Positions 1 to 64,000 of a stretch of DNA of 64,000 nucleotides are shown here, one piece after another. Positions within the stretch are counted from its first letter, which is position 1, and each line of letters opens with the position of its first letter. The DNA lies in contig JADCRB010000037.1 of NCBI GenBank assembly GCA_021464245.1, positions 8,093,316 to 8,157,315 of the forward strand, read 5' to 3'. Both the position numbers and the translations under genes were made by a program. Under the pieces are notes generated by a model. That model saw nothing but the letters and a program-made list of their open reading frames with translations, was not told where the DNA came from and did no database searches. This DNA comes from Carallia brachiata (Eukaryota > Streptophyta > Magnoliopsida > Malpighiales > Rhizophoraceae).

Positions 1-1339
1 ATAGTTTCTATGTTTTAGATAATTGAAATGAATGCCAATAGCATTAGACAGCGGTGCAAATTTGTTCGCTTATTTTTGGATCTGTCAGGCCCTTCTCTTA
101 TTGTGCGCCATCCTATTTCATTTTATATTAAGTGAAATGAATCTGGACAACAAGTGGGAAATCAATTACACTTTCTGGCTTTCTCTTTTCATTCTTACAT
201 CGTGTGGATGAAAGTTGTTTAAAAACTGATTAGCTCGCTGAAAATCAATCAACTTGATATACATAAATTTATATTTGTTAAAATTATAAAGATCTGAATT
301 AATTATAATTTTAAAATTTTAATTGTGAGAGATAAATTAGATATAAATTAGGAGTTTTGAAATTTACATCTATCCAACTCAATTCGCCTACATATATGTA
401 CACACATAAAATATAGACATAGGAATGTGACTTTTTTACATAAAACACATCGCATGAAAGACCCATTAAAAGAAAAGTTTTTGAGCCAAATTTCAGCGCT
501 AAATGCTTTGTATAACCAATACCAAAACAAACAACGAAGACCGCAGCCCATGCATGTAAATCATTTTGCTGCAATTGCCGCCATAATTAAAGTAAGGGGT
601 ACGTATGTTTTTAATCTTAAATCTTTATATTTTTTTTAATATTTGAGTACTAAACGTTTTTAAGATTTTATTTAAATTCTAAATTGTTTGATTTCTTGTC
701 AAATCAGTTTATCCCGTTAAGAGAAAATGGTCAATCCATTAATCAGCGAGTTTGACCTAATGAAAATTATTTACAAAAATAAATACACAAATTAGATAAT
801 TTTTTCCATCAATGAATACACATATTAATTTGTGTTTTTGTTAATGAAAAAATATTTAATTTTTGTATTTGTTAATGAAAAACATTTAATTTGTGTATAT
901 AACTTTTTTTAAATAATCTTTATTAGATCAAACTCATTGACTAATAGATTACTTTTTGTTAACAAATAGATTGATTTAACATGAAATTGAAAGATTTAGA
1001 ATTCAAATGAAATTTCAATTCAAATATAAAAGAAAATATAAAGGTTTAGAGTTAAAAAAATATATATCCCATTAAAGTAACAAATAGAGCAAGTGTCCTT
1101 AAACAAATGATTAATCCGTTCACAATCCACAAAAGGAGTAGAAACAACCAACAAATACAAGATAAATAAAGAAAAAGGTGATAAGAACAAATATAAATGA
1201 CGAACAATTAGAAAAATTCTGTCTGAATTTTGTAAACAGTAAAGACGTAAACTGCGTCTTACATCGTGGCACGCCAATCTTGGGATGATCCCAGAAATCC
1301 TCAAACGCGGTAATTTCGCGTTTTCCAAATTTAATCAAC
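1..1339. other. AT-rich intergenic DNA
   Basis: No gene-like coding sequence is visible. The stretch is AT-rich with short homopolymers; the open frames near 311-640 are short, overlap each other on both strands and show no recognisable motif. Confidence 0.6.
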
Positions 1340-1714
1340 TTGGTGCAGTCTGAAGATATTTTAGAGAGCAAATCAGAGGACGTCCGCTGCTTAAGTGAAC
1401 CAATTGAGTCTAATAATGACAAGTTTGATTTGTTAAAGGAGTGGAAATGTCAATGTGTAAATTCGGTCATCTCTAGCATCTCTAGCATGGCAGGAGATGT
1501 TCTAGCTATTCTCGTTTGGACAGTTGCTTCAGAGGCAACTTTTAGTACTAGTGGTCGTTTTTTTGACCCATTTAGAAATTTACTTACTCTAAAACAGTGG
1601 AAGCACTTATTTGTGCTAAAAATTGGCTTCAAGATGCGCACGAAAATCGAACTACTAACTTTTGAGGAGCGCTTACTGATGTACAGAAATTTGAGGAGTT
1701 TGTTAATGGTATAA
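1340..1714 (+). pseudogene. hAT transposase C-terminal dimerisation domain, relic
   Basis: The translated segment carries the hallmark of the hAT family C-terminal dimerisation domain. A run reading LLKEWK is followed by a MAGDVLAI segment, then TVASEATFSTSGR and DPFRNLLT. In intact plant hAT transposases this is the end of the protein, where the ASE-FS-GR motif marks the dimerisation and insertion domain. Only about 120 codons remain. The upstream catalytic RNase H-like core is absent, and the conserved segment drifts out of similarity after the LLTLKQW stretch. It is therefore a dead fragment of an autonomous element and not a domesticated gene. No terminal inverted repeats could be assigned to it. 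Confidence 0.75.
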
Positions 1715-1771
1715 GTTAATACTTTTCATTTCTATTGTTAATGGTACAAGTTAATACTTTTCATTTCTAAT
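1702..1771. repeat. 35-bp tandem duplication
   Basis: Two adjacent copies of a 35-bp unit beginning gttaatggta differ by a single t/c change near the start. They follow the hAT relic directly and are probably a replication-slippage product. Confidence 0.85.
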
Positions 1772-2440
1772 TCCTTTTGTGTTTGTATCTAATATCTATC
1801 TGTTGGTCATCTTCTACTTTGTTTTTGGAGTAATAATTAAAAGGGATCTTATCACAGTTGAGATGAATAACTAGTTGAAGTTTTGAGATATTTATTCTTT
1901 TATTTTTCTCACTTGGCCTTGCTAGATATATATCTGTTAAAATGGTATTTTGGTGATTCTGTTTCTCGGCTGCTTGAATTTCGGACATGGACACGAACAC
2001 TTTGAGTTGGACACTTGGCAGCTTGCATTTCCAGCTTTTTTTATCTTAGTTCACCATTCGCAGCTTTTGCTTGTTGTTTAATCCACTAGTTAATTTGCAT
2101 TTACATTTGAATTAGACACTCAACAACTTACATTCTACTATTAATTTGGTTAATGTTTAATGAAGCATCTATGAAGACTATTTTTAGAGTTGTGTATTGA
2201 CAATTAACTTCTCTGTATAACTAAATTATTTGTGGTGAATTTTTTTTTATTATATATAATCTGTCAAAATTGATCCAATCTAATCAACAAATGATAGATT
2301 AAATTGGATAGATTTGGTAGGATGAGAAGAATTAGTGCAGATAAAAAATCATCCAATCTAACATTAAAAATTAGATTTGAATACTCTAAAGCTGACAAAT
2401 TTAATCTACAAACACCTTTAATGTGAATGACCAAAAACAC
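1772..2440. other. AT-rich intergenic DNA
   Basis: No coding feature or recognisable repeat was identified. Short imperfect direct repeats around ttggacacttggcagcttgc (2008-2050) are too weak to assign. Confidence 0.5.
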
Positions 2441-2752
2441 TTGCAATAGTTGGGCTGCGGCGCTTCAGCTTTTCGTTAGCGTCAATAATGTAAACTAATT
2501 AAAGCACCAATACAATTATAATACATGCTCTAATTGTTAAGAACTTATATCACTGTCTACAAAGTTCGAGACTCTAATTTTGGAAATGAAACGTGGAATT
2601 TGTAATAGTTAGGCTGCGCATGCCTCAGCTTTTCGTTCGCGTCGATAATTAGAACGAATCAGAGCACCAATACGTTGATAAGAGATGCTCCAATTCATAA
2701 GAAGTTATTTTTCTATCTACCAAGTTTGAAATTTTAATTTTTGAAAGAAATT
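2441..2752. repeat. Tandem duplication of a ~155-bp unit
   Basis: Two diverged tandem copies start with caatagttgggctgcg (about 2444) and taatagttaggctgcg (about 2602). Both continue through a shared cagcttttcgtt core, an agcaccaatac stretch and a final region around aagttcgagactctaattttgg or aagtttgaaattttaattttt. The period is about 158 bp. Divergence is moderate, so the duplication is old. No coding function is apparent. Confidence 0.75.
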
Positions 2753-5027
2753 TGAATTTATGAGAATAGAAAAAGTTATTTTATTGTGTAATTTATTATG
2801 TAATAAACTTCTTAATGGACAAAAAATAAACATAAAAACTAGAAATAAAAAAGTTGATAGTATAGGGACGAAATGATGGTTATGGCAAAATTTAAGTTCT
2901 TAAAATATTCTTTAAAATAGATATTTGATTTATTTTGCCTCAAAAATTTTTTTTATTTGTTGAGATGATGATGTCTTTTACAATCTTTTTTCCCTCCCTT
3001 TGGCCCCCATATTCTTTTAGTCCAATTGGTTAGTTAATTTCTTACCTCTTTAATCTTTTCAGTTAATTTCTATACCTGATCCCCTCCAAAGCTTAGATTC
3101 TAGGTCGGCCCCCCTCCGTTAAAAAACAAATAACAATATAGCCTTAATTAGATAGGGCTTTGATCTTGTATAAATTTTTTGGTAGTTGATCTTGTAAATT
3201 ATGTTATTTGGCACATTACGGCTTAGCAAAAATTGGGTTGGGCTTGGAAGCTACCGATTGCGTTGTCTGACCTTATTATGGAGAAACTTAGTCCAATCCT
3301 TGTTGGCAAATGTCAGTCTTTTATTCTTACCACATTTGGCATTCCATGGAAAATATGAATGTATAACATAGAGAAGGAAGCAAGCGCTCGCTAAATTTGA
3401 ACTATCCTGTACAGGAGAATCGACTTGGGATCGTGATAGTATCCAATCGGTCTCTACCTTGATTAATTGGAATACATAGATTTTACATGATCAATAAAAA
3501 GGTTTACCATTCTTGACTCAAAAAAACATGTAGAAGGGTGCAAGTGATTCTACTTGGTTTGGTTGCACACTTATATTGAAACATCGAAACAGACGGGAGG
3601 ACCAAAAGAGGTAAATAGAAGAGTGTCAATAATGTAACAGTGAAAAACACTTTTGCATCGACATTATTTTTTTTTTGACAATAAAAAATAACGTGATAAT
3701 TTATTACAATATATTTTATCAATTTTATTATAAAAATAATTATATCATTGCATTATTGATGCTTTCTCTGCCCACTAGCCTCTATCTGTATACCCGCACC
3801 CATTCAAACATACATGTGAGTGACTGTTAAAGAATTTTTTAAACTACGATTGACTAAGATAACTGTAAAAACAGTTAAACTATCGTTAGCAGGATCGAAT
3901 CGGTGAGCTTGGTAGTTTTTATGCCTAATATTTTTTTTCGCTGTTTTCACTAAAGATGGGAATAATCATTTTTTGTTTCTTGTTTTTCATGCTGTACTCA
4001 GATTATCTTCTATCTTCTTTCATTTCCTCTTTTTGCTCATTACTTTCTTGATATAGATTAACAATACAAAAAACCACACACGTCATAATTTTCTTTGGCC
4101 TGTATAAAAGTATTTGTTTCTTTAATCATATTTCTTCAAAAAAATTTTTGTCTTTCTTCAATAACATTGTTCTACAATATGACAACATAAAGAATTCTTA
4201 GTCTATTATATACTATCCTATGATGAATCAGGTATTAATGGCACCCTAAGAAATTTATCCCAAATTTAGTTTTAGGATTTGATAAGATATAGGATAGATT
4301 GAGAGAATATTTGTTTGTGGTCATTGTAATCTTTTTATCAAGACATAATGGGCCTTGTTTTAGAGTTATTATCCCTTGGAGTTGTAATAAAAAAAACTAC
4401 GTGCCATGCCCCTACAACTGCAAAGCGTATCTTAATTCTTATTAAAATTTGATATCTTAAGACATTCAAAAATTTCTCCTTTATTGTTATTTTTTAATAT
4501 GACTAGCTCATTTTCAATCTTTATAAAGTAATTTAATTAGAGAACGCTATTTCTCAATTCTAGATGTAATCAATCTTAATTAAGAAATAAATGTTAAGTA
4601 AAATAAATGTTTAATTCCTTATTTTTAAGGATGCGTTACTTTTTTTTGCAAAACAATTAACCTTGATTTCTATTTATCATTTTTAGTAGCTTTCCCTTTT
4701 TTCTTTTTTCTTTTTTTCATTCTTCTGTCTTCTAAAGTGTGGGCTTTTCTATGAAATACTAATATGTTGTTTCTTTTGACTTCTTTGCTTTTCTTGCTAA
4801 CCAATTTTGGTTCATGCCCCTTCTATTCTTGAGATTATATTCTATTTTTTATTTTATGTATTTCATAGTAGTTTTCTCTTCACAGGTTTGTTTCCATGTT
4901 ACAGGTAAGTTTTATTTTTGCATTGCGAGTTTATCGAAACCATGGACTTTTCCATGATTTGTTCATGGATTTGGTAACGTTGTAGTACGGGTAATTAAAG
5001 ACTAACTTTTTGGTTTTTTTTTTGGAA
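2753..5027. other. AT-rich intergenic DNA, no gene recognised
   Basis: Long T-rich and A-rich tracts with no conserved protein signal in any frame. The region around 3230-3480 is less AT-biased and may be a decayed repeat, but I could not assign it to a family. Confidence 0.5.
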
Positions 5028-5150
5028 CTGGTAGCCTAGTGAGAGAGGGAGAGGGTAACGGAGAGATATGAGAATTGAATTTCAAACCTCTTAGTTAGAA
5101 GTCACTGTCTCTAACCACTTTAGTTATTACTGAGTTACTTAAGACTAACT
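5028..5150 (-). repeat. tRNA-derived SINE-like relic
   Basis: Read on the minus strand, the segment resembles a tRNA-related SINE head. It has an A-box-like stretch (agtggttagagac), then a B-box-like stretch (gaggtttgaaattcaattctc) about 30-35 bases downstream. The body ends in pyrimidine-rich sequence. Neither box is perfect and no target duplication was confirmed. Confidence 0.45.
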
Positions 5151-5369
5151 TTAATTGATCATTTGTAGGTTTCAATCCATCAAGCTATTCATGATTTCTT
5201 ATAGGTAACCCTGTTTTAGGATTAGCCCCAAATCTCTCCTGTCTTTGGGCTTTAAGTTTGGGTTAAAGTGAACTATGAGAATTTATATTACCCCATTATT
5301 CCTTTCACCCACATACACGCATTTTTACATAAGCAACAATTTAATTTCAAAAATTCCTTAGAAAGAGAG

Positions 5370-5900
5370 CGATAAAATTCCAACGAAAGGAAAAACTTCG
5401 GCACTAACATTAGTGAAGGTTCCAAGGAAAGTTCTTCTATCCATAACATTGATAACATTGATATCATTATTCAGCAAAGTTAAACAAATAATTTGAATTG
5501 AACTATTGAATTGAATTGCTAAGATGCTATCATTGGATGCATGCACATGTTAGTAGGGACAGGGAGTGATAAGGAAGTGCAATATCATGATGGGTGTTGA
5601 AGGCGAAAAGGGTCTTGTTTCAATGTATTTGACCCTCCCCCCTTCCGCACATGCCTAATGTATGCAACAAATTGGCAAACTAATTTAGCAGAAGATGACA
5701 AGTTGTTACCTAGTCCAAGCAAAAAACCGTCTTTTGTTTTGTTTTTTAAGCTCAACTTTCTTTCGTTTTTGGCTGCTGGGAGGACAAAGGGGGGCTGCAG
5801 AATCAAGCTTGTGGGAGCAAACTGGTTGCTTTGTCAAATTGCAAGTACTCGTGTCCACGAAAACCTCAATAAATTGTATCCCATAAATGTTTTGGGCAAG
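5370..5900 (+). repeat. Inverted-repeat copy 1, partner of 17300-17800
   Basis: This segment is present in inverse orientation at 17300-17800. Shared landmarks include the block around aaggttccaagga, the atgcatgca region, the gaccctcccccc tract, the atttggcaaactaattgag-type stretch, aagacggttgttt or aaaccgtctttt, and ctttgtcaaattgcaagtac. The distance from this block to small-gene copy A is about 3.6 kb. The distance from the inverted partner to copy B is about 3.7 kb once the 671-bp MITE is subtracted. Both pairs are therefore probably parts of one large inverted duplication. No coding sequence is convincing. Confidence 0.8.
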
Positions 5901-6689
5901 TCAAAAACATGCTTTATTACATGTTTACGATTAAGTTCGTTGAATGCATTTAAGATCCAGAGTCTACCTCACACTATAATCTTTTTTTTTTTTTTCCAAA
6001 ACAGTAGTAATATCACATTAATTTCATTTTCATCTCACTTAAAATACAGCCATAAAATATTTTTCTCTCTAATAAAAATGATAAGTATTACAAAAATGTT
6101 GATTATTAAACCTATAAGTTCATGCTGGAAGTTATTTATTAATATTCTTATTTAACTTTTCTTTTAGAGAGAATGCATTGTTCAAGTGTCGAGGAGTTTG
6201 TACGAGACTCTGCTACTGTAGATGACAGAGATTTTCAAATCAGGAAATCAATGTGCGCACTCAACCAGATCTTTCTAACTCTTACTTTAGTGAGAACACT
6301 TACACATATTTCAACTCAGTGTTTTGTTACGGACAATTATTTTTTACCTTCTCTTTTATAGACACTAATCAAAAATCAATACATCTAACACTTTTTAATA
6401 ATATTTTTATAATATTTTTGACATTTAATTTTTTGACAGTTAATTAATATTTATAACGTAAACAACAACTGTATAAAAAAAGACAAAAGTGTCTGTTGAC
6501 AGTAAAATCCTCCAAGCAAGGGATAGTGACCCAGTGAGCAGTCAAATTTCAAATGGTAGAGCGTAGCACAAGTCGATTGCCATTAAGGGGTGTGTTTGTT
6601 TGGGGGAAAATCAAATCCAAGAAATCATTTTCTCCAATTTCCCTCGTTTGAAGCCATGGAAAATCACGGTCAATAGAAAATCCGCTGCA
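5901..6689. other. AT-rich intergenic DNA
   Basis: No gene recognised; poly-T and AT-rich tracts followed by a more mixed segment leading into the pseudogene below. Confidence 0.5.
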
Positions 6690-7912
6690 AGTCAACGGAC
6701 ATAAGGAGGCATTTTTGCGGAAACAACATCAGCTCATATCGAGCGGATGTCATTTTCCTCTACCTTCGGAGGTGAGCCCTTGAATCGTTCATTTGGTTTT
6801 CTTGCAAATCGAAATTATGCTTCCCTTCTTTTGGGTTCCCAAACGTTTATGATTGTTTTGCAGTAACAAAATGGCATCCATGAAATTGGGATTTGGGCTT
6901 TTAATTCCTACTCTCTTCTGGTAATCGTAGCATATAGTGGCAAATATAGGTTTTTGTTCAATATGGGTTTTTGTTCTGGGATGAAATTTACTTTAAAAAA
7001 TATGGGTTGTTCTTGTCTCGTTGTGCTAACCAGTCTAGTGTGTCAAAGTTCTGTTTTGTTGATAGGATCTGATCCTCTTTGCACTCTCCTTTTGTTCGAT
7101 TGAATCGGATCAAATGCCTTTTTACATTTGCTGCTTGCTTCGTTGTGTTCATACCCTGCATGGTGACATCCTTGAGAACACGATGATTTTGTAGAACTTG
7201 AGCTATTTTGCTGTGTTTGAGGATCAGGTTTGTGCTTTTTAAGCCATAAACTTGATCAGGAAACTCCTTAAGGTAAAATACTACACTTCAGTGCACTAAT
7301 TATTTTACGCTTACACATGTGAAGGACATTATCAAAACCGTTTAAAAAGTTAATTATGTGATTTCTTTGGTTTCAAATCGAAGGACATTATGAAAGGTTT
7401 GTGCTTGGTTTCAATTGAAGTCCATGTATATGCATAAATTCGTGGATTGACCTGATCTTTTCACTTTTTTTTTTTCCAAACTTTTCTGGTCTTATTTTTG
7501 TTATGCATACATCAATAACCAATCTTGTTGCTTGATTGTGTAAACATTAACAAACAAGTTATATTCGTGCAGTGTGTTCTAAGAGACTTTTGGAATGTAT
7601 TATGGGATTTTAATTTTCACGTTGCATAAGTATTACATTCTGCCAGCATAAATTGTACCACCTTGGCATTATGCAGATTACAGAATCAGAAGGTGAGGAC
7701 GATGAGTTGGGAAAATCTAACGCAGATACTGCACAGAGGACATGTACAATGGTGAGGATGGCCGGCTCTCATGGCTTGATGCCGGTGTTAGAGTTGGTGT
7801 TGGAATTGGCCTTGGGATGTGCCTTGGGATTGGAATTGGTGTTGGACAGCTGATGCATACATATCAGGCAACAACCAGGAATTTTAGGAGGAGGTTCTTG
7901 TGATCTGTGTCT
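6690..7912 (+). pseudogene. Broken plant gene with glycine-zipper C-terminus
   Basis: Two exon-like remnants are visible. Near 6700-6772 a frame reads KQHQLISSGCHFPLPSE and stops at a GTGAGC splice-donor-like site. Near 7676-7912 a second segment starts with an acidic stretch (ITESEGEDDELGKSNADT), loses one base, and continues in another frame. That frame reads SWLDAGVRVGVGIGLG, then GIGIGVG, and ends TTRNFRRRFL before a stop. The repeated G-x-G-x-G pattern is a glycine-zipper membrane segment with a basic C-terminal tail. I recognise this as the end of a conserved plant protein of unknown function but cannot name it. The single-base frame break and missing middle exons argue for a pseudogene fragment. 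Confidence 0.6.
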
Positions 7913-8889
7913 TTTCTAGATTCTAATATAAGTTAACAGCCCTGCTCTTCTATACCAAAGACCAGATTTGAAATTCCTGTGGAGTTTTGAAGTTCGAAAA
8001 ATCTCAAGATTAGGATCATGGCCAAGGAAATACAAGTACATATGGTTACTTTATCTGCTGAGCATGAGTTTTGGCGGATGTGTTAGAGGTTGGATTTTAA
8101 CTTGGTTTGCTAGTCATAACATCTTCTTGTTAAAGGGAGCTAGCTCAAAGCTTTTGGTCGAACTCTAGCTGTGGCTTGGTAGACCGCAGAATTGTTGGTT
8201 CAGATGGAAGTCTGGATGTAATGTAATGTGAAGTTTATTTTCTGTTTGGAACGGTGGAGCTCCAAGGCTGGAGAAATAACAATGTGAACTAGTGAAGCTT
8301 GCAAGAAATTTTCAGACCTATTGTGCGGTTAATCTTAGAGTGTTTCAGGCAAGTTGTAAAGATGCATATATGTGCGGGAGCCTTGTAGGATGTGTCGCTC
8401 CAAATTCCTTCTTTTTTCTGTTCTTTTTTTTTTTCCTTTCAGTAACGCGTTGTTCCCATCTTGTATGAAACATTTTTGTCAATTGTCCATTCAATTCATC
8501 TGTTGCAAGCTTTATGTTTTGCGCTTAAAATAATTGAAGGCATTTGGATAATGAATCCGAGAGAGAATTATGACAGAGGTAGAGTAAATATGACAGAGAG
8601 AGGAAGGAAAAAGAGACAAAAAATTGATAAAAATCAAATTCTTAATGTTTTATTTTACAAAATTTTATTGAATATAGAAAGATATTTTGAATACTATAGT
8701 CAAATATCAGAATAAGAAATAATGTTTTAAAACTTTATTTTTTTCAACAAATGATGTTTTAAAATTTTATTTTTTTCAGTAAATAAAGGAATCCTTAAAC
8801 TCTTATCATAAATGGGGTTTTATGAAATATTTTTTATTTAATTGAGTTTATGGAATCATGTGTCGTATACTCGCATACTCGAGTCCATT
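7913..8889. other. Mixed intergenic DNA with short tandem repeat
   Basis: No gene recognised. A ~36-bp unit (atgttttaaaactttattttttt) is duplicated at about 8721-8790. Confidence 0.5.
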
Positions 8890-9290
8890 TCCGTCTGTGG
8901 AATGAAACGTAATGCCACGAACCTGCCACCATATGTTCGACAAGACAGGGGGCACGGAGACTCAGAGCCACCCTGGTCAGGGCCCAAATCGTGACTCCCA
9001 TAACCACCATCAAAAACGGAATTCTCCACGTGAACCATATGGCAACTTGTCATGAAAAAGTAGCATTATCTTTCACTCAATCGATTTAGGTCCCTTTGGC
9101 CACATGCTAAACACCATTATTAGTCTTCTTCTTTATCCTAATTTAAAAAAAAAAATCTTTAAACTGCAATGACTTTAGTACCATTGCCTGTCCTCCATTA
9201 TTGGGTATCATTTTATCCTAATGCAAGGGCAAAATAGGCAATAAAGCACTAAAGTGAGGGGCATTATGATGATTGCCATCTCTATATAAT
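8890..9290 (+). promoter_or_regulatory. Conserved promoter of small-gene copy A
   Basis: About 400 bp upstream of copy A is conserved at copy C (18470-18825, same orientation) and copy B (13840-14160, inverted). It contains a TATA box (TATATAA, 9283-9289) about 180 bp before the start codon, and a perfect G-box CACGTG (9027-9032). The G-box is preserved at copy C (18561-18566) and mutated at copy B. Conservation across three copies shows that the duplicated unit included the regulatory region. The G-box suggests possible bZIP or bHLH control, which is inference only. Confidence 0.65.
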
Positions 9291-9466
9291 CCATCCAAAC
9301 CACACCAACACCAACAGCAGCAACCACAACCATTCCCACCAATCCTCCTGCCAGCTCCTTCATTCCCAGCTTCTCTGTTTTTTTTTTTTTTTTGGGCCCA
9401 ACGTTTTCAATCTCCGAAGAGTTTCAAAAGACAGAAGAGAAGGGCAATTAAGAAAGAAGAGGTCGG

Positions 9467-9667
9467 ATGGCATTAGCAGCAACAAGAGGGACTAGGACAA
9501 GGGGTGATATGATCAATGGTGGCTGTCACTCGCAGAGGTTGTCTGGCCGTTTGATTCCCAAGAGGGGTAATGTTAAGTTGACAATTGTGCTGGGTTTGGC
9601 CCAATCTTTTGCTTCCATCTTTTCTCCCCGCCGGAAATGTGCTGATGATGCCCAGTTAGCTCACTAA
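9467..9667 (+). CDS. Small conserved plant protein, copy A (66 aa)
   Basis: A 66-residue basic protein of unknown function. The N-terminus is Ala/Arg-rich with RTRGDMINGG, followed by SQRLSGRLIPKRG and the core IVLGLAQSFASIFS, then a short charged tail ending QLAH. The core is shared by copies B, C and the diverged copy D in this window, so the reading frame is under family-wide constraint at least in part. There is no signal peptide. The core is a short amphipathic stretch that could associate with membranes, but it is not a clear transmembrane helix. The ATG was chosen because copy C has the same start and because homology begins directly after it. A TATA box lies about 180 bp upstream. The gene is intronless. 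I cannot name the family. Confidence 0.75.
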   Translation: MALAATRGTRTRGDMINGGCHSQRLSGRLIPKRGNVKLTIVLGLAQSFASIFSPRRKCADDAQLAH

Positions 9668-9715
9668 AGTCTGTCAAGTACACGCTTGAAACTGAGAAAC
9701 TCCCAATTTCTGTCA

Positions 9716-9742
9716 CAGAGAGAGAGAGAGAGAGAGAGAGAG
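9716..9742. repeat. (AG)n microsatellite in 3' region of copy A
   Basis: An uninterrupted AG dinucleotide run directly after the stop codon region of copy A. The equivalent position in copies B and C has only short remnants (ccctctctttc and gagagaaagag). Confidence 0.9.
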
Positions 9743-10110
9743 GGACTCACTAAGAATTTAAGGAGCAGTTTGGTATGAACTCCATGAGGTTCTTAGTGTT
9801 CCTTTTGTACAAAGATGCACAAGTTTGACTCTCAATTGAGATTACATTTTTGTTTTGATACTATTTCACTTTTCTAGATCTCGCATAATTTCTTCACTGA
9901 TTAGGCATCTTTCATTGTATAGCTTTTTATTAACAATATTAATCTTAGTGTCCATGAAGATATCATCCATATGAAAATATTATATCATCTGCAATAAAAT
10001 TAACGAAAAATATTGAACAACTGGTATGAAGATTTCCATAAAAATAAGGACAATGCCATTGACTTTACAAGTGGTGGTGTCGCTGAATTTGGTGGTGGAG
10101 TAGAGAACTC

Positions 10111-10442
10111 AATAAAGCTAAGCATGAGTCTCAAAAGTTGAAGACTGGTTGATGTGAATTGGCCTCAAAGAGCCAAGTCAACTCTAAGGATTGCTATGAG
10201 AGTTCAAGTATTTTAGCTTAATAACAAAAGTTATTATAAATCAGTACATGTCAAGGTCAAGAAAAATTCAGCATTGTTTGTCCTTCTTAGTAGCTTTGCT
10301 TCTTGAGTTGCATGAAAAATTTACATAAAACACAGATACATCGGGGCATAAGCTAATATCAAAGACACAATGCAGAAACAAACATATCCTACATTGAGAA
10401 ATGCAATTAAGAATCATCGGCCTACATTCAAAGCATAAAATG

Positions 10443-10480
<38 letters not shown>

Positions 10481-10607
10481 AATCAAAATATTTTTCAGTA
10501 GGGTGTTTGCAACCGATCTAAATCTAGGAGGTGTATAAGAAAAAAAAACACTCCTTGTTAGAAATCCATACATGACAGATATTGTAAAATTATTACAAAT
10601 GAAGAAC
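10111..10607. other. Spacer at centre of inverted duplication, with (TA)n run
   Basis: Unique sequence between the two arms. It includes a TA dinucleotide microsatellite at about 10449-10477. No coding function is supported. Confidence 0.6.
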
Positions 10608-10879
10608 CTGAGTTCTCTACTATCACCACCAAATTCAGCCACACAACCACTTCTAAAGTCAATGGCATTGTTCTTATTTTTACAGAAATCTTTACACCAG
10701 TTATCCAATATTTAAAAAAAATAATAATAATTTAGCCTTTTTTTTCGATGAATCAGCATAACCAATTTCACCAAAAAAAAAAAAAAAAAAGAACAAAGGG
10801 CTGAAAAAAAGCCCCATCTATTAACAAAAGAAAATAGCAAAAATACAAAAATAAAAATTCTCACATTCAAATTATGAAA

Positions 10880-12420
10880 TCTGAACAGTTAAAAGTGTAC
10901 CAGTCTAATTAGAGGATAAGAAATACAATTAACTGTTCTATCAATATAAGTATACATGTAGGCTGATAAATATCTCAGTTGTCTCCTACTCACGATGAAA
11001 GTACTTCCTAGTCTGCAAGGTCTCGACGATTCATTAATTACCCAAGATATGACATTAAACGAATCAGATTCAATAATCAAACTACAGTATTTAAAGTGTG
11101 AATGTGATGCAACGAGCTCCATATAGCTTTAGCAATGGCCATAATTTCAGCATCACAAGAATCTTCAGAGCCCACGGAGCAAGTGAAAACACATAAGAAA
11201 GTACATTTGTGATCTCACCAATGCCTGTAGATTCAAGCTTGCTAATTGCAGAGCCATCCACATTCCATTTAAGAGTTGGGAATTCTAATGGTATCCAAAT
11301 AACCTGGAGACTAACTCGAGTCGTTTTTGCCCTTATCTTTAGTGCCTCATCAGAAGGTGTCAATTCTTGCACATTGTTAGGAAGATCAGTCATGGTAGCA
11401 TTAATTCAAAATCTCCAACGACCAAAAATAACATTATTCAATATGGGCCAATTAGGAGCAACACCTTAAAATACTAGCGGATTCCTCTCATTCCAGATTT
11501 TCCATACGATGAAAAAGAATAAAGTAAATCAGATCATGATCTGCCTTTCCTTTGACCATAGAGCCCCATTGCAAGTATAAATCTCGAATTGAGAATGGAA
11601 GTCAAGAAGCAACACCCCACCAACGAATGAAAAAATTCCAATAAGGAGATGACCAGTAGTTTTCAAGCAAGATTTGCAGAAAGTGCATGAATTATTGTCG
11701 ATGTAAGTCAAACCCTTAGAGAGAAGGAACACTTTAGATAAGATTCTGCCTCGAATAGCAAGCCAAAGACAATTTTCAACTTTGGGAGGTGTGATTCTCA
11801 ACGGAATATTAGGTATGAAAGCTTCACTCTGATTCATTTTCTACAATACAAGCTCAATATGAAGGATTTGACCAAGCAGTTTTCTCTTAGATTGAAAGCC
11901 CAGATCATTTTATCTTGCTCCCCTCTATCCATAACTACAAAACTAAAATCCATTTGTAATTGAAACAAAGATTGCTCTTGCCACACAAAAATGTTCATCC
12001 TCCATTGAAATTTCCACCACCAATAGCCATTGTCCCACCTCCTCAACTAGAATCAATGGATCACAATTAAGGGTTAAAGAGAAAAGTCTTAGATATTTGC
12101 GCTAGCCAAAGTGTTTTCACCATCTTAGAACCATTTCCAAATAGAGAATCTGATTCCTTTGTCAATAATCTCACTAGTAACAAAGACAGAGCTTTTCGAA
12201 GAAGCAATGTCTTTCCATGAGCAAGAAGAATTACTAGATGGCAAGGGAGGGGGAGCAAATATTTGGATCAACGGCCTATTTAGCACGAATTATCTTTTTC
12301 CAAAGAACATCATCAAAGTTGAGCCGTCATAACCATTTAAACAGCAGTGCCTAATGCATATTAAAAACAGAACAAATTCCAAGATCACCTAAACGTTTTG
12401 GCTTTACTGCGCAGTCCCAT
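10880..12420 (-). mobile_element. LINE (L1-type non-LTR retrotransposon) 3' relic
   Basis: On the minus strand, broken frames give the C-terminal part of a plant LINE ORF2. First comes a PKRLGDLGI segment from the end of the reverse transcriptase (about 12390). Next is WDNGYWWWKFQWRMNIF with a DKMIWAFN / SVKS-type stretch. Then comes the zinc-binding RT-associated domain (NCLWLAIRGRIL, then a NSCTFCKSCLKTTGHLL cysteine cluster at about 11650-11800). Last is an RNase H-like domain (LKWNVDGSAI and CSLIIESDSFNVISWVINES at about 10950-11290). Stops and frameshifts separate the pieces, so it is dead. It is truncated at its 5' end, as usual for LINEs. Its insertion split the right arm of the inverted duplication. 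Confidence 0.75.
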
Positions 12421-12752
12421 TTACCTTTTGCCATTATTAGCGTATTTGTTGTAATATTTTCATATAGATGATATCTTCATGAACACTACAATATTGTCAA
12501 TAAAAAGCTATACAATGAAATATGCCTTATCGGCGAAGAAATTATGCGGTAATTAACAGTGCTGAAGAAGTGAAAAAAGATCAAAACAAAAATGGAATCT
12601 CAATAGAGGATCAAACTTGCGCATTTTTGTACAAGAGGAAATCTCATATAGACTACATACCAAACTGTTCCTTAAATTACTAGGGAGTCCCTCTCTTTCT
12701 TTCCGACAAAAATTGGGAGTTTCTCAGTTTCAAGCGTGTACTCGACTCTAAT

Positions 12753-12953
12753 CTAGTGAGCTAATTGGGCATCAACATATTTCCGGTGAGGAGAAAAGAT
12801 GGAAGCAAAAGATTGGGCCAGACCCAGAACAATTGTCAACTTAACTTGACCCCTCTTGGGAATCAAGCGGCCAGACAACCTCTGTGAGTGATGGCCACCA
12901 TTGATCATATCACCCCTTGTCCTAGTCGCTGCTGCTGCTGCTGCTGCTGCCAT
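12753..12953 (-). CDS. Small conserved plant protein, copy B (66 aa, MITE-derived start)
   Basis: This copy retains the family body: TRTRGDMINGG, SQRLSGRLIPKRG and IVLGLAQSFASIFS, with the QLAH end. The original start codon lies 671 bp upstream, on the far side of a MITE. From that ATG the frame runs into the element and stops after 18 codons. The downstream open frame uses an ATG formed at the MITE end (its terminal CATAG, read on this strand as CTATG) and runs through an expanded Ala-coding GCA repeat. It therefore has a polyalanine N-terminus instead of the copy A start. Its own promoter is separated from it by the MITE, so expression is doubtful. The frame is otherwise uninterrupted. Confidence 0.6.
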   Translation of the reverse strand: MAAAAAAAATRTRGDMINGGHHSQRLSGRLIPKRGQVKLTIVLGLAQSFASIFSPHRKYVDAQLAH

Positions 12954-13621
12954 AGTTTTAAAAACCGGACCGGTTATTGAACCGGTAAGAAGACTGGGTT
13001 AGTGGTTTAGCGGTCCAACCGGAAAACCGGCGGTTGAACCGGCGGGTCAATTCTGATTTGATAAAATAATAATTAATACTTATAATTTTTCTTTTTTTAT
13101 AACAAACAATGAGTATAATCATAAAAAATAGAATATGAGTCTACTAAAATTTAAAATAAAAATAAAATACAAAATATTTATGATAATTTTCTAATTAAAT
13201 AAATTAATAAAGTATAAATATCAAAAATAAAATATTATAGAACTATTAATCGAATATTCATATCAAAAATAAATATTATAGAGTCAATATATAATTCAAA
13301 AATATTACATTTTTCATTAATATAAATAAGTATTATTTATTCTCATTTTTAATCCAAAAAAATAAATAAAGACGTCGTTTTGATCAAGATGACATGGTTG
13401 CCGGTTCACCGGTCCGACCGGCCGGTTCACCGGTTTTGGAGTTACTGGTTTTCCGGTCCGACCGACCGGTTCACCGGTTTTCCGGTCCGACCGGCCGGTT
13501 CACCGGTTTTCGGGCGGTTCATTTCCTGTTCCGGTTTTATCAGTGAACCGGACCGGTCCGACCTCCGGTTCACCGGTTTTACGGTCCGACCGGCCGGTCC
13601 GGTCCGGTTTTTAAAACTATG
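12951..13621. mobile_element. MITE (hAT-like) with CCGGTT-rich subterminal repeats, 671 bp
   Basis: Near-perfect terminal inverted repeats begin CATAGTTTTAAAAACCGGAC on both ends. The flanks are an 8-bp direct duplication GCTGCTGC (12943-12950 and 13622-13629), although the target is itself a GCT repeat. The right part (about 13395-13610) is a dense array of accggttcaccggtttt and ggtccgaccgg units. The centre is AT-rich and non-coding. An 8-bp target duplication fits the hAT superfamily. The insertion lies inside the first codons of small-gene copy B. Confidence 0.8.
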
Positions 13622-13629
13622 GCTGCTGC

Positions 13630-14160
13630 TGATGCCATATCCGATCCCTTCTCTTCTAATTCCCTTTCTGTTCTGTTGTTTGAAACTCTTCGGAGATTGA
13701 AATATGTTGCACCAGAAAAAAAAGAGAAGCTGGGAATGGTGGAGTTGGCAGGAGCAGTGGTGGGAATGGTTGTGCTTGGATGTTGTTGCTGCTGCTGTTG
13801 GTGTTGATTGTTTGGTGGGCATCTCATAAGTTTGATGTATGGATTATATAGAGATGGCAATCATCAAAATACCCCTCATTTTAGTGCTTTATTGCCTATT
13901 TCGCCCTTGCATTACAGTTTAAAGACCTTTTTTTTATTTAAGTGAGGATAAGGAAGATGATAAAAGTTTTTTAGCATGTGGCCAAAGGAACTTAAATCGA
14001 TTGAGTGAAGGATAATGCTACTTTTTCATGACAAGTTGCCGTATGGTTCACGTTGAGAATTCCGTTGTCTGGTGGTTATGGGAGTCATGATTTGGGCAGT
14101 AACCAGGGTGGCTCTGAGTCGCTGTCCCCCCATCTTGTCCAAGATAGTGCTAGGTTCATC
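13630..14160 (-). promoter_or_regulatory. Promoter and leader of small-gene copy B, displaced by MITE
   Basis: Inverse counterpart of the copy A promoter. A TATA box (TATATAA on the minus strand, 13844-13850) and leader are followed by the original ATG, then the MITE. The G-box of copies A and C is changed here: the + strand reads ttcacgttgag where the reverse complement of the intact site would read ttcacgtggag. Confidence 0.55.
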
Positions 14161-14170
14161 GCATTTCATT

Positions 14171-15513
14171 TCATTTTAAAACTTTTTAAAATGGAACAAT
14201 TATATATCTCATCTTTCGAAATGTAATTTAGTTGATAATTCAGTGCATTTTTATTCATATTAGCTTGTGGTCAAGTTTTTGCAACAACGCTTTAGTATGT
14301 TAGATATATTGTATTTTATGCGTCGTAGGTTTTAAACTCATTTATACTACAACCGAACATAAAAGATGTTAACTTGGATTTAACAGTATTCAAGTAATAG
14401 GTCCACCTTATAAAAGATAGTTAAATGAAGATATCAACAGTATAAACAGAAATCTCAATCTACGATTGTTATAACCACCAACATGCCTGCAGTTACTTTT
14501 TTTATTCTTAAAAAAACAAACGAAAAAAGTTTGAATATTCGACCTATGATTCTATAAATACTCTTAAATATAAAAATATTTTATAATGTAAATTTTTATG
14601 AAGCATAACTCGAGCTGCTAGTTAAAACGATGATTTGATGTGTGTTCTATACTAGCGACTTAGATTCAATTTACCACCGTGCCACTCCCTCCTCATTTGA
14701 AGGATACATGGGTGTCCTCCCAAAGTTTGAGCTTGAAGGATTTGGTTGTTGAGTGCAAGAGATGAGTGTTAGCATTAAGAACTTGTCATCACACTAAAAT
14801 TTTAAAAATGTGTAACGTCACGAGATAAAAGAAAAATTAGTCCTAAGTATTTATGAATTTTTATAATCAAATTTTAACTCTTTTCATTTCTTCATTTCAA
14901 TCCTAAACTTTCAAGATCCACTACAACTAAGTCATTTCGTTGACAAAATTGGGTCTAACCATTTAGTTCTGTATGTTGACCTAATAGAAATAATCTCAAT
15001 TCTATTGAGGGAATAACTTAATTGCAATAGATTTTGAAAGTTTAAGATTTAAATGGAAAAACAAAACAAGTGACAATTAAATTGTAAAAATTTATAAAAG
15101 TTTAGGGCTAATATTTCTTTCATCCTGTAATGCCATAGGCTGAGATATTATGGTAAGAATTCGAAGGGAACCCTAACAATATTAGCCAACAATCTCCCCT
15201 TCAGCGTTATAAGAGTGACTTAGAATTCATAACCTCATTGTCATTCCAATTGTTAGGATCAAGCACTTGCCATCACACAAAAAATTTAAATTATTATTAA
15301 GATATAATTTTATTTCCTTAAACTTTCTTCGATACGCATTTATTGTTGAGAGACTGCACTTATTACAAGTATCATGAGTGAGATATTAAGCTCAAAGTCC
15401 AAAAGAAATGCTAACAATATTAACTAATATTGAGTTCCCAATTAAAAAATTATTATAGTTTGCATTAACAGAGTTTCGCATGAGTCTATCAGTGTTCAAG
15501 TGATAGATACTCC
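14171..15513. other. AT-rich intergenic DNA
   Basis: No gene recognised. Fragments such as catcacac(t/a)aaaa-ttttaaa recur (about 14786 and 15272), suggesting decayed repeats of unknown type. Confidence 0.5.
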
Positions 15514-16357
15514 TTATACAAAAGGTTGAATGAGAATATCAATGAGTTCAACTTTGTTTGTAGGTGCGACCACCAATATCCATGTATTGCAATATTTTTG
15601 TTTGTGCAATATAATATATATATATATATATCTCTCTCTCTCTTCATCACTGGAGTCTTTTGTATCCTGGGCAAGATTAATGGTTTTGCTAGTAGACTTC
15701 TTGGAGGAAGAAGGAGGACTTAATTCCTGAGACATTTCTTGCATGATTGCAAGATATTCTTCTCTGGTTTTAGCAGTGGAGAGTTTAAATTGCCAATGAG
15801 ACTTCTCAGTCAAAAAAGCAACATGTTCATTGTTCATTGCTGGCAACTGAGGATAGGAGGCCTCAGCATGTTGTTTTAAATGAGCAGTAAGCCATTTGTC
15901 AACTGCTGAGAGTTTAACATTGTAGGGAATGTCATACGAGGTATTTCCCAATTATCAATGTTTTTAAAATTTTCATAAGTCATTTCTTCTCGATTTACTA
16001 CTCTACGGATCTCAGAGGAGTCTGAGGTAGAAGAGTTTGAGAAAGAAGTGGATCTACAGAAATTTGGATCCATTCCTTTTTATTGGGGATTGGACTCCTA
16101 ATTCATTTTAATGCAGTGTTTAATGGTTTATAATTAATGACAAGGCAGGGAATACCACGTTCAATTTCTGAATTCTTATTAAAATAGAATGCAGCACATG
16201 ACCATGGTGATCTTGATTTTCTGATTAACTTCTTACTAAGTAAATCAGAAATTTCCTGTTTACAATGAGCAAGGAGTTCAGCATTCATCTGAACTGGTCT
16301 TGCTTTCGTAAGAATTTGACGTTCATCAAAACTCTTTTCATATGGTAAATCAACCAT
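15514..16357 (-). mobile_element. Endogenous pararetrovirus (Caulimoviridae) relic, rearranged
   Basis: Two open segments on the minus strand resemble plant pararetrovirus polyprotein. The first (16357-16103) is the start of a reverse transcriptase domain, with an LLSKKLIRKS-SPWSCAAF stretch and LVINYKPLN, and ends before the catalytic YxDD motif. The second (16073-15570, with one frame change near 15950) begins MDPNFCRSTSF and reads through a DKWLTAHLKQHAEASYPQLP segment and a Ser/Lys-rich tail. It looks like a viral structural or movement region and not RT. In an intact genome these would not be adjacent in this order, so a deletion or rearrangement lies between them. TA microsatellites at 15608-15632 and 16402-16428 flank the relic. 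It cannot encode a functional product. Confidence 0.65.
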
Positions 16358-16403
16358 ATGTTGTTTACGTTCTCAAAATGCTGTAGGCAAATCAAAACAT
16401 AAC

Positions 16404-16434
<31 letters not shown>

Positions 16435-17299
16435 CATAACACTTTGAATAAAATAAAAAAGACTTTTATGAATATCTATTCTATGATTATAATTTTTTTA
16501 TATTGTATGGAATATTATTTATACAATATAAAATATTTTATATGTAATATAATAATTTTTTTAATGGAAATGAATTTATAAAATTTGTATAAAACATTCT
16601 CCTAATATTATATCGGATTTTCTTTTACAAAAATTAGATAATAAATATCAAGTCATAGTCTTACCTTGTGGAAAAAAATTAAATTTCTCTTCTCTTGTTG
16701 ATTTAACCACATCCCATCATCCCTTCCCCTCCCTCAAGAGAATACTGCTTGCTTGCCCTCTTCATTAGAGAGAACATTTTATTTTTTTAAATAACATTTG
16801 ATAGCTTCAAATATGTAATAATAAATAGTTATATAGTCTCATCCAACTATTTTGATAGTTTAATAAATTTTTTTTATTTTTTTAATTAATTTAATCATTT
16901 AACAGTTTATATTATTTTATAATTATTTTAAAACTATTTAAGTGAAGTCTCAAATTTTTTTCTTATTTTTTTTACCTAAAAAAACACTATAATATAATGT
17001 AAATTCGTATTTTGAAAGCATTAAGTGAACTTAATGGTAAACATGTAATAAATCTTGTATTTTTACTTGCTCGATACATTCAAAGGACACAATTTAGAGT
17101 ACAATTACAGTACCAGATAATTTTGCACCCAAGAATTGCACCCAATGTAACAGCTGTCTAAATTTTTACAATGAATCTTATATTTTTTGCAACAAATAAC
17201 AAAAATAAATGAAAGTATTTTTTAGTTGCAAAGAACAGGAGTGCCATTGCAAAACTTAGGTGGCCATTACATCAGACGTAATCTTTGGACACGAAATCA
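16358..17299. other. AT-rich intergenic DNA with (TA)n run
   Basis: A TA dinucleotide run occupies about 16402-16428. The rest is AT-rich without coding signal. Confidence 0.6.
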
Positions 17300-17800
17300 T
17301 CCGGTACTATAACATTTTCTTATAATTTATGGAGGTTTTCATGAATGCAAGTACTTGCAATTTGACAAAACAACTGGTTTGGCCCCACAAGATCGACTCT
17401 GCAATTTGCCCTTTACTCCTCCCCAGCAACAACAAACAAAAGAAAGTTCAGCTAAAAAAACAAAACAAAAGACGGTTGTTTGCTTGGACTAGGTGACAAC
17501 TTGTCATCTTGTGCTCAATTAGTTTGCCAAATTTTTGCAGACTTTAGACATGCGTGTGGAGGGGGGAGGTCAAAGTACATTGAAGCAAGACCCTTTTGGC
17601 CTTCAACATCCACCACGATACTGCACTTCCTTGTCACCCCCTTTCCCTACTAACATCGGCATGCATCAAATCACAGCATCTTAGCAATTTGATTAAGGTT
17701 CAATAGTTCAATTCAAAATATTTGTTCTAATTTAGCTTAATAATCTTATCAATGTTATGAATAGAAGGACTTTCTTAGGAACCTTCACAATATTGGTGCC
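17300..17800 (-). repeat. Inverted-repeat copy 2, partner of 5370-5900
   Basis: Reverse-complement copy of 5370-5900 with many small indels. The gggaggtcaaagtacattgaa block, the aagacggttgttt block and the cttgcaatttgacaaa block line up in reverse order with the first copy. Confidence 0.8.
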
Positions 17801-18460
17801 GAAAATTTTTTAATGCGATACAAGGCTTGATTTTAACACGACTCAACAACCAAATACTTCAAGCTCATACTTTGGTGAGCAAACCCATGTATCTTTCAGC
17901 TTAAAAGGAAATGACGAGGTGGTGAATTGAATTTGAGTTCTTAGCGTAAAACGCACATTTAATTATCATTTAAATTATCAAATCGAGTGATATTATATAA
18001 AATATTTTTATTATAAAATATTTTTATATTTAAGTATATTTATAGAATTATTTGTCTAATACTCGAATCTATTTTTCTTCGTTCATTTAACAATAAAAAA
18101 ATATTAATAAGTATATTAATTATAATATCTATAAATTAAAATTGTTATTTATATATTATGTCTTTATTTAACCATCTTTTATAGGGTGGATCAATATAAT
18201 TTGACTTAAATTAAATTCTTTTATATTAAATTATGATATTAATAAATTTAAAATTTATAATACATTAAACACAACATCTCAATATATTACATCGCTGTAA
18301 TAACTCAAATTTAAATTAATATAAAAAATATATTAAATTATCTTCTAAATAATCTCATCGAACAATGAGTTTTTGATCAAAAGATCTATTCCTGTTCCGC
18401 TTTAGAAAGTTGCGGAATGAATTGAAATGCATTAACCAAGCACTATCTTGGACAAGACGG
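17801..18460. other. AT-rich intergenic DNA
   Basis: No gene recognised; low-complexity AT tracts dominate up to the poly-G run. Confidence 0.5.
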
Positions 18461-18825
18461 CCGCCGGGGGGGGGGGGGGGGGGGTGACAGCGACTCAGAG
18501 CCCGCCTGGCACACTGCCCAAATCATGACTCCCATAACCACCACAAAAAACGGAATTCTCCACGTGAACCATATGGCAACGTGTCCAAAAAAGTAACATT
18601 ATCTTTCACTAAATCGATTCAGGTCCCTTTGGCCACATGCTAAGGACCTTTCGTCATCTTCCTTATCCTTACTTGAAAAAATAAAAAAAGTCTTTAAACT
18701 GCGATGACTATAATACCATTGCTTGTCCTCCATTATTGGGAACCATTTTGTCCTAGTGCAAGGGCAAAACAGGCAATAAAGCACTAAAATGAGGGGCATT
18801 TTGATGATTGCAATCTCTATATAAT
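18440..18825 (+). promoter_or_regulatory. Promoter of small-gene copy C with 19-G run
   Basis: Collinear with the copy A promoter. It keeps the G-box CACGTG (18561-18566) and the TATA box TATATAA (18818-18824). At its upstream edge a run of 19 consecutive G (18466-18484) replaces a tract of only five G in copy A and six in copy B. Confidence 0.6.
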
Positions 18826-19039
18826 CCATACATCCAACTAATGAGATTCCCACCAAACAACTAACACCAACAACAGCAGCATCAACATCCAATCACAACC
18901 ATTCCCACCACTACTCCTGCCAACTCCACCATTCCCAGCTATTTTATTATTATTTTTTTTTCCTGGTGCAACATATTTTAATCTCTGAAGAGTTTCAAAC
19001 AAGAGAAAAGAAAGGGAATTAGGAAAGAAGAGATCGGAT

Positions 19040-19238
19040 ATGGCATTAGCAGCAGGAGCGACTAGGACAAGGGGTGATATGATCAATGGTGGCTATCACT
19101 CGCAGAGGTTGTCTGGCCGCTTGATTCCGAAGAGGGGCCAAATTTAAGTTGACAATTGTTCTGGGCCTGGCCCAATCTTTTGCCTCCATCTTTTCTCCTC
19201 GCCGGAAATGGGCTGATCATGCCCAGTTAGCTCACTAG
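19040..19238 (+). pseudogene. Small conserved plant protein, copy C (frameshifted)
   Basis: Same start as copy A (MALAAGATRTRGDMINGG) and the same SQRLSGRLIPKRG block. One extra base in the gggccaaatttaagttg stretch shifts the frame and gives a stop after 36 codons. The IVLGLAQSFASIFS-coding stretch follows in the displaced frame and ends at a stop matching the family stop position. The promoter is well preserved, so this looks like a recent inactivation. Reading the extra T as a sequencing error would restore the family-length frame. Confidence 0.7.
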
Positions 19239-21680
19239 ATTAGAGTCAAGTACACGCTTGAAACTGAGAAACTCCCAAGTTTTGTCCGAGAGAAAGAGAT
19301 GGACTCCCTAGGAATTTAAGGAGCAGTTTGGCATGAACTACATGAGTTTCTTAGAGCTTCTCTTGTACAAAGTTGCCCAAGTTTGATTGTCAATTGAGAT
19401 TCATTTTTGTTTCGATCTCATTTCACTTTTCTAGCAGTATTATTAATTGCCGCATAATTTCTTCCTTTTTTCATTGTATAGCCTTTACTGACAATATTGT
19501 AGCGTCCATTGAAGATATCATTGTATGAAAATGTTACATCAAATATAGTTTAATAAAGAAACTAAACTTTGACACCGATACAGCTTTCAAGATAGATCCG
19601 GGATAAATAGGGTTGCTAGTCATTGAATTTGTGACTTAGCTCTAATTTTATACTACTCAAGCACCAAGTTTTCCTTGTTGTCTTGATGGCAATGCATCCA
19701 CGACCTTCAACAAAGGTCATGCGTTCGAGGAACGGTAGAAATAATAACAACGAAGCATTAAGTTTTCGTATCCCCAATGCCGGACACTTTATTTTTCAAT
19801 GACTTTCTTTTGCAATGTGTTCTTTTGATGTAATCTAATATCAATAAGTCTCTTTTCTTTTTGATGATTTTTGATAAAATATAATGATTTTTGACAAAAT
19901 CAGTTACCACGTAAACTTTTAGAAGGCCAAAAATTAGAACAATTTGGTTCCGCTAGTTCATGTCTTTTGCTTCAAAGCGAGCCTGTCCCTTGATTATTAC
20001 TAAAAAGAGTTTATGTTTCGATTAACTGAATTAAAATATTATAAATATTCCTGAACTAAAAATTTTAGTTATATAAAATTGAAAATTGTTCATAAACTAA
20101 AAATTTGGTTAGCTGAAATTCTGTTAAATGAAAATTTTAATTTAGTTTTGGTTAACTGTTTTGTTAACTAAATTTAATAACTAAAAATTTTAAAATTTTA
20201 ATATAAATGTAAAAATATATTTTTGGTATATTTTTTAAAAGAAAATTAAAATTATCATTATATATATGATATAAATAAGTGATTATTTAGGATATAATAA
20301 TATTTTCTTAATATTTATTTGTTAATAATCTTTGTATTAGTAATATTTTTTATTATTATAAGAACAAATAAAAAAAATGTATATAAAATAATATTTCGGT
20401 TTAGTTTGGTTAACTATAGTTTTTTAATATTAGAAACTAAAACTGAACTGAAAATTTTGATTTTTATTTGATTCGGGTAACCAATTAAAAAATCGATTTG
20501 GTTAATTAAAAATTTAATTTGATTTAGTTTGGTTTTCTTGGTTAATTAAATTTTCATTTTTTTAATTGAAATTTTTAATTTTTTTAACATCCCTAATTAT
20601 TACTCCATGTTGTAAAGCAGGGAAGTTTACACTTGTTTACTAATTATAATGGTTTGTCAAGCCTCCCTTTTTACCTTTTTTTTTTTTTTTTTTGTCGCTC
20701 GTAAAGGTTGGGTCTCCCACAAAGGGGAAGGAATATCTTAGCCATCGGTGAGAATTTCGCCCACATCAGATGACCAATCTTGTTCACCCCGAATGATCAT
20801 GTTGGGTGCATGGTGACCTTGTATAATCGTATCAAGTAAGCAACAGGGGCTTTGTCACAATACTAACTTATGGGTTAACAGGTTACATTTTGGCCAAGTA
20901 TCCTACGACCCTTTTTTTTTTTCGAACAATTAGAAAAACAAATAGGTCTAAAAACTAAAGAGAGACAGATCAAAATTCTTCTTGTTTTTTTTTTTTAACT
21001 TTTTTTTCCTGAAGATAAAATACCCGCAAACAAAAACAAAAGAGGAGTCTAATATGAAGGAATTGTCGATGTTGTTTTAAATCAAGATTTGCTTTAATAC
21101 TAAACTGACGTAGAACAGCTTATGAAATTAACATGTGACAACAAAAAAAAAAAGTACTAAAGAAACTATGAGAATATGCCCAAAAATATAAAAAATAACA
21201 AGAATCTACTCATAACACTTAGGAACCCATCTGCAAAACAAACGAAAATTATATTTATTTAAATTATCAATTATCATAAACAGTTTCAATAACAAAACTA
21301 ATATTAAAATTTATTTATAGGACTAGATCGACTAATTTAAATAAAAAAAATAAGTCTAATTTAGAAATTCAGAAATGTTACTCAACAATATAATATCTAA
21401 TCTAATAAATTTAAATTAACATCATAAATACAAGATATTAATAAATTCTTAAATAATAAAAATATTATTTCGTTATTCTCCTTTTATCATCTTAACAATT
21501 AAGAAAAAGACAGGTCAACGCAGTGACCTACTTGACGACAGAGAAAGGAAGCCTATAGGCTCTTGTATTTCGAAAGAGCGAAAGCCTGGCTATGGGGGCT
21601 TACTTGCTCTCTTGCAATTATTGTTCTGGATCCACCCAGCTCTGACAGGAAGCCAGTCTCTCTTAAATGATTCGTTTGCT
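19239..21680. other. Intergenic: copy C 3' flank, then AT-rich repeat DNA
   Basis: The first ~320 bp continue the homology with the 3' flank of copy A. From 20030 to 20600 the sequence is rich in wttaattr-type inverted motifs (ggttaattaa, ttaactgaa) typical of a decayed MITE. A segment around 20690-20850 has non-random composition but no assigned family. No gene was found. Confidence 0.5.
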
Positions 21681-22475
21681 TCACCTTTTACGCTGTCTTC
21701 TTCTGACCTTTACAAATTTCCCACCAGGCTTATCTTTATAGCCATCCCCCGGGAGAAGCTCCCCCCAGAATTAAGAAACAGGCTGCCGGAAGCCTGAAAG
21801 GGCTGTTCGGTAGCTACATTTGCTTGGCCTCCGAACTGAAAGGGATGCACTACTGATGGTACCCAACCAACGACAATACCAGATGGTAGAGGAGTAGCAG
21901 GTTGTTGGCCAAATAAAGAAACTGTAGGCGTGGATGCTTGAACTGTGTCCACATCCATGCTGTCCTCCATGCTCATTTGATCATTATTACCAGACGGTGA
22001 AGATCCTAATGGGAAGCCATGAGTTGAATTACCAAACGCCGGTTGTTTTTGAGTAGCAGCCGCAGGAGAACCGAAAGAGAGCGTGGAACCAGACAGGCCA
22101 CTGCTGGACGATCCGAACACTGTGGATGTGCTGCTGGTACTACTAGCATCGGAAGCAAAGGCTTATGCAAAGGCAAAGCTAGTGGAAGAGTTAAATGTTG
22201 AACCAAATGTAGGAGACTGATGAGATGTTATTGGCCAGCTAGCACCAAACACAGACGAAGTTGTGCTACTGTTAGAGCTAGAAGTAAATGGAGAGCTGCC
22301 GGATGATAAAGCTGTATTCCCTGACAACCCAAACGAAGGGGATGTAGATGATGAATCAAATTGCGAAGGCATCATGCTGTGAGATGACGTTCCCAGTCCC
22401 CAACTCAAATAATTGCTAGAATATGCACCCACCATTTTCATTGAATTTAGTCCTTTTCGCCACAAGATTTTCCCT
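21681..22475 (-). pseudogene. NUP1/Nup136-type nucleoporin C-terminal fragment
   Basis: The minus-strand translation is Ser/Phe-Gly rich with FG-type repeats (VFGASWP, PTFGSTF, TVFGSS-type, LSFGSP, SLFGQQP), then PFQFGGQ, PFQASGSLFLN and GGSFS. In a shifted frame it ends with KPGGKFVKVRRRQRKR and a stop at 21681. That end matches the basic, FG-linked C-terminus of the plant nuclear basket protein NUP1 (Nup136), which tethers the pore basket and acts in mRNA export. Two lesions are visible: an in-frame stop at about 22163 and a one-base frame break near 21745. Everything upstream of about 22470 is missing, so this is a broken gene fragment. No intron is evident within the remnant. Confidence 0.75.
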
Positions 22476-25400
22476 CAATGGTGTCAGTTTTCTTTTCTCG
22501 TACCTGTGAAGGAAAAAGGTTGGTGAGCATACGCGAGTGTTATATGCTTGCGGGCAGATATAATTTTTGTGTAATTATGATTATATTTTGTGTAATCAGA
22601 ATGATAAAAAGTAAAATAAAAAATTATTATTGTTTTTTTTATTATACATTTTTTAATTATACATTTTTTATTATACAAAATATACTTGTTGTTATATAAA
22701 ATTTGCGTTTGTTTAATACATATAATATTTCAGTCTGTCCATATAATGAGACCTATTGCGAATGTAAAGCCTCACAAACCTCTTAAGATGTACTTTTAAC
22801 CTCATCAAATGCCTTTATTATCGAAAGTTAAACCTAAGACTTTGCTTGGAAGAAATGACTTTCTTCGCCACTAGAGCATAATATTGGGTGGATATAAAGA
22901 ATACACAAATCGCTAAAGCTAAACAGGCTATTATTTATTTTTATTAGCTTATTTATTCATCACATTTTTTTAACAAAAAAAAATTGTGAATAACAAGTAC
23001 GTCGATTATAATATCTATGAGTCGAGATCGGTTTTATCCGACAGTTATGTCCTCATTCAATAAATCTCCACAGAGAAGGACATACTAACAGAGAAGAACA
23101 TACTACCCAAATATTGATGGAGCTAAGTGGTTCAACTATTAAAGATTATAGTGATCGTCGAATATAAAACTCGCACTGCACTCAATTCTCAATGTAAGTA
23201 TACAGTACACTGGTCAGAAAAGAATCGTATCTATAAAGATTCAAATCTAAATTGTAAACATGAAACACACATCGACTTAACATCAGGTGGTAACTCATTT
23301 ATCACTGAATTAAAAAATTCAAGACAATTAATAGTTGTATCTTATTTAAGGACCCAAATACAACCTCAAATTGTAAACGATTCTAAACTTGATGCCTAGT
23401 TTCAAAAATTGACGAATCCTTTCGTTTTTTCTTTTCATCTCTCACAACCATATTCTTTCTCTCTACGCAAAGATTCTCCTCCTCCTTAATTGTGCGAAAA
23501 CCCATTCGGGTAAAATTCAGCAAGTCCATCCCGAGTTTGACTGGGTCAAATACGAGCCAATCTAATAGAGTGACTTAGTTTGCCTCAACTCCTGAGTCAC
23601 TAGGTTCTGATCGAATTGTTGGGTTTGGCCCGAGTCTCATAACTGTAGTTTTTATTGTTAACATCTCAATAAAATAAATATTTAAAATTCAAGCAAGATT
23701 GGTTAGTGAAGGAAAAAAAAAAAAGTGAATTTACTTTTATGAAGTGATAATCATAAAGCAAAAAATACAATCGGCTGTCGCCTTGGTTGGTGACTAGTTT
23801 ATGTAAAGTAAACAAGGAACTAGTAGTATTTTTTGAAATATGAACATAATAATATTAGTCTTTGCTCAATATGGACTTGTTCTTAATTTTTTCTTTTTAT
23901 TTTATAAGTTTGAATAATGATCATTCTGAAAAACAACTCGCATTCTCACCTAATATGATGAACCTTGATACATGTTAAAATCATTTTTAAGTTTTACCAT
24001 CCATGTAAGTGTAGTAATTAATATATATAATTTCTACAAAAGGATAAATACTTATGTTGTGAAGATTTGTCCTGAGAACATCCCTACCGTGGGTTGCATT
24101 TAATAAAAAAATAATATGTCGTATTGCTTTTAAAATTTTAGTTTTTCTGCTTCAAATTACTAGATATACAACTAAAATAGTAAAATGTATGACCAGATAT
24201 AAAAGAATATACAACTACACATTATTGGATATTTTCATAGATCCTTTTATATCTTATATTGTCTGTTGCATATTTTGTGATCTTGGTCGCACATCTACTG
24301 AATTTTGTGGAAAATTTAAAATTTTCAAAATAAAAAATAAAAAATATTTTTTTATTAACTTTGGCCTACCCACCGCCCCCCCCCCCCCAAAAAAAAGAAA
24401 TCTAAACAAATAATTGTGAATACCATAATAAATAATGTAAACTGGTTTGATTACTTTTCATATCCAATTTGATTATATGTGAATCTATTCCTTGCTCAAT
24501 ATAATCCAACAATTTTAATTAACATATTCTGGCAATCTTAACCTATTACAGGAAGTTAATTGAATATTCAGTCCTTTCCAGCACAAGATTCCAATGAATT
24601 GATGGCCTTAATATACTCTTCATACTAGTAAACAAAACTGCATACTATTTGCATTGTGCTACTAGTTAATGTAGATGTTAGGCCTTATTCCCATGTCCTT
24701 TACAAAACATTTTAGATTCCTTCAGTGGTGTTTAAAAAAAAAAAAACCAACTCTCAATAGCTCAGTAGTTAGAACTATTTTTATTATAGAGATCTCAAAT
24801 ACTAATCTTGAAAAATGAGAGTTTGAAATTTATAAGAGAATATTTTTATTTTAGAGGTCTTAAATTTTAATTTTGAAAAAAGAAAGATGTAAAATTTATA
24901 AGAAAAAGGTTATTTTTATTATATAATTTATGAATTAATGAATATCTAATTAGACAAAAATAAATAAATAAATAACGTGGAGAAGACTTTCATGCAGACC
25001 GCTTTCTTTTTTTTTTTTTTTTTAAGGGTATTTTCGTTGAAGACTGCCTGTAAAACTCACTTTTAAAGTGAGAAGAATCGAGATGCTGACTAGGTAGCAA
25101 TTATAGCTTAAGCTTAATTCGCACATGTAAAATAATAATAATGGTACTAATCAATTCGAATAAGAGATAGCATTGTTGCATATTCATCGACGTGCGGCAC
25201 TAAAAAGTATGTAGGCTACTTATAAAATAATGTAAAAAGCTCGGCGTTAGTGTTTAAACTTTATTCTGTTTTCTTATACTTATAGCCTTTTTTGTAACAA
25301 AAAAAAAAAACAACTAATGAATTAATCGATCTTGAGGAACTAATGCAGCGCCCAGAAAAAAAAAAAAGCATTGTTGATCAATTAATTTTGATTTAAATTT

Positions 25401-26822
25401 ACAATCCAATTAGTTAGTTCAAGGCCTGTTGGATTTACCTCTATTACTGTTTTAGATTGTTATATTTGATTATTAATGTTATTTTAGTTTATTGAGAGAT
25501 TTATTGGGAGTTCATACGCTCTTCTTTCTAAGATTAAAAATGAAGACCTCCAAGATCAAGATCTTAAATCTTAATTATTTATTGGAGTAGCCCCTAAGGA
25601 TTGTTATTGTTATTGTTTATTGAATAAAATCAAATTATAGTATTTTGTTAAATTAATATTGTCTATTATTGTTTAAGTGATAAAATTACTATTCAAGACA
25701 TTTTAATTTTTTTCCTATTTTAAGTAATTATGTCAATACTGTCATAACTAATTTGGTTGGTAAAAAATATATATCATCAAATGCTGTTGCTCCCAAAAAG
25801 TTGCTCAAGCTTTTTTTTCTAATCAGCTATTATTTGGAATAAAAAGTAATTCCAACGTAGGCTAAAAAATTTTACTAAAGCCTTTTACACCGTACTGATT
25901 GAAACTTTTTTTTTGTTTTTGAGTGAAAGTACTGATTCAAACTAATTAAACACCAACGGTAGGCGTGAAACGCAAAAATAACAATCCCTTTGAGCTTGAA
26001 TCAGTAGTTTTTTCAGTAGTTAAAGGTAAGAGATTTATGAAAGGAAAATTAGATCCATTAACAAATTGTGTGATTTGTCTTTAATAAACCAAAAAACGAA
26101 AAAATCACTTACCAAACAATTATAAATTTTAAAATAATTCTATATTTTATAAATAATATTAAAATAATATAAATCGTAAAATATAATTATATTATGTAAC
26201 GAGTCCTCTTAAAATATCACACACGCAGCCCAAAAAATTTTAATTAATGAAGGCCTTATCCAATGATGCTTTTCTAGTGAAGGTGGATTGCATGTCTAGC
26301 ATTTTCTTTGAGCTTATCAATTAAAGAAACGATAATGGGACAAAACCCCACCCGTCGCCGCGCTAAATTCCATTTGCATAATGGTTAGCCTGCCATAAGC
26401 CCACGTGTTTTTTTGTTCAATTAGACAACCTCAAAACTGATTTATTATTATTATTGTTTTTTTTGTCAGAAAATGGATAACCAGCACGAGGATTGAACTT
26501 AATTCAAATACAAATTTATGTAATAACCGCTGTAAGTTTTAAATTTATTAATATTAAAATTAAATATCGTAAAAAATTTTTAAATTTAATAATATTCGAA
26601 TAACCTTACCTGACAAGTTTGATACCAGCAATACACACAAAAGGGAGAAGGCAAGGAACTTGATATATTGGAGACAGTGGAACCTCACTCCATCCCACTA
26701 ACATCTGCTCCCTGTCTTGAGAGTTGAGACATTGTATTTTAATAGGGAGGAAAGAGGGCAGTGATCAATCTGATATCGCGTAAAGCAAGAGTTGTTCGGT
26801 AGTCGGATCAAGAAAGAAAGAT
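22476..26822. other. Intergenic, AT-rich with SINE-like relics and homopolymers
   Basis: No gene recognised in about 4.3 kb. SINE-like A-box stretches occur at about 23118 (gagctaagtggttcaac) and 24756 (aatagctcagtagttagaac). A C-run of 13 or more sits at about 24376. Poly-T and poly-A tracts are frequent. The last ~180 bp lead into small-gene copy D. Confidence 0.5.
24750..24960 (+). repeat. tRNA-derived SINE-like relic
   Basis: A box A-like stretch tagctcagtagttaga is followed 50 bases on by a degenerate box B (gagagtttgaaattt). A partly duplicated second unit (gaggtcttaaattttaattttg) lies downstream. No tail or target duplication was confirmed. Confidence 0.35.
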
Positions 26823-27029
26823 ATGGCAGGATCAAGAAGCGAGATGATCAATGGTAGGAAGAATTCCAGGAGGTTTTCTGGGCGTCCCATCCCCAAGAGA
26901 GGGCAGGTTAGGGTGGCTATAGTGCTGGGTCTGGCTCAATCTTTTGCTTCCATCTTCTCTCTGCATAGTGCCAATCGGCCAGCTGCTGCTGCTGCTGCTG
27001 CTCCTGCTGCTGCTTCTCACTTTTCTTAG
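26823..27029 (+). CDS. Small conserved plant protein, copy D (68 aa)
   Basis: Intact diverged member of the same family as copies A-C. It reads MAGSRSEMINGRKNSRRFSG, then RPIPKRGQVR and IVLGLAQSFASIFS, and ends in an alanine-rich tail made by a GCT repeat before SHFS. The family signature (EMING, SGRxIPKRGQV, IVLGLAQSFASIFS) is preserved although flanking DNA shares nothing obvious with the 9-19 kb copies. This points to purifying selection on the core and suggests that D is the ancestral-type locus. The start ATG follows a purine-rich leader (gatcaagaaagaaagat). There is no intron. Function is unknown to me; the charged N-terminus and short hydrophobic core are the only visible traits. Confidence 0.75.
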   Translation: MAGSRSEMINGRKNSRRFSGRPIPKRGQVRVAIVLGLAQSFASIFSLHSANRPAAAAAAAPAAASHFS

Positions 27030-27794
27030 CTCATTCCGCTTACAGTATTTTGCGATAATCCTTTTGAGAAGCGATCTTTTAACTTTTGTAACTTTTGTTT
27101 CCTTCGTTCTCGACTTTTGTACAAAGAAGCTCCACAACGAATATGGAAAGCATACATCAACAATTGCATAACATTTAAAGCATTTTCAGTTACATTCACA
27201 GAAGAGCAGCCAGTGGCCCCTGAGCTACCACACATCTGGTACGAGCACAAAATGGGCCACCCCAAAATAGTGTGCCCCCGTAGAAGAGGCTTTTATAGAT
27301 ATAGAAGAACATCTCAAAATACGTCATCTCACACTGTAGGGTCTATGGAAGAGTTATATGTAGAACATCTCAACACAAAGTTTCATCTTTGAATAATTGA
27401 AATAGGATATGTACTTGGGATAATACGGAAGAATTGATATGGTAGATACTATCTCGGATTACACAGTGTCTGAGCCTCGTGACACCCTTTTCATCACAAA
27501 TGCTAACAAAATTTGATCTTTGTCAATGTCTCACAGTTTCCTATTTAATTGGACCCATAAGATTCATAGTCGTTTCTCCAAAGTCTCCAGAATAAGATAG
27601 TTCCAAAAAATTAGAAAAGGAGAGGAGAAATCCAGCTTAAACAAATGGAAGAATTGGTAACAGCATGACCCAGCAACAAAGATCTACATTCTGTCAACTT
27701 TTATCTATTCTGAGACATTGACAATAAAGATCCAGAAAGACCAGAGTACAACTTGCAGAAATAGGAAAAGGAATCTTTCAAAGAAGGAGAGCAA
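27030..27794. other. 3' flank of copy D, no gene recognised
   Basis: Mixed-composition sequence without conserved coding signal. It ends where the NAD(P)H dehydrogenase pseudogene begins. Confidence 0.5.
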
Positions 27795-28910
27795 CACTTA
27801 CCTGGACTTTCTGATAGCAAGAGGTTCAAGAGAGGCTTCCTCCTCATTTCCTGAGCACAGTTCACTTCCCTCAGGAAAATGCGTGTTTCTTAACCCCCTT
27901 GATGTCAAGTGTTGGAGGCTCAGCTCCGGCGGCAATGACCAGCTTCTCATATGCAGGCTCAAGCCAATAACGCTCCTGAGCTAACCTGCCATTGCTAATT
28001 GCTTTACAGTAAACTGAGCAAGAAAGTTTATTCAATTTTTTGTGATCAATTTGGAATTCAAATATTCAGACGTTGCCAAAATCTAATGTCAAGATCAAAG
28101 CTACACTTGTATTATGTGGAATAACCCTTAAAGCAGTTAGCAAACTTTCTCTGAGGGATTGAAAAACAGAACGAAGGAGGACAACACTACTTTTCACTTT
28201 TCTTCTGCTTCAGAAGCAGAACGTGGACTTCCAGCTGAGAGCACATGATTTTTCTTTTTTCAACCTTATTTTGAATACACAAGAGACCAATAAGTAATTT
28301 ACAGATGAACAGGAAAAATAAGATTGACATCATTTTTGTTCGTGTCAATGCCAACACAGGAAGCCAGGTAGGAATATGAGTTTAAATTTGTTGCCAATGC
28401 AGACTGTATCCGACTAATAGGCTCGCCTACAGAGCAAAACTCAAGGGTCCGTCCCAACACAAGTTGAAGCAAGCAAAGGACTCAAGACCCCATGATTCCT
28501 AGGCAATATGCAAACAACATCATAGATTTTGATGTCAAGTCCTTTCCTGAATCTAGATGCAGCCCATTTAGCACCAAGAACAGTCCCCCTCGGTTTTCAC
28601 TAGGCTTAGTTGCTCGTAGTCTGGGATACCTTGATTCGTCATCATCTGATACAGATTCATAATTTTCTCTCTCTGCATTTGCAACTTGATAAGGTGGGCT
28701 ACTCTGATTCCCCCTCTCTAAAACCCTGTGAGGCTTACCTTCCTTAAGCTGGAAAGGGACGGCAGACTGCCGCAACTGTGGCATTTTGAAGTGAAAGATT
28801 GAACGGAAATGTTGTTGCATCTCGCATGACCAATCCATCGCAGTAGAGTAACCCCAATGGGCACCTCCTTTCCTTCTCAAGCCAGTCCTGGCAACCCTTC
28901 CCGGAGCCAT
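27795..28910 (-). pseudogene. Alternative NAD(P)H dehydrogenase (NDA-type) 5' fragment
   Basis: Minus-strand pieces match plant internal type II NAD(P)H dehydrogenases, the rotenone-insensitive mitochondrial enzymes that pass electrons to ubiquinone. From 28640 down, the frame reads RATKPSE. A frame change is followed by [24 protein letters not shown] and LLASTCVG. Another change is followed by [20 protein letters not shown]. After about 300 bp a second exon-like piece (28020-27801) reads ISNGRLAQERYWLEPAYEKL, VIAAGAEPPTLDIKGVKKHA, loses one base, then LREVNCAQE and ends at a GTAAGT donor. The second dinucleotide-binding domain and the rest of the protein are absent. Multiple frame breaks make it a pseudogene. 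The N-terminal 80 codons before RATKPSE are not recognisable. Confidence 0.75.
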
Positions 28911-28975
28911 GCTGAGAGTATCAGTCTAAAATACAAGGTAATTATCTAACCTGAATCAACATTAGACTATGGGAC

Positions 28976-29158
28976 CTACTTCCCTGGGCGGTGTACAAGA
29001 GACATGAACATGACAATACCTATGTAATCCAACGCGTCATTATGTGGCCGGTAGCCCTCCCTGCTCCATCTGAGGGCTCCAGGAATCAAAGTGGAGCCAA
29101 ACCCACCACCAAAGCAAAAGTGAAAAAGGTCATATTCAACATGTCCAATACCATCCAT
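28976..29158 (-). other. Unrecognised 60-codon open frame
   Basis: The frame reads MDGIGHVEYDLFHFCFGGGF and then STLIPGALRWSREGYRPHND. A potential GTATTG donor follows at about 29023. The composition looks protein-like and I suspect an exon remnant of a host gene, but I do not recognise the family and no partner exon fits. It may be part of the same broken locus as the dehydrogenase fragment just downstream. Confidence 0.3.
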
Positions 29159-29591
29159 CCTCTAATATTTCTAATTTGTCTTAGCTTGTTTCACCATAAG
29201 CTTGTTTTCCGCAATATCAAGAAACAGGAAAGATTAAATAAGCCCAGGAGAGTGACTTAAATATATATACAATTTACATAAAATTTAGCACAATTTACAT
29301 GCGCATAACAAGTTAAAGGTTTTCATCCAGTACAAGAATTAAATTGTGAATCTTGAGTAGCCTTAAAGTTGACTTGTGCCCCCTCCAGCGAGAAGGGTAT
29401 CTACGGTGAATATAGAAAGCATTGCAGCAGTATAACAGAAAAGCATGGTGCATGCTTCTTATAAATTGCTGTGAAAGAAGAAAAGCTCCATTAATGCGGT
29501 ACAAGAACTCGTGTTTTGATGTTCGTGCTACACTTGGGCTGATGCTATTGTCCTGACTCCGTGTAATCAACAAACATGCATGTCCATCTCT

Positions 29592-32500
29592 TCATGCTCG
29601 AGCAATTTTAATTGGAGAAGCAAAAATGCTGTTGAGGGTGGCAGCTAAGCGGACACCAGCTTGGGCAAGCCTTTTTTCCACAATAGGCAAGCGAGAAAGG
29701 AAGTAATCATCTACGATATAACAGTTTTCATAGTTCAAACAATTAAAGAACAAAGTGAGGAACAAAATATTTTCCATTAAGCAGAGAAATTTTGCACAGT
29801 GGTCCAAAGAAAAAGCATTATTTGTCACATAACAAGTGGTTCACCACAATGCCTCAGCAGCTAGGCCAATAGCTTTCATAGTGTGCAGGAAATGGCCGTG
29901 TGCAACATGCTGGATTGCATTGGAAATGATTTTAGCCAAAAATTGTGGGGGAAAAGAAAATAGTGGAAAAAAAAGGGAAGTCTGAAAAGAACATAGTATT
30001 TTTACTGTTCTCTCTAATTTGTGTCCATTAACTTTAATTGCAAAAACAACAATAGAGTTTTGGGCTGAGAGTCCCATTAGACACTAATGCATTTATGGAT
30101 ATCGTGCCTAGGACTGCTTCTACCATATTTATCAGTACTTAATGGCACCTCCAACTATTTGCTCTTATGTGGAACTGATGAAACTTTCCATCCTATTTTA
30201 ACAGAAGAAAAACTTGGCACCTAAGGATCTCATTAATTTGATGTGCAAATCTCTGCAAAGTTTTTTCTTTGATTAGATTCATGAAGTCTGGCTGATTTCT
30301 GGTATGCTACTAGTTAAGTTATGACTTTGTGAGTCAAGATCAAATTTTGAACAGTTTGCATTGCCTAAAGCTGTACAAAGCAAGTCTCCAGTGCTATTAT
30401 AATAGATCAAGGAGCATTTTTTATTTAATGTAACAAATACCTGTCAAAGTACTTCCAGGTGTGGCATTCCGGTATGCAAACTTGCATGCCAAACTAATGC
30501 TTTCGGAGGCATACCTGAAAATTTACGATAAAAGGTAACCTCTAGTTGTGAGCATCATTATAGATATTAGCAGTTTGAACAAATGATGAGGTTGCCATAG
30601 TTTTCTTTTTTTGGTTAATTGGCTCCAACTGGGACTCGGACTCGAGATCTTCAGCCCTTAAGACGACTGCAATACCATTGCCATAGCTTTAACCACTTCT
30701 AGTGGTATGGTGCCAAAATCCTATTAAACGTCTTCTATCCACTAAGGGTGTATGCATGTGTTGGCATCTGAATGTGGCTATGTGTCATAGAAATCAATAA
30801 GGATAGATTCTTTTTCAATTCATGTGGATCAGACAAATGGCCATTCCTGGCAGACACTATGCACTGTATCAAACAAATCCCATTGCTAAGTGTTATAATT
30901 GCCACTAAATTGGAATCCCTGGTCCGCAAACAAATAAACAACTTAACATTTTCCTATCAGATTTTAAAGCCCATGGATGCAAATGGAAGAAAGAAGCACA
31001 GCAACTTACAGGTTTGGACATACTGTACGGCCATCATCACAATATTCCCAGAGTGGCAGTTGATTGAACCAAGCCTCCTTTTAACAGTCAAGAACAAAAT
31101 GCAGAAGGGAAAAAAATTAAAAGCGTGAACGAAATCGTAGGAAAACAATAGCAAAGATATAAAAGCAAAACCAGATATGTGAAGCACATGACTTGCGATT
31201 TTATCCTGAATTACAAGTTTCAGTCACATCAAAATATATAAGATTTCAGGACAATGAAAGACGCATAAGGCTATCTGTGACTGTTATTAAAGTTTACAAT
31301 GTCACTCTAATATACTTAATCAGTGTGGGGAAGGAAAAGCATACCGTAATATTGTACTGAATGGCCTGTATCATAACAGAAAGATCTGAATTATAAAAAG
31401 TTTTCAATGCTGAATCAATAATCATATTGTCCCACACCTGGAAGAGAACATTAGAACATTAGAAGCTTGTAACAAAGTGATAAATAAATGATTTTGTGAT
31501 GAATAAGGCATATATGTGAACATAAATTCCATAATCGAAAATAGTGATGCACACTTGCTGTTGGGTAGGAAAAACAAGATTAAAAAGCCAATGAATTGAG
31601 AGTTAAGTTCATTTTTTTGAAACAGTAAAAGGACATTGTTTACTGGTCATGCGACAATAAGTAAACGGGAGCAAGCCTTTTGAAATAGAAATGAGAACTG
31701 ATTTTCTCCAATCACGGGTGCACACACACATGTGCACACACATGATTTCCTCTCTCTCTCTCTCTCTCTCTCTCCCCCTGCTTAACACACACACAAGCAC
31801 GTGTGCACTTGACAGAACCAGCAAAATCTTACATGGTGTAGATTTGTCTTCCTCCGGTACCAACGTACTATTATTGTGTTCCCACCCTCATCTCCAACAA
31901 AGCCAACATGCAATGGCTGTCATTGCAAAAAATAACATACGAAATCAGGTGATTTGCCAGAGTACACAGGTGAGAGCAGCTATGTGACTATGCACATAAC
32001 CAATCAACTCTACAAACAATATTAAATGTACAGTTAAAGAAAAGGGCTCCAAAGCACGAGGCTCCCAAAATGTCAGGCTTAAGAAAGGGTCAAATGTAGA
32101 TAGCCTTACCTTTGTTCTCACAAAGAGGCAGTTTCCGCGACTTGACGCTCTTATCTCTAGGATACAACTGAGTAACCTTACCGTTTACACCAATGCGCAC
32201 CCTTTATTACATATACAATGTAATAGATAAATATCTACCAACATAAAAGCACAGAGGACAGGAGACCCAAATCAGGCCCCATCCCCAAATATACAGAGAC
32301 GATGCCTTGTGCAAATATATCCTTAATTTCCAGTGACTGCACATATGTCTTGCAAAGGTTGCTTTTCAGGTCTTGAAGGATTTGCAATTAATCAAGAAGA
32401 ACAACGTAGGACTGCCAATTATCTCAGTATGTTTCCACTTTGTATTCTGGCTGAAAGCCAAGGGCATAATATTCTCTTAACTATTTGCCACCTAATCCCT

Positions 32501-33691
32501 CATGTTCTGCATGCTTCCTTCAACATCTATGTTTTTGGAAAGCGGAGCAGACCTGATGTACATCTCCAATAAAATGTGACAAGAACATAAGTGCCTCTGT
32601 TAGATTGTCTGCAAAAATAAAATAAACATAAAAATAAAAATATAAAAAAAAAAAATCAGAAGAGCTACCGTATTATGGAAAGTCAAATGAAATATACATT
32701 ACAGCAGTTGCATGTGTCAAATTCAATCTTACACTTCAATTCTGAACTGGACTTCTGATATGCTGATGCAAGTTGTGTTGTGTAGTTGTTAATTGCTCCA
32801 GTTACACACCTGTCTTTATGACCAGCTGAGTCATGACAGTCCCCTATAAATGATTTAGAAAACATTAAAACCAATTGAAAAAACTATCACTGAGATCACA
32901 GGACAATGCAAACGCGTCATTAAAAAAATTACGGAAATCAAGCCAAACTTACTGCAATATTTGTAGTTACACCTGAAATCCGGAGTATCAACATAGTGCA
33001 AAGCACTGCTCCAGTGATAGTGGAACCTGATCTCATCAGCCCAAGAGCAAACCGCTGCAAGATCACCATCAGCAGAATCAGGAAGCAATTTCTTCACCGC
33101 AGCTATTGCATCCTCGGATAAATATCCCTAAGGAATCACAAAGCACCTTATCAGATGGAATGCACTTCTTCTCTTGCAACCTTCACAACCGATTCCACAC
33201 AAGGTATTTCAATCAAGTTCACAACAGAAGAACTAAATGGCCAGATCTTCCGACTATAATACAATACTGAATGACTTCACTAAGCTGCATGGAAAAGAGC
33301 TTATTTGGACTAAAGAATTAAAAATACGTGGAAAAAATTATCACGATCAGACATCAAAACTAAAGGTTTCCACTTTCAAGCAGTAACACAAAATAAAACA
33401 CGCATTTCCACATAATAACAGTCATTATAAACAAAGATAGCAAAAATTCCTGATCTTTGCAACATCACTGATCAGTAAAGTAAATAGAAGAAGGGTGTCC
33501 GAGTGCACGAGGCTCCCACAATGTGAGCGTGTGAAGAAATGTTGGAAATAATTATTAGGAAGGAAATTCACCTCCGCTATTTTGCAAATAGCATAGTGAC
33601 CATCCTTTCCCCAGCCCAGAATTCCAGTTGCCAATTGGAGAAGGAAAACCAACCTCCCAATCCACAATAGCTTAGAATCAGAGCCACCCAT
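29592..33691 (-). CDS. ENDO4: S1/P1-type endonuclease, ENDO4-like (9 exons, 299 aa)
   Basis: Zinc-dependent nuclease that cleaves single-stranded DNA and RNA and mismatched DNA; it is secreted or vacuolar through a signal peptide. Exons on the minus strand: 33691-33572, 33127-32953, 32843-32733, 32608-32553, 31916-31833, 31437-31345, 31077-31010, 30514-30441, 29710-29592. Together they give 900 nt with GT-AG junctions and no stop. A signal peptide (FLLQLATGILG) precedes Trp27, which becomes the N-terminal zinc ligand of the mature enzyme (WGKDGH). The other ligands are visible: Asp71 in SWADEIR, His84 in LHYVD, the HFIGDVHQPLH cluster, and the His and Asp of NLHHVWD. Length fits the plant family. 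The exon 1 start is the only ATG before the signal peptide. Assignment to ENDO4 rather than ENDO3 or ENDO5 rests on overall resemblance and gene neighbourhood. Confidence 0.92.
30605..30712 (-). repeat. tRNA-derived SINE-like relic in endonuclease intron 7
   Basis: On the minus strand, agtggttaaagctatgg (A-box-like) is followed by ctcgagtccgagtccc (B-box-like), then gttggagccaattaacc. It lies between exons 7 and 8 of the endonuclease gene. Confidence 0.4.
31755..31780. repeat. (CT)n microsatellite beside (CA)n runs, intronic
   Basis: A CT dinucleotide run within endonuclease intron 5, flanked by short CA/CACA tracts at 31720-31745 and 31787-31797. Confidence 0.9.
32036..32206 (-). mobile_element. 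Au-type SINE in endonuclease intron 4
   Basis: On the minus strand the element shows the plant Au SINE pattern: aacggtaaggttactcagttg, a B-box remnant in agcgtcaagtcgcggaaac, then gcctctttgtgagaacaaaggtaaggct and, near the end, gggagcctcgtgctttgg. It sits between exons 4 and 5 and does not touch splice sites. Confidence 0.75.
33486..33530 (-). repeat. Truncated Au-like SINE 3' end in endonuclease intron 1
   Basis: The minus strand contains attgtgggagcctcgtgcac, followed by cggacaccct. This matches the terminal part of the Au element seen at 32036-32206; only the 3' end is present. Confidence 0.55.
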
Positions 33692-34593
33692 TTTTATTCA
33701 ATCAACAAGGTTTCACTTTTCAAGCCAATCCTCTCTTTGGTCCCTCTCTGCGAGTATAGGGGAAGAAAAAAACAAAGACAGAAAATATTATACAAGAAAG
33801 TAAAAAATTGAAGTTGAAGATTGACTGGTTATTTTTTCTTTATGAGAAGAAAAGGAATCGTTTTTTGCCAGTCGATTTTCTCAGCAACCAAACATTGGTG
33901 GCTGATAGGCTGTAGTTTCTGAGTAGCAAGCAACATGATTGGTAGTTCGCCCCGTGCGAAGGACCAGCGGTCGAAGGGGCCCGCGCCGGCCACTGGGTTG
34001 GGTTGGGCTCAGATGAACATATATCCTAGGGACCCTCACCAAACGAAGCCACAACCCATTAAACCAAATAACCCATTAGTAAAGATGGTAACTTTTTCGG
34101 ACTATCATTCAGGGCAAAGATCAAAACTTTTCGAGTGGCAGGCCATCTCATGGATACGAGAATGATTAATTAGTGATTTTTGATTAATTAGTGATACGAG
34201 AATGATTAATTACCAATAAGCGCTGGTACGAATGGTAAATGTCCGCTTAATTAAAGATCTCGAATTCGAGTTTTTAGAAATACTGTCGAGTTAAATATCT
34301 GCTGTGAGACATTTGTCACTTTTCAGGATCTTTCTCGAGTCGATATAGATTAATCAGTATATTAAATTGAATACTGGACAATCTTGAGAAAAAAAAAAGT
34401 ATTAATTAGCCGTCGGCAATCCTTCTTTTCTATTTTTACACATAAATTAAAAAAAAAAATCAAAACTTTTCCAGCATAAAACGACGTCGCTTCCTTTTTG
34501 GCAATCCTAAACCGTCAGGGCTACAAGCTATTTATTTTATCGCTGCAAAACCCTCCTGGGGGTTCGGAGGAGGGAGTGAGAGAAAGGGGAGAG
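33692..34593. promoter_or_regulatory. Divergent promoter region between endonuclease and RPS15A
   Basis: A 902-bp interval separates the two divergent start codons. On the RPS15A side a telo-box-like AAAACCCT lies at 34547-34554. A TGGGCT site-II-type element lies near 34000 in a GC-richer patch containing ggggcccgcgccggcc. Both element classes are common in plant ribosomal-protein promoters. A SINE-like stretch (aagcgctggtacgaatggtaaatgtccgct...ctcgaattcgag) occupies about 34215-34275. Confidence 0.5.
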
Positions 34594-36871
34594 ATGGGGA
34601 GGAGGATATTAAACGATGCATTGAGTAAACTAGTGAATGCAGAGAGGAGAGGGAAGGCTACGGTGGAGCTGCAACCCATTTCTACTGTCATTTCTTCTTT
34701 CCTCGGCATCATGAAAAATCGAGGTTTTTTACTTTCTTATCAAAAAAATCAGTCCTTTTCTATTGTCATTCACGATTCGCTTCACTTTTTATCATCTGGT
34801 TGAAAAAGTTGGTTTCTTTTCCACTTTTTTCCTGATTTTGCTTGTTGGGTTTTGGAGAATTTTGTTGAATCAGCTAATACTGGACTTTAAGTTTTTCCTC
34901 TTTTTTTTTTTTTTTTTTAGGCTGTTTGCTTCATCTGCTGCTTACCTGCAAATTTATATGCAACTTACCTGCAAATTCTTTATAATCGAATCGGGGGAGA
35001 GTACCACCTATCTTGATTTATCTTGAGAATCTTTAGTTAGTAGTACAAGTGTATCTCATTTTAAACTTAGTTTATAATAGAATGGCATTAATAAAAAAAA
35101 AGATTCTTGTAGCCAACTCCAATTAATTTTGCGATTAAAGCTTGGCTATTGTTGTTATTGTTTTTGTTTCATTTATTGCTACATCCCATTTGTTTTATGG
35201 ATTTAAATTGGTTGTGAGGTTCAGGGTTTAGGCTTTATGTTTGTTTTACATATTTTTTAGTATTTACATGTTCATCCACGGGCTCTTCTTGCACTTTGCT
35301 GTCCCTTGTCGGATTCTATTATTTTCTCATTCTCAGAAATTATTGTGGAGAAAATCAGGGTGGAGTGGTGGGTTTGCTATGATTCACTTATTGTTGAGCT
35401 ATACATTTTAATGGACTTCATCTAGTGTACCTTTTGTAGAACTGCAAGGAAGTATGGAATTGTGTTAAGTGACTGAAATCAGATTTATGTAATTTTGCTA
35501 ACCCGAAAGTTTTAAACCTAGGTCTAACTGTAAGGACTTCATGTTGAAATTCATGGAACTTGAGGAGTTTTATGAGTAGATGATGGATGGTTTTTCCAAT
35601 GTCCGGGCTTGGGTTTGCTAGCATCAGAAAATGCAGAGGCTACAATCAAAACTGACGTTTTGGTAACAGAAGGAAAGAGAGAATGAATGTAATTAGTTTA
35701 TTTAAAGTGGGGCTAAGAGAGAGAGAGAGAGAGAGAAGGTGTTAGCAAGGAAATGCCTTAGGAATGGATCTGGAAACTAACCATCATTTGCCTTTTCAAA
35801 AACATTAATACTAAGCATCCAAGAAAATATGCCAACTTTAATCTTGTTGATACATGATCAATGCCTGGTATATACAAACAACTAATCTCTCAGCATGGTT
35901 ATGCATGGCTAGAAAAGCGCAAATATGATTAACCGCTGCAAGATGTACAGAACACTGAATTTAGAAAAAGGAAAAATGATCATCGGCAACAACTAATCTC
36001 TCTGCATGCTTGTGCATGGTGAGAAAAGCGCAAAATTGGTGCAAACTTTAAGTTTGACCCAGAACACAGGAACTGAATACTTCATTATGGCCTTGTGATT
36101 TTAAATTGAAGAGGGTGTCATCTCAAGTAAACTAGTGGAGCATAAGGTGCATGCTGTCAATTGAGGATTGGATGATATTTATTTCTAACTTTTCCTCCAT
36201 AATTAATGATTGAATTTTACCTCTACTGGCTCACCTCTGCCTTTCCTTGTCGTCATTTGTTTTTTTCCCTTCCATTTGCAAAGATTAAACAAACATAACA
36301 AAAGACCAAACAGCCATTTTTCCTATACAATCTTCAATGAAATGAAGATTTTCAGACTTTTTTCTTGTCTGTCCTTGGCATTTTCTATTTGAAATAGGTT
36401 ATTATGAACGTTCTAGCAAGTTAGTTGTATTTGCAGTGCATTGCATGTCTTTGTGCAGGATTTTTGGAGTTGAACACTGTAACATAATTTGTCCCATGTG
36501 TGGGGCTTGTTTAACATGGTTTGGCATTGCTTCTTAGGATATATCAAGAATTTTCAAGTCCATGACCCACATAGAGTGGGGAGGGTTACTGTTGAACTGC
36601 AAGGCAGGGTAACTAATTGCCGGGCGGTCACTTTTAGGCAAGACATCAAGGCAAAGGAGATAGAGAAATACAGATTGCGAACTCTTCCAACCAATCAGGT
36701 TTGCTCAGAATCTTTTTACCATCCTGTTATTAACTGGAAATAAACTTTCACTTTTCAACCTTTCTTGTGCAGTGGGGTTACGTTGTCATCACTACGCCGG
36801 ACGGCGTACTGGATCACGAGGAGGCACTTAGACGGAATGTAGGTGGTCAAGTTCTTGGTTACTTTCATTAA
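34594..36871 (+). CDS. RPS15A: Ribosomal protein uS8 (RPS15A), type II form (3 exons, 129 aa)
   Basis: Small-subunit ribosomal protein of the uS8 family, which binds the central domain of the small-subunit rRNA. Exons 34594-34723, 36538-36698 and 36773-36871 join at GT-AG sites to 390 nt without a stop. The protein begins [10 protein letters not shown], continues [28 protein letters not shown] and [17 protein letters not shown], and ends [20 protein letters not shown]. The [10 protein letters not shown] start and DPHRVGR stretch match the diverged type II class of plant RPS15A (Arabidopsis RPS15aB/E) and not the canonical cytosolic MVRISVLNDAL type. Type II proteins have been linked to mitochondrial ribosomes, where an S15A copy took over from lost mitochondrial rps8. 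There is no obvious cleaved presequence. Intron 1 is about 1.8 kb. Length is exactly as expected. Confidence 0.95.
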
Positions 36872-36883
36872 ATGTTTTTCTAC

Positions 36884-36938
36884 TTCTCAACATGCCAGAC
36901 GCCAAGAAGTCAACAATGCCAGACGCCAAGAAGAAAGA
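36884..36938. repeat. 24-bp tandem repeat just after RPS15A
   Basis: Two copies of atgccagacgccaagaag, separated by tcaaca, lie about 20 bp after the RPS15A stop codon, within the likely 3' UTR. Confidence 0.85.
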
Positions 36939-39900
36939 TTGTTGTTTCTATAAAGTAAGCATGAACCTGAGATTTCTTTGAAATGGGAATTAAGTTAAAT
37001 AATGAATTGTAGAAACAGTTTTGGTACTTTGTCTCAATCTATTGTAGAAATTGAACTGTGGTTGGAATGTAGACCATATACTGCTTAACTTCCATGGTTT
37101 CCAAGTTGCCAAGTGCTAACGTGCCAAGTTACACATAATTCATTGGTTTAAGATAATTGGTTCTTCGCATATAAGAAATCATATCATTCCCGGATTTATG
37201 ACTACGTTGGCATTTTGTCTATGTTTCGAACTTCTGCATATAATAGAATGAATTGGCTCTAATGCAGAGTTCCCCTATGGTTTTGTGCTTTGCAAAGAGT
37301 ACTCTGTGGTTTTTCAATTTGGTTCTAGGGGGACCCTTTTAGTTTTCAACCTTAGCAATCAGGCACATCGATAGATTTTCGCATCAATCACTTGCGGAAA
37401 TGCATAAATCTGTGTTGTCAAAATAATATACATATATTCCATCTTTAGTGAACCCTATGGTCCGGCATAGAAGAGGCATAGAAGAGGTTTACTCGAGCTT
37501 AATAATGTTCTAATAAAAAATTATTCCTATGAAAGAGCTTTAAGAAAGACAATAATAAGCAACTTTTGGTTTCGGTTTATAGGTTCAATAATTAATATAT
37601 TTGTGATAGATATTCTCTTTTCATTCAAAAACAAAACCAAAAAAAAATTCCATCTTTAGTTCTTAGAAGTCAATAATTCTTCGTAAACAGTAATTGTACA
37701 TCAGTCGCCCCATCTTCCTTCTTCCTGTATCACCATTCGCGTCCCTAACTTTGCAGCGTAGGCGGCACTATTTTCGTGTCAGTTTCGATACTGGATAGAT
37801 CTTTGTCCCTTTTAGAAGTAGACATTGTCCTATATTGAATAAAGGAAATAGTTCAGTCCACTACCATATGGGTTTATGTCCCATAAAGTTATACGAAGTT
37901 GCTTTCTTTGATAATACCCACGTGTTTCTGTCAAAAGAAAAAAACAAAAAAAAAAAAAAGAAAAGAAAGGGGATGGTACCGACGTGTTATCTATTATGCC
38001 GGAAACTCTTTTGGATTATTGACAAACTAAAAAAATAGGTGACTAAATGCTGATGGATAAATAATATCTAAATAGTGTTTAGTTTATACAACGAAATTTG
38101 TATATTATACAATTGTAATAATAAAAAATAATATAAAAAAATTTTATTGTCTTTTTAAGATTTATATTTATTAACTGTAATTATATAAAATATGAGTTTC
38201 GTTGTAAAAAATAAAAAAATAAAAAAATTGATTTGACTACTTAAGTTTGGCAATGCAATGAATCTCATAAGTACGAAGCAAAAGTGAATTCATACAAATT
38301 ATTTTCACAGTTCTTCTTCCTGTTCAGGACGCCAACATGGAACGCTTAAAGGCTGCTACATTTCAATATTAATAAACCAACACACACTTACAAGACCTTT
38401 TATCGTGAAAAGCAGGCTTAGTAACTGATGGTAACTAGAGGTGTCAAATTTTGATCCGAATTAATGGATTAGAAAGTACTTAACTAAAAAATTTGAGCCA
38501 AAGGTGACTTGAAATGATTTCACTTTAAAATGAACCCAATTTAAAATAATTTGAAAATTTAGAGTCAAACTTGACTCAACCCAAATGATTTAAACGACTC
38601 GACTTTTCTTTTTGTTTTTCTTCTTAAGGAAACAAAAAATTAAAATAAAAGATTATAATATTTGAATTATATTTTTTGTGTTAAAAACATACAGATACTA
38701 TTATTTTTAGTATGAATTTTAAACATAATTTTTTTTCAAAATATTTTGATATTTTTTTAAATTTCATATTTAATTTTGAGATTTTACATTTAAAAACCTT
38801 ATAAGAAACAAAATATTGTGGCAGCCAGATCAAGCAAGGTATTGCCATAACCAAATCAAGTAATAGGAATCAATTTCAAATTTGTTTATGTAAATTTAAA
38901 ACCGAACCAAAATTAAAAGTCATGTCGAAAATGGAAAGGAATAAAAATTTTCCTTGTGAATCTAATTAGTCTTTAACGCATTCCGTGCAACTCGGGGATT
39001 CCTAAATAACTCTCTACAACAATTGAAAATTATACTTTAATTTTTATTTATTATTTTTTTTGCATAGGTGTCTTCAGAATGTACAAAATTATTTGTTTTA
39101 TACAACAAGGATAGATGTAAGCTGTCGAATTCTAAAATTGGTGGCAAACTCAAAGCACACCGGGCTTCGAATATGTCCATGTATCTATTGTCTAAATTTC
39201 AAATAAATAAACATGCTCAGATTTTACAGTAACATAAATTGCGGTAAAAAAATTAAAGGATTTGAGGAATTAACCAAAGAATTTTCCCTCGATTACAGCT
39301 AGGGGAGCCTAAACCTTTGTCGTGAGAGATAAAGTTTGTCCAATTTCACCTCGAGGATGAGCAAAGACCACGAGGCGAAGGGAGAGAGGATGAGCAAGTG
39401 ATTGAAAAAGTTGGAGCCGTGTGTGGTTTCATAGACTAAGTTTAATTTTAAATTGACTCTTTTAAGGAAATTAGAAATACAGTTTGTCCAATTTCACCAC
39501 TAGCAAACTATGAAAAATGGTTAAAATGTTCCTCACATGTATTATTACTTATTTTTATTTAAATATAGGGACACACAGATACAGATATGACGACTCAAAT
39601 ACAATACAATGCAGACACATCACAGATACAACTACATACAAAAATTAAAATTTCTTGTATAAATAATTTTATATAAATTCAAGCAAATAAGTTATTTTAG
39701 TGTTCATAAATCTAAACACAATGTGACCTTTTTACTTGATAATGTAATAAAATTATTTGGTAAATTTAATTTTTATTATCAAAGTTACGAAAATATTACA
39801 AATATGTTATATTATGAAGGGTTTGATTAAATGGTCGTGCATTAGGATGCACGGATATGGATACAACACGATGCAGATACAGAGACACAAAAATTTTAAA

Positions 39901-40127
39901 AAAATTAAGACACGGACACGACGTAAAAATGGTTGAAAAATATATTAAACATTATATATGTATGTATATAATTTAAATATTTTTAATAAATTTAAAATTT
40001 TTTCTATATATAATTCATAATAATAATTATAATGATATTTTATGATATCATTTGTATTTTTTTCATAATTTTTTGAAAAAACATTATATATGCGCGCGCG
40101 GGTGTGTGTGTGTGTGTGTGTGTGTGT
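36939..40127. other. Intergenic DNA, AT-rich, decayed MITE-like sequence
   Basis: No gene recognised. A segment starting gtaactagaggtgtcaaa (38428) and running to about 38960 has the look of an old MITE. From about 39540 to 39930, repeated gacac, gatacag and gacacggacacg motifs occur that are mirrored at 41040-41260 (gtgttcgacatgtgtccg). A degenerate element may therefore surround the MITE at 40128. A (GT)n run sits at about 40101-40127. Confidence 0.45.
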
Positions 40128-40962
40128 CGAAGTTTTAAAAATTGAACCGGTCATCGAAAATGTTAGAAATTTAAGATTTAACCGATTCAACCAGTATAAA
40201 CGCGATTAAATCGATAAAACTAGTATCTAATATTAAATATATAAAAAAGTATATATATATATATATATTAAAATATTGATAGGTAAAATATAATATTATA
40301 TTACACATAAGTATTAGATATATTATCATATTATATTGGAGAAGTTTGATTATATATATTTGTAATTTAATATATGATAATATTAAAAATCTTATATTTA
40401 ATAATTAACTTATGTAGAATTTATAATTATAATTTTATTTAAGTTAACATTAAAATATTAGTTAAAGTAATATATTAATAAAAATAAATAATTTAAGTCA
40501 AAAAAGAAAAGTTGACATAAAGAACAAAATAATAATTTGGAAAATTTGAAATAGTAACGAGTAATTGCATCCTTTCTCGGTAATCATGAAAATATTATGT
40601 TTCCAAAATGTGGCCGTTAACTGATTGTAATGACCATTTAAGAATCCATCGGTTTCTGTGCACATCCCTCCGCCTTTTTATTTTTAGAGAAAAAACTGTT
40701 TGGAAAATTAAAATGACGACGTGGCACATTGACAGTGTGTCGCGTCGTCAACAAACCATTCTCGTGAACTGTAAAAATCAGAATCAGTTCTTCGGTTCGT
40801 GGTTGAATCAGTTTTCCGATTCACAGTTGAATAGGCCGATTCACCGATTTTTTAACCGATTTGTTATTCTCCGGTTATGAAGGTTTAACCGAATCAGACT
40901 TTGGATTAGTTCTCGATTTTTTCAGTTAAACCGGTCGGTCCGATTCGATTTTAATAACTTTG
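40128..40962. mobile_element. MITE (hAT-like), diverged relative of the 12951 element, 835 bp
   Basis: The ends are inverted repeats: CGAAGTTTTAAAAATTGAACCGG at the left and the complement of CAAAGTTATTAAAATCGAATCGG at the right. The flanking 8-bp duplication is GTGTGTGT (40120-40127 and 40963-40970), inside a GT microsatellite. Subterminal regions carry ccgattcaccgatt and aaaccggtcggtccg units like the element at 12951-13621. The interior is AT-rich and non-coding. Confidence 0.65.
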
Positions 40963-42834
40963 GTGTGTGTGCGTGTGTATATAACAAAATATTTAAACAA
41001 ATAAATATATGTGTACATATAATATATTAATTAAAATTTTAAATACATATAAAAATATTTGAGACGCGTATTAGAAGTGTCCGGTTTGTGAATTAAAAGT
41101 ATTCGACACATGTGTTCGAAATTTTTTTATTTTTATTTTTTTTGTTAGACACGTTTCGAATTACCCGACATGTGTCCGAAAAGTGTCGAGCGAGTATCGT
41201 GTTCGACATGTGTATATGACATAGACACTCATCATTTTATAAGTGTTCGTGCTTCCTATGTCTTGCAAGAGCTTCGACGCACAGGAGACGTGCGTCTCTT
41301 TATTCATTTTTTTTAAAAAGTTTTTGTATCAAAAAAGGAAAAATAAAATTGTAAACATATTTAAATTTATCTTCAATGCAACTTAAAATTTATTTTAAAA
41401 AATTCATAAAAATTAAATTCTAAAATATATTTAGTATTATTTTAAATATATTTAATATTAGTATTGTCCTAAAACTTTATTTTAAAAAAAAATTCTCTCA
41501 AATAAACGACCATTTTATTGCAATACTAAGTAGAATTTGTGCCGGCTAAGAAGCTTTTATGTCGTATCTGAAACATGGTTGTAAAAATCAGACCGGATCG
41601 GCCGGTCCAATCAGTTTAACTGATAACCGACCGAGGGTCCAATTAAGTTTAAGGCAAAATTGCATAAGACTCGAATTGATCAATAATTAATTAAAATCGA
41701 TAAAAATAGTAAAAAATTGGATCGGTCTAAATAGTCTAAGTTAAATTTAAAATTTATAAATTATAATTTGATCCTACATTTTATTTAAATTATAATTTGA
41801 ATTCTAAATTTAATTAAAATTTTTAATTTAGTTTTAAATTTGATCAAAATTTTTAATTTAATTTTTAAAATTAAAAAAATTAATATTTAATCACTATATA
41901 TAAGTATTATATTTTTTTAAATTACTTTCATATATATATATATATATATATATTATAAAATATCAATTTAAATATCGATTTAACTGATTAAATTTTAATT
42001 TATTAATATTTTTAATTTTATAATTGGTCTAATTTTGACAATTTTAAAAAGGATTGGGAGACCAATTACTTAACGAACACGCGTCTGCCCGCGCTTAGGG
42101 CAGCATGTGGCCATATAGCTTTTCCCGTTTTCTGAAATGTTTTGACACGTGTACCGTGAGCTTGTGTGACAGGGCAGCATAATTGTGTTGACCCTCACCC
42201 TCCTATTGTTGCAAATAAGGAAAAATATATGCCACAGCGCAATCGTCGAACACACACGGTGGAAATGCCGTATTGTAAATTTGTTCATAAAAAACAGGTG
42301 CATTATATTAGTTTTCTTATTTGTCAATGGTTACATGATATTATTTGTTAATATTTTTATTTAATATTTTTATAAAAAAATTATTTTTTTATTAAAATCT
42401 TTATTTAATATTTTTATATTAAAATTTTATTATTAAAATTATTAAATTTAAATGAATTTCTTTTTAATTCAAAGAAAATATTAATGAATTTAAATATTAA
42501 TATTATATTCACATTTAATTCATATTATACTTATATTTAATTTTTTAAATTTAAAAAGAATATTAATAAAAAGATTTAAAATGACCACCGGCGGCTTACC
42601 ATTTTCGGGGGTCCCGTATCGTAAAATGATATATAGAATTTTGAAAAATAAATAAATAAATAAAAATGATGACGGAGATGATGACGCTTTTAGTGAAATC
42701 GACAGGGAAAGTCGCTAGACTAATACTCCACGCGCCGCCTCTTGCCCAGAATCACCCAAAACTCGCTGTTCCTCCGCCTTCAGGAGTGCCAAAGCCAACG
42801 GCTTCACCATAACTTAACAAACCTCGAAAGGAAA
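40963..42834. other. Intergenic DNA upstream of oxidoreductase gene
   Basis: Contains GT-rich remnants and the mirrored gtgtccgaa-type repeats (41080-41260). A further degenerate CCGGTT-type element starts near 41575 (gttgtaaaaatcagaccggat). A (TA)n tract lies at about 41934-41952, followed by AT-rich sequence. No gene was found. Confidence 0.5.
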
Positions 42835-45504
42835 ATGAAAGCTGTTGTAATAACCACTCCTGGCGGGCCAGAAGTGCTGCAAGTTCAACAAGTAGAAGAC
42901 CCACAAATCAAAGACGATGAGATCCTCATCAAGGTGGCCACCACCGCCTTGAACCGGGCTGACACCCTCCAGAGGAAAGGCTCCTACCCTCCTCCTAAAG
43001 GCGCCAGCTTGTACCCCGGCCTCGAATGCTCCGGCACCGTTGAGGCCGTAGGAAAGGACGTCTCCCGATGGAAAGTCGGGGATCAGGTAATTAAAGTTTC
43101 AATCTTTGCTGAGAACCCAGTTAACTAGAATTAATAATGATCCTGAACATTAGTTCAAGTGGTTATCGGTCTTGTTTGCGAAGGTTGGAATCGGAGTTTG
43201 ACTCTCATCACACCCATTCGCTTCTCTTATATGAGTTTAACCATCCTCAGACCAAAAAAAAATTAAAAAAAATCAATAATCGGTGCAAATTGTTTAGTGG
43301 GTCTTGGTCTATTTAAGGAGGAGTTGTGGGATTGGTTGATTCTATTGAGTTTTGTACAGGTGTGTGCACTTCTCAGTGGAGGAGGTTATGCAGAGAAAGT
43401 GGCTGTTCCGGCCGGGCAAGTTCTTCCTGTGCCCCCTGGAGTTTCACTGCAGGATGCCGCTGCTTTTCCTGAGGTGGCGTGCACTGTTTGGTCCACTGTT
43501 TTTATGATGAGCCGGTTATCTCCAGGCGAATCATTTCTGGTAGTTTCTGAGCTGATTCTGCATTTTTAGTGTTTGAATGATCCAAGTCGTGTTGATTTAT
43601 TGTAGCTAATCTTGGTTAACAACAGAGGCTAATTGCGTAAAAGATAATTTGCCATTTGAGATTGCATCTTCAATGATTTGCCCGAATTTCAAAGTTCGAA
43701 GGGTGGATTTTAGGCGAGATGAGATTGGTTGGGTTTTCAAATTGAGTCATTACTTAAGCAGTATGCTCTGCTTTTTCCTTAGATGCTTCCTAGCTATCTA
43801 ATGCGTTACGAGGCTGGATATTCTTCCCTTGTTAACCTGAACAATTTTGCAACTGATCCTGTTTCATCACACTGATGCAGGTGAGCGTATTGAAGGCCAT
43901 CCATTATATTAACCTGAACAATTTTGCAACTTGAGCAATTAGTCTTTAGTTTTCCTCTTCTTTAATGCAATTTTTTTCTCCGTTTTATGAGCTGTTTGTC
44001 ATTATGTTGATTAACCTATAATTATAGCCCCAAACACTGATTTTTGGAACGCGTTTGATGACAGTTGTGACTTATGAGTGTTTAATCATCTAACGGTCAT
44101 ATTTTTGCGTGTCTATTTGTCTGCTTCAAGTCTTTATTTTCAACTTACTATTTGGATATATTGGATTTAAATTGATTTCAGATTCATGGGGGCTCTAGTG
44201 GAATTGGTACATTTGCAATTCAAATAGCTAAGTACAGAGGGAATAAGGTTTTTGTCACAGCAGGTCTAGCTACACTTTTTATCAAATCAGTTTATTATGT
44301 TGTAAAAGCAATGCAAGCTACGATTGATAATTTTTTTTTTCTTGAACAACAGGAAATGAGGAAAAATTATCTGTTTGCAAGGATCTTGGAGCTGATGTGT
44401 GCATCAATTACAAAACGGAGGACTTTGTTGCACGAGTAAAGGAAGAAACTAATGGAAAAGGTTTGCTGTTTTTATTTTAAATCTCAGTGGATTTGGATAT
44501 AGGATTTATCAGCCTGGCATTTTTGAATATTTAAAAGAAAAAAATTCCTTTTCCCTTAAAGCTATCTGTTGTTTCTAAGGGCAGGTGTTGATGTTATTCT
44601 GGACTCTGTTGGAGCATCATACCTTCAGAAAAACCTTGAGAGCTTAAGTGTTGGTGGTAGGCTTTTTCTCATTGGCTTCATGAGCGGTGCTATAACAGAA
44701 ATAAATCTTGGTTCTCTGTTTGCAAAGCGTGCTACAGTGCAAGGTACTTCATCTATATTGGTACTGAGTTCCACCTAGACTTAGTGTTATTCATGGTGCA
44801 TGTTGTTCTTTTGACACCACTCCTGCTTAAAATTGGCTTGAATTTTTACGTTGCAGCATATGCATTGCCGATTTTCTTCATTGATTCATGCAGAGAAAGA
44901 TTGCACGTTTGAGCACCTTAGGCGATGTATGATTTTTGTATTGCATGGTATATAGTATCTTTAGTCTCCTAAAAATGACAAACATCTTTTAACCAGCCAT
45001 TTCCCCTTCTGATTTTCAGAAAATCTGTATAGAAGTGCATTCAGACATGCGCATGCACATTCATAAAAAATATGCTTTGAATGATGCATCCTATATTGCA
45101 TTTGGACGACAATAACGTGATGAGCCAAAGATGCGGAGAGTTCTATTCTTTTGTTAGAGTAGCCCTGTGGGACATGAAATTTCCACTGGATAAACACCTA
45201 AGTGAAACATATCTACATATGTTGTCGATATTTTATTTGTGCCTTCTTCCTAATCAATTCCTAAATGAAATTGTAAACATCAATATATATTATGATCTTA
45301 TGTGCAGCGGCTGGCTTGCGAAGCAGAAGTCGGGAGAACAAGGCAGAAATTGTCAATGAGGTAGAGAAAAATGTCTGGCCTGCAATTGCTGCAGGCAAGG
45401 TGAAGCCTGTAGTTTACAAGACTCTTCCATTTTCCGAGGCGGCAGAGGCTCATCGGCTTATGGAAAGTAGCAAGCATATTGGCAAGATCTTACTTCTCCC
45501 GTGA
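42835..45504 (+). CDS. NADPH:quinone oxidoreductase-like protein, MDR superfamily (6 exons, 325 aa)
   Basis: Medium-chain dehydrogenase/reductase of the quinone oxidoreductase (PIG3/zeta-crystallin-like) group, expected to reduce quinones or reactive carbonyls with NADPH. Exons 42835-43086, 43360-43539, 44182-44263, 44353-44460, 44585-44743 and 45308-45504 join to 978 nt with no stop. The N-terminal GroES-like fold is seen in MKAVVITTPGGPEVLQV, NRADTLQRKG and YPGLECSGTVEAVG. The nucleotide-binding Rossmann motif is IHGGSSGIGTFAIQIAK, followed by DLGADVCINY and VDVILDSVG. The C-terminus reads HIGKILLLP. Catalytic zinc ligands of alcohol dehydrogenases are absent, as normal for this group. An in-frame ATG 31 codons upstream (42742) exists, but MKAVV is the conserved family start, so I chose 42835. 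From memory it is the counterpart of Arabidopsis At4g21580. Confidence 0.93.
43148..43276 (+). mobile_element. tRNA-derived SINE in oxidoreductase intron 1
   Basis: A box A-like stretch ttcaagtggttatcggtctt is followed by a box B-like ggaatcggagtttgactc and a short body. An A-rich tail (aaaaaaaaattaaaaaaaa) ends just upstream of 43276. The element lies wholly inside intron 1. Confidence 0.6.
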
Positions 45505-46950
45505 TCTTGACATTCTCCAACTCTAGTGGACGATGACAGTAGGTATGATGTTTGAAACTGCATTTTGATGGCTTCTGCCTATGGCACATGCAATTTGGGA
45601 ATAACAAGTGACTTTCAAACGAAATGTTTTGAACAGTGTGTCATGTTTGTCCATGAAAAACATCTCAGGGGAATTTGTACAAGCCAGATCGATCCCTTTT
45701 TTGCTCTACTTTTTACTTTTGATTTTGGGTGGGCATTATATAGCTCTTATGATCATTACAACCACTCAAAACAAGGTAAAGCGAAGGTGGAAATCTATAT
45801 TTTAGACGTATACTGAAAGATAAATGTTGCTTTGATTTTCCCTTGGTAGAAGACTGAATAATAAATGTTTTCTTGATTTTCGCTAGGTAGCTAAGAAGAG
45901 ACAAGTGTGAGAGAGAGAGAAGTAAACATATCGTCTGCACAATCCATGGGCAAAATTTACTCTCACACTAGAATGCTTGGCCAGCTCTTAACAGAACTTT
46001 AGTAGAATTTAGATTTTTATTTTTAAAATTTGGGAATAAGTTTATAAAAATATGAAGAATTATTTCATTATATAGTCATTGTTTAATAAATTTTTTAATA
46101 AAAGAAAAAGAAAAATGCTTAGCCAATTAAATGGGCGGCATCCCAATTCCTTTGGCTCGCAACAACCTCTGTCCATTAGGCATCTGGTATTAGAATTTTT
46201 TCTCTTTTTTTCTTTTTATTTTTTTTGAAGATATATTAGATTTATGCCAATTAATTAGGGGAAAGGAGACATTTGGGGAGAACAATGGTCGAACGCTTAA
46301 CTTCTTTTTCGCTAACATATTGCAACTGCCGTTTAAGTTACAAAGTTACGATCACTCATATTAGACTCTGAATAGAGACAAATCAATTGTTTTCTAGAGT
46401 GTTTGTTCATGAATATGAAGTTGGAGGTTCATTTCTTGAAAGAAATACTGTGTCTGTAATCTGACAACATTGATGACCCCTTCGACAGCGAAAAAACCTT
46501 GGATGAATTCATCACAATATCAATTGGACCAAGTCTCTCTCTCGAGACACGGCAACGAAGCATAGATACACATGGTGAGGGAGAGGTATGTGGCAAGGGC
46601 ATGCTCAACGTGTTGTGATCCTAATTGTAAGGAATGGGACATGATGAGATTCTCTCGAGGACTTACATGAGCTTTGGGTTCTCCCCATCTCAACAATTAG
46701 CTTTTAAGATGCTATTCTCCTAAAATCCGCATTAATCAGTATCAAAGTCATCCATTGTCCTATAGTTCTCGTGCCAACCAGGCACGAGTACTTGCACTGC
46801 TGAGGAAGGTCTCCCAAATCATGCCTCCCAAATCTCGTGGTAGCAATATTCCTGCCCCAGCAGGTGCCTGCCTGCGAGAGAGTCTTTCAATTTCCTTGTA
46901 CCAGCTGACGGGTTGCGGCTGCGAAGTATTGTGGATTGTTGGGATTCTAA
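45505..46950. other. 3' flank of oxidoreductase gene and intergenic DNA
   Basis: The first ~450 bp probably include the 3' UTR. The remainder holds no recognised gene. The segment 46440-46940 has balanced composition and short open frames without family resemblance. Confidence 0.5.
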
Positions 46951-47433
46951 CACTGTGTTTGGGAGGGGGGAAAGTGGGGGGAGGGAGAGGGAAGTGAGAG
47001 GATTAAAGTAAATTATTGTGTTTGGGAAATGTTTGAAAAGTGGGGGAGAGAAAAATTTTTAATTTCTCTAATTCTCCCTACCCCACTAAAACCAATCCTC
47101 TCAAAAATTAGAGAAAAGTTGTTAATTCTCTTATTAAATTTATCAAATGACTCAATTACCCTTAAATAATTTAAAAATTACAATTTTACCTAAACAAAAT
47201 ATGTTAATAGAATTTATTATGAAAGATAAAATTGTTATTTTAATGTATTTTATATTTCTCTCCCCTATTTTTCATCATTTTCCAAACAAAATAATTTATA
47301 ACTTTCATCCCTCTCATCACATCTTTCCAAACACAATAGAGGATATAAAATATTCTCTTCTTCTAATGATGCTCTCTTCCACTTTCTTCTCCCTCACTTT
47401 TCTCTCCCTCAAGAATTTTATCTAAACACAATG
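46951..47433. mobile_element. MITE with CACTGTGTTTGG ends, 483 bp
   Basis: The left end CACTGTGTTTGGGA and the complement of the right end (CATTGTGTTTAGA) form terminal inverted repeats. A second inverted pair lies inside (ttgtgtttgggaaatg near 47018 and ctttccaaacacaatag near 47324). The flanking trinucleotides are TAA and TAG, compatible with a PIF/Harbinger-like insertion but not a perfect duplication. Non-coding. Confidence 0.6.
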
Positions 47434-47980
47434 TAGTAGTAAGATATAGAATTTAGAAGTATGAGTACTCACTGTCTTGTAGGACTTGTATAGAGTTGGT
47501 CTCTTCCACCTTAAAGTTCCTCGATGACAAGCCAAGGTCTTGTTAACTGATGATAGAATAGTGACGCTATTGGTATGAGTGATGACATCTACAGTAATCT
47601 TGATACGGAGTCGGTGGCAATTCTCCTAATATCAATATCACCGTAGCTCATTCTTATCTTGGAAAAGTCATTTAAATTGGGAGAAAATATATGAGGTTAT
47701 GATATTAAGACTCGAAATAAAGCATGCACGCTATAAATGAACCTGAAAACAATAGCCAGAAATATGAGGGTCAAGGCATCCAGCATTTGACAAGATGAAG
47801 TTCAAAACAAAATCAAAAAATTAAGGCTCGATTGGTATGATTTAAATTTTTTATTTTTTGTTTATTTTTTTTAAAATAAAAAACATATTTGGTATCATTT
47901 TTGTTTTTTTATTTTTTTTGTTAAAAAGTTGAAAGCATTTTTCAAAAAAAAAAGGAAAATAATAAAAGATGTTTTTTCAA
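47434..47980. other. Intergenic DNA
   Basis: No gene recognised. From about 47823 (ggctcgattggtatg) the sequence becomes T-rich and leads into the polypyrimidine tract. Confidence 0.5.
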
Positions 47981-48430
47981 TCTGTTTTCCACTTTCTTTT
48001 CTATATTTTTTCTCACAACCTTTTCTCCTTCTATCCACCATTTTCATCATATTTCTCTCCACTATTCTCTCTACTCATTCTCTCTCTACTTTTTCTCTCT
48101 CTACGCATTCGTTCTTTACCTACTCTCTGCTCATTCTCTCTCTACATATTTTTTCTCCATATTTTCTCTCAACCCTCTCTTTATATTCTCTTTCTAGTTA
48201 CTCTCTCTACCCTTACTCTCTCTACTCATCCTCTATTCCTGTCAACTCATTCTTGCTATACCCTTTTTCTCGCTTTCTCTTCTCATTTTCTCTTTTTATC
48301 CATTTTCTATCATTTCTCTGTAATCATTCTTTTTACTTTTCATCTCTCTATCAACTATTTTGTATATTTTTTTCTTTTTCTATTCATACTCTTTTTACTA
48401 TTTTTCACGCTATTCTTTTTTTATATGCCT
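47981..48430. repeat. ~450-bp polypyrimidine tract with TCTCTAC-type minisatellite
   Basis: The plus strand is almost entirely C and T with recurring ctctctac, tctctactcattctctc and ttttctc units. The long Ser/Leu/Phe-rich open frames here are a by-product of the pyrimidine bias and are not genes. Confidence 0.8.
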
Positions 48431-49393
48431 TTTTTATTTTTATAAAAAAAATGATAATAATAAATACAAAAATTCAGTAAATAGTAAAAGTAAAAAAATA
48501 AAAAATAAGAAATAGAAATAAAAAATTGACAGTATTTCTGGATTGGTCCTAAAGTGTTGAGGAAATTCTTTATTTGTTTTTGTCAAAATTTCCTTTTTGT
48601 GGTTCATCAGACGCCCTCTTTTTTTTTTTCTCCATTAATTTCGGTATTTGCCAAAAGACGGACGGGGAGTTTTAGCCAAACGGGGTAAAAATGAGTTTCA
48701 TTGTCGGATTCAATTTTGCCACGATGGGTTTGTCACGGGCGCACTTGATGGTGCGGTTGGAGGCTATGCTTCCTGTTGTAGGGTCGGGCCTCAAACTTCC
48801 AATTTTATTCTCAATGTCTTCCTGTTGGAGGCAAGGACAGATCCGGAACAATTCTTTTAGAGGGACAAATTTTTATATTCAAATATTATAATAAAAATAA
48901 TATATATTTAAAAAATAAAAAACTATTTATTTAAAATACTTAAACATTATAATTATTTTGTAAAAGATTTAAAATAATTTTTTATCTTCTGTATCATCAA
49001 AAAAAAAATTATATAAATAATAATACAATCATTTAGATATTTTTCTATCACTTAATTGCACAAGCAACTCTTTATATGACATTCATATACTTTTAAAAAT
49101 ATAATATGCTTTTGTCTATTCCTTTTCTTACAAATAATGTTTATTATTGATAATTTATTATATCAAAAAATAAGAATACATAGTAAAAAAGAATAAGAAA
49201 AGGATACTAATAACTATCCTTAGTAATATATAAAAAAATATTATGTATATTACATAAAGAAATAAGAGGGCAAAGGATTTAGAAAAATAAAAAAGACGAG
49301 TGGGTAAAGGATTAAGGAAAAAAAAAATGAAAAAAAAAACAACAGGAGGGACAAAAAAAATGAAGAAAAAAATTTAAAAAAAAAGTGAAGAGA
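48431..49393. other. Intergenic DNA preceding the LTR retrotransposon
   Basis: Overlapping short frames at 48648-48891 show no known family. The last ~150 bp before the insertion are strongly purine-rich (aggaaaaaaaaaatg, acaacaggaggg). Confidence 0.5.
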
Positions 49394-49398
49394 GGTGG
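49394..49398. repeat. Target-site duplication GGTGG (left)
   Basis: Five bases directly before the left LTR, identical to 59413-59417 directly after the right LTR. This shows a single integration event for the element. Confidence 0.93.
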
Positions 49399-50081
49399 TG
49401 TAAAGTGTAAATTTCGAGTCTAAAACAATTAAACTCGAAAATACAAAAATAAATTACAAATAAAAATTGTAAAAGAAAAGAAAATTTACGTGGGGTCGAT
49501 CTCCGTAGATCCTCCGATTAGTGTTCCTTTTTTTTTTGACTCCGTCAAGGGCTGCACGAGCTTGATCTGGACAGAAATAATTTCCACCGCTTTTTCTTGA
49601 ACTGGATAGACTGAAACTGTGTCCGATTTGGATGTTTTGACTACGTTTAGGAACCGTAGAGACTCGATCTGAGTTGATCTGACTTAATTTCACCGAGGGT
49701 CGAATGGACTTGTTCTCGGATGAGTTGCCTGGATTTTGCTGAGGGCCGTATGAGACTTAATCCCAGCCGAATTTGTAATATTTCGATTTTTTTTTTTACT
49801 ATCTCTCTTTCTTTTTTTTCTTTTTTTTTTCCTTTTTTCTTTTTTTTTTCTTTGCACTGCGCTTCGCTGCCCTTTTTTTCTTTTTTTCTTCTTTTTCTTC
49901 TTCTCTGCTTCTGCTTCTTTCTAATTGGGGGGAGGCCATTTATAGGCCTCCCCCATGCTTGCCACCAACCAATTGGTTGGTGGCATTAAAGGCAAAGGTT
50001 GGCAGCTGCCAACCTTCAAGGTTGGCGGCTGCCAACCATTATTATTATTATTTTTTTTATTTATTTATTTATTTGTTTACA
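49399..50081 (-). repeat. 3' LTR of the Tat element (683 bp)
   Basis: Begins tgtaaagtgtaaatttcgag and ends gtttaca on the plus strand, giving TG...CA ends. It carries a poly-T/poly-CT block and four consecutive palindromes (49928-50037). It is 34 bp longer than the other LTR because of low-complexity indels. Confidence 0.93.
49928..50037. other. Four stacked palindromes inside the LTR
   Basis: Inverted repeats in a row: gggggaggcc with its complement, 7-base loop (49928-49954); a perfect 22-bp palindrome ccaccaaccaattggttggt-gg (49962-49983); a perfect 18-bp palindrome ggttggcagctgccaacc (49997-50014); and ggttggc/gccaacc with a 4-base loop (50020-50037). The same set is kept in the other LTR (59264-59373). 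Confidence 0.9.
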
Positions 50082-50097
50082 AATGCCCCAACTTCAA
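50082..50097 (-). other. Polypurine tract (PPT)
   Basis: On the minus strand tgaagttggggcatt lies directly upstream of the 3' LTR. It is purine-rich with the gttggggcat form common in plant gypsy elements. It primes plus-strand DNA synthesis. Confidence 0.7.
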
Positions 50098-50436
50098 GGG
50101 TCGGTAAGAAAAATTTTTACAGAGATAATTCGAACCGAGTCTTGAAGTCCAGTTTGAAATTTGGAAAGTCCTGATGAACATTGAATCTTGGAGTCTTCTA
50201 TCTTTGACCATGTCCGCTGTTGTTGGATCGCAATAAAACCGATATGATCTTGAAGAAGTTAGCAGCCCAGCCAATATAGAAATTGAAGTCTTGGCTCCAG
50301 GTGCGTTCGAGCTTCCATGGCTGGCAAAGGCTGGCAAATTCTTTGAAGTTCCAAAGCTCTGGTGAGGATGATCCAGTAGGCAAAGAACTTGAACCTCCCC
50401 AAGAGGAAGGCAGGACCTTGGAACTTCAAGACCGGC

Positions 50437-50739
50437 TCACAGAGAGACTGACTGTAGTGATGATTTCCAAGTCTGCTTCGACGTAAGGAGAGTAGTTGGA
50501 ACTTCCCTGTACGTCGCTGCATCCAAAGAAAGATTAGGATAATTGCAGCTTCTCATCCCTCTGTGGTAGATGTGAACTAAGGAGAGTAGTTGGAACTCCA
50601 TGACACCGATGGCGTTGGAGACTGAGTTTCGAGGGCTTTTAGGGATCCCTCGAAGAAGACTACTCCTTCTTTTCTTAGCTCGTGCGCCTCCAACTTCTTG
50701 ATCGAAGAACTTCCTGAGACAAGTGCAGAGACTAGCCAT
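50437..50739 (-). CDS. Unrecognised 100-aa ORF in the extra region of the Tat element
   Basis: Starts MASLCTCLRKFFDQEVGG and contains a basic stretch (RAKKRRSSLLRG). The start codon lies in a favourable context (aaaagaaaatggct). A TATATATA box at 50794-50802 is about 55-60 bp upstream, consistent with an independent small transcription unit in sense with the element. I recognise no family. It could equally be an accidental open frame in the region between pol and the 3' LTR, and no homologue is visible in the window. Confidence 0.35.
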   Translation of the reverse strand: MASLCTCLRKFFDQEVGGARAKKRRSSLLRGIPKSPRNSVSNAIGVMEFQLLSLVHIYHRGMRSCNYPNLSLDAATYREVPTTLLTSKQTWKSSLQSVSL

Positions 50740-51016
50740 TTTCTTTTGAGAAAGAAGAGCTGAGGGGTGAATATTACAACTCGGGCATGCAGGATATATA
50801 TACAAATAATAAAGAGTTTTTTTTTTTTTTTTTTTTGAAAAGTCAAAAAAGGTATGCAGAATCGGTAGGGCCATCCACGTCCCTTTCCTGCATAAGAGAC
50901 AAAAGAGGCAGCGGCTGACGCGTGTCACGAAAGTCGTTACCGTGTGTGGCAGAAGTCGTTGCCGTGTGCTGCGGAAGTCGTTGCAGAAGTCGTTGCACCT
51001 TATCTTGTCGGCCGTC

Positions 51017-51632
51017 CTAGCGGGGCCCGAGGTGCAACTCCAAGTCAAGCTCGACCTCGTCTGGTGGGCCGATGATGTTGGCGTCGACGTCGCTTTCCGG
51101 CTGGTTGATGCTGCCGGAATATTCTGGAAAGAGAGGCAAAATTTCGCCGGAATGACTCCTGTGTGCTAGAAAAATTCCTCCTAGACTTAAGTATCTAGGA
51201 GGGATGAACCCTTGGCTGACTCCGTGAAACCACCAGGACCAGTATGTATGCTCCCATAGGCTACGGCTTTGATGAACGTACCGTGGAGAGACCATTGCAG
51301 TGGTAGAACTTGGGCCGGCTTCATTTGAGGGTGAAGCTGTACTGGTGAGATCTACTATAGGAACAACAGGCTGTGCTTTGGAAATACCATCTCTCAGCGC
51401 CATGTTTCCCTATGTCTCCGATTCTGGAACCAAAAATATACATTTTTTCCTTCGACTGCCCCTAGCGGGCGAAGTCGTGAGACAAGTTGGAGAATCTGTG
51501 TAGAGTTAGGGACAATACCTCCATCGTTGTAGAAGACTTCCTCCAAAATTTGCAGTTGTGCCATGGTCGGTTGCCACCTTGTGCGAGGTGACCTTTTTCT
51601 CCCTTGTCTTGAGGTTCTGCAACTGGTTCCAT
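51017..51632 (-). pseudogene. WUSCHEL-type (WOX) homeobox gene captured by the Tat element
   Basis: Sense-oriented with the element, between pol and the 3' LTR. From the ATG at 51632 a short acidic leader (MEPVAEPQDKGEK) runs into the homeodomain after a one-base loss in an A-run near 51592. The homeodomain (51585-51397) reads RTRWQPTMAQLQILEEVFYN, then LRPLGAVEGKNVYFWFQNRR. The EGKNV-WFQN helix 3 and the extra-length loops are specific to the WUS class. After a second frame change at about 51395 the protein continues to a WUS-box-like ILPLFPEYSG (51142-51113) and an EAR-like LDLELHLGP at the C-terminus, stop at 51017. No intron interrupts the homeodomain. Predicted length is about 205 aa if both breaks are ignored, which fits WUS/WOX proteins. 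WOX proteins are stem-cell transcription regulators that repress or activate targets in the nucleus. Confidence 0.8.
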
Positions 51633-51720
51633 CTTTCTTGCGGCAGAGGAGCAAAGGTCTTGGTATGTGGTGAAGATCGGTTGAGACTGATGCTGAGTTT
51701 CAGACTCAAACCCTCCGTTG

Positions 51721-51728
51721 CTTTTATA
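51721..51728 (-). promoter_or_regulatory. TATA box of the captured WOX-like gene
   Basis: TATAAAAG on the minus strand, about 90 bp upstream of the WOX-like ATG. The leader between them (acggagggtttgagtctgaa) has no upstream ATG. Confidence 0.55.
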
Positions 51729-51749
51729 TTTTTGGGCCGTTCACAGTTT

Positions 51750-51990
51750 ATACTCATGCGGGCCAGGAGTTGGATTGGATTTTGAACTTGGGTTCTGGAC
51801 TTGTTTGGACTTGGAATTTTTGGGTTTTGGGCTTTGGATTGGATTTGGGTCGAGTGTTTGGGCTTCTAGACTTGGATTTTTGGACTTGGGTCGAGTGTTT
51901 GGGTTTGGATTTGAATTTTTTGGATTTGGGTTGAGTGTTTGGGTTTTGACTTGGGCTCAAGTGTTTGGGTTTGGACTTTCGCTTGGTCTT
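51750..51990. repeat. Degenerate minisatellite upstream of the WOX-like gene
   Basis: Imperfect units around acttgggtcgagtgtttggg and ttggatttttggacttggg repeat about every 40-60 bp. On the minus strand this lies directly upstream of the WOX-like TATA box. Confidence 0.75.
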
Positions 51991-52006
51991 TCAGATCGGG
52001 ACTTCG

Positions 52007-52041
52007 CATTTTTTTTTTTTTGATTTTTTTTTTTTTTTTTT

Positions 52042-52082
<41 letters not shown>
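52007..52082. repeat. Long poly-T (minus-strand poly-A) tract after pol
   Basis: Almost uninterrupted T, broken only by gatt units, including a run of more than 40 T. On the element strand it is a long A-tract just after the pol stop codon. Confidence 0.9.
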
Positions 52083-52086
<4 letters not shown>

Positions 52087-52090
52087 ATAT

Positions 52091-53385
52091 TTACACATAA
52101 TACTGTTTCAGAAATTTACCATTGATTGGGCCGATTCGGACGCCTTCTTGGTCTGACAGCATGTAAGCGTTGTGAGTGTAGGCCTCCTGCACTAAGTATG
52201 GCCCGTCCCATTTGGAAGTAAGCTTGTCACCAGGCCGATGCTTCATGTTGATGGGCCGTCGCACTGCAAGAACAAGTCTCCAACTTGAAAAGATCGAGGG
52301 CGGACCCTGCGGTTGAACGTGTTGGTGAGCCGGGCTTGGTAGCACTCAAGTTGCTGTTGTGCTTCGAGCCTCCTTTCATCGGGCTTCTAACTCATCCAGA
52401 CGTAGGCGAGCATTCTCTCCTGTGTGAGTCCTTCCAGAACAGCCATGCGAGGGATGGAATCTGTGTTTCCAACGGCAGTATTGCTTCGACACCGTAGACA
52501 AGTGAGTATGGCGTCGCCTGTGTTGGAGTCCGGTAAGTTGTACGATACGCCCATAATGCCTCCGGAATTCTGTCATGCCAATCTCTTTTGGATTTAGAGA
52601 CTACCTTCCGCAACAGGTTGCATAAGGTCTTGTTGAATGCTTCGGCCAAGCCATTTGCTGGGGCATTGTACATGGATGACTTGTACTGCTTGAACTTGAA
52701 CTTCTCGCAGAGCTTGTCGATTAAGCTGTTGTAGAACTGCTTACCATTATCAGTGATGATGAATCGAGGGACTCCATAGCGATAGATCAGCTGAGTCCGG
52801 ATGAAATTGGCAACATGCTCCTTCTTTACCTCTCTAAGTGGAATGGCTTCAGCCCATTTTGAGAAGTAGTCGGTTGCTGCGAGGATGTACAGGTGACCCA
52901 GGGATGACTTTGGCAAGGGCCCCACTAAGTCGAGACCCCAAGCTTCAAAGGGCCAGGATGAGACAGTTGGATGCAGTGGCTCCGGTGGTTGATGTATGTA
53001 ATTCGCATGAAATTGACAAGCTTGACAGTTTTAGCAAACTCAATTGAATCACGTACCATGGTTGGCCAGTAGTATCCCATCCTTCTGAGTTGGAAGTGCA
53101 ACTTAGGCCCGATTGATGTCCGCCACAAACACCAGAATGTGCTTCAGTGAGAGCCTGTTTTGCCTCTTCATTGGCTAGGCAGCGAAGTAGAACTCCATCA
53201 AAAGACCTTCGATACAGAGCATTTGAGATATATGAACCGGGGAGCTCGTCGTTGAATTTCTGTCTTATGACGACGATCTTCAGGCAGCTTCCCGTGCTGT
53301 AGATAGTCAATGATTGGTTGGCGCCAATCTTCGTCCTCCGCGAGACGTACAGATACAGCGTTGGCTGCTGTAGTTTCTTCATCAT
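52091..53385 (-). pseudogene. Tat element integrase (frameshifted)
   Basis: Integrates the cDNA copy. The zinc-binding N-terminal part appears around LTEAHSGVCGGHQSG (H-H), then in a second frame MGYYWPTMVRDSIEFAKT. The catalytic core (52392-52960) carries the D,D,E residues in LDLVGPLPKSS, FIITDNGKQF and PANGLAEAFNKTL. The C-terminal part in another frame ends SKWDGPYLVQEAYTHNAYML, RIGPINGKFLKQYYV and a stop at 52091. At least three frame changes break the domain. No chromodomain is visible at the C-terminus, as usual for Tat and Athila elements and unlike chromoviruses. Confidence 0.88.
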
Positions 53386-53443
53386 CCTTTTGTGGCACTA
53401 TCCATTTCTGACATACAGCAACAACTGTAGCCTGGATTTCTGA

Positions 53444-53834
53444 CTTTGCAAGAGAAGTAGCCAGGTTAGCCAACGCGTCTGCCTGAGTGTTTTCTCGTCG
53501 AGGCACATGCTCCAAGGTGATGCTTTCAAATTCATCCATTAGCTGTCGAGCACGTTGATGGTAAGGCGCAAGGTCCTCTTTCTTCACGTCATACAATCCT
53601 GTAAGTTGGTTGATGACGAGCTGGGAATCTCCATGGACTTCTATAGTTGGAATCTTCATATCGACAGCCATTTGAAGACCAATGATCAAAGCCTGGTATT
53701 CAGCAACATTATTTGAACATAACTCACCGAGAATGATAGCATATGGTAGTATTTGTCGTTGAGGGGGTGACAAACACTATGCCGGCACCAGCACCATCAC
53801 GCCTTGCTGCACCATCAAAGAACATCGTCCATGG
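53444..53834 (-). pseudogene. Tat element second RNase H (archaeal-type, aRNH)
   Basis: Lies between the first RNase H and integrase. Catalytic acidic residues are all recognisable: Asp in TMFFDGAARRDGAG, Glu in NNVAEYQALIIGL, Asp in VHGDSQLVINQL and Asp in RRENTQADALANLA. A one-base loss in a C-run near 53760 (caccccctcaac) separates the first motif from the rest. This extra domain is the marker of the Tat lineage and probably supplies the RNase H activity, because the upstream domain has lost key residues. Confidence 0.9.
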
Positions 53835-53914
53835 TGGCAGTGTCTCAATGTGAAAGACCTCTTCATCTGGAAGATCATCTGTGAACTCCCAATCTGACGG
53901 AACAGGGTGATCTG

Positions 53915-54285
53915 CAAGGAAGTCTGCTAGAGCTTGTCCTTTGACTGCTTTTTGAGGCACGTAGACAATGTCGTAGCTTTGTAGGATTACTGCCCACTTG
54001 GCAAGTCGTCCTGACAAGATTGGTCTGGATAAGATATATTTGACAGGATCAGCTCTGGCAATGAGACGTACCGTGTGAGCTTGCATGTAGTGCCTCAGCT
54101 TGTCAATGGCAAAGAACAGTGCTAGACATGTCTTTTCAATGGGCGAATAACTCAGCTCCGGACCATTTAGTGTTCTGCTCAAGTAGTACAGGGCAACTTC
54201 CTTTCCCTGCTCATTTTCCTGTGCAAGCAAGGCTCCCAAAGATCTTTCCTGTGCTGCAATGTAGAGAATCAACGACTTTCCTTGA
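53915..54285 (-). pseudogene. Tat element first RNase H (gypsy-type, degenerate)
   Basis: Contiguous with RT in one open frame. The family DAS-type start of the domain is replaced by YIAAQERSLGALLAQ, so the first catalytic Asp is gone. Downstream landmarks remain: YYLSRTLNGPELSYSPIEK, ALFFAIDKLRHYM and WAVILQSYDIVYVP. In Tat elements this domain persists as a connection or structural domain after acquisition of the second RNase H. Confidence 0.85.
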
Positions 54286-54385
54286 ATTGGAGCACCTAGG
54301 ACCGGTGGATTGGAAAGTACTTCTTTATGCTCAAAGGCTTTGCTGCAAGCTTCGTCCCACTCGAAGTTGACATCCTTCTTCATCA

Positions 54386-55410
54386 ACCGATGGAAAGGTT
54401 GACATCTCCCAGCTAAATTGGAGATGAAACGGCGAATGTAGGCCAGCTTTCCTTGTAGACTTCGCAGCTCGTGCAGGTTTTTAGGTTCAGGCATCTTTTG
54501 AATTGCCTCAACCTTTGACTGATCAACTTCGATTCCACGATGGCGCACCACGAACCCAAGAAACTTTCCTGATGTGACACCGAATGCGCACTTGAGAGGG
54601 TTCATTTTGAGCTGATGCCTCCGAAGTCTTTCGAACACTGTCTTGAGATCCTCGAGGTGGTCTTTGCGCTTCTTAGTCTTTACAACTAAGTCATCAACAT
54701 AACATTCTACAATCTTGTGCAGCATGTCATCAAAAATTTTTTGCATAGCACGTTGATAAGTGGCGCCAGCATTTTTCAATCCAAACGGCATAACTTTGTA
54801 GCAGTATATACCTTTTGGGGTGCGGAATGCTGTCAACTCCTCGTCTTCTGGTGCCATTCTGATTTGGTTATAGCCTGAAGAACCATCCATGAAGGACAAT
54901 GCTTCGTGACCCGTTGTTGCATCGACTGTGATCTCCGTTATGGGCAATGGAAAGTCATCTTTCGGGCAGGCCTTGTTAAGATCTCGAAAATCAACACATA
55001 CCCTCAACTGTCCATTCTTCTTTCTTACGGGACAATGTTGGCAATCCACGTTGGGTAGGTGACCTCTCGGATGAAGCCAGCATTGATCAGCTTGTTCACC
55101 TCCTCCTCGATTTGTGGAATGAGTTCCGGGCGGAACCGTCGTTGTGGCTGCTTGACAGAACGAACACCCTTCTTTACTGCTAGACGATGCACCGCAATTT
55201 TGGGTCAAGTCCAGGCATTTCTTTGTAACTCCATGCGAACACGTCCCTGTATTGACTTAATACCTGAACATATTCTTGCTCTTCTTCTGCAGTAAGTAAA
55301 GCACTTACAAATGTAGGTCGAGGATCTTCCGGAGAGCCAAGATTGACCTCCTTGAGTTCATCAACAGTTGCTTGGCCACCATCTTCAAGTTCCGGGGGAG
55401 CCTCCTTCAC
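54386..55410 (-). pseudogene. Tat element reverse transcriptase with its N-terminal linker
   Basis: Copies the element RNA into DNA. The linker (55410-55180) reads PEDPRPTFVSALL and YRDVFAWSYKEMPGLDP. A one-base loss in an A-run near 55195 and a second near 55030 put the finger region (RFRPELIPQIEEEVNKLI) in another frame. RT proper then reads VRKKNGQLRVCVDFRDLNKA, SFMDGSSGYNQIRMAPED, YKVMPFGLKNAGATYQRAM and the catalytic YVDDLVV (54701-54681), with LKCAFGVTSGKFLGFVV after it. The YVDD core is intact. Confidence 0.92.
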
Positions 55411-56030
55411 TTCACCATCTGATGAGTCAGACTCAGCCTCCTCGCTAATTGTGACATGAAATGAACCTCTGACTTCACCTTCTTTGTTTGACTGGATAAG
55501 CCTGTCTGTTTGGTGGTGGTGGTGATGGCACGTGCATCAGCTGCTCGGCTTCGGCTCTTTAGCGTGATCCGCACAGGTGACTTCTCCTGATAGCCTAAGC
55601 CAGGTCGGGACTGTGATGTTTGAGAAGCGGCGCCATGTGTGGACGGCAGCGTACCCATTGTGCTCGGGTTTGAGAAGTCATAGCCCGCCTTTGCCAAAAG
55701 CTTGTATGCATTAGGATCAAATCCTTGTGTTCTTCTTTCTGGAAGTGAGCCGCCTTCGACTGCCCCCGTGTGTGGTTTGACGAAGCCTTTTAATGGTTTT
55801 GAAGACAAAACCGGCTCAATCTTTGGTATCGGCAGAGTGTAAGTCTCCTTCAGGTTGTGCAGCTCCTTTGTTTTGGGTTGGCTATGACCTTGCTCCTGTT
55901 TAAGATCAATACAATAAGAGAAAGGGGGTTGACCTTCTGAGCGTCGTGACTTGGCACATAGCGTAGGACTGGAGTGGAGCTTGAAGATGCAACATCCTTC
56001 GGACGAAGTTCAGCAGGCTGTGGCAGCTTT
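55411..56030 (-). pseudogene. Protease-RT linker region of the Tat element
   Basis: Low-conservation polyprotein sequence rich in Ser, Pro and Lys, with a recognisable GFDPNAYKLLAKAGYDFSNP segment (about 55735-55680) that is common before RT in this group. Frames change several times. Confidence 0.7.
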
Positions 56031-56615
56031 TCATTTGTTGGAGCCTGGGTTGGCATTGGCAGGTTCTTCGACAGCTTTTCCCTTTTTGTGGATGCCCCCA
56101 GTCCAAGTAGCTTTTGACGGAATGATCTCCGGATTGTCTGTGTCAGTGTAGAAGACTGCATCCGCCAAATGTGATTCAGCATCATCGAACGGCTTTAAGT
56201 CAGCATTGACCTTTTGAACGCCACCATTGTAGTACTTGAAACACTGATGCAGGCTTGAGAGCACAACTCCATTTCCATGAATCCACGGTCGTCCTAGCAA
56301 CATCTTATATGTGGTACGTGCATCAATCACGTGAAATAGAGTGCTAGAAGTGAGATTACCGATAGTAGCTCCAAGCGAATCATCCCAATTGCTTTCTGTC
56401 CTCCTTGATTAAAGCCATGAATCATCAAGCGGCTGTCTGATAATTCATCAACCGATGCCGAGCTCCTTTATGGTGGATTTTGGGATAATATTGACTGCTG
56501 AGCCATCGTCGATCAGAATACGTCGACCTTCTGTTCTTTCACATAGCCTGATACATACAGCGGCCGATTGTGGGGTTTGGACCCCAGCAGGAGATCCTCA
56601 TCTGAAAATGAGATA
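56031..56615 (-). pseudogene. Tat element aspartic protease (frameshifted)
   Basis: Processes the polyprotein. The segment begins DEDLLLGSKPHNRPLYVSGY (56605-56545), shifts frame, then shows the active-site region ILIDDGSAVNIIPKSTIKEL. It shifts again to SDSRLMIHGFNQGG and ends in FHVIDARTTYKMLLGRPWIH. The catalytic Asp precedes GSA as in related plant elements. Three single-base frame breaks occur within about 200 bp. Confidence 0.8.
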
Positions 56616-56894
56616 GCAGAGTAACATCCGACGTGATTTTGGTCCGCCTGTTGCTCCGCTGAGTTAGATCATTTGATGGCTGTGATTCAGCTGAGGTCTG
56701 GAGAGTATTGCGACTTGATTTTGCCACACTTCTGTTGTTTGCAAAGCTGTAAACAGCTGAGGGTTAGCGAGAAGGGTTTGGAGAGCTTCATATACCTTCT
56801 CCGTTGTCGACTTTTTGTTGTCGAGCGGCTCCTCCTTACGGTGTGTCACTCTTCTGATGGTTTTGAAGTGATGGTGGTCTGGTTTGCAGAGTTA

Positions 56895-57000
56895 TGCCTT
56901 CCTGGTCCAGAATGATTTTATTCTGGCTTTTGAGCTTCATGATTAGCTCCTTCAGGACGAAACACTTCTCGGTTGGATGACTTACTATCCGGTGATATTT
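56895..57000 (-). pseudogene. Tat element zinc-knuckle-like motif (CX2HX4HX4C)
   Basis: The minus-strand frame reads FCKYHRIVSHPTEKCFVLKE. Spacing equals that of the retroviral CCHC knuckle, with His in place of the second Cys. It lies between gag and protease and probably binds RNA. Confidence 0.75.
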
Positions 57001-57030
57001 GCAGAATCTGGATCGCTGACTCGATCCTTT

Positions 57031-58544
57031 TCATTCGGCCGCTTGCACTCTGGGAGTTCGATCAGCTTCGCCTCCAGAGTTGTTCAAGAATGTCGGGGAC
57101 GTCTGAGTCGGGGAATGGATACTGCTTCTGCTCCACTCTCGCAATGTCACCTTCCGCCTTTCCTGTTGTTTTGGCTGAGTTATTTGGGTCGGAGGATTTA
57201 CCTTAGCTTTGGCGCCCACTTTTACTGGTGCGGCTTCAACAGTCATCACTTCTTTCCTTTTCCGGAGCTGTTGGGTTTCTTAATCTCCCTTCTGCCCCCT
57301 TGCTGGTCCAACTGGATGGGAACCGTGCCTCCGGAAGTCTGGATGCTTATCTCCATATCATGTGCGCGGGTCGCCAGTTCTTCGAAAGTTCGGGGTTTGA
57401 CACCCTGCAGGATGTATAACAGCTCCCAATGCATTCCCTGGATGCACATCTACGGCAGAAGTCTCCGTCAGGCGATCTTTGCAGTCCAAGCTGAGGGCAC
57501 GCCATCTGTTGATGTATTCGACAACGGGCTCTCCTTTCCTTTGTTTGGTGCTGGTAAGCTCCATCATACTTACCGTCCTTCGAGTGCTGAAAAATCTGTT
57601 GAGGAACTCTCGTTGTAGCTGTTCCCAACTGTCGATCGATTCTGGTTCAAGATTTATGAACCAGGTGAAAGCGGTCTCCCTGAGTGAACGAACAAACTGC
57701 TTCACCAAGAGATCTCCGTAAGTCCCTGCGTTGTTGCAGGTTTCAACGAAGTGGGCGATGTGCTGTTTGGGATCGCCTCGTCCGTCGAATTGTTGAAATT
57801 TGGGCGGCTGGTAGCCCAAGGGCATGTTGAGACTTTCGATCCGTCTGGTGTACGGTTTGACGTACATCTGCGATCCTTGGAAGGATGTAGCTTGTTGCAG
57901 TCGGATCGTATTGGCTATCATTTCCTGCAATTGTTGAACAGATAGCGAAGCTACAGAATTTGAGGGTGGCAGCTGTGTAGAGAACTACCTGGTCGCTTTT
58001 CTGCAGGGAAGACGTCGGCTGGTGTGGCTTCTGGAGTGAAACCGGGTGGATATGGTTGCTCCTCGCGGATTTCGGGATCAACTTGGATCGGGGCTTTTCC
58101 TTTGAGAGCTGCGATCTGTTGATCTTTTTCCTCCACGACTCTGATCAGCTGTAAAATTTTGTTCTCCAATTCTGAAATCTTTCCTCTGTGCTGGTTGTGT
58201 TGGTCATCATGACGGCAACAGATGAGGCTCCGGGAAAGACTGGGGGAGAAAACTCTTCTGATTCTTCTGTGTGAGTGGATTTTGTTGAGCAGGCTTCGTC
58301 GTGTTGCCCCCGACTTCGATCGGGGTGGGTGATCGACTCCTCCATGCGGCAAGAGAGTCAGGGGAGAGATCCTGTTGTGCAAGCTGTGGACTCTCCATTT
58401 CGACATTTTGTCGGGTTTGGACGGCAAGAAATTGTGTCCGTCCCCGGGTTTCTGGACCTGCGTACCCAGGTAGGGTAGTTGATGCAGGCAATGGAGCCGT
58501 TGCCTTCTTTTTGTGGCAGCAGTTGTACTCCTTTTCGGTGCCAT
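57031..58544 (-). pseudogene. Tat element gag (frameshifted)
   Basis: Structural protein of the virus-like particle. The first ATG (58544, MAPKRSTTAATKR) follows the PBS by about 200 bp. A coiled-coil-like stretch (GKISELENKILQLIRVVEEK) precedes a frame change. The retrotransposon gag core then reads PPKFQQFDGRGDPKQHIAHF, FVRSLRETAFTWFINL and QLQREFLNRFFSTRR. Near 57447 one base is lost and the frame continues as [19 protein letters not shown] and [15 protein letters not shown], then a Lys/Pro-rich tail. Confidence 0.85.
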
Positions 58545-58739
58545 TTGATGTGCTGAACACCTGTAAAATTTTTTTTTTTTTTTTTTTACTTTTTACTTTT
58601 ACTTTTTTTTTACTTTTTACTTTACTTTTTTTTACTTTTTACTTTTTTTTTTTTTTTTTTTTTTTACTTTTTTTTTTCTCTCGGCTCCCCTTTTACCTCT
58701 TTTTTTTTTTTAGGAACAAGAGATGGGAGGTGAAGAGTT

Positions 58740-58757
58740 GTCCCACCGAGCGTGCCA
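58740..58757 (-). other. Primer-binding site (PBS)
   Basis: On the minus strand TGGCACGCTCGGTGGGAC lies 6 nt after the 5' LTR. Its complement ends in CCA, as expected for pairing with a tRNA 3' end. I did not assign the tRNA. Confidence 0.75.
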
Positions 58758-58763
58758 AAAATT

Positions 58764-59412
58764 TGTAAAGCGTAAATTTCGAGCTAAAACAATTAAACTC
58801 GAAAATACAAAAATAAATTAAAAAAAATTGTAAAAGAAAAGAAAATTTACGTGGGGTCGATCTCCGTAGATCCTCCGATTAGTGTTCCTTTTTTTGACTC
58901 CGTCAAGGGCTGCACGAGCTTGATCTGGACAGAAATAATTTCCACCGCTTTTTCTTGAACTGGATAGACTGAAACTGTGTCTGATTTGGATGTTTTGACT
59001 ACGTTTAGGAACCGTAGAGACTCGATCTGAGCTGATCTGACTTAATTTCACCGAGGGTCGAATGGACTTGTTCTCGGATGAGTTGCCTGGATTTTGCTGA
59101 GGGCCGTATGAGACTTAATCCCAGCCGGATTTGTAATATTTCGATTTTTTTTTTTTTACTATCTTCTTCTTTTTTTTTCTTTTTTTTTTTTTTTCTTTGC
59201 GCGCTTCGCTGCCCTTTTTTCTTTTTTCTTCTTTTTCTTCTTCTCTGCTTGCTCTTCTAATTGGGGGGAGGCCATTTATAGGCCTCCCCCATGCCTGCCA
59301 CCAACCAATTGGTTGGTGGCTTTAAAGGCAAAGGTTGGCAGCTGCCAACCTTCAAGGTTGGCGGCTGCCAACCATTTTTATTATTTTTTATTTATTTATT
59401 TATTTGTTTACA
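58764..59412 (-). repeat. 5' LTR of the Tat element (649 bp)
   Basis: TG...CA ends (tgtaaagcg...gtttaca). It is nearly identical to 49399-50081 over the unique part (gtggggtcgatctccgtagat onward). Visible differences include three or four C/T changes, an A/G change (ccgaat/ccggat) and indels in poly-T tracts. Confidence 0.95.
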
Positions 59413-59417
59413 GGTGG
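59413..59417. repeat. Target-site duplication GGTGG (right)
   Basis: Identical to 49394-49398. Confidence 0.93.
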
Positions 59418-62400
59418 AGTGGCTCGTTTCGAACTCGCGCCAAATGCATGAGAGGCACCGGCTTGCCATTACTGTAAAGACCAACCTGCGGCCGCCAAAT
59501 ATGTGTATGTATGTATGTAGTAATCAATCAAAGGGCATGCCCACATATATAAAACAAAAATCCAGCGGGGCAGTTTCCCCCTCGCCACCACCTAAGTCCG
59601 TCGTTGACCAGCAGCTCCTTACAAAAAAGAAAAAAAATAAAAAAAAAGTAAGTTGTGTGAAAAATAATGTGTCATAATTAAGTAATAAAATTAAAATAAA
59701 ATTTAATATTTGATATAAAAAATACTGTAAATATTCACTTGCTTCGATGTCCCTATCATAAAGTCATAATAATTTGATAGTATTGTAAAGCGTAACCCTA
59801 TTTTTTTTTTTTCATTTTATCACAAAACATACATAAATCACTTTTAGCCACCCTGCAGTTTTATGCTTCCCCATGTCTAGGGCTCTCTGCCATTTGTTTT
59901 TCGTGACATTTATGAGGTTTCTTTACCCTGTGTGATAGCCTTTTAGCAATTTAGCTTGGGTTGCTACCCTCCTTACTTATCAAAAAAAAGAAAAAAAAAA
60001 CACTCAATTTGTATAAATTGAGAGTTAGTTACCAAAAGTGATAAAATTCACAAAGTTGGTGACCAACCATAAACTTTCCTTAATTTTAATTCTACGATAA
60101 ATTAATAGATTGTCATTTCGAAGTGCAATTTTTATTCAGATTGATAAGTCTAATGGCTATTTCCACATATAGAAGAACGCCATATTATCATGCATTATTA
60201 AATAGCTGTTGAAAAAAAAAAAAAAAAAATCACGCACATACAATCGTAAACACTAAAAAGAGTTGTTAGCAAGTCCAGTCAAGTCGATTTTCAGCATGTT
60301 CAAGTTTAATTCGTTTAATTAATGAGTTGAGCTGAGTCAAACTTATTTTTAACCGAGTTGAATTTCGAGTTTTTTTATGAACCAATTGTTTGATTTATAT
60401 TATTAACAAAAATAATTGAAATTTATTTTTTTAATAAATAGACAAAAATGTTTAAAAAATGTTTACTAAATCATTTTAAATGTATAATTATAAATATAAC
60501 ATAGTCTCAACGCACATGATGCCCAAATTTTAAATGTGCATAATGTTACTATTATTTCCTAAAAAAAGTTATTTCATGGCTTAAATAAGTTTCTTAAACA
60601 TATTATAATTTATACTAAATAAATTATTTTATATAATTAAAAATGAGCCATAAATAATTTTTAAATGAATTGTTCATTAATTTTATCACTATAACTTATC
60701 CTTAGTCAAGGTTAGTTCGTTTATTATATTGAATTTCCGTTTTAATTCCTTGCCAATTCTGATAATAGTTTGCATTCATTATTATCGAGGGATCAAGGGG
60801 CTTTTCCATAGAGCAATTCAAAGATGGCTTCAATTGAGGATTCGGTGACTGGAAAGCATTGACAAAAATAGGTGTGCCAACGGTTGACCGGCATGCGATT
60901 GTGATTATTGTGTTCCGGCGACTGGTATGTGTCCTTGTCTAGACAGTCAACGCCTTTTTTGTAATAAAAAAGAACTTCGAGTCAACGGTAATTAATGCCT
61001 TATCTATAAGTTAGAAAAATATGACAATATTTTAAAAAAAACACTTGATAGATATATAGTGATGTGAATTGTAAAAATATTATTAAATTTTTTAAAAATA
61101 AATAGATTATTAAATATTAAAATTAAATGTATATTTTTTATGTATCTTACTAACTATTGATTTGTCAAGTTACCAGTAGTTCTTGAGCAAGTTGACGTGT
61201 CACGTGCGTTCACAAATATTGCGAGCCTGTTCACTTTCTGTGCACGAAATCCGATTTACTTATGAGGAGGGGCGACGTGCGGATAACTTATTTTAAGTTT
61301 TACCCAATATTTCAATTTTGTTTTTTATTTATACAAATTGAAAGACAGTTGTATAAGATTGTGCTCTCACGGCACGGTGTCCACACACAAGTTAATTCTT
61401 CAATCGTCTATGGGTCAGAACAGCAACAAAACAAGACTTTGACATTATTTTTTATTTAAAATTTAAAGTATTAGTAATGAGTCTTTATTATTTTATATTT
61501 TCCTTGTTTTTTTGCCTTTCTCTTGCAAGTGGACTCAACAATTGTTAAGCTCAATCTCCTTTTCAAGTGCGCGTCCTACCACATTGAATTTTGCCACTTT
61601 GAGCGTTTTTTACTCTCTTTAGAGACGCCAAGATATGTAACTATGCGAACTTAGCTTTAAATTTACACTGATCTTTCATCCCAAAGGGTGTTGGCCACTA
61701 TCTATATTGAGAGTAAAAGCAGATTGCACAATTTAAATGTCACATGGTAAGAAGCACCAGAATCCACAAAAAAAAAAAAAACACAGACTCCGAGTTATTT
61801 TATAGTGTTTTCATTCTCTTAAGAACATGGACAGTAAAAATCATTAGCTATTTCTCTTCATTTTTCCAATCAAGTTTTTAAATTGTGGTCCTTACTCCTT
61901 AGGCTTCTTCTCATTGGAGTGAACTTTGATTTGTGCTTTCCAATTCATTGGTAAAACAACATTTCCAATTATTCATCCGACGTGAAAAAAACGTTGGAAA
62001 GTTTTTTTTTTCCCTTTCTAAATACATTGGAGTGATTATTTAGTTAGAATTTCAAAATTGATTTCACTAAAATTGAAGGAGATTATTGTTGACTTATTTG
62101 AATAAAATGGCAGAACCTAATTAATGCCAATGTTTCTTTTCTAGTCATCCAAATAATTTACACAGTTTGTTCAAAACAAAAAAAATAATTTGCACCAGTC
62201 GTTTGTGGTCATCGAAAATATTTCCACATGTCGTTTACAAAAATAAGTGTGTGTAGATGAAAAAATAAAAAAAATGGCCGAAAATGTGGTCATGGACTCA
62301 TTGATGAGAGTGAGAGACCAGTGCAAAATTGAAGATCCTAATGGCAATTTCGGGGAATAAGATATTTCCTAAAATTTTGCAATTTTTATAATAAATCTTA

Positions 62401-63129
62401 ACCTTTTTTTAAATTTAAATTAGTCTTAAACTTTAAGTTTCATTTGATAGGATTCGTTTCACCTTCTCATTACTAGCCCTATGTACTGATTAGTGGCCCA
62501 AAAAGAGAAAAATTGCGGAATCTAACAAAACCACCTTTTGTGTCCTTACTATAATTTTTTTAAAAAGTGATTCAGACCTTAATTTGGGAAAAGATCTATT
62601 TTTTTTGGGTCATCTGTTTAATCAATAACCTAGTGATCACTAGGTCAATTCTTTTTTGAAGAAAATTATTGATAGTTCTATATATATAAAAACAAAGTAA
62701 ATAAATATTTTAAATAAAAAGCATATATATACTAGCAGTCTTACTAAACTGATATAATCATATACAATTTTTTCCAAAAAAAAAAGAAATAATTTTTTTT
62801 TTAGAAACAACCCACACAATTAACTGGGCCGAACTGGTTAGCCGATCAAGTTGACCGATTTTTTTCGATTCAATTTTATTTAGCTTTTTAACCGAACTGG
62901 ACGGGACCCATGGTCGATTCATCAGATTTTTTTTTTTCTGACTGCGGCCTTGTAACCTTTGATTTTTTCTTTCCAATTGATTGGCAAACAATATTTCCAA
63001 TATCTTCTGACGTGAAAATGCCACCATGAGATGTTTTTTTTCCCTCTAAAAACACTAAATGATTATTTTATTTGAAACTTCAAAATTGATTTCACTAAAA
63101 TTGCTAAGTGATTATCATTAACGCATTTA
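59418..63129. other. AT-rich intergenic DNA right of the retrotransposon
   Basis: No gene recognised. A MITE-like gagttgagctgagtcaaac region lies at 60245-60400. A CCGGTT-type remnant (gccgaactggttagccgatcaag) lies at 62815-62935. Confidence 0.5.
61925..63120. repeat. Direct duplication, two ~170-bp copies about 1.03 kb apart
   Basis: Copy 1 (about 61930-62095) and copy 2 (about 62957-63118) share ctttccaattgattgg, the aacaatatttccaat stretch, gacgtgaaaa, ttttttttccct and the near-identical ttcaaaattgatttcactaa block. The CCGGTT-type remnant and other AT-rich DNA lie between them. Confidence 0.8.
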
Positions 63130-64000
63130 ATGGTTTGTAGTTTAAAATAAGATTTTACCCTCTATATTTAACAGTTTTTACTGTTTTGCCCATATCGTTT
63201 TTTTTTTGTTGGACCATGCCCTCTAACTTTTTTCCGTTAACTATTAATGTCATTTGCTGTTAGTTAACTGTTAGTCAACTACTACGTCAGCATCTTTTAA
63301 CAGGTCAGCATGCCACGTCAAAAAATTTGCTGACGTGGCATATTTCAAAAATCAGATTTTTATTTTTTTATCTTATTAATTTATTTTTAATACGATAAAA
63401 AGAAATGAAAAACACAATTTTCTTTTTTTTTTTTGAAAAATCCTAATTTTAATTGTTTAAAAACAAAAAAATAACAAAATTGGTTTCCTTTTTTCAATAT
63501 CTTTTTCCAAGAAAAAATATTAAAAAGAAAACGAAAACTAATTTATTTCCTTTTTTCATTTTGTTAATTTATAGTTTTAATGTAATAAAAAGAAATGGAA
63601 AATTGAAAAATAATAATTTTAATTTTTTTAAAAGAAGAAAAATTATTTTTCCTTTTTTTCCAATGTAAAAAGTAAAATTAGTAAAAGAGAAAACAAATTT
63701 TACTTTTTTTTGTGTTTTTTTAAAGTAAAATTATGATTTAAAAAAAATGAAAAAAACAAAAATTAAGTTCCCAAAAATTAGTTTTTTTTTCTTTTCAGTA
63801 TTTTTTCTTGGAAAAAGATATTAAAACAAAGAAACTAATTTTATTTTTTTGTGGTTATTTAAAAAATAAATTAGGATTTTTTTTAAAAAAAAATTGTGTT
63901 TTTCATTTCTTTTTATGATATGAAAACTATAAATTAACAAAATAAAAAAAAACTGATTTTTGAAATACTACTATCAACAAATTTTCTAACGTGGCATGCT
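63130..64000. mobile_element. Foldback element with long inverted arms, truncated by window edge
   Basis: The left arm contains gcatgccacgtc, atatttcaaaaatcagattt and atgaaaaacacaatttt (63308-63425). The right arm gives their complements in reverse order (ttgtgtttttcatttcttttt, actgatttttgaaata, aacgtggcatgct) up to 64000. The pairing axis is near 63655. Further direct tgacgtggca motifs lie at the left. It is non-coding and continues beyond the window. Confidence 0.7.

What the first reader, a model, noticed from the sequence alone, without database searches (positions are those of the whole stretch)
51017..51757. A Tat-lineage LTR retrotransposon carries a WUSCHEL-type homeobox gene
Seen directly: within the LTRs and the GGTGG target duplication, downstream of integrase and in sense, lies a sequence coding for a WUS-class homeodomain (RTRWQPT start, VEGKNVYFWFQN helix 3), a WUS-box-like LPLFP motif and a terminal LDLELHL EAR-like motif. 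A TATAAAAG box sits about 90 bp before the ATG, and no intron interrupts the homeodomain. Known: WUS/WOX proteins control stem-cell niches, and plant retrotransposons sometimes transduce host genes. Inference: the element captured a spliced WOX transcript or gene and mobilises a meristem regulator with its own promoter. I know of no described Tat family with this cargo. If other copies keep the frame, it could alter development or act as a decoy repressor.
Basis: partly seen in the sequence, partly recalled or inferred. Interest (0 to 1): 0.93.

Follow-up and report, generated by a model that had tools for sequence, protein, structure and literature searches.

The report
Retrotransposon family carrying a WUSCHEL gene
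A family of jumping genes, found at about two hundred sampled places in one plant genome, carries an intronless descendant of WUSCHEL, the gene that maintains plant stem cells; many copies still hold it as an open reading frame, so the element likely picked up a stem-cell switch long ago and may use it for its own spread.

Summary
Window 49399-59412 (minus strand) is a Ty3/gypsy element with two LTRs, a GGTGG duplication, gag, RT-RNase H, a second RNase H and integrase. Between integrase and 3' LTR, in sense, lie a WUSCHEL-type homeodomain, a WUS-box (LPLFP) and a terminal LxLxL motif. In this copy they lie in three reading frames, so it is broken. The window's genome (337.5 Mb) decides: 205 distinct places match the cargo or its leader. 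Of 39 fetched window-type copies plus the window, 23 of 40 hold one open frame of 203-205 codons; 33 of 39 show both LTRs. A diverged subfamily also has open copies. Host WUS genes have over 1 kb with stops between homeodomain and WUS-box; the cargo has 279 bp and none, so it likely came from spliced RNA. Element homeodomains form one clade on a long branch, so the capture is likely old. Purifying selection is moderate on the homeodomain, undetected on the tail. No paper describing it was found. Expression and function are untested.

The parts
49394..49398 (.). target-site duplication GGTGG, left
59413..59417 (.). target-site duplication GGTGG, right
58764..59412 (-). 5' LTR (TG...CA)
   Evidence: 7 substitutions in 647 aligned columns against the 3' LTR
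49399..50081 (-). 3' LTR
57361..57984 (-). gag frame
   Evidence: PF03732 8.8e-13; frame read
53727..55256 (-). reverse transcriptase and RNase H frame
   Evidence: PF00078 1.7e-34, PF17917 3.6e-23
53201..53776 (-). second RNase H (aRH-like, RVT_3) between RH and integrase
   Evidence: PF13456 1.5e-23
52395..53030 (-). integrase core; a C-terminal part continues in another frame at 52094-52345
   Evidence: PF00665 5.8e-10; frames
51839..51954 (.). short tandem array in the spacer, 40-bp unit, 2.9 copies
51721..51728 (-). TATAAAAG box, 89 bp before the cargo ATG; present in 11 of 12 assessable diverged copies (13 looked at)
51017..51632 (-). WUS-type cargo gene, broken by frame shifts in this copy; an uninterrupted 203-205 codon frame in 23 of 40 copies of this subfamily
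51403..51579 (-). WUS-type homeodomain (59 residues from RW)
51125..51139 (-). WUS-box core LPLFP
51029..51049 (-). terminal LDLELHL, LxLxL EAR-type motif
   Evidence: PF07897 below its cut-off, E 0.0043

Best explanation
A Tat-type LTR retrotransposon family in this plant carries, between integrase and 3' LTR, an intronless gene descended from WUSCHEL that was likely captured from a spliced transcript long ago and is predicted to make a small WUS-like repressor for the element's benefit. Shown: the anatomy, the copy numbers and open frames, the single clade of element homeodomains, and retention of all four base-reading residues, the WUS-box and the LxLxL motif. Inferred mechanism: the gene is translated from its own short leader (TATA box 89 bp upstream) or from element RNA. 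The homeodomain would bind WUS-type sites and the WUS-box and EAR-type motifs would recruit TOPLESS-type co-repressors, as in Medicago HDL (PMC6305195). The element would thereby tune its own transcription, or host genes, in the shoot-stem-cell lineage from which plant gametes arise.
For: Homeodomain matches WUS by sequence and fold. For the diverged subfamily's protein, 422 of 494 candidates reach E<=0.01 and, of the 120 listed, many are named WUSCHEL or WUSCHEL-like (best E 4.9e-17). In the tree set, all 23 WUS rows (20 database rows that I labelled WUS, some of them annotated only as hypothetical, two host genes, Arabidopsis WUS) and all 6 element rows are 59 residues long; 11 of 12 other rows are 58, the exception being the unnamed, WUS-like P0002. 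This is the extra residue that Sloan 2020 calls WUS-specific within the WOX family. R38, Q89, N90 and R94 are all kept. 205 distinct places match the cargo or its leader; 20 of 20 copies fetched by leader hold the whole cargo DNA; 23 of 40 window-type copies are open. Host WUS genes: 1,036 and 1,143 bp with stops in all frames between homeodomain and WUS-box; cargo 279 bp, none. Element homeodomains are one clade, 99/100, stem 0.85 changes per site. Under simulated neutral drift to that divergence, 5 of 500 runs had no stop codon. Homeodomain omega 0.44, p 0.028, with diverged copies chosen by leader. TATA box and leader are conserved between subfamilies.
Against: The tail after the homeodomain evolves among copies as if neutral (omega 0.99, p 0.66 against 1). 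Among diverged copies chosen by leader, 4 of 20 keep ATG to LxLxL in one frame (read from the rows). A pairwise test that allows for transition bias is weak: runs at or below observed 31, 226, 53, 171 and 52 of 1000 between subfamilies, 10 and 139 of 1000 within the diverged one. Of 11 WUS residues named in the structure paper, 8 are kept, P 0.058. No WUS TGAA repeats stand in the LTR: TGAA is depleted, TAAT enriched in the 3' LTR but not in the 5' LTR with its leader. No expression data.
Confidence: 0.72

Rival explanations
1. Passive passenger: the WUS copy was captured and amplified with the element but does nothing for it; open frames merely reflect recent amplification.
For: Window-type copies are nearly identical and young (median LTR divergence 0.011 in 33 of 39, 7 distinct proteins among 23). 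Tail omega is 0.99. 17 of 40 window-type and 16 of 20 leader-selected diverged copies are broken.
Against: About 0.85 amino-acid changes per site separate it from WUS without loss of fold, base-reading residues, WUS-box or LxLxL, and with open frames still present. Two diverged subfamilies both keep open frames, and the homeodomain shows omega below 1.
Confidence: 0.25
2. Recent capture of a fast-evolving host WOX paralog: most divergence happened in the host before capture.
For: The tree alone cannot separate divergence before and after capture; the element clade has one long stem. Host WOX genes less WUS-like than the cargo could not appear in the capped list of 150 places.
Against: The nine host WOX places that were seen (65-84% identical to Arabidopsis WUS) do not group with the cargo. 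The two subfamilies already differ by dS about 0.2-0.5 in the homeodomain, so the gene has been inside the element for a while.
Confidence: 0.12
3. Decoy: the cargo product competes with host WUS for sites or co-repressor, and so disturbs or protects meristems, rather than regulating the element.
For: Base-reading residues and both co-repressor motifs are kept, while three backbone contacts changed (Y86, K92, R96).
Against: No expression evidence; a product that harms stem cells would be selected against at hundreds of copies (inference).
Confidence: 0.12
4. Chimeric assembly join or a chance insertion confined to this copy.
For: None beyond the broken frames of this copy.
Against: 205 distinct places; LTRs on both sides in 33 of 39 copies examined; the whole cargo in 20 of 20 leader-selected copies; the same integrase-cargo-LTR order in the stretch L146.
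Confidence: 0.01

Closest known systems
Ogre/Retand group of Tat Ty3/gypsy elements (Neumann 2019, PMC6317226; Retand survey, PMC11963269)
   Same: aRH between RNase H and integrase, 5-bp target duplication, extra coding and a tandem array between pol and 3' LTR.
   Different: The Retand survey reports antisense TRP28 ORFs and no known domain in sense ORFs; here the ORF is in sense and is a WUS homeodomain protein, no TRP28 was found in the one copy scanned, and the region is about 2.0 kb, shorter than the 2.9-6.6 kb it gives.
AlkB/2-ODD gene in orchid Tat-like elements (PMC9289625)
   Same: A host gene domain fixed in many copies of a Tat-type family.
   Different: RNA demethylase, giant elements; here a transcription factor of the stem-cell niche.
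LONELY GUY-like (YgdH) and B3 domains in plant LTR elements (PMC9289625)
   Same: Captured developmental or hormone-pathway host domains in Gypsy elements.
   Different: Different genes; no WUS/WOX or homeodomain in the main text searched.
WUSCHEL (Arabidopsis; HDL in Medicago)
   Same: Homeodomain with the extra WUS residue, the four base-reading residues, WUS-box, terminal LxLxL.
   Different: 47% identical to Arabidopsis WUS in the homeodomain, about 205 residues against 302 in HDL, no introns, carried by a retrotransposon.
Bs1 of maize (named in PMC7264820)
   Same: LTR element with transduced host gene sequence.
   Different: [quoted passage not shown] here about two hundred sampled places.

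Membership tests
Tat clade, Ogre/Retand arrangement | second RNase H (aRH) between RNase H and integrase | tested here: met
   PF13456 at 53201-53773 between PF17917 and PF00665; rule from PMC6317226
Tat clade, Ogre/Retand arrangement | 5-bp target-site duplication and paired LTRs | tested here: met
   GGTGG; LTRs
Retand | antisense TRP28 (PF04195) ORF between pol and 3' LTR | tested here: not met
   10 translations of both strands there gave no PF04195; only this one copy was scanned
Retand | pol-3'LTR region of 2,933-6,566 bp | tested here: not met
   about 2.0 kb here (50082-52090)
Tat clade | place in the reverse transcriptase tree | not tested
   no reference set of plant reverse transcriptases was at hand
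WUSCHEL (WUS) | homeodomain of WUS type | tested here: met
WUSCHEL (WUS) | extra residue at Y54, specific to WUS within WOX | tested here: met
   length 59 as in WUS rows, 58 in 11 of 12 other rows; the residue is Y in window-type, H in the diverged subfamily
WUSCHEL (WUS) | base-reading residues R38, Q89, N90, R94 | tested here: met
   4 of 4
WUSCHEL (WUS) | C-terminal WUS-box and EAR-type motif | tested here: met
   LPLFP and LDLELHL; the Pfam EAR model itself stays below its cut-off
WUSCHEL (WUS) | nested inside WUS orthologs in a gene tree | tested here: inconclusive
   59 columns, long stem, most forks open
WUSCHEL (WUS) | transcriptional repressor in meristems | not testable with these tools
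   needs expression and binding data
Retrotransposon-captured gene | host introns absent, sense orientation | tested here: met
   orientation

The most novel reading that the evidence does not exclude
A plant retrotransposon family has made a stem-cell master regulator its own gene: it carries a WUS-derived repressor, kept for a long span of its evolution, to steer transcription or cell fate in shoot stem cells, the founders of the plant germline, so that new insertions are inherited.
Probability: 0.25. Interest if true: 0.96.

Novelty: new variant of a known kind. Interest (0 to 1): 0.86.

Why it matters
Fixation of a captured host domain in plant LTR retrotransposons is described as rare (PMC9289625, abstract). 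A captured WUSCHEL with open frames in many copies would directly test whether selfish DNA uses the host's stem-cell programme. Plants make gametes from shoot stem cells (established knowledge), so a WUS-like protein is the kind of tool that could aim transposition at the germline. Plant LTR elements have also taken LONELY GUY-like (cytokinin) domains in Citrus and poplar (PMC9289625, section 12), so capture of meristem-linked regulators may recur. Practically, many intronless WUS-like frames could mislead WOX gene counts in such genomes.

Tried and rejected
Assembly chimera: rejected by 205 places. Protein search with the window's homeodomain piece: nothing. Prokaryote and viral collections: no relatives. 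NCBIfam: nothing on the cargo. TRP28 or another known domain around the cargo: none above cut-off. The A-run after the cargo as a relic of a captured poly(A) tail: not pursued, because A-runs are common all over the element. WUS binding sites in the LTR: no consistent excess. dN/dS among window-type copies: too little variation (9 amino-acid and 5 silent changes at least). A pairwise test allowing for transition bias gave mixed results. Codon models: first run with a wrong fixed kappa, repeated properly. The script's count of 2 of 20 open leader-selected frames came from too narrow an ending; the printed rows show 4 of 20; the codon run inside one search failed (rows of unequal length). In one search, 11 of those 20 homeodomains were used, one of them a mosaic (L135); the rest were dropped for frame shifts or odd ends. 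Integrase frame control: 3 of 39 copies had 360 or more open codons, but copies were chosen by cargo, so it is no fair contrast. Of the 27 database proteins fetched, 23 went into the tree (P0039, P0059, P0074 and P0113 did not), plus P0002. Literature: searches found no description of this cargo; the unfiltered supplement of PMC9289625 was not seen, so a homeodomain there cannot be excluded.

Full report
What is in the window. On the minus strand, 49399-59412 is a Ty3/gypsy LTR element flanked by GGTGG duplications. Its LTRs differ by 7 substitutions in 647 aligned columns (K2P 0.011, about 0.4-0.8 million years at recalled plant rates) and by many length changes, mostly in A/T runs. Pfam finds gag, RT, RNase H, a second RNase H of the RVT_3 type and integrase. 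The second RNase H lies between RNase H and integrase, the arrangement given for the angiosperm Tat groups Ogre and Retand (PMC6317226, section 13 and passages). The gag-pol frame is shifted in many places, so this copy is not autonomous (inference).

The cargo. Between integrase and 3' LTR, in sense, come a spacer with a 40-bp tandem array, a TATAAAAG box, an ATG 89 bp later, a homeodomain, LPLFP and a terminal LDLELHL. The homeodomain scores 5e-10 against Pfam and 1.4e-16 against solved WUS, without a gap; STF needs a one-residue gap. AlphaFold gives three confident helices, and ranks 1-7 of Foldseek are WUS-HD structures. Sloan 2020 (PMC7203112, passages) names R38, Q89, N90 and R94 as base-reading and an inserted Y54 as WUS-specific within the WOX family. 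The cargo keeps all four and Y54; of 11 named residues it keeps 8 (P 0.058 given its overall identity). In the window copy the ATG, homeodomain and tail lie in three frames.

Other copies. The window's own genome is 337.5 Mb. The 741-bp cargo DNA found 40 of 40 scored places over its full length (one lacks the last base) at 98-100% identity among 1,271 first-look candidates. The Arabidopsis WUS homeodomain found 150 scored places: 9 host WOX places at 65-84% identity, then 141 at 54-58%. I fetched 34 of those 141, and all 34 are cargo of a second, diverged subfamily; the other 107 are judged by identity only. A query with that subfamily's leader and first codons gave 40 places, 24 of them new by my comparison of coordinates; 20 of the 40 were fetched (17 of the new ones), and 20 of 20 hold the whole cargo DNA at 90-96% identity. 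That makes 205 distinct places; first-look counts of 1,052-1,392 suggest more but are not verified. Of 39 fetched window-type copies plus the window copy, 23 of 40 read as one frame of 203 or 205 codons, with 7 distinct proteins. Both LTRs were measured in 33 of 39; in 6 no LTR was found in the stretch fetched. Median divergence is 0.0114, with three outliers at 0.054, 0.060 and 0.165, the last on 145 columns. In the diverged subfamily, homeodomain to stop is open in 13 of 34 copies chosen by homeodomain, and ATG to the LxLxL motif in 4 of 20 chosen by leader (rows). A longer stretch around one leader-selected copy (L146, whose cargo is a mosaic of both subfamilies) shows the same integrase-cargo-LTR order, 91% identical over 2.9 kb. 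For the unmixed diverged subfamily the element context rests on the shared leader only.

Origin. The host has two WUS genes (L097, L098). In them ATG and homeodomain share one open frame, but 1,143 and 1,036 bp with stops in every frame separate homeodomain from WUS-box. In the cargo the distance is 279 bp in one open frame. Capture of spliced RNA is the simple reading. In a tree of 41 homeodomains the six element rows are one clade (99/100) on a stem of 0.85 changes per site, while end branches of WUS rows are 0.11 or shorter. The tree has only 59 columns, its bootstrap had not settled, and it does not resolve where the clade attaches. The database relatives are plant WUS-type proteins for the diverged type (best 81 bits) and five homeodomain proteins among 140 candidates for the window type. 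No nearer relative was found, within the word-based limits of that search.

Selection. Simulated neutral drift to the observed homeodomain divergence left no stop in 5 of 500 runs. Between subfamilies, homeodomain dN/dS by simple counting is 0.26-0.69 in 13 comparisons. With a transition-biased neutral simulation over homeodomain plus tail the contrast weakens. Codon likelihood gives omega 0.69 for homeodomain plus tail (p 0.012), 0.99 for the tail alone (p 0.66) and about 0.3 for the homeodomain alone on a grid, but those diverged copies were found by homeodomain similarity. With diverged copies chosen by leader, homeodomain omega is 0.44, p 0.028 (11 of 20 such copies plus 37 window-type copies, 9 distinct rows, one mosaic). 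I read this as moderate evidence for constraint on the homeodomain and none for the tail among recent copies.

How it likely works. [quoted passage not shown]). The cargo keeps the base-reading residues and both motifs, so a DNA-binding repressor is the predicted product. TATA box and leader are kept in the diverged copies, which suggests expression of its own, but no transcript was seen. Whether the target is the element, host genes or the stem-cell niche is inference; the LTR shows no clear WUS-site cluster.

What is known. The Retand survey reports antisense TRP28 ORFs and no known domain in sense ORFs (PMC11963269, passages). A screen of 121 angiosperms names PMD, G-patch, AIR1, LONELY GUY-like, B3, AlkB-like and other domains; its main text has no 'homeo', 'WUS' or 'HOX' (PMC9289625, abstract, section 12 and passages). 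Vicient and Casacuberta (PMC7264820, first of three parts read) describe transduced genes as present in one or few copies. Eight literature searches found no WUS cargo. Passages of PMC6482515 and PMC7329446 mention WOX genes and transposable elements but no such capture.

Noticed in passing
L135; L146 (C9:1495900-1499500): Mosaic cargo: homeodomain start like the diverged subfamily, helix 3 onward like the window type, suggesting recombination between subfamilies or a stepwise intermediate.
   Followed up: partly
L097, L098, L099-L105: The host has paired WUS, WOX1-like and WOX4-like homeodomain genes (names recalled from likeness); with 337.5 Mb and WUS similar to Turnera, a Malpighiales, perhaps Salicaceae, host is my guess (untested).
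   Followed up: no
50437-50739 (-): A second small open frame (MASLCTCLRKFF...) between cargo and 3' LTR, also seen in L146; no Pfam or NCBIfam match.
   Followed up: partly
49399-50081: 3' LTR has 13 TAAT/ATTA against 7.4 expected (3 of 300 shuffles as high), but the 5' LTR with leader shows no excess.
   Followed up: partly
5391-19545: Several repeat copies about 73-89% alike in both orientations in the left part of the window.
   Followed up: no
1340-1714 (+): Open frame ending in a stretch like a hAT transposase C-terminus (recalled likeness).
   Followed up: no
63307-64000 and 596-1070: Long self-complementary stretches, 71-73% alike.
   Followed up: no
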